Shown here: piece after piece, positions 1 through 32,423 of the stretch
How the letters are laid out: every line of letters begins with the position of its first letter
Position numbering within the stretch: position 1 is the first letter of the stretch
Assembly: GCA_030149525.1 (NCBI GenBank)
Contig: JASBRJ010000200.1
Coordinates: 1 to 32,423, forward strand
Source of the DNA: a bacterium
Lineage (GTDB): Bacteria > Vulcanimicrobiota > Xenobia > Xenobiales > JADMJV01
Direction: 5' to 3'
Length of the DNA stretch: 32,423 nt
The notes under the pieces: generated by a model
Told to the model about the DNA's origin: nothing
The model's input: the letters and a program-made list of their open reading frames with translations, nothing else
The model's database searches: none
Made by a program: the position numbers and the translations under genes

Positions 1-17
1 GTCTACGACAAAATCTG

Positions 18-938
18 TCAGTAGCTTCCCGTCCCTTGCTCACCCTTAACAATCTTCACCGAGGCACTGGCACCTATCCTGGTGGCGCCTGCCGCTACCA
101 TCTCGCGAGCACCTTCGAGGTCTCGAACCCCACCGGACGCCTTCACCCCCATGGAGCGACCTACCGTCTTTCTCATCAACGAGACATGATGAACCGTAGC
201 CCCTCCGGGACCGAAACCCGTGGAGGTTTTCACATAGTCAAGTCCGGCACGCTTTGCCATTCGACAGGCACGAATAACCTCGTCGTCAGATAGGAGAGCA
301 GTCTCAAAGATAGCCTTGGTAATGCGACCGCCGGCCGCGCGAACAACCTCACGCATATCCTCTTCTACCAGGTGGTCCTCCCCATTCTTAAGGGCACCGA
401 TGTTGATAACCATGTCGATCTCGTCGGCACCGTTAGCGACCGCCTCTTTCGTCTCCGCAGCCTTGGTAAACGACGTGGTGGCGCCTAAAGGGAAACCGAC
501 AACCGTACAGACCTTGACCGGCGACCCCCTCAGCAACTCGGCCGCCAGAGCCACAAAAGCCGGATTGATACACACCGAGGCGAACTGATACTCGCGAGCC
601 TCCCGACAGAGTTCTCGCACCTGATCCGACGTTGCATCGGGCTTAAGAAGAGTATGATCGATCCGAGCCGCAATATCAGACGCGTCGACAACGCCGCCCA
701 GGCGATTCCCAACTCTGTCCGCCCCTTCTTGCATCACCTGACGGACAGCAGAGGGCACCAGTTCGGCACAACAACCGACTCCCGCGCACTCGCCGGTAGT
801 CCGTAGGAAACAGGTTTTCCCATCGCGCGTGGTCAGACGAGGGGGCGCAGGAGACGACTTCGGCAACCCTTCGGGAGCCTGTGACATTTCCTTAATCACT
901 TCTTGAGTGATGCGAGCTACCAAATTCTCAATATCCAT
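18..938 (-). CDS. deoC: Deoxyribose-phosphate aldolase, microcompartment-targeted
   Basis: Cleaves 2-deoxyribose-5-phosphate to glyceraldehyde-3-phosphate and acetaldehyde. The class I aldolase barrel runs from about residue 85 to 300. K237 in VKTSTGF is the expected Schiff-base lysine, K266 in VKASGGVR is the second conserved lysine, and D175 lies in EIDMVIN. The protein has 306 residues against roughly 220-260 for ordinary DeoC; the excess is N-terminal. Residues 2-19 form an amphipathic helix ([14 protein letters not shown]) like a BMC encapsulation peptide, followed by a Pro-rich linker and a cluster of cysteines (C43, C51, C56, C57). It is the last complete gene of the BMC run, 2 bases after a pentamer gene, and probably acts inside the shell. 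ATG start behind a purine-rich GGAAGAG. The function is well supported; targeting is inferred from the extension. Confidence 0.96.
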
Positions 939-940
939 CT

Positions 941-1219
941 TTACTCTTCCTCCATATCGACAAGGTCGACAATTCCTACCACGATCGCCTCGCAGGGCGT
1001 TTCTTTGTCATCCAGGGCAAATCTTGTGGAACTGCCCTCGTAGACCACCAGGACACGATCATTCTCCCGACAACCGACAAGATCGACGGCCAGAACCGGC
1101 GGACCTTGACGCTCTCCGGTTCGAGGACAACACGGCGCCACCAACCTCAGAGCCGATTGCTTGATGCTCTCCACTCTTTCGGTTGCCCAAACGGTACCGA
1201 TGACACGGGAGAATATCAA
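941..1219 (-). CDS. BMC-P shell vertex protein (EutN/CcmL family)
   Basis: A 92-residue pentamer-forming shell protein expected to cap the vertices of the microcompartment. The EutN/CcmL fold is recognisable from the opening [13 protein letters not shown], the central [23 protein letters not shown] block, and the closing [13 protein letters not shown]. The start is a TTG overlapping the TGA of the preceding pentamer gene (TTGA), which implies translational coupling. It is one of three distinct pentamer paralogues here. The family is certain from pattern; which vertices it occupies cannot be told. Confidence 0.93.
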
Positions 1220-1485
1220 GCAAGCTCCATCCCGTCTACTAACCCTACGATAGCGGCATCAAAAGGTGCCATGTCCGTCTTCTTCCAGGGAATGATCGCT
1301 TCTTTTCCCTTAACCAGATAAACCAGGTCACCGTGGCGACTGTAGATATTATCCACGGCCACAATCTTTGGACCCGTGATCCGTCCCTGCTCATCGACAG
1401 GCTGAACAACCTTGAAGATCGCCCCCTGCAACTCCGCAAGTTTATGATCGGCCACAACAGTTCCGCAGACCTGAGCCAAAAACAA
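1216..1485 (-). CDS. BMC-P shell vertex protein (EutN/CcmL family)
   Basis: An 89-residue pentamer-type shell protein. Family features are the opening LAQVCGTVVADHK, the central PKIVAVDNIYSRHGDLVYLV strand-turn-strand block, and the closing [18 protein letters not shown] start follows an AAGGAGG ribosome site by 9 bases, and that site lies in the end of the rpiB-like gene, so the two are tightly linked. The equivalent of the third paralogue's serine/arginine-rich loop is KGKEAIIPWKK, so the paralogues are clearly diverged and probably not interchangeable (inference). Confidence 0.93.
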   Translation of the reverse strand: MFLAQVCGTVVADHKLAELQGAIFKVVQPVDEQGRITGPKIVAVDNIYSRHGDLVYLVKGKEAIIPWKKTDMAPFDAAIVGLVDGMELA

Positions 1486-1486
1486 G

Positions 1487-1951
1487 CTAAGGAGCCTCCT
1501 TGAAGAACCTGTGCTCGATAGCCATAATCTTCTCTATCCGACGAGAGTGACGACCCCCCTCAAACTCCGAACCGAGAAAGGCAGCTACAATCTCTTTAGC
1601 GTTCTCGGCACCGATGGCCTTAGAACCGAGGGAGAGAATATTGGCCGCGTTATGCTGGCGAGAATTCTTGGCCGTAAAGGTGCAGTAACAGGCCGCCGCA
1701 CGGGCACCCGGCACTTTATTGGCCGTGATGGCGCTACCACAACCGGCACCATCGATAACGATGCCCACATACTCGTCGGGAGCCGACACCACACCTTGAG
1801 CCACCAGGAGCGCGAAATCCGGGTAATCTACCGCATCGGAACTGTGGGTCCCGTAATCCAAGAATGAGATCCCCTCACTTTTCATCCAGGATATCAACTC
1901 TTGCTTGAGAGCATATCCGCCGTGATCGGCTCCGATTAGAACTTTCATCAT
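1487..1951 (-). CDS. rpiB: RpiB/LacAB-family sugar-phosphate isomerase
   Basis: RpiB family isomerases interconvert ribose-5-phosphate and ribulose-5-phosphate or related sugar phosphates. The family hallmarks are IGADHGGY at the N terminus, the glycine-rich loop DGAGCGSAITANK near residues 67-79, and SRQHNAANILSLGS. The length of 154 is normal. In E. coli RpiB the loop reads CGTG, with the cysteine (C66) as catalytic base; here that position is aspartate (D67) and a cysteine occurs at 71. Either the base is different or the substrate is not ribose-5-phosphate. AAGGAG lies 4 bases before the first ATG and 7 before the second at 1948, so the second may be used. No encapsulation peptide is seen. 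Pairing with DeoC is the signature of sugar-phosphate BMC loci. Confidence 0.9.
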   Translation of the reverse strand: MMKVLIGADHGGYALKQELISWMKSEGISFLDYGTHSSDAVDYPDFALLVAQGVVSAPDEYVGIVIDGAGCGSAITANKVPGARAAACYCTFTAKNSRQHNAANILSLGSKAIGAENAKEIVAAFLGSEFEGGRHSRRIEKIMAIEHRFFKEAP

Positions 1952-1959
1952 CGGTCTCC

Positions 1960-3402
1960 TTACAAAATCCTAAAGTGATCAATCAGAGCACATCGGCGCT
2001 CCCGGGTAAAGGTTCTTGCCGAAGTGATGCCCTCACCGGTAGTCCCCGCGATGGTCATCGTCGTATGACCTTCGCCGCCGAAACCGAGGCCGGAAAAGTT
2101 GGGCCCGTTCTTGACGAAGATATTGGCATTCATCACCTTGGCCATATCGGAAAGATGATCAATGTTTCGGGAATGAATGACAGCGGTGTGATAGCGCTCC
2201 CCTTCCGCCAAAACGGCACGCTCGATCGCCTCTTCTACATTTCTGCAGCGCACCAGAGGCAGAACCGGCATCATCTGCTCTTTTTGCACCAGAGGGTGCT
2301 CAAATTCTGTTTCCGCGATCAGCAAGCGCGTCTCTCTGGGCAGATCTAAACCGATAGTCTTTGCGATATCACTGGCGTGCTGCCCCACCAGCGCAGCGTT
2401 GAGCTTCAGCTTGGTCTCTCCTACTCCCGGCGGAGGAAAGATCACCTTGGTCAACTGATCCAACTGACGCTGATTGAGAACGAAGCAACCGTTAGCCACC
2501 ATGGCGTCTCGGAGAGCCTGGAACTGGCCATCCACCACCAGAACTTCCTTCTCACACGTGCACATGACATTGTTGTCGAAAGACGAACCTGCCACGATAT
2601 CGCGTGCTGCATTCTTAATGACAGCCGTGTCATCAACTACCACGGGAGGATTTCCAGGACCGGCAGCAATCGTTTTCTTGCCGCTCATCATGGCCTGTTT
2701 CACCACCCCGGGGCCACCGGTCACGACCAGACACCTGACTTTGGGATGATGCATGACCGCCTTGGAGGTTTCCAAACTGGGCTCGGCAACCGCAGTCAAA
2801 AGATTGTTAGGACCTCCACCCTTAACGATCGCGCGATTCAGCAACTGAATCATCTTGGAACAGCAGCCCTTAGCTCGGGGATGAGGATTGAAAACCACTG
2901 CGTTACCGGCGCAAACCATGGAGATCCCGTTATTGATAATAGTGGCCACGGGATTCGTGGTTGGCGTGACCGAGGCGATCACTCCGAAGGGGGAATACTC
3001 CACCAGGGACATGCCCCTGTCGCCGGTGAACACATGGGGCTTCAGATCTTCTAAGCCGGGCGTTTTATTGGCTTGAAGCAGGTTCTTCTTCACCTTATCT
3101 TCGGCGCGCCCAAGCCCCGTTTCGGCTGCTGCGAGTTGAGCCATGTTTCGCGCCTCGGCCCGTGAAACAGCACGCATCTCTTCGATGCAAACAGCCTTCA
3201 CTTCCTGAGAGACGCTTTGCCATTTCCGAAAAGCATCCGTGGCCGCAGAAACGGCATCGTCTACGGTATCGAAGATGCCGTCTCGACCTACGTCGACCGG
3301 CACCGCTTCTCGGATTCGGCCCTGACCTTCAGACGATCCGGCCAACTGGGCACGCACCACCTGCTCAACGATCTTTTGGACCAGGTCACGATCAATATTC
3401 AT
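1960..3402 (-). CDS. CoA-acylating aldehyde dehydrogenase (EutE/PduP-like), microcompartment enzyme
   Basis: Oxidises an aldehyde to an acyl-CoA with NAD. With DeoC next door the likely substrate is acetaldehyde, giving acetyl-CoA. The 480-residue protein has the EutE/PduP pattern: PFGVIASVTPTTNP near 138-151, TGGPGVVKQAM near 228-238, GPGNPPVVVD near 248-257, and the catalytic cysteine C281 in SFDNNVMC, followed two residues later by C283. Residues 1-21 (NIDRDLVQKIVEQVVRAQLA) form an amphipathic helix of encapsulation-peptide type. ATG overlaps the stop of the upstream pentamer gene (ATGA), with AGGTGA 9 bases before it. This is the signature enzyme of a metabolosome. Confidence 0.96.
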   Translation of the reverse strand: MNIDRDLVQKIVEQVVRAQLAGSSEGQGRIREAVPVDVGRDGIFDTVDDAVSAATDAFRKWQSVSQEVKAVCIEEMRAVSRAEARNMAQLAAAETGLGRAEDKVKKNLLQANKTPGLEDLKPHVFTGDRGMSLVEYSPFGVIASVTPTTNPVATIINNGISMVCAGNAVVFNPHPRAKGCCSKMIQLLNRAIVKGGGPNNLLTAVAEPSLETSKAVMHHPKVRCLVVTGGPGVVKQAMMSGKKTIAAGPGNPPVVVDDTAVIKNAARDIVAGSSFDNNVMCTCEKEVLVVDGQFQALRDAMVANGCFVLNQRQLDQLTKVIFPPPGVGETKLKLNAALVGQHASDIAKTIGLDLPRETRLLIAETEFEHPLVQKEQMMPVLPLVRCRNVEEAIERAVLAEGERYHTAVIHSRNIDHLSDMAKVMNANIFVKNGPNFSGLGFGGEGHTTMTIAGTTGEGITSARTFTRERRCALIDHFRIL

Positions 3403-3704
3403 GAGACTGCGTCACCTTTCCTGAAAACTTCAGCTCCCTCAACTTCGACACTGTCGATAATGGCCATAATCACCGCGTCGCAGGGCGTATTGACGGTTTG
3501 AGAGGTCTGGCGAGCCGAGGAACCGGCAGCCAGAAGAACCACTTCTCGAGGCCCGGCACCGATAGCATCAATGGCCACTAGAGGATTACCCTGCACCGTC
3601 ATATCGCTGGCGCACAGAGGCTGGACGAGCTGAAACTTGACCCCCTCGAGAGAAGGCGTCTTTTGGGTACAGACAACCGTACCTATTACTCTACCGATGG
3701 TCAC
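3399..3704 (-). CDS. BMC-P shell vertex protein (EutN/CcmL family)
   Basis: A 101-residue third pentamer-type shell protein. It has the opening TIGRVIGTVVCTQKTPSL, the GNPLVAIDAIGAGPREVVLL central block, and a closing CDAVIMAIIDSVEVEG. I place the start at the GTG whose last bases overlap the TGA of the preceding gene (GTGA), with AGAGGTGA 8 bases upstream; an ATG eight codons earlier would overlap that gene further and lacks this site. The loop GSSARQTSQT is typical of the vertex proteins of EutN type. Confidence 0.93.
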   Translation of the reverse strand: MTIGRVIGTVVCTQKTPSLEGVKFQLVQPLCASDMTVQGNPLVAIDAIGAGPREVVLLAAGSSARQTSQTVNTPCDAVIMAIIDSVEVEGAEVFRKGDAVS

Positions 3705-4474
3705 TGAAAAATCACCTCTATCCCCCACTCTCCGGCTCGCTGAGCAGCCAACGGAGTCACGATCGTTCCCATAGCCACGGGAAGCTTGCTCTGACCCGAA
3801 CGACGCACAGCCTCCACATCTTCCACCGTGATCACATCCCGGCCCGCGCTTGAGGACTGAGGAGCCGAGACATTCCCACCACCGGAAGAGCCGAGTTTCT
3901 GCAGAAAGCCGCCTAATTCGGTGGGGCCACCGAATTCAACCCCGAAAGAACAGACAATCCGATAGAACTCTTCAAACCGACGCACCAGGCCACCGGGCAA
4001 CCGGGAACTGTGTCGCCGGAAAGCCTCAAATCGACTGTTATCGAGAAAGACCGGAAGCCCCGAGGAAAGGGCTGCCACAGCCGCCTGAGCTGGTGGGGCG
4101 TCGCCGGCTCCCAGATTCCCGATGGAAGCCAGCACAGAGAGTCCGCAGCCAGGGATGACGACGGCCTTGTACCCCGACACCACATCGCTCCAATGGGTGG
4201 TTCGGGCCTCTACCTTCCACGACTGACCGTCCGACGGGATTTGGTCGGCACGAAATCCGTTCCAAACGAGAACCGAAGGACGGACTCCGGCAGACTGACC
4301 GACAGCCTTCCATAGACTGGAATCGACTCTCTCTTCGCCAGGCGCCAGCAGAACCCGAGCCCCACTTTGCTGAGCGGGAATGGAGGTAACGGCCGGCCCA
4401 GGACTCGCCTGGGCCAGTTCAGCCATCACCAGTTGAGTGATGACGTCGACGAGATTGTCAAACTCCGAGGACAA
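3701..4474 (-). CDS. BMC-associated flavoprotein-like protein with encapsulation peptide
   Basis: A 257-residue protein of three parts. Residues 5-21 (FDNLVDVITQLVMAELA) form an amphipathic helix nearly matching those of DeoC and the dehydrogenase, so it probably enters the compartment. Residues 40-185 resemble the Rossmann-like flavoprotein family found in many BMC loci: YKAVVIPGCGLSVLASIGNLG followed by AAVAALSSGLPVFL parallels the cofactor-binding region of that family. Residues 212-255 carry a tail, VITVEDVEAVRRSG then GTIVTPLAAQRAGEWGIEV, a segment seen at the ends of several BMC-linked proteins. The reaction is not known to me. The start is a TTG, chosen because the helix begins there. 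An alternative is a catalytically inactive assembly factor. Confidence 0.72.
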   Translation of the reverse strand: MSSEFDNLVDVITQLVMAELAQASPGPAVTSIPAQQSGARVLLAPGEERVDSSLWKAVGQSAGVRPSVLVWNGFRADQIPSDGQSWKVEARTTHWSDVVSGYKAVVIPGCGLSVLASIGNLGAGDAPPAQAAVAALSSGLPVFLDNSRFEAFRRHSSRLPGGLVRRFEEFYRIVCSFGVEFGGPTELGGFLQKLGSSGGGNVSAPQSSSAGRDVITVEDVEAVRRSGQSKLPVAMGTIVTPLAAQRAGEWGIEVIFQ

Positions 4475-4485
4475 ACCTCAGGCTT

Positions 4486-4785
4486 CTATTTCTTAGCTTT
4501 GGGAGGCGCGATAGGGAGAACATCGTCGAGGTCTTTGTGAGGACGGGGGATCACATGAACGGCGATCAGCTCTCCTACTCGACGAGCAGCCGTGGCACCA
4601 GCATCGGTAGCAGCACGAACAGCAGCCACATCTCCACGGACCAGAGCGGTCACATAACCGGCTCCAATTTTTTCGTAACCGATCAACTTAACGTTGGCGG
4701 CCTTCACCATAGCATCAGCTGCCTCGACCATAGCGACCAGACCTTTGGTCTCAATCATTCCGAGAGCTTCGTAGGTTGTTAACAT
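4486..4785 (-). CDS. BMC-H hexameric shell protein
   Basis: A canonical single-domain shell protein of 99 residues that forms the hexagonal facets of the compartment. The sequence begins [22 protein letters not shown] and continues with [24 protein letters not shown], the classic Pfam BMC pattern, and ends with [21 protein letters not shown]. The conserved K-I-G-(A/S)-G pore loop is present as KIGAGY. It is the first gene of the BMC set in transcription order, and the only hexamer-type gene in the window; no tandem-domain BMC-T is present. ATG start with GGAAAGGTAAG upstream. Confidence 0.97.
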
Positions 4786-4904
4786 GAATTCTTACCTTTC
4801 CCTTTAACCCGGTTGAACACCAGCCGCACATAATCGGGGGCTGGGATTCGCCTAAGGCTGGGCCCGTTCGCCTTCAGAAAAGCAACCTCCTCTGCTGAGA
4901 GCAA
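4779..4904 (-). CDS. Possible small protein between the ATP-grasp and BMC-H genes
   Basis: The gap between the two genes holds an open frame with protein-like composition: [14 protein letters not shown], then [15 protein letters not shown] and a basic end. It lies in the same frame as the ATP-grasp gene, just after its TAG stop, and ends by overlapping the ATG of the BMC-H gene. A TTG at 4904 would give 41 residues. A strong AGAGGAGG lies inside the frame 8 bases before a CTG, which could be a shorter start. It could be a small regulator, a leader coupled to shell translation, or a decayed C-terminal extension of the ATP-grasp protein. Low confidence. Confidence 0.3.
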
Positions 4905-4913
4905 GGCCGTCTT

Positions 4914-5822
4914 CTACCTCAGGGCAACCGCCAGCCGGCGATAAAAGTCTTCCGCCCCAAAAGCATCGTTGAGTCCCGAGACCTGGCCGTCGCCGACTTC
5001 TATAACCCACCATCGCCCGTCGGTATCAAGGGCGACATCGAGAGCGAAAAAAGGGCTCCCGATTTTTTCTATCACCGTTTGAAGCCATGATTCGGGAGGC
5101 CGCTGATGTGAGCCGTACTCCCCCTGGGGCCAATAGTCACCGACTCCCAGAATCTTTCCCTTAAAAACAAAGACTCGATACTCCAAGGTGAGCGGTAGAT
5201 TGCTTTGGGGGTGGACGCCGATGGGAAGCAGGGAGAGACATTCTCGAAAGACCAACCCACCTTCAAGAAACTCGCCTCTGAGCTCCAAGAATCGCTCAGT
5301 CACGCGACTCACTTTCGCAAAGTCGAGGTCACCAATGAAGCAAGCCTCTTCCCAATAGTGCTTGCAAGACTTCACGTAGTCCTTGAGGATGAGCGGACCG
5401 CTTGGGAAGGCTTCAGTCAATCGTTCCCAGTCGAAGTTCGGACCTTTGAAAATTACCGACTTCGGGGTCTCCTCCACGAGGGTTTCGTACCAGTCGGCAA
5501 GGTGGTGACAGAATCTATACTGCTCCGGCGAGGTGAGCAAGCAGGTGCCCCTGGAATGAAGCCTGTCATAAAACGCCCCGTATTCATCGGCCGTCATCAT
5601 CCAGCCTCGATAGAGAGCCGACCCCGAAACGGCGGGGGTGAGAAGACGCTTCTCCTCGAGAGAGTATAAACCGACCTCGAAGCCTACACGGCGGGCTGCC
5701 TCATACTCTAAAGAAAAGTCTTCGTCGATCACTCGACCCTCGAACGGCTGGGAAGGAAAAATCAGGCCAAGGGCAGGCCCCTCAAGCGTATCCAAGATAC
5801 CGCAACCAGTCCTCCCGATCAC
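4914..5822 (-). CDS. ATP-grasp domain protein (DUF4343-like)
   Basis: A 302-residue protein whose C-terminal half has ATP-grasp features: PLILKDYVKSCKHYWEEACFI around residues 144-164 (nucleotide-binding lysine region), FRECLSL and EYRVFVFKGKILGVGDYW in the middle, and a closing FFALDVALDTDGRWWVIEVGDGQVSGL, which carries the metal-binding acidic residues. Such proteins ligate a carboxylate to an amine or thiol with ATP; the substrates are unknown. The GTG start overlaps the end of era by 41 bases. A TTG at 5795 is an alternative; neither has a good ribosome site. It sits directly upstream of the BMC genes on the same strand, but no functional link is evident. Confidence 0.8.
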   Translation of the reverse strand: MIGRTGCGILDTLEGPALGLIFPSQPFEGRVIDEDFSLEYEAARRVGFEVGLYSLEEKRLLTPAVSGSALYRGWMMTADEYGAFYDRLHSRGTCLLTSPEQYRFCHHLADWYETLVEETPKSVIFKGPNFDWERLTEAFPSGPLILKDYVKSCKHYWEEACFIGDLDFAKVSRVTERFLELRGEFLEGGLVFRECLSLLPIGVHPQSNLPLTLEYRVFVFKGKILGVGDYWPQGEYGSHQRPPESWLQTVIEKIGSPFFALDVALDTDGRWWVIEVGDGQVSGLNDAFGAEDFYRRLAVALR

Positions 5823-6669
5823 GCCAGTCTTTTTTCACCTTCACCCACAAGTCGAGAAAGAGGGACTTGCCCCACTGTTTCTCCAGCTCTTCCCGAGATA
5901 ACTTTCCGATTTTCTTCAGCAGAGCACCATCCTTGCCGATAAGTATCCCTTTCTGGGAATCGCGCTCAACATAGAGAATAGCCCGACCGTATAGGGAATC
6001 GGGGCCCTTTTTGCCCTCTCTCAACTCCTCGATGGTGACAGCTACCGAGTGGGGAATCTCCTGACGGGTCAAATCCAGAACCTTTTCTCGAATAACTTCC
6101 GACATCCAGAGTTTATCGTTCTGCTCGGACAGCTGGTGGGGGGGAAAGTAAGGCGGCCCTTCCGGCAGAGACTCCTCAAGAGCCGCCGCAAGTTCCGCCA
6201 CTCCGTCCCCGGAAAGAGACGAGACTTCGAAAATCCGGGCGGCTGCCGGAAGGAGGGCCTCGCAAGCCTCTTTGACCCCCTCCTTCGACTTATCGGTCTT
6301 CGTCAGCACAACCCAGACCGGCTGCTTACCGGCAAGACCTGCCACAAAGTTTGCCACAGTCTCATCCTCGGAAGTGGGGGTGTGAGTCGACTCGACCAAC
6401 CAGAGCACCAGGTCGGCCTGCTTGGCCTCCTCGGTAGCCGCCCCAATCATCGACTGGTGCAATTTACGCTTGGGCTCCATCATACCGGGCGTATCCACCA
6501 GAACGGCCTGAAAATCGTCTCCGTGCAAAACCCCGAGCATCCGTTGCCGCGTGGTCTGCGGCTTCGACGAGGTGATAGCGACTTTTTTTCCTACCAGGGC
6601 GTTGACAAGCGTTGACTTACCTACATTCGGCTTGCCCACAAGCGCTACGAACCCGCTCCTATAACTCAC
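5782..6669 (-). CDS. era: GTPase Era (ribosome small-subunit assembly)
   Basis: An essential GTPase that binds 16S rRNA near its 3' end during 30S maturation. 295 residues, normal for Era. The G domain is complete: GKPNVGKST P-loop near residue 12, SSKPQTTR switch I, VDTPGM, LTKTD, and EVSSLSGDG. The C-terminal KH domain contains ERDSQKGILIGKDGALLKKIG. ATG overlaps the TGA of the serine hydrolase gene (ATGA). It usually sits beside ybeY or rnc; here it lies in a transcription chain that leads into the BMC genes. Confidence 0.98.
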   Translation of the reverse strand: MSYRSGFVALVGKPNVGKSTLVNALVGKKVAITSSKPQTTRQRMLGVLHGDDFQAVLVDTPGMMEPKRKLHQSMIGAATEEAKQADLVLWLVESTHTPTSEDETVANFVAGLAGKQPVWVVLTKTDKSKEGVKEACEALLPAAARIFEVSSLSGDGVAELAAALEESLPEGPPYFPPHQLSEQNDKLWMSEVIREKVLDLTRQEIPHSVAVTIEELREGKKGPDSLYGRAILYVERDSQKGILIGKDGALLKKIGKLSREELEKQWGKSLFLDLWVKVKKDWRDREDWLRYLGYA

Positions 6670-7439
6670 GACAGTGCTCCCTCCATCGCATCGAAAATCA
6701 GACGAGAGCGAATGGCCATAGCTTGATCCACAAGCCAGGGCTCCCTGCCCATTTCCGTAAAAATCACCACAGCGTAGGGACTCTCTGTTTCCACCACGGC
6801 AGCGTCATGTCGCACTCCGTCCAACTCTCCTGTTTTATGCCCCACCTGGACACCCTCGGGAAGGAGTAAGGGAAGCTTCTCGCGGTATTGCTGGCGACGA
6901 AGACAACCCACCGCGAAATCTCGAAGTTCAGAGGAGAGTTCCCTTCCGGCGTACAGGTCGACCAGCATCAAAGCGGCCGCTTCGGCAGTCATCCGATTGT
7001 CTTTGCCGCCCACCACGGGACTCATGAAGTAACGCTGAACCTCGGCTTGATACCCCCGAGCTTGAAAAAAATCGTTTAGACCCTCCATGGTCACCGCCCT
7101 CAAGCAAGCGTTGGAGGCGGTATTATCGCTAACGACCATCATAAGGCGGCACAGTTCGGCTAGCGTGTAGTCCCGAGGCTCCATCTCCAGGAGCACACCA
7201 GCCCCTCCCACCATATCCTCGGCGGAGATCGAGACTGTTTCAGCTAAGGACTTCCGACCCCGCTCCACAGCGTCTAGAAGACACGACATGATACCGACCT
7301 TGATGACGCTCGCCGCAGGAAACCATTCTCGGCTACCTCTCTCTTGTGGGCCGGGAGTAGCGGGACTTTCCAGTCGCCTGAGACAGATCGCCGTGTGTTC
7401 GGCGACCTCTTCCAAAAGAACACAGGACGACTCAGTCAT
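6666..7439 (-). CDS. Serine hydrolase of the class A beta-lactamase fold
   Basis: 257 residues with the three penicillin-recognising motifs in order: S44-x-x-K47 in AASVIKV, S104-D-N in VVSDNTAS, and K202-T-G in GHKTGELDG. The omega-loop Glu-x-x-x-Asn of true class A beta-lactamases is not visible; that region reads YFMSPVVGGKDNRMTAEAA, as in a broader family of serine hydrolases. No signal peptide or lipobox is present, so it may act in the cytoplasm or its real start may be missed. It overlaps the PilZ gene by 8 bases and era by 4. Antibiotic resistance should not be assumed; a peptidase or esterase role is as likely. Confidence 0.82.
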   Translation of the reverse strand: MTESSCVLLEEVAEHTAICLRRLESPATPGPQERGSREWFPAASVIKVGIMSCLLDAVERGRKSLAETVSISAEDMVGGAGVLLEMEPRDYTLAELCRLMMVVSDNTASNACLRAVTMEGLNDFFQARGYQAEVQRYFMSPVVGGKDNRMTAEAAALMLVDLYAGRELSSELRDFAVGCLRRQQYREKLPLLLPEGVQVGHKTGELDGVRHDAAVVETESPYAVVIFTEMGREPWLVDQAMAIRSRLIFDAMEGALS

Positions 7440-8181
7440 TCTTTGCTAATTCTTCCAGCCAGGCGTAGAGGATCCGCTCCTGACGCTTGCTCAAATTCTC
7501 CTCGAATCTCAAAGAGTGCAGCCAGCGCCCTCCCTGACTTTCCAGGGCGTTTGCTCGAACACCTAACACTGTCACCGGCAGCTCCAACTCTTCTTCCCCC
7601 CAACGCACATGAAGGCTTGCTTTAACACCCATCGGAGCGGCTTTCCCGGCACCGAACAGACCACCGCCCGGACTCAAATCCAGAACCGTACCGGAACCGC
7701 CAGGCAGAGGCCCGCAGGTCAATTCCCCCGGAAGACGGCAGCGAAAGCGCCTCGTGCTCCGTTTGCTAAAAACCGCCTTCTCGTCGAAACCGAGTTCCTT
7801 GAGCAATTCCTTGAACCAGCTGATACGCATAGTTCCCGGAGCTTCCGGAAGATAAAGCCCGGCTTCGAAAGACCCCTCCAATTCCTTTACCCAGGCCACC
7901 CGCACCATCAGACCGGTGGTATAAGCCCCCGTAAGATGACGCTGAAAGTCCGTGGCGACACGACGGAGATGGAGAATGTCCCCCCGCTTGCCCAGCGACT
8001 GCTTGGAAGTCACCCTGAAACCTCCAAAGCCGACGTCGACCACAACAACCGGGAAAGCCTCCCCCGCTCGAGTGCAGATAAATTCCTGGTGACAAGCAAT
8101 ACGCTTGAGCTTGCGTCGCTCACGAGCGGCCTTTTTGTCGGGTCCGGCGAAGAATTTTTTGGCTCTCTGGAAAAGGCTCAT
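7432..8181 (-). CDS. Tandem PilZ-domain protein (cyclic-di-GMP receptor candidate)
   Basis: 249 residues with two PilZ-like halves. The first (about 20-95) has RKLKR then DVGFGG, a D-x-S-x-x-G variant with glycine for serine. The second (about 140-215) has RSTRR then DLSPGG, the full RxxxR...D-x-S-x-x-G cyclic-di-GMP signature, and continues through an ELPVTVLGVR strand. The N terminus is strongly basic. The first half resembles a YcgR-N/PilZN type adaptor; the second should bind the messenger. The target is unknown. It is the first gene of the minus-strand chain that leads through era towards the BMC locus. Confidence 0.85.
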   Translation of the reverse strand: MSLFQRAKKFFAGPDKKAARERRKLKRIACHQEFICTRAGEAFPVVVVDVGFGGFRVTSKQSLGKRGDILHLRRVATDFQRHLTGAYTTGLMVRVAWVKELEGSFEAGLYLPEAPGTMRISWFKELLKELGFDEKAVFSKRSTRRFRCRLPGELTCGPLPGGSGTVLDLSPGGGLFGAGKAAPMGVKASLHVRWGEEELELPVTVLGVRANALESQGGRWLHSLRFEENLSKRQERILYAWLEELAKND

Positions 8182-8198
8182 TTTTGATATTTATTCAA
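8178..8198 (-). other. Possible six-codon leader overlapping the PilZ gene start
   Basis: GGAGG followed after 7 bases by TTG opens a six-codon frame whose TGA overlaps the ATG of the PilZ gene (ATGA). The ATG itself has no ribosome site close by (the preceding bases are AT-rich), so translation could depend on this leader. Speculative. Confidence 0.25.
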
Positions 8199-8268
8199 TT
8201 TTATTCCTCCTCCCTGCGCCGACAAAGGGAATTCTCGCCATCCTATATCTCGTGCTCGCGAGGAGGTT

Positions 8269-8297
8269 TTGGAGTGAGCCTCTAAATCGTCTACAAT
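8269..8297 (+). promoter_or_regulatory. Candidate sigma70-type promoter for the cysteine peptidase gene
   Basis: TTGGAG, a 17-base spacer and TACAAT lie in the 180-base divergent gap between the PilZ and peptidase genes. The -10 is a good match and the -35 a weak one. Start of transcription would be about 8305, leaving a leader of roughly 55 bases. Seen by eye only. Confidence 0.4.
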
Positions 8298-8361
8298 CAA
8301 GGACCAGGAAACTTACAGGGAGCTTTCTGGTTAAAAGCCTGGAGGACGCCGGAATCAACCC

Positions 8362-9003
8362 ATGAGAAAATTGAGCAGCCTAGTAGCGAAATTTGCCCTC
8401 TTGTTTCTTCTGGTTTTCACAGGGGCGGGAGCGGCCGACACCGTTCCCCTAGGGGATACCGGCTACTTCATTGCCGGGATTCGGACCGAAGAGTTCGTTC
8501 AATTCGCGGCCCCTGAAAGCTCCGGACGCCAACGCATGGCCAACTGGTGCTGGGCGGCCTGCATTCAGATGGTTCTCAACTATCACGGCCTGTACGTCGA
8601 CCAGCAAGATATCGTAGAGAGAGTGTTCGGCTCAGCCGTGGACAGACCAGCCAACGGCCAACAGATCATGGGGGCTCTTTCCGGCTGGGCTCCCGACACC
8701 CGCGGCCGGCGCTCCTCTATCTATGCCGACGCCTACCATCTCGACGCCGAAACCGTGATCAACGATCTGGATAAGAAATGGCCGCTCATCGTAGGACTCT
8801 CGGGAGCGCGAGGGCAAGCCACCGGCCACGCTTATGTGATGACCGCAGCCTATTTCTCCCGCGACGCTTACGGCCAACCCACCATTCACAGAGTGGTTTT
8901 GCGAGACCCTTACCCTGGCTATCAGAGCCGTATCGAACTTGACAGTCAGGAGTTCGGGCAGCGGCTTCAGTTTGCCACGCGCGTTTATGTGAAAAGGCTA
9001 TAG
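8362..9003 (+). CDS. Secreted papain-like cysteine peptidase
   Basis: 213 residues. Residues 1-25 form a signal peptide (basic start, hydrophobic FALLFLLVF core, ending GAGAA). The mature part carries NWCWAACIQMVLNYHG, where C63 followed by WAA is the nucleophile of papain-like/C39-type peptidases; the general base is likely H156 in TGHAYVMT and the third residue D182 in LRDPYPGY. The family includes AvrPphB-like and bacteriocin-processing-like peptidases; no transporter gene is adjacent, so a simple exported or periplasmic hydrolase is most likely. The substrate is unknown. A GGAGG lies 16 bases before the ATG, which is rather far. Confidence 0.85.
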   Translation: MRKLSSLVAKFALLFLLVFTGAGAADTVPLGDTGYFIAGIRTEEFVQFAAPESSGRQRMANWCWAACIQMVLNYHGLYVDQQDIVERVFGSAVDRPANGQQIMGALSGWAPDTRGRRSSIYADAYHLDAETVINDLDKKWPLIVGLSGARGQATGHAYVMTAAYFSRDAYGQPTIHRVVLRDPYPGYQSRIELDSQEFGQRLQFATRVYVKRL

Positions 9004-9029
9004 GCAGACTTTTAGAGAATCTTGCGGGG

Positions 9030-9845
9030 ATGACTCCTGATGAGGTAACTCACATCCTCTACCACGCAGACTGCGCCGATGGATTTGGTGCAGCCTTTGC
9101 CGCCTGGCAAGTGCTGGGCGACAAAGCCACCTACCTCCCTGTAGCTCACGGAGACCCGCCACCCTCGCTCCCCAGCGAGGCCAAAGTTGCCATCGTTGAC
9201 TTCTCTTATCCGAGGAAGACAATCTTAGAGTTGGCTGATAAGGTTTGCGAGTTGGTCATTCTCGACCACCACACCACCGCTCAGGACGAACTGGAAGGCC
9301 TTCCATTTGCAACTTTCGATATGACAAAATCGGGAGCGAGGATGGCCTGGGAGTACTGGCACCCAGATACCGAGGTTCCCGAACTGATAGCCTACATTGA
9401 AGACAAAGATCTTTGGCTCTGGAACTTGGAGCAGAGCAAAGAGGTGACCATCGCCCTTCACTCCTACCCCATGGACTTTCAAGTTTGGTCGAAACTGACC
9501 CTGGAACATCTCAAACTGGAGGGAGTGGCGCTCCTGCGTCTGCAAGAACAGATGATACAGTCCGCTCTCAACCGGGTCCGCTTTGAACACCTGTTCGGCT
9601 ACGAGGTTCCCGTGGTCAACGCCACCGAGTTCCGCTCGGAAATCGCCAACTACTTGTGCAATCTTCACCCGGAGGTTCCGTTTGCCGCTGCTTATCACTA
9701 CGACAAGAACGGTGAACTCAACTGGTCTCTGAGATCTGTTGGAGACTTTGACGTGGCCGCCCTGGCCCGCCAAGCGGGAGGCGGTGGCCACAAGAATGCC
9801 AGCGGCTTCTCCGGCCAACCTCCGCGTATGAGTCAGGTCAGTTAA
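9030..9845 (+). CDS. DHH-family phosphoesterase
   Basis: 271 residues. The metal-binding motifs are HADCADG (H12, D14, D17), VDFSYP (D57), and LDHHTT (D79, H80, H81). Near the end is the DHHA1-type GGGGHKNASGF. This family cleaves short oligonucleotides, cyclic dinucleotides or related phosphodiesters; this member resembles small stand-alone cytoplasmic proteins rather than the membrane-linked GdpP type. No signal peptide. It follows the peptidase gene after 26 bases and may share its transcript. The exact substrate cannot be assigned. Confidence 0.85.
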   Translation: MTPDEVTHILYHADCADGFGAAFAAWQVLGDKATYLPVAHGDPPPSLPSEAKVAIVDFSYPRKTILELADKVCELVILDHHTTAQDELEGLPFATFDMTKSGARMAWEYWHPDTEVPELIAYIEDKDLWLWNLEQSKEVTIALHSYPMDFQVWSKLTLEHLKLEGVALLRLQEQMIQSALNRVRFEHLFGYEVPVVNATEFRSEIANYLCNLHPEVPFAAAYHYDKNGELNWSLRSVGDFDVAALARQAGGGGHKNASGFSGQPPRMSQVS

Positions 9846-9905
9846 AAGGGAACTTCCCCTACCGAATTTAAAACCTTGGCTCACTCTTATTCGAAGGAGC
9901 CTACT

Positions 9906-11282
9906 TTGTCCCATACCCTTACCGAAAGCCGAAAAGCCACCTACCTGGAAGACCTGAAAACGCTTTTGCGCATTCCCAGCGTCTCCACTGATCCCAACCG
10001 AAAAGACGAGGTCAAACGCTGCGCCGACGAAGTGGCACGGCAAATGAAAGAAGCCGGACTTCAGGAGGTGGAGATCATCAGCACTCCCGGTCACCCAGTG
10101 GTTTACGGCGAGTACAAAACCGATCCGGACGCCCCCACTGCACTGGTTTACGGACACTACGACGTGCAACCGGAAGACCCGATTGAGCTATGGACCAGCC
10201 CTCCCTTCGAGCCGACTCTCCGCGACGGCAAACTCTTTGCCCGAGGCGCCACCGACGACAAGGGCCAGTTTCTCTGCCACATCAAGGCCGTTGCCTCCAT
10301 GCTTGAAGAAGAGAAAACTCTCCCTTTGAATCTCAAGTTCATCATAGAAGGAGAAGAGGAGATCGGGAGCCCTCACCTGGCCCCCTTCCTGGAGGCCCAC
10401 AAAGAGAAGTTGGCGGCCGATGTTCTGGTTGTTTCCGACAGCGCCATGTATGCACCGGACCAGCCCTCAATTGTGTATGGCTTGAGAGGGTTGGCCTACC
10501 TTCAAATAGACCTCAAGGGTGCCGACTCCGACCTCCACTCGGGTGTCTTTGGAGGCGCCGTCCCTAACCCGGCCCTAGAACTGGCCAGGATTCTTGCGCA
10601 ACTCAAGGATCAAGACGAGAAAGTCACGGTGCCCGGCTTCTATGACAAGGTGGAGGATATGAGTGTCCAGGAACGTCAAGCCTATGCCGCTCTCGGCTTC
10701 GACCCCGAGGAGTTCCGAGCAGGAGTCGGAGTGAAACAACTCACCCCGGAGAAAGGCTACAACGCTCTGGAAGGCCGTACTGCCAGACCCACACTCGAGG
10801 TCAACGGCCTTCTTTCAGGCTATACCGGAGAGGGTGCCAAAACCGTTTTGCCTGCCAAGGCTATGGCAAAAATCAGTTGTCGGCTCGTCCCCAACCAGGA
10901 GCCCGATGAGATTGCTCGATTGCTGGAAGCTCACATTCAAAAGATTTGCCACCCGAGTATGGAGTGCAAAGTGACCCGGATGCATGGAGGTCACCCCTGG
11001 ATCACCCCTCCCGATCACCCCGCCCTTGAAGCAGCCGCTGAGGCTGTAAGGGCCGTCTTCAATAAGGAACCGGTGAGAATACGAGAAGGTGGGTCTATCC
11101 CCATCGTCATCGACTTCCAGAAAATCCTGGGGCTGCCGGGCATCTTGCTCGGTTATGGACTCAACGACGAAAATCTCCACGCTCCCAATGAACATTTTCG
11201 GGTAGAAAACTTCTACAAGGGTATCGAGATTTCTAAAGAGTTGTTCAGAGCGTTAGCCAAGAGTCAGTCACTGGCCGGCTGA
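9906..11282 (+). CDS. M20-family metallopeptidase (dipeptidase type)
   Basis: 458 residues of the M20/M28 zinc-peptidase fold. Motifs include LVYGHYDVQPEDP (first metal ligands), ARGATDDKGQF (bridging Asp), and IEGEEEIGSPH (catalytic Glu pair). A dimerisation domain with LHSGVFGGAVPNP follows, and the C-terminal metal histidine is in NEHFRVEN. This subtype includes carnosinase-like and CNDP-like dipeptidases; there is no signal peptide, so it acts in the cytoplasm. I prefer the TTG at 9906, six bases after AAGGAG, over a TTG ten codons earlier that would contain this site. Its last 15 bases overlap the convergent lipoprotein gene. Confidence 0.93.
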   Translation: MSHTLTESRKATYLEDLKTLLRIPSVSTDPNRKDEVKRCADEVARQMKEAGLQEVEIISTPGHPVVYGEYKTDPDAPTALVYGHYDVQPEDPIELWTSPPFEPTLRDGKLFARGATDDKGQFLCHIKAVASMLEEEKTLPLNLKFIIEGEEEIGSPHLAPFLEAHKEKLAADVLVVSDSAMYAPDQPSIVYGLRGLAYLQIDLKGADSDLHSGVFGGAVPNPALELARILAQLKDQDEKVTVPGFYDKVEDMSVQERQAYAALGFDPEEFRAGVGVKQLTPEKGYNALEGRTARPTLEVNGLLSGYTGEGAKTVLPAKAMAKISCRLVPNQEPDEIARLLEAHIQKICHPSMECKVTRMHGGHPWITPPDHPALEAAAEAVRAVFNKEPVRIREGGSIPIVIDFQKILGLPGILLGYGLNDENLHAPNEHFRVENFYKGIEISKELFRALAKSQSLAG

Positions 11283-12164
11283 ACGATCTGAATCACCTGC
11301 TTGAGAGAGCTTCTGGCCAACGACGGCCCGAAGCTCTTTTGCTTTCTCCAGGACCTGCGGCTCAAGACCCTGAGTGGCAATCACCGCATCGAGCATTTTG
11401 GCAGCCTCGGAATAACGACCTCTACCCGCAAGAGCCTCCGCAAGGCCAAGAAAACCTTGTATGTTGGTAGACTCCATTCTCAGACCACTCCTGAAATAGC
11501 GCTCTGCTTCGGCATACTCCTTATTCTCAAGAAGATATTGAGCCAGTGTAAAGTGAGTTTCTATGCGGAAGCTATGATCCGATATGAGGGTCTCCAGTTC
11601 TGAAATGGCAGCAGGAAGCTGGCCGAGCTCTCGCCTCCAGGCAGCGGAAAGCAAAGTGGCCTCTTCTGTCAGCGTACGATTGGTTCGAGCCTTTTGAACC
11701 TTGTCTACGGCCGTCTGGAGGAGCTCTTTCTTTTTGGCCGGTTCGGTCTCCCTTTGAGCCTGAGAGGCCAACAGTTTGGCCAGCTCGAGAAACGCCTCGG
11801 CCTGTTCGGAACTCCGGGTTGCGGCCTGTTCCAAATCCTTGAGAGCCTCCTCTTCTCTTCCTAGAGCCAGCAGAGTTCTAGCCCGATAAACCAGGACGAG
11901 AGGGTGCTCCACTTTCAACTCTAAAGCCAGATCGAGGTACTGCAGAGCTTGTTCATACTGCTGCTCCTCGAAGGCGACCCGACCAAGGTTGTAGTTAGCG
12001 GCCGCCCTGGTCTTGGAATCCTGGGCGGCCGCCTTGTAGTACTCCACGGCAGCCGCCTTGTCACCTCTTCTGTAGGCGATGTTTCCTAACTGCATGGAGG
12101 ATTCAGGATTGCTGCACCCGGCCAAGAGTAACGCCAGCATGCCTGCGGCTAATCTCATTTTCAC
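11268..12164 (-). CDS. TPR-repeat lipoprotein
   Basis: 298 residues. A lipoprotein signal ends in LLLAGC (C17 lipidated). Then come about six tetratricopeptide repeats, e.g. AAANYNLGRVAFEEQQYEQAL and PLVLVYRARTLLALGREEEAL, up to residue 275. Such proteins are scaffolds in the periplasm or on the inner face of the outer membrane. The GTG start overlaps the TGA of the third HTTM-type gene, with a second in-frame ATG two codons on. Translational coupling suggests it works with the HTTM proteins, perhaps as a periplasmic partner (inference). Confidence 0.85.
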   Translation of the reverse strand: MKMRLAAGMLALLLAGCSNPESSMQLGNIAYRRGDKAAAVEYYKAAAQDSKTRAAANYNLGRVAFEEQQYEQALQYLDLALELKVEHPLVLVYRARTLLALGREEEALKDLEQAATRSSEQAEAFLELAKLLASQAQRETEPAKKKELLQTAVDKVQKARTNRTLTEEATLLSAAWRRELGQLPAAISELETLISDHSFRIETHFTLAQYLLENKEYAEAERYFRSGLRMESTNIQGFLGLAEALAGRGRYSEAAKMLDAVIATQGLEPQVLEKAKELRAVVGQKLSQAGDSDRSAGQ

Positions 12165-13387
12165 AAAGCATTCCCTTCTGTTCGCAAGTGAACAGGTGTG
12201 TCACTCAAGAGTTTTAGTTTCGCACCGCCTAAAGAAAACTCTTTGGAGAGCGGAACAGTTCTCATCCAAACCGTCACTGGCCCCTGCACCTGCCCGTATC
12301 TCAAGGCGAGAGCGGTAGAGAGAGTTGAAGCCCAGTACTCATCCTGTCCCACCTTGTTCGCAAAGAGTCGATCACGCCTCCCACTCTCCGAGGAAATGGA
12401 CCAGATCATCTGACCGGTCGACTGATCGAGTGCGGCCAATTGCACCAGTCGATCAGACGGCACCGGATAGACCTGGGACCAATCCTGATGAAAGCCGAGC
12501 CCCTGACCTAACGCCTTGGCCGCCCCTCCGGGGAAAATATTGAGAGCCAGGGTGAGAGTAGCCAAGCCCACCAAACAGGCCATGGCCGCAGCTTTCTTCG
12601 GCGGCGACCCAGGCCATAGGACTTCTAGATTTTGCTCCCTTTTGGGATGGTAGAGCAGGCTCACAAGAGCCAGCAGCAGCGTCATCGGAAAGAGCGGATG
12701 AAGCAGAGTTGCCCGAGCAGCCAGAATAGGCACGGCAAGGACCAGCATGGGGATGCGAATAGGTCGGAACCAGACCGCCGGAATAAGCAACCAAACAAGC
12801 AGTCTCTCAAAACCCAAAACGCCGAAATAAAGAGGCGAAATCTGACCACCCCCCCACTGAACAGACAACCAGAACGATTCCGCGCCCGCGGTTAAGCCTC
12901 GAAAAAACAAGCAGGCTGTCAACTGAATTTGCAAACCAAGCGTAGCGAGCGTCACAACGTCTTTGTTGGACCTAGCACCTAATGGGGGAAGAAAGATATC
13001 CCAGAAGAGCAGCAAGCGGACCAAGTCATCGCTCGCATCGAGCAGAGCCGGATTTCGGTTCTGAAGCGACAGCATGAGCACCCATAACAAGACTCGCGTT
13101 GGGCGACGATCCCTCCCCATTAGCTGGAGAAGCCCTAGTCCGATGGTGAGCAAAAGGAGGGCGTAAACGACCCAGGGTTGTCCCGAGACGAGATAAAAAC
13201 TGAAGGCGTAAGTTCCCTTCAAGGTCGTAAAATATTGACTCCGACTGAGAACTCCCAGATCAGAAAGGTAGAATGCCGCCTCCGGCAGGCGCACGAGACA
13301 GTCCACCGCGCACCATAAACCCAGGCCACGCCTCATCCAGCCGAGACCCTCCGTAGGCAAACTTATCAGCTGAAGCATCTTACTCAC
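12161..13387 (-). CDS. HTTM-like polytopic membrane protein, divergent third paralogue
   Basis: 408 residues with about seven to nine hydrophobic spans, followed by a soluble C-terminal part (about 300-408). The layout parallels its two upstream neighbours: DCLVRLPEAAFYLSDLGVL at the start, then LLLFWDIFLPPLG, which corresponds to their LLMWxNFLPWGERF block, and HQDWSQVYPVPSDRL, which corresponds to their WGMFSPxP block. Identity is low, so it is a diverged copy or a partner of the same fold. GTG start overlaps the preceding stop (GTGA), with GGAGAA 8 bases before. The HTTM fold is shared with vitamin K-dependent carboxylases; the bacterial function is mostly unknown. Confidence 0.7.
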   Translation of the reverse strand: MSKMLQLISLPTEGLGWMRRGLGLWCAVDCLVRLPEAAFYLSDLGVLSRSQYFTTLKGTYAFSFYLVSGQPWVVYALLLLTIGLGLLQLMGRDRRPTRVLLWVLMLSLQNRNPALLDASDDLVRLLLFWDIFLPPLGARSNKDVVTLATLGLQIQLTACLFFRGLTAGAESFWLSVQWGGGQISPLYFGVLGFERLLVWLLIPAVWFRPIRIPMLVLAVPILAARATLLHPLFPMTLLLALVSLLYHPKREQNLEVLWPGSPPKKAAAMACLVGLATLTLALNIFPGGAAKALGQGLGFHQDWSQVYPVPSDRLVQLAALDQSTGQMIWSISSESGRRDRLFANKVGQDEYWASTLSTALALRYGQVQGPVTVWMRTVPLSKEFSLGGAKLKLLSDTPVHLRTEGNAL

Positions 13388-14835
13388 GGGATATATTCTC
13401 CAAGAGTATCCTTGCCTCGTTCTTCCAGAAGATAATCTTTGGGGATAGTGCGAACATTGTAGAGCCAGCGTGCCCTGACTATCGGGTCATCGGGATGAGC
13501 TTCATTCCAACGATGTGCTAAATAGCGCAGATACATCTGAGCATGACCTTCACCTCTCCTGATCACGACCCCCCTCTCAAAAGCTCGCCATCTGTAGTTC
13601 CAGGGATAAGGATAAAACTGTTCCGGCTGATCGAGAAAGGGCAGTTGAGAGACCAGGTTTATCACTCTGCCCGATCGAGTCGTAGCCTGCATGGTGCATT
13701 GCCCCACCGAATCAGGAGGTTTGGGGCTAAACATCCCCCACCTCTGATCGAGTGACAAAGCCTTGAGAGTCCCGGTGAGAACATTCCGCTCCTCGGGCCG
13801 GTCAATGGTCCACCAAAGATTGAAAATGGTGAGAGGCAAGAGCACGTAGGGCAATAACCAGTAAAGTTTCGCCAACCGGCCTCGTCCCACCGGGTCTGCG
13901 TTCTTGGGCGCCAAACCCGGAAATGACGAAAAGAACCGAGTCAAGGAACTGCAAACCCTCTTCCCCCAACGGTTCTCCCAGACCAGGGGAGGCAAAAGCC
14001 CCAGGGGGCCCACCATACAAACGAGAGCGAAAACATAAATATCGATATTGGCAACGATGCCGAAATGAAAACTTACGATCAGAAGCACGGACACCAACCG
14101 GGCCCACTGGCTTGGCAGCAGCAGCAGAATCGGTCCGAAAATTTCCAAAAAGAGAGTCACCCAGGTCAGGAAAGCAAGCGGTTCAGCACCCACAGTCAGC
14201 ATGTAGGGTGCCAGAGCCGTCTGGTAGTTGTCGAGATTAAGCGCGTAGTAGAGGGCGCTGTCATCGACCTGCCATTCTTTACCTACCCTCAAGACGGCGC
14301 TGAACCAGTAAAGAATCCCCACCTGAATCAGATAGCAGAAGCCGGGAAACCGACTATACAGATTGCCCTGCGATTCGTCGTCTCTGTCCTGCTCCAGAGA
14401 AAACCGCTCCCCCCAGGGCAAGAAATTGGCCCACATCAAAAGCAGGGGAAGGTAGACATCCCCTGAGTTATTGACCACAGGATTTCTGCGAAAAACACTG
14501 AGAACACAGGCCCAACAGATCCAGCCGGCCAACCGAGTCCGATACCCTACCGTGAGCGAGAGGGCAGAGAGCAAAAAGAAAGCAAAGAACAGCCCCACAA
14601 AGAGCGGCGTGTCGTTGAGATAGAGAAGACTCCAACGACGATAGGTGATATCCGGCTGAGAGAGATACTGATCGAGGGGGAGGAATCCGTTCTGGGTGTA
14701 GTGAGCGCCATAGTGAACGGCCCGAATGAGAATGTCCCCAACGAGTATGAGCCCCAGACATATCCTGAAAAAGCCAAGACTGCGCTTATCCAGGGCAAGC
14801 CAATGCTGCCAGATATCTCTAGACGGTGAACTCAA
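13384..14835 (-). CDS. HTTM-domain membrane protein
   Basis: 483 residues. The N-terminal HTTM domain begins WLALDKRSLGFFRICLGLIL and includes LLLMWANFLPWGERFSLEQ, and LIQVGILYWFSAVLRVGKEW followed by ALYYALN, all matching the domain first named in gamma-carboxylases. A soluble C-terminal part begins at RWGMFSPKPP. I place the start at a TTG overlapping the TGA of the upstream paralogue (TTGA), 8 bases after GGAGG; the open frame runs far upstream but that part is antisense-like overlap inside the neighbour and lacks homology. Very similar in plan to the upstream gene, so a tandem duplication is likely. Confidence 0.85.
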   Translation of the reverse strand: MSSPSRDIWQHWLALDKRSLGFFRICLGLILVGDILIRAVHYGAHYTQNGFLPLDQYLSQPDITYRRWSLLYLNDTPLFVGLFFAFFLLSALSLTVGYRTRLAGWICWACVLSVFRRNPVVNNSGDVYLPLLLMWANFLPWGERFSLEQDRDDESQGNLYSRFPGFCYLIQVGILYWFSAVLRVGKEWQVDDSALYYALNLDNYQTALAPYMLTVGAEPLAFLTWVTLFLEIFGPILLLLPSQWARLVSVLLIVSFHFGIVANIDIYVFALVCMVGPLGLLPPLVWENRWGKRVCSSLTRFFSSFPGLAPKNADPVGRGRLAKLYWLLPYVLLPLTIFNLWWTIDRPEERNVLTGTLKALSLDQRWGMFSPKPPDSVGQCTMQATTRSGRVINLVSQLPFLDQPEQFYPYPWNYRWRAFERGVVIRRGEGHAQMYLRYLAHRWNEAHPDDPIVRARWLYNVRTIPKDYLLEERGKDTLGEYIP

Positions 14836-16238
14836 TCCATACCTCCGTTCTCCGACTCTACTATATGATATTCCCCGAGAACTTGATCTTCGGCCGGTCT
14901 CAACAAATAATCCGGCTGAGAAAATTTTGGATGGTAACGATATTGAGCGACTATGACCGGGTCTTCGGGATGCTCGCGCTGCCACTCTTGAACAAGATAG
15001 TTGAGATACAACTCTACCTCTCGGGGCCTGTCTTTGCCCAGAGAGACGTGAAAATAGGCCCAACGAGCCTCAGACCAGGAATCTCGTTCCCCTTTTTCCA
15101 GTAGCGTCACACTCTTGCCGGACGCAGTACGAGCGACCGCACTCTCCCAGCCCACAAAATTGAGGGGATACGGACTGAACATACCCCAGTACTGATTCAG
15201 ACCGAGAACTCTTGCTAAGCCGCTCACCGGCGTCTGCGGATTGGACTCTTTGGTGCCGGCTCCCAATTGAATCAAGATAATCAAAAGCAATGCCACCGGA
15301 ATCGTGTTCTCAAGCTTTCGTTGGAGACCCGATTCTGCCGGCGGTGAAACGCCCTCCCCGAGACGTAAGGCCCATTTCGCAAAGAATCCTGACAGCATCG
15401 AGTCTAGCTTGGAGGTCCACGACCAATTCCAAAAGGCCGGAGGCAGCAACCCCAGGGCCGCCGCGATGCACACAAAGGCAAAAAACGGAATCTTCAAAGT
15501 GGCCACGATGCCAAGATGGAAACTGATAATCAAAAGTACGGAGACGAGTCGAACCGGGGTCGAGGGCAGAAAAAGTAAAATTGGGCCAAGAATCTCAAAG
15601 AACAGAGTAGCCGCCGTGAAGAAGCCCAGCACATGAAGGCCCAGGACGGGCAAGTACCGGCCCAGCGCGGTTGTCAGCGGGTCTATGTGCATGGCGTAGT
15701 AGAGAGCGGAGTCCTCTACCTGCCACTCCTTCCCAACTCGCAGCACCGCAGAAAACCAGTACACGATTCCAACCTGGGCGATAAAACAAAAGCCTGCCAG
15801 TGAGCGATACTCCGAATCTTGATCCGGCTTCGCCTCTAATCCGAAACGCTCACCCCAGGGCAAGAAATTTCCCCACATGAGCAGACATATCATATATTGA
15901 ACGCCCCCATCACCTAAAAGCGGTCCTCGCCGATCGACACTCACCGCCAGCAACCAGCAGATCCACCCGGCCAGACGCACACGATACCCGGCGGTCAGGG
16001 AGATTGCGGCCAGCAGATAGAGCAGAAAAAGAAGGGCCACCCATACGGGTGAATCAGATATGTAAAAGAGGCTCCAGGGACGCCGGCTGATAGCCGGATG
16101 CTCTAGAAACCGAGCGAGGGGGGCCACTCCCAGGTAGGTGTAGTGGGCCTTGAAGTAGGAAAATCGGTTGAGAATATCGGCGACAAGGATCAGACCTAAA
16201 GAAATTCTCAGGATTCCGAGAGACCGCTTGTCGAGCAT
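14832..16238 (-). CDS. HTTM-domain membrane protein
   Basis: 468 residues, the first gene of the HTTM unit. The domain starts MLDKRSLGILRISLGLIL and contains LLMWGNFLPWGERFGLE, and FIAQVGIVYWFSAVLRVGKEW followed by ALYYAMH; a hydrophobic stretch near 365-380 is followed by a soluble tail from YWGMFSPYP. Around eight membrane spans can be counted. ATG at 16238 is the start that begins with the family pattern; the longer open frame crosses the tRNA gene and is rejected. Neighbouring paralogues overlap it by 4 bases. A catalytic role like vitamin K carboxylation is not supported by anything visible. Confidence 0.87.
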   Translation of the reverse strand: MLDKRSLGILRISLGLILVADILNRFSYFKAHYTYLGVAPLARFLEHPAISRRPWSLFYISDSPVWVALLFLLYLLAAISLTAGYRVRLAGWICWLLAVSVDRRGPLLGDGGVQYMICLLMWGNFLPWGERFGLEAKPDQDSEYRSLAGFCFIAQVGIVYWFSAVLRVGKEWQVEDSALYYAMHIDPLTTALGRYLPVLGLHVLGFFTAATLFFEILGPILLFLPSTPVRLVSVLLIISFHLGIVATLKIPFFAFVCIAAALGLLPPAFWNWSWTSKLDSMLSGFFAKWALRLGEGVSPPAESGLQRKLENTIPVALLLIILIQLGAGTKESNPQTPVSGLARVLGLNQYWGMFSPYPLNFVGWESAVARTASGKSVTLLEKGERDSWSEARWAYFHVSLGKDRPREVELYLNYLVQEWQREHPEDPVIVAQYRYHPKFSQPDYLLRPAEDQVLGEYHIVESENGGMD

Positions 16239-16338
16239 TAACCAGGGCACTGCTTCTACGGCGTTTCGTGAAGGATCGAAGCTTCTACTCCCAGAGAGCA
16301 AGAAAAAAAGGAGTTCGGTGGCGGATTCGTCAGGCAAG

Positions 16339-16424
16339 TGGTGCCCGGGGCCGGGATCGAACCGGCACTCCCAAAGGGAACGGGTTTTTGAGACCCGCGC
16401 GTCTACCAATTCCGCCACCCGGGC
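16339..16424 (-). tRNA. tRNA-Leu (anticodon CAA)
   Basis: Reads on the minus strand as a complete class II tRNA of 86 bases including an encoded CCA. The acceptor stem GCCCGGG pairs with CCCGGGC, followed by discriminator A. The D-arm contains TGGTAGACG. The anticodon stem is CGGGT/ACCCG with loop CTCAAAA, giving anticodon CAA for codon UUG. A long variable arm precedes the T-arm GGTTCGATCC. UUG is also a frequent start codon in this window. Confidence 0.97.
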
Positions 16425-16591
16425 AAGCTTCGGTAGGTTAACACCACTTGAGGAAAACGTCAATCCTCTTTTTCCGAAGGTGGACAAAAGAACAATTTTC
16501 AGGTAAGAGAAGGAAAGCTTACATGGATCGCGGTAGAGCGATTCACCCACCCGGAAGCGGTCCGCAAGGGACACGCATTTAGGAGTTACGA

Positions 16592-17593
16592 ATGAGATTT
16601 CCCATAGACTTCGCCATGTCGAACGCAAAACACATGGTGCAACAACGCAGCAAAGGCCGCAAGCGGTACCCCACCGTCCTCATGCTTGAGCCGCTCTACA
16701 CCTGTAACCTGGCCTGCCTTGGCTGCTCCGTTGAACGACACACCGGCAAACTCAAAGACCGGCTGCCTGTCGACAAGTGCCTGGAAGCTGCCCGAGTCAC
16801 GGAAGCACCTACGGTAGCTCTGTGCGGCGGCGAGCCGACCCTTTACCCAGAACTGGGAGAACTTCTCCAGGGCCTTTTCGACATGGGCAAACATGTCATT
16901 TTGTGCACGAACGCCCTTTTGCTCGACAAGAAGCTTTTTCCCGTCGTGCCGCCTAACAAGAAACTGTTCGTGAACGTTCACCTCGACGGCATGAAAGAGA
17001 CCCACGACTACGTTTGCAACCGTGACGGTGTCTTCGACAAAGCCATCGCCATGGTGAAAGAGTCTAAAGAGCGCGGCTATCTCACCCTCACCAACACTAC
17101 CGTCTTCAAGGAAACCAAGATGGATGAGGTGGAGGAGCTGTGTGAAGTTCTCACAGAGATCGGCGTGGACGGCATCCTGGTCTCTCCTGGCTACGAGTAC
17201 GAGAGCGTGGAAAAGGACATCTTTCTGACTCAAAACCAGATTCACGAGAAGTTTAAACGGGTGCGCCAACTGGCCAAGAAATACAAACTGACCGCCACCC
17301 CCACGTTTCTCGACTTTGCAGCGGGCCTCATCGAACTTAAGTGTTCACCCTGGTCCACCGTAAACTACACCCCGATGGGATGGAAAGGGCCCTGTTATCT
17401 CATTGGAGAGAATTTCTACGATGACTTTGAAACCTTTTGGAACAGCGTGGACTGGGACTACTGGGAAACCAGACAAAACCGTAAATGCCTGAACTGCAAA
17501 ATGCACTCAGGATTTGAACACAGCGCCGTCCAAGCCGCCTCCAAGAGCCTCAAAGGAATGGCCCAACTGGCAGCCTGGCACGTTTCCGGCTAA
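16592..17593 (+). CDS. hpnH: Hopanoid biosynthesis radical SAM protein HpnH (adenosylhopane synthase)
   Basis: Adds the 5'-deoxyadenosyl group to diploptene, giving adenosylhopane, the first step of extended hopanoids. 333 residues. The radical SAM cluster motif is C38-x3-C42-x2-C45 in CNLACLGC, followed by CGGEPTLYPEL (SAM contact) and NVHLDGMKETHD. A further cysteine set lies in the C-terminal part (CSPW, GPCYL, CLNCKMHSG). ATG follows AGGAG closely (TTAGGAGTTACGA). It is transcribed alone, with a terminator after it, and faces the hpnA-G-I operon convergently. Confidence 0.97.
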   Translation: MRFPIDFAMSNAKHMVQQRSKGRKRYPTVLMLEPLYTCNLACLGCSVERHTGKLKDRLPVDKCLEAARVTEAPTVALCGGEPTLYPELGELLQGLFDMGKHVILCTNALLLDKKLFPVVPPNKKLFVNVHLDGMKETHDYVCNRDGVFDKAIAMVKESKERGYLTLTNTTVFKETKMDEVEELCEVLTEIGVDGILVSPGYEYESVEKDIFLTQNQIHEKFKRVRQLAKKYKLTATPTFLDFAAGLIELKCSPWSTVNYTPMGWKGPCYLIGENFYDDFETFWNSVDWDYWETRQNRKCLNCKMHSGFEHSAVQAASKSLKGMAQLAAWHVSG

Positions 17594-17609
17594 TCCTCGA
17601 AGTTACTGA

Positions 17610-17650
17610 GAAAAAAGACCGTCGGATGGGCATTCGGCGGTTTTTTCTTT
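17610..17650 (+). terminator. Rho-independent terminator after hpnH
   Basis: An 8-bp stem (CCGTCGGA pairing with TTCGGCGG, loop TGGGCA) is flanked by an A6 run before and a T6 run after, so it could act on both strands. It sits 17 bases after the hpnH stop. Confidence 0.85.
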
Positions 17651-17713
17651 GTCTTTGACGATGGGCCGGCGCGGTTCGAAGGAGGACAGACTCAGGCGTT
17701 GCAATCACAAACA

Positions 17714-17842
17714 ATGAGAAAAATTCGCATCTTCGCTCTAGCGGCTCTATTACCGGCTTCCCTGGCCCTTCCCACCCTGGCCTACCAATCGGTAGGGACC
17801 TGGTTCACCAGGCGCCCCGACTCAGCACTCACTAACAAATAG
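17714..17842 (+). CDS. Small secreted or membrane peptide (42 residues)
   Basis: A short open frame of 42 codons begins MRKIRIFALAALLPASLALP and ends RRPDSALTNK. Two basic residues, a leucine/alanine core and an LA-Y site make a plausible signal peptide; the mature part would be about 19 residues. Its TAG overlaps by one base the GTG of the methyltransferase (TAGTG), which suggests coupling and argues for real translation. GGAGG lies about 28 bases upstream, so a TTG at 17699 may be used instead. No family recognised. Without the coupling I would rate it lower. Confidence 0.5.
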   Translation: MRKIRIFALAALLPASLALPTLAYQSVGTWFTRRPDSALTNK

Positions 17843-18516
17843 TGGAAGAGCCGGAACTTCAGATCCCCTGGGGGCGTCTAGCTCTTTGGAATACGCTGTT
17901 CGGAGCCTTGTATTTTTTCCGCAGCGTTAGCCTTGACATCTGGCTAGCATCCAAGAAAACCGACGTTGAATTCGGCGAACTGAAGTTTGGAGAGACCAAC
18001 CTCAAAGCCGTGCGAGAGATTCTCAAACGGGTCCCCATGAACTCCAATACGACGGTCTTCGAGTTGGGTTGCGGCCGAGGCCGAGCCGCCTTCCTTTTCC
18101 ACTTCCTCACCGGTGCGAAGATCGTCGCCGTCGATCTGGTCGGCCCGTTCATTGTGACGGGTCGCCGACTGGCTCGCTGGATGGGATGTCAGGGCCAGGT
18201 CCTCTTTTGCTACGAGAACTTTCTCCAAACCGACCTCAGGGAGGCCGACGTCATTTACGCTTGTGCTCTGTGTCTGGGGGAACAAACCCGAGAGTCGCTG
18301 GCTCAAAGAATCTCTCAGTGTGCTGAAGGAACTCATCTGATCACCGTGGGTTGGAACCCTCAAAGAGATTGGCTTGAGCCGGTTGACCAGTTGCGCTGCG
18401 GATTTTCCTGGGGCACGGCCGGCATCTATATCAATCGCCTGAAGCGGACGCCACAATCCGACCCTCACTATCGAGATGAAGAGTCTGATCCCCCCAGGTT
18501 ACCGAGTTGCCCGTGA
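17842..18516 (+). CDS. SAM-dependent methyltransferase-like protein
   Basis: 224 residues with a class I methyltransferase core: motif I VFELGCGRGRAAF near 72-84, KIVAVDLVGPF near 93-103, then DVIYACALCLG as motif III-like. The segment FGELKFGETNLKAV ahead of motif I resembles the substrate-side loop of DOT1-like and small-molecule methyltransferases. The first 30 residues include a hydrophobic stretch (LWNTLFGALYFFRSV) that may anchor it to the membrane. The GTG start overlaps the stop of the small peptide gene. Its 3' 86 bases overlap hpnI tail to tail. The substrate is unknown; hopanoid modification is a guess from location. Confidence 0.75.
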   Translation: MEEPELQIPWGRLALWNTLFGALYFFRSVSLDIWLASKKTDVEFGELKFGETNLKAVREILKRVPMNSNTTVFELGCGRGRAAFLFHFLTGAKIVAVDLVGPFIVTGRRLARWMGCQGQVLFCYENFLQTDLREADVIYACALCLGEQTRESLAQRISQCAEGTHLITVGWNPQRDWLEPVDQLRCGFSWGTAGIYINRLKRTPQSDPHYRDEESDPPRLPSCP

Positions 18517-19552
18517 GAGACGTTGCCCATAAACCGAGGTAAAGCAGGTCTTTTAACGGCAACAGCAGCCACTCCCATTGCCGCTGTCGATGATGAGAGG
18601 GAGCCAACTTCTGCGCCTGCACAAACCCTGCGGTCCACCTCAAGAAACACCAGAACAACAAGGCTAATCCACCCCAAGCAGGGCGCATAAAGGTGAGAAA
18701 ACCGGCCCAGAACATCCCTTGGGTCACAACAAAGGCAAAATGCCCCGCCGGACGACTCACTTTTGAAGTCACAAGCCACCGATACTGATGAGACAGCGCC
18801 TGGCCAAAGCTCGGCTGACCCAGTCCGGTATCGAGGACTGTGGGGGCCAGAGCAACCTTCCAGCCTTTCTGTCGCGCCCGATGACCCAGCTGATAGTCGT
18901 CCGCCAGGTAGGGCTCTAGAGCCTCAAATCCACCGATCTGTTCAAGGGTCTCTCGACGAATAGCCATGGTCGACCCCATAGCAAAGCCCACACCCTCGGT
19001 CTTTTCTGCCACCAGGACCGACGCGCAGAAATCGACGATGCAGAGCGATTCTACCAAAGCGCCGAACCCGGACTCCGGACGAGCCCTGTAGAGACAGGTA
19101 ACAACCCCCACCTCAGGATCGGAAAACTCTCCCAGAACCGCATCCAGATACTCCGGGGAACAACCCATATCCGCGTCGGAAACCACAAATATGTCGCCCG
19201 ACCAATATCTCTGGGCAAGGGCCAACGTCGACGCTTTCCCGTTTCGGCTCTGTTCGGCTTGGAGGCGAAGCCAGGTGATTTTCGGTTGCTCCTTCAGCCA
19301 CTGCTCAGGAGCAGAGGCAGCCGAACAGAGATAGATATCGTAGTCCCCTTCTCCACACTTCTCTAGAAATCGGCTTATCTGGGCCAAAGAATCCTCGTCG
19401 GCCTCGCGAACCGGTTTGATCAAACTGAACCGGAGCCGAGGATTTTTCGCTCCAAGGTTTCGAGACGCGAATCGCACCGAACACCAGGTTGCGAACAATT
19501 GATACCCGCAACTCACTGCAAAGAGAAGGACGACCAGGCTCAGAAGAGTCAA
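18431..19552 (-). CDS. hpnI: Hopanoid glycosyltransferase HpnI
   Basis: Family 21-type glycosyltransferase resembling ceramide glucosyltransferase; HpnI adds N-acetylglucosamine to bacteriohopanetetrol. 373 residues, close to family length. Membrane span at residues 1-20, catalytic core with VVSDADMGCSPEYL (metal-binding DxD), AMGSTMAIRRETLEQIGGF, and LADDYQLGHRARQKG, and the QYRWLVTSK acceptor motif. Membrane segments follow at about 270-315. The TTG start overlaps the hpnG stop (TTGA). The partners that complete the glucosamine head group, HpnK and HpnJ, are not in the window. Confidence 0.92.
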   Translation of the reverse strand: MTLLSLVVLLFAVSCGYQLFATWCSVRFASRNLGAKNPRLRFSLIKPVREADEDSLAQISRFLEKCGEGDYDIYLCSAASAPEQWLKEQPKITWLRLQAEQSRNGKASTLALAQRYWSGDIFVVSDADMGCSPEYLDAVLGEFSDPEVGVVTCLYRARPESGFGALVESLCIVDFCASVLVAEKTEGVGFAMGSTMAIRRETLEQIGGFEALEPYLADDYQLGHRARQKGWKVALAPTVLDTGLGQPSFGQALSHQYRWLVTSKVSRPAGHFAFVVTQGMFWAGFLTFMRPAWGGLALLFWCFLRWTAGFVQAQKLAPSHHRQRQWEWLLLPLKDLLYLGLWATSLTGNSVTWGDQTLHLDSEGRIVASASGD

Positions 19553-20238
19553 GACTGCTCCGCCCCGAAACCAAGCAGAAGAGGCTTCAACTCGTTCAGC
19601 TCCGCAGACAAACTTCGGATGGCTGTAGCGGCATCTCGCGCCAGCCGAATCATCTTGGGAAGAATCAGCGGATTGAAGGCCACTTTCTTGGCCAGAGCCC
19701 TCTGGTTAGGGAAACCGTCTTTCGTGGTGTAGTGTGAAAAATCAAGGGGTAGAGATGTCTTCACATCGTCGGAGACGACCCTCACCACCAGGACAGGAGG
19801 CCCTTCTTGAAATGCCTGGAGAAAAGCCTCCGACTCAAGATCGGCCAGCAGACAATCCGGGTGCTTCTCGGCAAACGCTTTCTTCTGAGACTCCGTGTTG
19901 AGAAAGCCACAAGTGGCAATTCGCCCTTCTTTGAGCTTATGCTCCAACAAGCCCACCACTTTCGACGAACTTCTAGGATCATAAGCCACTGTGCCGAGCG
20001 TAGCTTCCAGGGTCAATCCTACCGAGAACCCGACCAGAAGCAAGAGGTCCGGCCGATAAGACCTGGCCAGAAGTTGAGCACCTCCAACCACTCTGTCCGC
20101 CCCCATACCCGTACAGAGATGAACACATCCCTGCCCCACGGAGAGTTCCAGTCCTCCCAGAGTTCCGGCAGGCTCAAGTCCAAAAACGCTCTTTAAAGCC
20201 TTGCGCTCCTCGCGAAGAGCGGTCACCAAACCGATCAT
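19549..20238 (-). CDS. hpnG: Hopanoid phosphorylase/nucleosidase HpnG
   Basis: Releases adenine from adenosylhopane to give ribosylhopane. 229 residues with the nucleoside phosphorylase fold: MIGLVTALREERKAL start, GMGADRVVGGAQLL glycine-rich region, LLLVGFSVGLTL, and LADLESEAF (the acidic residue that binds ribose in this family). The start is the ATG overlapping the hpnA stop (ATGA); a frame extension upstream of it is random sequence. It is the middle gene of the hpnA-G-I operon. Confidence 0.93.
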   Translation of the reverse strand: MIGLVTALREERKALKSVFGLEPAGTLGGLELSVGQGCVHLCTGMGADRVVGGAQLLARSYRPDLLLLVGFSVGLTLEATLGTVAYDPRSSSKVVGLLEHKLKEGRIATCGFLNTESQKKAFAEKHPDCLLADLESEAFLQAFQEGPPVLVVRVVSDDVKTSLPLDFSHYTTKDGFPNQRALAKKVAFNPLILPKMIRLARDAATAIRSLSAELNELKPLLLGFGAEQS

Positions 20239-21290
20239 GAGAGGGCTGCCTCCCGATGACGCCAGTCGGGCGGAGGCGGAGCGTAGCCGTTGTCGACAAA
20301 CCATTCAACCGCTCGCGTCAGAGCCATTTTGACCGAACCAGGCTCGAACCCGAGAGCGCGCCGAGCCTTCTCAGCATCGAAGAACATTTTCTTGCGTGCC
20401 ATCTTTACTCCCTCAAGGGGCACTTGAGGCTGGCGATCCAACAAATACCCCTCAACCAGGGTATCCACGGCACCGGCGATCCAGGCAATTCCATAGGGGA
20501 TCTGGATCTTCGGACAAGGCAAACCGGTGATATTGCTGAGCATCTCCAGAATCTCTTTGAGAGTCATATTGAGGTGACCAAGTATATAGAGTTGTCCAAC
20601 CTCTCCCAACGCTTCGGCCTGCAGATGCCCTAGAGCGACATCCTCCACCGGCACCAAGTTCAACCCCGTGTCCAGAAAGGCCGGCATCTTCCCTTGCAAA
20701 AAGTCCACCACGATTTTGCCTGTGGCTGTGGGCTTGAGATCACCCGGGCCTACCGGGGTAGAAGGGTTGACGATCACCACCGGCACCCCCTCTGAAGCCA
20801 TCTTCAGAGCCACCTCTTGAGCTAGAAACTTGGAGCGCTTGTAGTGACCCACAACGCTTTCCAGCCGGGTCTGGTCGGCTTCTGTGGAAACCCTGCCAGC
20901 TTCAGGAACGGCCAGAGCCGCCACCGACGAGGTGTAGACAACCCGAGGGATCCGGTGACGTCGACACGCCTCCAAGAGGTGGCGCGTCCCCTCCACGTTG
21001 ATGTCGTACATAGTCTTTGGGTTCTTTGAGAAGAGACGGTAATCGGCGGCACAGTGAAACACCGTCGAGCACCCGTCCAGGGAGCTTTCGTAGGATTCCG
21101 GTTTCAGAAGATCGCCCTCTACCCAGCGGACGTTCAAGTCTTGAGTGTGAGAACGGTTGGAAGCGGGGCGACAGAGAGCCCACACGTCGTCTCCCCGGTG
21201 AACAAGAGCCCTGAGCAGATGGCCTCCCACAAACCCCGTCCCCCCGGTGACGAAGACTTTCTTTGCATTTTGATCGGTCGTCTCGGTCAT
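20235..21290 (-). CDS. hpnA: Hopanoid-associated NAD-dependent sugar epimerase HpnA
   Basis: Extended short-chain dehydrogenase of 351 residues: FVTGGTGFVGGHLLRAL Rossmann motif at 13-29, and the catalytic YxxxK as YKRSK. Substrate-side motif VNPSTPVGPGDLKPTATGKI is typical of HpnA. The genetics of HpnA in other bacteria do not settle its exact reaction; it is assumed to act on a sugar-linked hopanoid or precursor. It is the first gene of the overlapping hpnA-hpnG-hpnI minus-strand operon and diverges from a small hypothetical gene at 21405. The weak-SD start is ATG. Confidence 0.93.
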   Translation of the reverse strand: MTETTDQNAKKVFVTGGTGFVGGHLLRALVHRGDDVWALCRPASNRSHTQDLNVRWVEGDLLKPESYESSLDGCSTVFHCAADYRLFSKNPKTMYDINVEGTRHLLEACRRHRIPRVVYTSSVAALAVPEAGRVSTEADQTRLESVVGHYKRSKFLAQEVALKMASEGVPVVIVNPSTPVGPGDLKPTATGKIVVDFLQGKMPAFLDTGLNLVPVEDVALGHLQAEALGEVGQLYILGHLNMTLKEILEMLSNITGLPCPKIQIPYGIAWIAGAVDTLVEGYLLDRQPQVPLEGVKMARKKMFFDAEKARRALGFEPGSVKMALTRAVEWFVDNGYAPPPPDWRHREAALS

Positions 21291-21324
21291 AGAGGATCGT
21301 TCCTCTCCTGGGCCACGACTCCCC

Positions 21325-21358
21325 TTTCAGACTCTTTTCAGACCTGATTTGCCATAAT
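21325..21358 (+). promoter_or_regulatory. Candidate extended -10 promoter and tandem TTTCAGAC repeat
   Basis: TGcCATAAT at 21350-21358 fits an extended -10, though no good -35 is seen. Just upstream, TTTCAGAC occurs twice (21325 and 21336), eleven bases apart, one helical turn, in the 114-base gap between hpnA and the small gene. This could be a regulator site. Note that the ATG at 21357 lies inside the -10, which argues for the later GTG start of the downstream gene. Confidence 0.35.
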
Positions 21359-21404
21359 GCGATTGAACAAGTGGCTGAAGCCGCTGTTCCAAGGAGATGA
21401 ACAA

Positions 21405-21794
21405 GTGAAGACCAATTTGGAAAATGAAACCGAAGGCGCGCTTCATCCCAAGTTTTCTAACAAGCTTCGGGAGGCCAGTTTATTTGGCGCCTTCACCGAA
21501 CTCACCACACCAAGATTTCAGAAATACCTCATGCAGCCTAAGCACTTTCTCAGAAACGGCTGGCTCCTCGACCCCGACCTGGAACTCAACCAACGCTCGG
21601 TCAGAGCTTACGTTCTGGGCGAATTTCCCAGCAATCCCGACAACTCCAACAGCATCGGACAACGAGTGGTCATCAATAGAAAAGATCGAAAAGCTACTTT
21701 GGAAACAAAATTTGCTACTCAGAGTCAGACGATCGAGATGGATCTGAATACGATGGAAGTCACGAAGAACGAAATTCTACAACAGAACTCGTAG
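21405..21794 (+). CDS. Small protein of unknown function
   Basis: 129 residues with no recognised domain, signal peptide or membrane span. The middle contains ELTTPRFQKYLMQPKHFLRNGW and DLELNQRSVRAYVLGEFPS; the end repeats strand-like patterns with many Asn, Lys and Thr (GQRVVINRKDRKATLETKF). GTG start, 8 bases after AAGGAG; the ATG at 21357 has no ribosome site. It ends 8 bases before the convergent HPt gene. Composition and length resemble a small globular beta-rich protein. Confidence 0.55.
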   Translation: MKTNLENETEGALHPKFSNKLREASLFGAFTELTTPRFQKYLMQPKHFLRNGWLLDPDLELNQRSVRAYVLGEFPSNPDNSNSIGQRVVINRKDRKATLETKFATQSQTIEMDLNTMEVTKNEILQQNS

Positions 21795-21802
21795 ATTTCG
21801 GT

Positions 21803-22147
21803 CTAAGTGGTCGCCGACTCGGAACTGAGGTGCTTCAAAGCCTCTTTGAGTCTGGCGACTTCACCCTGTAGAGACAAATAAGCAGCCTCAATCTCGGATT
21901 GTCCGAGAGGGGCTGCTTTTTGCAAGTTCTTAGCTGCCTCGGCACTCGGTCCGGCGTGGAGGTAGACCAGACCGCCTTTCACCCAGTGCGCTTTTTCACT
22001 GATGACTTGAGGGTCCCCTTGAGCCACAGCTTCAGACAAGGTCTGCATCATCTGGTCGATTTCCACCAGAAAGTGGCTACAAGCCATGTGAAATACGGCT
22101 TCTCCGCCAAGACATTCAATTGCTTTCTCTTCATCGATCGGTTTCAA
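21803..22147 (-). CDS. HPt (histidine phosphotransfer) domain protein
   Basis: 114 residues, all helix-forming. The phosphorylation motif A-H-W-V-K-G-G places H54 in EKAHWVKGGLVYLHA, matching the usual H-x-(L/I)-K-G pattern. Such proteins relay phosphate between a hybrid kinase and a response regulator. No kinase is in the window. It diverges from a NarL-type regulator, which may be its target or its controller (inference). Start is TTG, with GGAG 11 bases away; the start is less sure than the domain. Confidence 0.72.
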   Translation of the reverse strand: MKPIDEEKAIECLGGEAVFHMACSHFLVEIDQMMQTLSEAVAQGDPQVISEKAHWVKGGLVYLHAGPSAEAAKNLQKAAPLGQSEIEAAYLSLQGEVARLKEALKHLSSESATT

Positions 22148-22205
22148 GCTAGTTTACACTCCTTTGGCGAGGATGCCCTAAAACTGAGCCAAACAACCAG
22201 TAGCA

Positions 22206-22240
22206 TGGGTATCCAAACGCAGCATACCCAGGGATATAAT
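22206..22240 (+). promoter_or_regulatory. TATAAT -10 with an upstream inverted repeat
   Basis: TGGGTAT at 22206 and ATACCCA at 22224 form a perfect 7-base inverted repeat with an 11-base spacer, ending 4 bases before a perfect TATAAT (22235). It lies in the 156-base divergent gap between the HPt and regulator genes and would cover the -35 region. This looks like an operator and promoter for the response-regulator gene. Confidence 0.45.
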
Positions 22241-22303
22241 ACTCCGGAAAATTGCCCATGCTCTAGGAGGTCCCCAAGGTACCCGATATCGAACGCGCGG
22301 GCG

Positions 22304-22969
22304 ATGGCAATTAAGGTTTTGGTAGTTGACGACCACCCCGTCATACTGCAGGGACTTCGAGGGATGCTGGCCACTCTCGAAGATCTAGAGGTGGTTGGCG
22401 AAGCCGGCAGCGGCCCGGAAGCGATAGAAAAGACGGAGGAGCTCAAACCGGACGTCCTGTTAATGGACGTGAGGCTGCCTGAGCTCAACGGCCTTGAAGC
22501 GATGCGTCGCTTGCGTGAGAACGATCCGGACATCAAGGTCGTCTTCATAACGGTTTCAGACAGTGACCTTTATCTTGTGGAGGCCCTTCGCTGGGGTGCC
22601 AACGGTTACCTCACCAAGGATTCATCCAAAGATCTCATCGGCAACGCTATCCGCAGCGCGGTCATGGGAGGTTGCCTTCTTTCAGAAAGCCTTCTGAATA
22701 AAGCCTTCGGCGCTGTGGCGAGAGCGGCCGTCAACCTGGGTAAACCGGCCATCGAAGGAGAACTCCCTCCCATCGTCCAGCTCACTCCCCGAGAGCTCGA
22801 CGTTCTGCGTCTTGTGGCCAAAGGCATGACGAACCGGGCCATATGTAAAGATTTGAACCTGGCCGAAGTCACCATCAAGAAGCATGTTCAATCGATCATG
22901 GGAAAAATGGGGGTCAAAGATCGAACGCAAGCGGCCCTGCGCGGCGTGCGCCTCGGACTCATCGACTAG
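22304..22969 (+). CDS. NarL/LuxR-family response regulator
   Basis: 221 residues. Receiver domain (about 1-120) with acidic D9-D10 in VVDDHPV, phosphoacceptor D55 in LLMDVRLPE, and K105 in LTKDSSK. The linker is followed by a LuxR-type helix-turn-helix with LTPRELDVLRLVAKGMTNRAICKDLNLAE and an H-x-x-x-I recognition helix. ATG start is inferred from the family start MAIKVLVVDD; no close ribosome site precedes it. The nearby HPt gene suggests a phosphorelay. The target genes are unknown; hopanoid genes nearby are candidates. Confidence 0.93.
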   Translation: MAIKVLVVDDHPVILQGLRGMLATLEDLEVVGEAGSGPEAIEKTEELKPDVLLMDVRLPELNGLEAMRRLRENDPDIKVVFITVSDSDLYLVEALRWGANGYLTKDSSKDLIGNAIRSAVMGGCLLSESLLNKAFGAVARAAVNLGKPAIEGELPPIVQLTPRELDVLRLVAKGMTNRAICKDLNLAEVTIKKHVQSIMGKMGVKDRTQAALRGVRLGLID

Positions 22970-22987
22970 AACCGGCTTTGACAGCAC

Positions 22988-23016
22988 AAAAAAGCCGCTC
23001 CGTTGCGGAAGCGGCT
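22988..23016 (-). terminator. Rho-independent terminator of rpsU
   Basis: On the minus strand AGCCGCT-(T)-CCG, loop CAA, CGG-AGCGGCT is followed by T6. It ends 31 bases after the rpsU stop. It may also help insulate the convergent regulator gene. Confidence 0.85.
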
Positions 23017-23047
23017 GTGGTTCCTATGTATCCGTTAACGGATTATC

Positions 23048-23221
23048 TTATCGACGTTCGCGGCGAAGCCTTTTCTTTAGCTCCCGCCTCTTGGCATCAC
23101 TGGGCTTTTCGTAATGAGCCCGACGTCTCAATTCTGACATCAAACCAGACTGATTACACAGTCTACGGAATCTTCTGAGGGCGCTCTCGAGGGTCTCGTC
23201 GTCTTTAACAAGAGTCTCCAT
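23048..23221 (-). CDS. rpsU: 30S ribosomal protein S21
   Basis: 57 residues. The S21 pattern is clear: [20 protein letters not shown], a central Cys, then an Arg/Lys-rich tail with [20 protein letters not shown]21 assists initiation near the 16S 3' end. GGGAGG precedes the ATG closely. It is monocistronic between its own terminator and a candidate promoter at about 23304-23332; the ORF reading further upstream is not part of the gene. Confidence 0.96.
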
Positions 23222-23303
23222 AATTCGTACGCCTCCCTTCCCAGCTCCAAGCCCCCCGTTCAGGCCAGGGACCTGACTCAACAGGCTGCTCGGACTTTGC
23301 TCG

Positions 23304-23332
23304 AATCTAACCGAAGGGCCGGCAAAGATCAA
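23304..23332 (-). promoter_or_regulatory. Candidate sigma70-type promoter for rpsU
   Basis: On the minus strand TTGATC, a 17-base spacer and TAGATT lie about 85 bases before the rpsU ATG. Four of six matches at each element and ideal spacing. Inferred by eye. Confidence 0.4.
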
Positions 23333-23415
23333 GCATCTTTCGGGTCCCTCCGGCGCTCCGTCGGCGTTCAAGAATTTCGAGACCTTGGAAACGCCAGGCA
23401 AGGAACCCCGAGCCG

Positions 23416-24288
23416 TTGACAGAACTAGCGCCAATGACCCTGGCAGACTCTTATACCGCGGCTCAAGCCATCACCAAGGAACGAGCCAAAAACTTTTACT
23501 ACGGAATTCGTCTCCTACCGAAAGAGAAAAGAGAGAGTCTGTGCGCTGTCTACGCCTTTTTTAGAGAGAGCGACGACCTCTCCGACGACGACGCAATCGA
23601 CAATAAAGCCGAGCGACTGTCCCGCTGGCGGGATCTGGTGCGACAACGTCCGACCCATTTCGAAGAGGGCTCCATCCTGCCCGCTTTCTACGACTCTTTA
23701 GACAAGTATCAAATACCTTCCCGATACTTTGAGGAGCTGCTGGACGGAACCACATCCGATCTCACAGTGACGCGTTACCAGACTTTTGACGACCTCTACG
23801 GATACTGCTATAAGGTCGCCTCCACCGTGGGGCTCGTCTGTCTTCATGTCTTCGGATTCGACGGGAGTCAAGAGGCCCTTGAGCAGGCCGAGGCTCGTGG
23901 AATCGCTTTCCAATTGACCAACATTCTGCGCGACGTGAAAGAGGATGGAGAGCGGGGGCGCATCTATCTCCCGCTAGAAGATCTCGAGCGATTCAGCCTA
24001 AGTGAACAAGATTTTCTGGAAGGCCGTACCTCGGAAAGTCTCAGCGATTTCCTGAGTTTCCAAATCGAAAGAGCGAAGCAGTACTACCTCAAATCCGCGC
24101 CGCTCTCAAAACGGGTCGACGCCGAGAGCCGCCCTTCACTCGATGCCATGACCGACATCTACCGCACCCTTCTGGACAAGGTGGAAAAGATGGGGCTCCG
24201 GGTCTTCCAAGAGCGAGCCTCCCTGACAAAGTTCGAGAAACTCGCTCTAGCTGGAAAGACCGCCATTTCCACTATGCGGGGTTCTTAA
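23416..24288 (+). CDS. hpnD: Squalene/phytoene synthase-family protein, HpnD-like
   Basis: About 290 residues. The trans-isoprenyl head-to-head synthase motifs are RESDDLSDD near 50-58 and [18 protein letters not shown] near 169-186. Family members [10 protein letters not shown] near 26 support HpnD rather than HpnC. HpnD condenses two farnesyl diphosphates to presqualene diphosphate; HpnC and HpnE, which finish squalene, are not seen here. TTG at 23416 lies about 11 bases after AAGGAA; ATG at 23434 is the alternative. It is separated from the other hopanoid genes by rpsU and regulators. Carotenoid (phytoene) synthesis cannot be fully excluded from sequence alone. Confidence 0.85.
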
Positions 24289-24868
24289 GAGTTGCCTCAA
24301 GGAATCTGGCATACTTGGTCTTGCTACTGACTTCAGGTTCTATGCCGACCCCTCTGAGCCAGTCCAAGAGAGCTTCTCGCTGAACCTTGAACGGCTGACA
24401 ATCGTCGACCTCGATCTCAAGTTCGCAGAAGACTTTGCCTCCGGGCAACTCACAGCGATCCACCTCCCAAGCCTCACCCACCGCCACCGGCGGCCGGAAA
24501 ACTGTCCGCAGAGTGCGAGACTCACCTTGAACCTTGAGCGGCTCGACAGAGATCTCTTGGCGAAAGATCTGGAACGGACGGTATCTCTCCCAATCTCGAG
24601 GCTCTTCCGAGTCGACCGACGCGTTGTACTCAGTTGAGTCGAACAGTCCGGGCTCAATCTCTCGACCGATCTTGAGGGTCAACTCTTTTTTCTCTCCTTC
24701 AAGTCGCAATCTCAAGACCCAATCCCGCCGTTCCACCGGTCGAGCAGGTACGAAATAGCGATTGATAAGACTTCGAGAGCGCAGAGGAGGCCCTAATTCC
24801 TTGACCAGGGCTCGATATTGGGACTCGGTGAGAAGAAATTTGAATTCTGTCTCCTGAGGGCCCCCCAT
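24272..24868 (-). CDS. CYTH-domain protein (CyaB/thiamine triphosphatase superfamily)
   Basis: 198 residues. Family motifs are ETEFKF at the start (ExExK-like), WVLRLRLE, LTLKIG, FCELEIEVDD and SSKTKYARFL, all lining the tunnel that binds triphosphates and divalent metal. CYTH proteins hydrolyse inorganic triphosphate or related compounds; some are adenylyl cyclases. Here no partner domain is fused. It ends 17 bases inside the convergent hpnD-like gene and starts 3 bases after the esterase gene, so the two form an operon. Confidence 0.88.
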   Translation of the reverse strand: MGGPQETEFKFLLTESQYRALVKELGPPLRSRSLINRYFVPARPVERRDWVLRLRLEGEKKELTLKIGREIEPGLFDSTEYNASVDSEEPRDWERYRPFQIFRQEISVEPLKVQGESRTLRTVFRPPVAVGEAWEVDRCELPGGKVFCELEIEVDDCQPFKVQREALLDWLRGVGIEPEVSSKTKYARFLEATLKNPA

Positions 24869-24871
24869 AGA

Positions 24872-25603
24872 CTAACCGAAATACTTCCTGAGATAGAGAT
24901 TCATCTGCTTGTACCACCAGGGCCAATCGTGGGCGACATCGTGACCCCAGAGGTCGAGTGTATGCTGAAAACCCAACGAGTTTAAAAAGGAAGAGAAGTC
25001 GGTGGTCCAGTGCACGCGCTCCCAAGCTCCCTGTCCGCAGATGAGGGTCAGGTTCACCTTGTTTACCTCGGCCCAGCGATCCGTTCCCACCAAATTAGGC
25101 AGATAGTGAACAGGACTATTCTGATAGCAATTATCGTCGAAAGAGTCTCCGAAGTAGTGCGAGATATCGTAGACTCCCGACAGACCAAATCCATGACTGA
25201 AAATGTCGGGATGCTTCAAGACAGTATTGACGGCGTGGTAGGCTCCGAAAGACGCTCCCATCGCCCCCATAGGGATGCGACCGTTACAATCTTCGTAGAC
25301 TGCGGCTGCCAGTTCGTGAGCGATGTAATTGTCGTAAGCTTGATGGCGGCGAGCAGCCTCGGTCACACTGACATGGCGGTTGCTCCAACTCTCGGAGTTG
25401 ATACTGTCGGTAGTGATGATCTTCACCACTCCCTCCTCGATCAGTCCCTGTAGAGCACCGATCATACCCTGTCGCTCAAACTCCTCGAAGTTCTCTGCCG
25501 CTGTAGGGAAACATAGAAGAGGAAACCCGTAGTGGCCGTAGATAGCCACCGGCATGGCCCGGCCAAGAAACCGGCTCGGAAGTTGAAACTTTCTTACTTT
25601 CAT
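24872..25603 (-). CDS. Esterase family protein (alpha/beta hydrolase)
   Basis: 243 residues. Nucleophile S118 in GASFGAYHA, an acidic residue near 153-157 or later, and a base His in WGHDVAHDW (H221 or H225). The layout matches small putative esterases of the PF00756 type (related to esterase D and mycolyltransferases). No signal peptide, so probably cytoplasmic. It is the upstream gene of a two-gene operon with the CYTH protein and diverges from the TraB-like gene. The substrate is unknown. Confidence 0.87.
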   Translation of the reverse strand: MKVRKFQLPSRFLGRAMPVAIYGHYGFPLLCFPTAAENFEEFERQGMIGALQGLIEEGVVKIITTDSINSESWSNRHVSVTEAARRHQAYDNYIAHELAAAVYEDCNGRIPMGAMGASFGAYHAVNTVLKHPDIFSHGFGLSGVYDISHYFGDSFDDNCYQNSPVHYLPNLVGTDRWAEVNKVNLTLICGQGAWERVHWTTDFSSFLNSLGFQHTLDLWGHDVAHDWPWWYKQMNLYLRKYFG

Positions 25604-25731
25604 GGCGGCCGCTTTCTCTAGCAGCTCGAAATCTACTGCTCAAACAGGTGAATTCCACCGCGACAAAACCGACCGCAGTGAGTTTGAAGGGAAGTCACCC
25701 GGGGCAAGTGGTGATGCGAGGGTTTATAAGC

Positions 25732-26907
25732 ATGGACAAATCGGAATTACCGGAAAATGTGCATCTCATCGAGCAAGATGGGCGAGAGATTTATCTTGTC
25801 GGCACAGCGCACGTATCGGCCAAGAGTGCCGAGCTCGTTGAGTCTGTGGTGCGAGAAATCAAGCCGGACTCGGTGGCTGTCGAACTTTGTCCCGGTAGAT
25901 ATCGTGCTCTGAAAAACCCGGACGAGTGGAAGAATACGGATATCCTTCAGGTGGTCAAACAGGGGAAGACGTATCTATTGCTCGCTCAACTCTTGCTCTC
26001 CGGCTTCCAGAAAAAAATCGGTCAAAAACTTGGTGTTAAGCCGGGCCTTGAAATGCTAAAGGCCGTCGAAGTCGCCGAAGAGCTGGGAGCAGAGACCGTC
26101 TTGGCCGACCGAGAAGTGTCCATAACCCTCAAGCGAACCTGGGGAGGACTGGGCTTCTGGGGCGGCATGAAGATGCTCGTCACTCTCCTTGCCGACGGCT
26201 TCGGCGGCAGTGAAGAACTCGACGAAGAAGAGATCGAGCGCCTCAAAACCGCCGATGTGCTGGAAGAGGCCATGCAAGACTTCGCCAAGGCACTCCCAAC
26301 CGTTCGGGAAAGCCTCATCGACGAACGAGATAAGTACCTGGCCAGCAAGATTAAGTCCGCCCCCGGAGACCGGGTCGTCGCGGTTGTGGGCGCAGGCCAC
26401 GTTCCGGGGATCACCAAATACATCCACGACCAGATCGATCTCGCCCCTCTGGAGACCGTACCACCGCCCTCCATCTGGGCAAAAGTCATCGGCTGGGGTG
26501 TGCCGCTGCTCATCATCGGACTTATCATCTACGGAGCCTTCACAGCCGGTAGCGATGTGGGGACTCAAATGGTGTTTGATTGGATCTGGGTCAATGCCGT
26601 CTTCGGAGGCCTGGGAACTCTGCTTGCCGCAGCTCATCCTCTCACCATCCTCGTTTCCTTTGTGGTGAGCCCCATCACCAGTGCCAATCCCGCCATCGCT
26701 GCGGGTTGGGTAGCCGGTCTGGTAGAAGCCTCCATCCGGAAACCCCGAGTAGAAGATTTCGAGAGCCTCTCGGGAGAGCCCCTGACACTCCGACTTGTTT
26801 ACAAGAACAGGGTGACTCGCGTCCTCCTGGTTGTCATCCTCACCAATCTCCTGGGTGGGCTGGGCACATTCTTGTCAGGTGGACTTATCGCCAGTCGATT
26901 GGCTTGA
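25732..26907 (+). CDS. TraB/PrgY-family membrane protein
   Basis: About 391 residues from the ATG at 25732. N-terminal TraB/GumN-like domain: EIYLVGTAHVSAKSAELV with the GTxH motif, VAVELCPGRY, and VVAVVGAGHVPGI, the paired motifs that suggest a metal-dependent peptidase-like fold. Four or five membrane spans fill residues 260-391. PrgY proteins are known to inhibit pheromone activity in enterococci, but most bacterial homologues have no known role. Start choices: GTG at 25648 (long, random-looking N terminus) or ATG 25732 after GAGGG; I prefer the latter because the domain begins nearby. Confidence 0.85.
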   Translation: MDKSELPENVHLIEQDGREIYLVGTAHVSAKSAELVESVVREIKPDSVAVELCPGRYRALKNPDEWKNTDILQVVKQGKTYLLLAQLLLSGFQKKIGQKLGVKPGLEMLKAVEVAEELGAETVLADREVSITLKRTWGGLGFWGGMKMLVTLLADGFGGSEELDEEEIERLKTADVLEEAMQDFAKALPTVRESLIDERDKYLASKIKSAPGDRVVAVVGAGHVPGITKYIHDQIDLAPLETVPPPSIWAKVIGWGVPLLIIGLIIYGAFTAGSDVGTQMVFDWIWVNAVFGGLGTLLAAAHPLTILVSFVVSPITSANPAIAAGWVAGLVEASIRKPRVEDFESLSGEPLTLRLVYKNRVTRVLLVVILTNLLGGLGTFLSGGLIASRLA

Positions 26908-26912
26908 GGCTC

Positions 26913-27584
26913 GTGACTCCCGACGACTCTTTCGATCCGTTCCAAGAGCTTCAGCTCTCCCCGAACGCCGAACCGGAGCTCATCAAGGCGGCCTTTAAGG
27001 CTCTGGCCAAAAAGTATCATCCGGACAGATTCACCGATCCGGCAAAGAAAGCCGAAGCGGAACGCAAAATGGCTCGAATCAACGAGGCTCAGCGGATGAT
27101 CGCCGACGGCTATCGTCCACCCTCTTCGGAGCCGGCTCCTCCTTCTCCCACGGTGTCCGCACAGGAGACACCTCCCGTTGCCTCTCGGCCTGTGCCTTCG
27201 TCACCCTCTCAGAGTAAAAAACCCGAGCCGGCTTTCTCCGTGGCCTCTTTCGCCCTGCTCTCGGTCACGCTTGTGATTATCCTCACCCTTCTTCCCGGTC
27301 TTTTGGGAGGGGATCACCTTGAGAAAGCTCTAGAACTGGAAAAGAAAGGGCTGATCAAAGAATCCCTCGCCGAACTCAATCAGGCGGTAACCGACTCCCC
27401 CCACAACCGAGAACTCTATCGGCACCGAGCGCGTTTGTGGGAAAAATTAGGTCATCCGGATCGAGCCGCAGTCGATCGACAAAATGCCGAGACCCCTACC
27501 CTGGATTTAGAACCTGACCAGGTACCGGACCCTGAAGTTGAGAACTCGCCAACCCATGTTCCACGAACTGAACGTCGTAACTAA
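26913..27584 (+). CDS. Membrane protein with J-domain and TPR-like region
   Basis: 223 residues. Residues 8-62 form a J domain (DPFQELQLSP then KYHPDRF with the H36-P-D motif needed to stimulate DnaK). A Pro-rich linker (about 70-110) leads to a membrane span (FALLSVTLVIILTLLPGLLG), then one or two TPR-like helices (EKALELEKKGLIKESLAELNQAV and ELYRHRARLWEKLGH). It probably recruits DnaK to the membrane face. GTG start after the TraB stop; a TTG at 26904 overlapping that stop is an alternative. Co-transcribed with the TraB gene (5 bases apart). Confidence 0.78.
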   Translation: MTPDDSFDPFQELQLSPNAEPELIKAAFKALAKKYHPDRFTDPAKKAEAERKMARINEAQRMIADGYRPPSSEPAPPSPTVSAQETPPVASRPVPSSPSQSKKPEPAFSVASFALLSVTLVIILTLLPGLLGGDHLEKALELEKKGLIKESLAELNQAVTDSPHNRELYRHRARLWEKLGHPDRAAVDRQNAETPTLDLEPDQVPDPEVENSPTHVPRTERRN

Positions 27585-28374
27585 AGAGATCACCATCAAC
27601 TCCACACCGAGCAAGATCTTCCAGGCCTGGTCGGACCCGGACCATATCGCCCGTTGGTTCACCGATGCGGTTTCCGGCTGGCCCGGAGTGGGCAGCACCC
27701 TCACCTTCACCTGGAAAAACTTCGGTTTCTCGGTTGAATACAAGTTGGCGGAAATGCGACCGGACACGAAGCTTGTCTACAAAACCAGACTGCCCGGGGT
27801 GGGAACCCAGGTTCTCACTGTCGTGCTGGCGCGAAGAGCGCCCAAAACCATCGTCACGCTGAGTGAGTCTGGGCCGGAAAACCACAAGTCCGACCCCAAG
27901 GAGAGCGGTGTAGACTCGGGATGGGAAATGAGCCTCAGCTTGCTCAAGTACTATGTGGAAAAGCAGTTCGGTCGAAATCGCGAAACCTTCTTCGCGATGC
28001 TCCCGGCCCACTTCGAATTCCCCGTCCTAAGAAACCTTTTCACCACCGCCGAAGGCCTCAATAGCTGGGTCAACCTGGAGAGCGACCCGCCGCAAAAGGT
28101 GGGTGACAGCATCAAACTTCATCTCGATGACGGAAGTTTCATCTCAGGAACAGTCCTTGCCTTGACTCATCATGAGATGAGTCTGAGTTGGGATGAAATC
28201 GACGGCTATCTGGAACTGAAGTCATTCCCTACCGGTGGAGGCAACAAAGGCCTTTGCTTGAGGGGCGGCACCTTCAACCCCGGCTCCCACAACATCGATG
28301 AGATCGAAGCCAAGATAAAGGATCTCTTGGTCAAACTCTTCGCCGCTCTCACCACCGCACAGCAAGAGGCTTAG
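27556..28374 (+). CDS. Tandem SRPBCC (AHSA1/START-like) protein
   Basis: 272 residues. First half: ITINSTPSKIFQAWSDPDHIARWFTDAVSGWPGVG, an AHSA1-type helix-grip opening. The second half has a similar pattern: FEFPVLRNLFTTAEGLNSWVN and VGDSIKLHLDDG, then MSLSWDE, so two SRPBCC units. The fold binds small hydrophobic ligands; the ligand here is unknown. ATG at 27556 overlaps the end of the J-domain gene by 29 bases. The translated neighbours suggest shared expression only. Confidence 0.82.
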   Translation: MFHELNVVTKEITINSTPSKIFQAWSDPDHIARWFTDAVSGWPGVGSTLTFTWKNFGFSVEYKLAEMRPDTKLVYKTRLPGVGTQVLTVVLARRAPKTIVTLSESGPENHKSDPKESGVDSGWEMSLSLLKYYVEKQFGRNRETFFAMLPAHFEFPVLRNLFTTAEGLNSWVNLESDPPQKVGDSIKLHLDDGSFISGTVLALTHHEMSLSWDEIDGYLELKSFPTGGGNKGLCLRGGTFNPGSHNIDEIEAKIKDLLVKLFAALTTAQQEA

Positions 28375-28381
28375 AACTTTC

Positions 28382-30058
28382 TTGCCAAACCAAGAGTCGA
28401 AAAAACGAAATGCTCTCGTTTTCGGCCTGGTCTTCATTGTGGCCGTGCTCACTCAAGCACTCACCTTCACCCTCATCCCCGACGGCCAGCTAAACGATGA
28501 CGCAGCCTATGTTCTCAGGGCCATGAAGCTGGCTTTCCCTCATCGCTTCGACTTTCTTCGCTCCGCCCCCACCGATTATCCATTTGGATGGCCTCTCGTT
28601 CTGGTGCCGTTCTATTGGCTCAGCGATCAGTTCTACACCATCGGTCGATTGGTTGCCGTCGTCCTGACGGGGCTCACCTCCATGCTGCTTTTCTCCATCT
28701 TCAAAGAGAAGACGAACTCGGGATGGACCGCCGCAGGAATAGTCCTTCTTTTCCTCCACTCCCCGCGGGTGATGATGCTCGGCTCAAGCCTGATGACCGA
28801 GCCGTTCTGCTACTTTCTTATCCTGCTGAGTGTTTTTCTTTTCTACCGAACCCGTTCCACCGAAGGCTTCCTCTTGCTGGGCCTTCTCGGAGCATGGTGT
28901 ATGGCCACTAGAATGGAGGGTCTGGCTCTGGTCCTAGCGATGTTAGTGTCGACCTGGCGGGTCAAAGGCCTTAAGTCTCCCTTCTTCGCTTACCTGGGGG
29001 GCTTTCTCACCACGACTCTTGCGCTCCGTCTCCTCCTGGCCGACGCCAACCAACAGAGCCGACTGTTTTCCGTGTTCAGCTTCTTCAAGGATAAGTCGAC
29101 CGGTGAACTTCTGGGCTACCCGTTCTTCTATCTCAAGCACAACTCGTTCCACGCTCTGGCCAGTGTCTTTGGAGAATTGCCGTCCCTTTTCGTTATCGTC
29201 CTTTTCCTTCTTCCGGCCGCAGGCGTACTCAGGCTCAAAGCCGGGCCCGCACGAGCGCTTTCCCAGGCAAGCAAGGATCCGCTCCTGCTCTGGATTTTTA
29301 TCTACCCGGCCATCATAGCCCCATGGCCCTACTTTACCTCGCGCTACTGGGCTCTCTGGACCGTGGTTGCTCTGTCCCTTGCCCTCACTGCCCTCCCGAT
29401 AAAAGCACGTACAGCAGCCTTGAGCCTACTACTGGTTCTCCAGATCCCATCGGCAGTCGAAAGCTACCGTCTGGGACCGATTTCCAGTCGATTTCAAAAA
29501 GAGATCTACCTACCGTTCTATCGCAGCCTGGGCCAAGCCCGTCGCGTCATGACGCTCCACTCCACACGGGTGGCGACCCTGTCTTTCGTGGCCACCGAAG
29601 AACCTCTCTGGCTCAAAGACTTCCAAAGTCTACCCATCGGCATGGCCTACAAAGAGTGCGACGTGATTGAGTGGGAGGTGAGTGACCGAAACATCAAGAC
29701 TTACACCGGAGAACAAGCCCGCCCATTTCCTCCTCAAGCTCTGGAAGGGCTCCGCCGGAGCCGCCTGTTTGAACCGTATCAGACCAGCCCGTTCGCGGAA
29801 GCGTTCCGGCTCACCGCCGACCCGCTGGCACTCAAGCAGGCCGGTAGCCTCTATTCTCAAGCCTTGCAATCCGACAACCTTCAAGAGAGAAAGCAGCTCC
29901 TCGAGCAAGCCTTGAACCTGGTCGACGATCTTCCGGAGACCCGCCGCACCTACGCCGAAACACTTCTCGCCCTCAATCCCGAGGACCCCAAGGGAATGGA
30001 GATATTGCAAGCTCTCTACGAGCAATATCCTTACCTGGAAGAGAGCCTTCAAAGATAG
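28382..30058 (+). CDS. GT39/ArnT-like membrane glycosyltransferase with TPR-like tail
   Basis: 558 residues. About ten membrane spans from residue 10 to 360. The first periplasmic loop has NDDAAYVLRAM, with the D-D pair typical of GT-C transferases that use lipid-phosphate sugars; the second loop MTEPFCYF also fits. The remainder (about 385-558) is soluble with TPR-like helices at the end (AGSLYSQALQ, LLEQALNLVDDLPETRRTYAETL). TTG start; ribosome site weak. The role is probably transfer of a sugar to lipid or protein on the periplasmic face. Ends 118 bases before pilN, in an AT-rich gap. Confidence 0.8.
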   Translation: MPNQESKKRNALVFGLVFIVAVLTQALTFTLIPDGQLNDDAAYVLRAMKLAFPHRFDFLRSAPTDYPFGWPLVLVPFYWLSDQFYTIGRLVAVVLTGLTSMLLFSIFKEKTNSGWTAAGIVLLFLHSPRVMMLGSSLMTEPFCYFLILLSVFLFYRTRSTEGFLLLGLLGAWCMATRMEGLALVLAMLVSTWRVKGLKSPFFAYLGGFLTTTLALRLLLADANQQSRLFSVFSFFKDKSTGELLGYPFFYLKHNSFHALASVFGELPSLFVIVLFLLPAAGVLRLKAGPARALSQASKDPLLLWIFIYPAIIAPWPYFTSRYWALWTVVALSLALTALPIKARTAALSLLLVLQIPSAVESYRLGPISSRFQKEIYLPFYRSLGQARRVMTLHSTRVATLSFVATEEPLWLKDFQSLPIGMAYKECDVIEWEVSDRNIKTYTGEQARPFPPQALEGLRRSRLFEPYQTSPFAEAFRLTADPLALKQAGSLYSQALQSDNLQERKQLLEQALNLVDDLPETRRTYAETLLALNPEDPKGMEILQALYEQYPYLEESLQR

Positions 30059-30061
30059 GCC

Positions 30062-30083
30062 AAAAAAATTTCACATTTTTTTT
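30062..30083. other. A/T inverted repeat upstream of pilN
   Basis: AAAAAAAT and ATTTTTTT form an eight-base inverted repeat around TTCAC, directly after the glycosyltransferase stop. With no GC stem it is a poor terminator; a curved or UP-like element for pilN is possible. Confidence 0.3.
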
Positions 30084-30137
30084 AAAAAGCGGGAACAAAA
30101 TCAGGTAGCCCGCGTGTCCTATCTATGACAACGTATC

Positions 30138-30159
30138 GTTAGCGCGTTTTATCGCTAGC
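30138..30159 (+). promoter_or_regulatory. Hairpin in the pilN leader
   Basis: GTTAGCG and CGCTAGC can form a 7-bp stem (one G-T pair) with an 8-base loop, ending 16 bases before the pilN ATG and just ahead of its ribosome site (GGAGAG). It may influence translation or mark a binding site. Confidence 0.3.
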
Positions 30160-30175
30160 TTGAACGGAGAGAAGA

Positions 30176-30916
30176 ATGACCATTAAGGTAGACCTTCTTC
30201 CTACAGAGAAGAAGTCGTTTGGCATCGACCCGGCCATGATCGTAATGTTCTTATTGATCATCGGCGCCGCTGCAGCTATGTTGCTGTACAGCCAGAGTCT
30301 GAATAGCCAAATTGAAGAGCAAGAAGCTCGGATTGAGCAAATCAATCAAGAGATCAAACAGATTGAAACTAAACTTCCTCGCGTAGAGGAAATGAAGAAC
30401 CGTATCGTTAGCCTGAAGCGCGAAATCAAAATGATTAAGAGCTTGGTCCACGACCCTCTGCGCTATGCCAACCTCCTTCAGGAAGTTGCTATCCTGCTGC
30501 CTGAGAACGTGTTCCTGGACAGCCTTGCCATCGACCCTCGCGCTCGCCAGGTGAAGATTTCAGGTTCCGCCGCCGAAGTCGCCGGCCGACTCCCGTTGGC
30601 CACCGTAGCCCAGTTGATGCGTAACTTCAACGACTCGGCCTACTTCCGAAGCTCTACCCTGTCCTCCACTGCGGAGACCACCATTGAGCCTGCCGAAACT
30701 CGGGCCTTTAGCTTCACCCTCGACATCAATTATGATGAAGAGAAAGCGGCAACCGAACCTCCCACGGGAATGGGCCAGGGATCCGTACCGACCGAAGACC
30801 CCGAAAAGCTCCGCGCTGAACAGGGTGCAAGTGCCGAACCTACCGAAGAGGGCGAAAGCGCTCCGGTAGGAGAAGAAACTCCCGCACCTTCCGCCACGGA
30901 AGCTCCGGCGGAATAA
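30176..30916 (+). CDS. pilN: Type IV pilus alignment protein PilN
   Basis: 246 residues. Starts IKVDLLPTEKK, the PilN inner-face motif that binds PilM. One membrane span at about 20-40 (MIVMFLLIIGAAAAMLLY), a coiled coil at 43-90, and a small ferredoxin-like domain to about 185. The last 60 residues form an acidic Pro/Ala/Glu-rich tail (EEGESAPVGEETPAPSATEA), unusual for PilN. Together with PilO it spans the periplasm and links the cytoplasmic ring to the secretin. Neither pilM, pilP nor pilQ is next to it here. Confidence 0.87.
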   Translation: MTIKVDLLPTEKKSFGIDPAMIVMFLLIIGAAAAMLLYSQSLNSQIEEQEARIEQINQEIKQIETKLPRVEEMKNRIVSLKREIKMIKSLVHDPLRYANLLQEVAILLPENVFLDSLAIDPRARQVKISGSAAEVAGRLPLATVAQLMRNFNDSAYFRSSTLSSTAETTIEPAETRAFSFTLDINYDEEKAATEPPTGMGQGSVPTEDPEKLRAEQGASAEPTEEGESAPVGEETPAPSATEAPAE

Positions 30917-30937
30917 GGAAGGGGATAAAGTAGAGTT

Positions 30938-31603
30938 ATGAATACACCTATGAAAGTGGCTGTGGCCGTCGTCATCATCGCTCTGATGGGACTTGGCTTC
31001 TACGTAGTAGACTGGTCTGAAAAGCAGAAGAAGATCGTCGAACTGCAGGCACAATATCAGGAAAAAGAAGAGCAGAAAAAACGTCTTGAAGAAGACGTGG
31101 CCAAGCTCGAAGAGTACGAAAAAGAAGCTGAGAAGCTTGAGAAAGAACTGCTGAGCCTGGTACAGTCCAAGTTCACCCAGGAAGAGCCCGAACTCTTCGT
31201 GGCCAACTATATCGCTGAAATTGAGCGAATGGTAGTCGGTCAGCAGGAAGCCACCGGGGACTACGACTTCAAAATCACCTCCATCACTCCTAAAGGTCAG
31301 AAGATGAGCCAGGTGAACACCGCTGAAGGTGGTGGTGAAGGCGAAGCTGCTCCTGAGGCCGCCAGCGCGGCTGAAGAGTCCGAAACCCTGCAAGGTTTCC
31401 CGACCCGAGTGTTTGATATGACCATGACCGGTAAGTATCAGACCTTGGTAGACTTCCTCTACGAACTGGGCGCGCTGGAGCTTGACCGACTGGTGACCAT
31501 TAACCAGATCAGCTTGCAACCCGGCGAGTCGGAAGACGGTGGTAGCCCTGTCTTAACAGTGACTATCCCGATCACCGCCTATCTGCGACAAGGTTCAAAG
31601 TAG
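30938..31603 (+). CDS. pilO: Type IV pilus alignment protein PilO
   Basis: 221 residues. A span at about 6-24, then a charged coiled coil (KQKKIVELQAQYQEKEEQKK to EKLEKELLSLV), and a periplasmic domain ending FPTRVFDMTMTGKYQTLVDFLYELGALELDRLVTINQISLQP, typical of PilO. An inserted Gly/Glu/Ala-rich loop (about 128-148) interrupts the domain. It follows pilN by 21 bases and ends just before a strong terminator, so pilP is not in this operon. Pairing with PilN is strong evidence for both. Confidence 0.88.
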   Translation: MNTPMKVAVAVVIIALMGLGFYVVDWSEKQKKIVELQAQYQEKEEQKKRLEEDVAKLEEYEKEAEKLEKELLSLVQSKFTQEEPELFVANYIAEIERMVVGQQEATGDYDFKITSITPKGQKMSQVNTAEGGGEGEAAPEAASAAEESETLQGFPTRVFDMTMTGKYQTLVDFLYELGALELDRLVTINQISLQPGESEDGGSPVLTVTIPITAYLRQGSK

Positions 31604-31615
31604 CCTCGTAGCATC

Positions 31616-31647
31616 AAAAAAGCCCCTCATTCGTGAGGGGCTTTTTT
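31616..31647. terminator. Bidirectional rho-independent terminator after pilO
   Basis: AGCCCCTCA pairs perfectly with TGAGGGGCT around a UUCG loop, with A6 before and T6 after. It isolates rpsO from pilNO. Confidence 0.93.
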
Positions 31648-31661
31648 ATTTCTCGATGCTG

Positions 31662-31690
31662 TTTACAGGGAGTGCCAAAGGTGATAAGCT
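31662..31690 (+). promoter_or_regulatory. Candidate sigma70-type promoter for rpsO
   Basis: TTTACA, a 17-base spacer and TAAGCT, with TG one base before the -10 (extended). Lies just after the terminator. Start would be at about 31697, leaving a leader of about 90 bases. Confidence 0.55.
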
Positions 31691-31788
31691 TGGCCAGTTC
31701 TCACGCTGATGAGTCGGGGTACCCTCCATCCCACCCAACGGCTGAGAAGAGATAGAACCGGGTCTATGACCCGACGGAGGAATTATCG
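31691..31788 (+). promoter_or_regulatory. rpsO leader with competing pairings (possible S15 autoregulation)
   Basis: CGGGTC and GACCCG (31759-31773) make a hairpin just before the GGAGG ribosome site (31776-31780). The upstream GTCGGG (31713-31718) can pair with CCCGAC (31770-31775) instead, and CCTCC (31723-31727) is complementary to the ribosome site. Some combinations would form a pseudoknot. Several bacterial rpsO leaders bind S15 to repress their own translation; this sequence fits that idea, but it has not been folded or compared. Confidence 0.5.
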
Positions 31789-32043
31789 ATGGACAAAAGT
31801 GCTGTCATTGGAGAACATGGTCTCCACGACAAAGATTCAGGGTCGGCAGACGTTCAGATCGCTCTGCTCACCAAGAGAATCAACCACCTGACGGAACATC
31901 TTAAGGTTCACGCCAAGGACCACCACTCAAGACGCGGACTGCTGATGATGGTTGGTAAGAGAAGACGACTTCTCAAGTATCTGAAAAAGAATCACCTGAA
32001 GCGTTACCGGGAACTGATTGCCAAACTAGGCATCAGAAGGTAA
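31789..32043 (+). CDS. rpsO: 30S ribosomal protein S15
   Basis: 84 residues, close to the family length. Family pattern [19 protein letters not shown], then [28 protein letters not shown]15 binds the central domain of 16S rRNA early in 30S assembly. ATG follows GGAGG by 8 bases. Preceded by its own promoter and a structured leader. Confidence 0.98.
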
Positions 32044-32423
32044 GAGAACATAAGAAGATTCACATTGTAAGGCACATTTCCGGGACGTCACTAAAGTTTG
32101 GCCCTTGGGATGTGCCTTCAACGTAAATGGACATGGATTCAGACCCACCAGACGGGGTCGGGCCAGCAAAGAGATATGTCGAGTCAAGGTCACCAAGGTC
32201 ACCCATACCTCGATTATCCGCGGCCGAATGCGTCTGCCTATCAGTGAAAGACGGGGGAGGTCGTCGGGTACGACTATCGGGTCGACCTTACCCCATCGTT
32301 CGGCAACACAGTTAAAACGTTTATCGAAACGTTCTCTGGTTGTGCCTGGAGAGGGGCCGATTCACTGCCGGTCTGCCTGCGCAGACCCTTTACCAGGGCC
32401 AGTCGCCCTAGTTAATTGTGTAA
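32044..32423. other. No gene identified; several hairpins after rpsO
   Basis: 380 bases without a convincing coding frame. A stem AAGGCACAT/ATGTGCCTT (32069-32118) follows rpsO but has no T run. Further on are two adjacent copies of AAGGTCACC (32186-32203), a 7-bp stem AACGTTT/AAACGTT (32316-32333) with a four-base loop, and GGTCTGC/GCAGACC (32370-32387) with loop CTGC. In many bacteria pnp follows rpsO, and its leader carries RNase III hairpins; that gene may start beyond the edge. A structured RNA is also possible. Confidence 0.35.

What the first reader, a model, noticed from the sequence alone, without database searches (positions are those of the whole stretch)
11268..16238. Three tandem HTTM-type membrane proteins coupled to a TPR lipoprotein
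Four genes overlap by 4 bases each. HTTM 1 and 2 are clear paralogues and the third keeps the layout while the sequence has diverged. HTTM domains in bacteria have almost no known function, so a stoichiometric membrane complex with a periplasmic lipoprotein would be new. The soluble tails (WGMFSPxP and YLxYLxxxW) might form a periplasmic module.
Basis: partly seen in the sequence, partly recalled or inferred. Interest (0 to 1): 0.65.

Follow-up and report, generated by a model that had tools for sequence, protein, structure and literature searches.

The report
Altered-site HTTM triplet with TPR lipoprotein
Four overlapping bacterial genes encode three membrane proteins related to the human vitamin K-dependent carboxylase, all lacking its key catalytic lysine, plus a TPR lipoprotein; the architecture is a variant of a known protein family, and the exact four-gene unit was found in no relative.

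Summary
Four minus-strand genes (16238 to 11268) overlap by 4 bases each: two HTTM paralogues (48% identical), a strongly diverged third HTTM homologue, and a TPR lipoprotein. The inferred stoichiometric complex is only partly supported: relatives in the same family carry single HTTM genes and no lipoprotein orthologue beside them. The same genome does hold a second three-HTTM cluster, assembled from three different HTTM subfamilies. New here: (1) the HTTM profile matches human GGCX at E = 3e-10, and GGCX's catalytic base Lys218 is a Lys in every other intact HTTM examined but Arg in HTTM1 and HTTM2 and missing in HTTM3; (2) the C-terminal 'QxWxMFSPxP' part is a fused DUF5819-like domain, which is a separate gene just upstream of HTTM in Bacillus, Virgibacillus, Streptomyces and Curtobacterium; (3) the window cluster lies near the hopanoid gene hpnD, as a single HTTM does in all five genomes of the sister genus; (4) other HTTM genes in this family sit beside a PilX-like pseudopilin with a unique Pro-rich, often Cys-rich C-terminus (6/6 against 2/41, Fisher 2.6e-6). 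Best reading: a membrane/periplasm maturation module with an altered active site. Its chemistry and substrate are unknown.

The parts
14832..16238 (-). HTTM1: HTTM membrane domain fused to a C-terminal DUF5819-like domain (QYWGMFSPYP); Arg167 at the position of GGCX Lys218
   Evidence: Pfam HTTM 30.8 bits and LMF1 32.2 bits; alignment A1; GGCX match; residue census
13384..14835 (-). HTTM2: paralogue of HTTM1 with the same architecture; same Lys-to-Arg change
   Evidence: 48% identity; Pfam HTTM 33.8 bits; tree support 100/100
12161..13387 (-). HTTM3: degenerate HTTM homologue; Lys218 and the conserved His both lost; tail motif degenerate (HQDWSQVYPVP)
   Evidence: profile hit 5e-28 over residues in the N-terminal half; no Pfam/NCBIfam match; low-confidence model whose best PDB matches are GGCX
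11268..12164 (-). TPR lipoprotein (signal peptide with lipobox LLAGC)
   Evidence: Pfam TPR hits; sequence; no orthologue beside HTTM genes in relatives
14832..14835 (-). 4-base stop/start overlap TTGA between HTTM1 and HTTM2
   Evidence: sequence
13384..13387 (-). 4-base stop/start overlap GTGA between HTTM2 and HTTM3
   Evidence: sequence
12161..12164 (-). 4-base stop/start overlap GTGA between HTTM3 and the lipoprotein
   Evidence: sequence
16339..16424 (-). tRNA-Leu (CAA), about 100 bases upstream of HTTM1 on the same strand
   Evidence: ARAGORN
23416..24288 (+). HpnD-like presqualene diphosphate synthase, the genomic landmark next to the single HTTM gene in the sister genus
   Evidence: NCBIfam HpnD 243.6 bits, below the 278.6 cut-off; only full-length match in the genome; orthologues beside HTTM in five genomes

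Best explanation
The four genes form one translationally coupled operon for a membrane/periplasm maturation module. HTTM1 and HTTM2 are GGCX/SdpB-like membrane proteins carrying their own periplasmic DUF5819-like domain. They probably arose by tandem duplication of the HTTM that sits near hpnD in this bacterial family, and both carry Arg in place of the otherwise conserved catalytic-base lysine, so they are expected to hold an isoprenoid (quinone-like) ligand and a periplasmic client without the usual base chemistry. HTTM3 is a degenerate HTTM from a different lineage that probably acts as a non-catalytic subunit. The TPR lipoprotein probably presents or anchors the client in the periplasm. 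Shown: gene layout, homology, loss of the lysine, fused DUF5819-like domain, position near hpnD. Inferred: ligand, client, complex formation and the lipoprotein's role.
For: Overlaps and ribosome sites. GGCX homology over the transmembrane domain (E = 3e-10); GGCX entries are the only significant PDB fold matches of the HTTM1 model (pLDDT 64). Lys218 is the active base (PMC12589487); its column is Lys in all intact comparison HTTMs, Arg in HTTM1/2, absent in HTTM3. The block around Arg167 (VLRVGKEWQVxDSALYYA) is the most conserved stretch between HTTM1 and HTTM2, against 48% overall, which argues for selection rather than decay. DUF5819 link: hhalign P = 1.7e-6, score 46.6 against a maximum of 21.6 in 150 column shuffles. 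Tree: HTTM1+2 sisters 100/100. HpnD synteny.
Against: No relative shares the four-gene unit. The lipoprotein could be an unrelated passenger gene. The HTTM3 model is poor (pLDDT 45) and its tail alone does not match DUF5819. No physical-interaction evidence. Arg could still support some catalysis, and a Lys lies three residues further on (RVGKEW).
Confidence: 0.4

Rival explanations
1. Ordinary lineage-specific tandem duplication: redundant HTTM copies, the third decaying, and an unrelated TPR lipoprotein that happens to be the last gene of the transcription unit. No dedicated complex.
For: No conservation of the unit in relatives; HTTM3 and the second gene of the C107 pair are both degenerate; TPR hits are generic.
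Against: The active-site block of HTTM1/2 is tightly conserved; 4-base coupling of all four genes; HTTM3 appears to come from another HTTM lineage (93/91, but on a long branch); a second triplet made of three different subfamilies.
Confidence: 0.33
2. Active GGCX/SdpAB-like modification enzymes for an exported peptide or protein, in which Arg167 or nearby Lys170 replaces the usual base.
For: All other conserved motifs are kept in HTTM1/2 (His241, FLPWGERF, WGMFSPxP); SdpB profile hits 8.9e-11 and 1e-9.
Against: Lys218 is required in GGCX (K218A abolishes catalysis, PMC12589487); GGCX His160, which binds the substrate Glu, aligns with Gly in HTTM1 and in nearly all relatives (read), so glutamate carboxylation is unlikely; no precursor peptide gene seen in the operon.
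Confidence: 0.15
3. A lipid-linked function: the module binds or handles hopanoids or other isoprenoid lipids made by the surrounding hpn genes.
For: hpnH, hpnI-like, hpnG-like, hpnA and hpnD-like genes flank the cluster; a single HTTM lies next to hpnD in all five sister-genus genomes.
Against: Other HTTM clusters of the same genome are not near hpn genes; synteny alone does not show function.
Confidence: 0.1

Closest known systems
HTTM domain proteins (PF05090), including SdpB (TIGR04033)
   Same: HTTM1/2 pass the Pfam cut-off; same transmembrane layout; SdpB profile hits at about 1e-10
   Different: Far below the SdpB curated score (42 and 38 bits against 178); fused tail; Arg at the conserved Lys
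Human vitamin K-dependent gamma-carboxylase GGCX
   Same: Profile match 3e-10 over the transmembrane domain; only significant PDB fold match
   Different: Lys218 replaced by Arg or lost; His160 not conserved; shorter soluble part
DUF5819 + HTTM gene pairs (Bacillus, Virgibacillus, Streptomyces, Curtobacterium)
   Same: Same two domains; QxWxxFxPxP motif shared
   Different: Separate adjacent genes there, one fused protein here; those HTTMs keep the Lys
Full-length HTTM of Bacteroidota and haloarchaea
   Same: HTTM plus tail in one protein (94% coverage in Haladaptatus)
   Different: Single genes, other neighbours, Lys kept
Second HTTM triplet of the same genome (contig C212)
   Same: Three consecutive HTTM-plus-tail genes
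   Different: All three keep the Lys; lies after a PilX/PilV/PilW pseudopilin trio and before an Rce1-like protease gene; no TPR lipoprotein

Membership tests
HTTM (PF05090) | Score above the curated cut-off 27.7 bits | tested here: met
   HTTM1 30.8, HTTM2 33.8 bits; HTTM3 no match
HTTM (PF05090) | HTTM3 is homologous to the family | tested here: met
   Profile without window rows, E = 5e-28, N-terminal half only
GGCX-type carboxylase | Catalytic base Lys218 | tested here: not met
   Arg in HTTM1/2, absent in HTTM3
GGCX-type carboxylase | Glu-pocket residue His160 | tested here: not met
   Aligns with Gly of the GG/GD motif (read)
GGCX-type carboxylase | Vitamin K/quinone binding | not testable with these tools
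   Needs biochemistry
SdpB (TIGR04033) | Score above curated cut-off 178.4 | tested here: not met
   41.9 and 38.4 bits
SdpABC operon | SdpA (TIGR04034) encoded in the genome | tested here: not met
   No SdpA match in any of the 58 genomes searched, own genome included
DUF5819 | Tail homologous to DUF5819 proteins | tested here: met
   Tail profile against DUF5819 P = 1.7e-6, score 46.6 against a maximum of 21.6 in 150 shuffles; hmmsearch domain i-Evalues 3e-5 to 1.5e-4. Window HTTM1/2 tails alone are weaker (P = 7e-4)
LMF1 (PF06762) | Score above cut-off 27 | tested here: inconclusive
   HTTM1 32.2 (above), HTTM2 18.8 (below)
PilF/PilW pilotin (TIGR02521), for the lipoprotein | Score above cut-off 154 | tested here: not met
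   37.7 bits, generic TPR

The most novel reading that the evidence does not exclude
HTTM-DUF5819 proteins form a bacterial maturation system for exported surface proteins. In this family most act, with the conserved Lys, on a minor pseudopilin with a Pro-rich, often Cys-rich C-terminal tail. The window operon is a repurposed heteromeric branch with the catalytic lysine replaced, working with a TPR lipoprotein as a pseudo-enzyme chaperone.
Probability: 0.17. Interest if true: 0.75.

Novelty: new variant of a known kind. Interest (0 to 1): 0.48.

Why it matters
HTTM proteins are widespread in bacteria and archaea with almost no defined function, although they are relatives of the human clotting-factor carboxylase. 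This work gives three testable handles: which HTTMs keep the catalytic lysine, the identity of the tail as a DUF5819-like domain, and a likely client (a pseudopilin with a unique C-terminal tail) for the sister proteins.

Tried and rejected
A dedicated TPR lipoprotein partner conserved in relatives: searched in 15 genomes of the order, only generic TPR hits. SdpA as the origin of the tail: SdpA is absent from the genome and relatives, and single-sequence scans of the tails hit nothing, so the DUF5819 link rests on profile comparison. A sequence link of the tail alone to the GGCX propeptide-binding domain: not found. A recalled match of the tail motif WxMF with the GGCX linker residues around Met401/402 (which line the vitamin K pocket, PMC12589487) was not tested. 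Two relatives' HTTM genes flagged with an in-frame TGA: it is their natural stop, followed by another reading frame. Phage relatives: none. HTTM3 as a simple tandem copy of HTTM1/2: the tree puts it elsewhere, but its branch is long. No literature on DUF5819 in the library.

Full report
Observation. The four genes are real and overlap exactly as described. On the minus strand HTTM1 ends and HTTM2 starts in TTGA (14832-14835), HTTM2/HTTM3 in GTGA (13384-13387) and HTTM3/lipoprotein in GTGA (12161-12164), with Shine-Dalgarno-like sequences before each internal start. HTTM1 and HTTM2 are 48% identical. HTTM3 is 28% identical to each, well above shuffled sequences (Z = 15 and 9). A profile built without window sequences still finds HTTM3 at 5e-28, over the N-terminal half only. 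The fourth gene is a TPR lipoprotein. Immediately upstream is a tRNA-Leu gene; downstream the lipoprotein gene converges on and overlaps an M20 peptidase gene.

What the HTTM proteins are. A profile of 25 full-length HTTM proteins finds human GGCX in the PDB at 3e-10. An AlphaFold2 model of HTTM1 (mean pLDDT 64) has GGCX entries as its only significant PDB matches. The HTTM3 model is poor (pLDDT 45) and its best, non-significant matches are again GGCX. Both models used alignments of HTTM proteins, so they are not independent of the sequence result.

The altered active site. [quoted passage not shown]). The column was read across this family, Bacteroidota, haloarchaea, Bacillus, Virgibacillus, Streptomyces and Curtobacterium. 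Every intact protein has Lys except HTTM1 and HTTM2 (Arg), HTTM3 (lost) and the second gene of the C107 pair (Arg in a degenerate context); one broken gene in another family of the same class has Gln. GGCX His160, which binds the substrate glutamate, aligns with Gly in HTTM1/2 and nearly all relatives, so glutamate carboxylation is not indicated. In HTTM1/2 the block around Arg167 is nearly identical while the proteins are 48% identical overall, which suggests a retained, changed site.

The tail. The C-terminal part carries the invariant pattern QxWxxFxP. In four genera on plasmids the gene directly before HTTM is annotated DUF5819. The tail profile aligns with DUF5819 at P = 1.7e-6, score 46.6 against at most 21.6 in 150 shuffles, and hmmsearch finds three DUF5819 proteins with the full-length profile. 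In one relative (L064) a separate tail-like gene also precedes a short HTTM gene. The window HTTM1/2 tails alone give a weaker signal (P = 7e-4), and the HTTM3 tail alone gives none.

Neighbourhoods. In relatives no triplet and no TPR lipoprotein beside an HTTM was found. In all five sister-genus genomes one HTTM lies next to an hpnD orthologue; the window cluster lies 7 kb from the only full-length hpnD-like gene of its genome, among hpnA, hpnG-like, hpnI-like and hpnH genes. It is therefore likely the positional homologue of that HTTM, duplicated and changed; the tree does not contradict this. The same genome has a second triplet (C212), whose three members fall in three different groups of the tree (100/99 or better for two, 93/91 for the third), and a doublet (C107).

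Other HTTMs of this family lie within 1.5 kb of a PilX-like pseudopilin (DUF7305), usually with PilV- and PilW-like genes. Of 47 DUF7305 genes in six genomes, all 6 near an HTTM have a Pro-rich linker and a special C-terminus (three Cys-rich such as GGGGCGCGC, three ending TQIP/TMIP), against 2 of 41 others (Fisher 2.6e-6). One of those two lies near a contig edge and shares its C-terminus with an HTTM-linked gene of another species (L069). Some cases are orthologues, so the test is not of fully independent events. This points to an exported client for the Lys-type HTTMs, but nothing of the kind is found in the window.

Conclusion. The finding is a real, apparently lineage-specific operon of a known superfamily with an unusual, conserved change at the catalytic position. 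A functional complex is plausible but not shown.

Noticed in passing
L055 2591-9857, L056 332-7435, L062-L064, L067-L069: HTTM genes beside PilX(DUF7305)/PilV/PilW-like pseudopilin genes; with two exceptions only the adjacent PilX-like proteins carry a Pro-rich linker and a Cys-rich or TQIP C-terminus.
   Followed up: yes
L073-L077: In Bacteroidota the HTTM gene is followed by a conserved SAM methyltransferase gene and, in three of five, preceded by a gene for a small related lipoprotein.
   Followed up: partly
L121 3872-5212; L123 4862-5269; L124 3983-4357: HTTM fused to, or near genes for, DCC/DUF393 thiol-disulfide oxidoreductases in Virgibacillus and Streptomyces plasmids, hinting at thiol redox chemistry.
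   Followed up: no
window 16592-24288: Hopanoid gene region: hpnH, hpnI-like, hpnG-like, hpnA, hpnD-like.
   Followed up: partly
window 18-4474: Deoxyribose-phosphate aldolase-like, RpiB-like and aldehyde dehydrogenase-like ORFs that look like a microcompartment-type cluster; judged by eye only.
   Followed up: no
window 30176-31603: PilN/PilO- or GspM-like ORFs, about 14 kb from the HTTM cluster (weak family hits).
   Followed up: no
window 16339-16424: tRNA-Leu (CAA) directly upstream of and codirectional with the HTTM operon.
   Followed up: no
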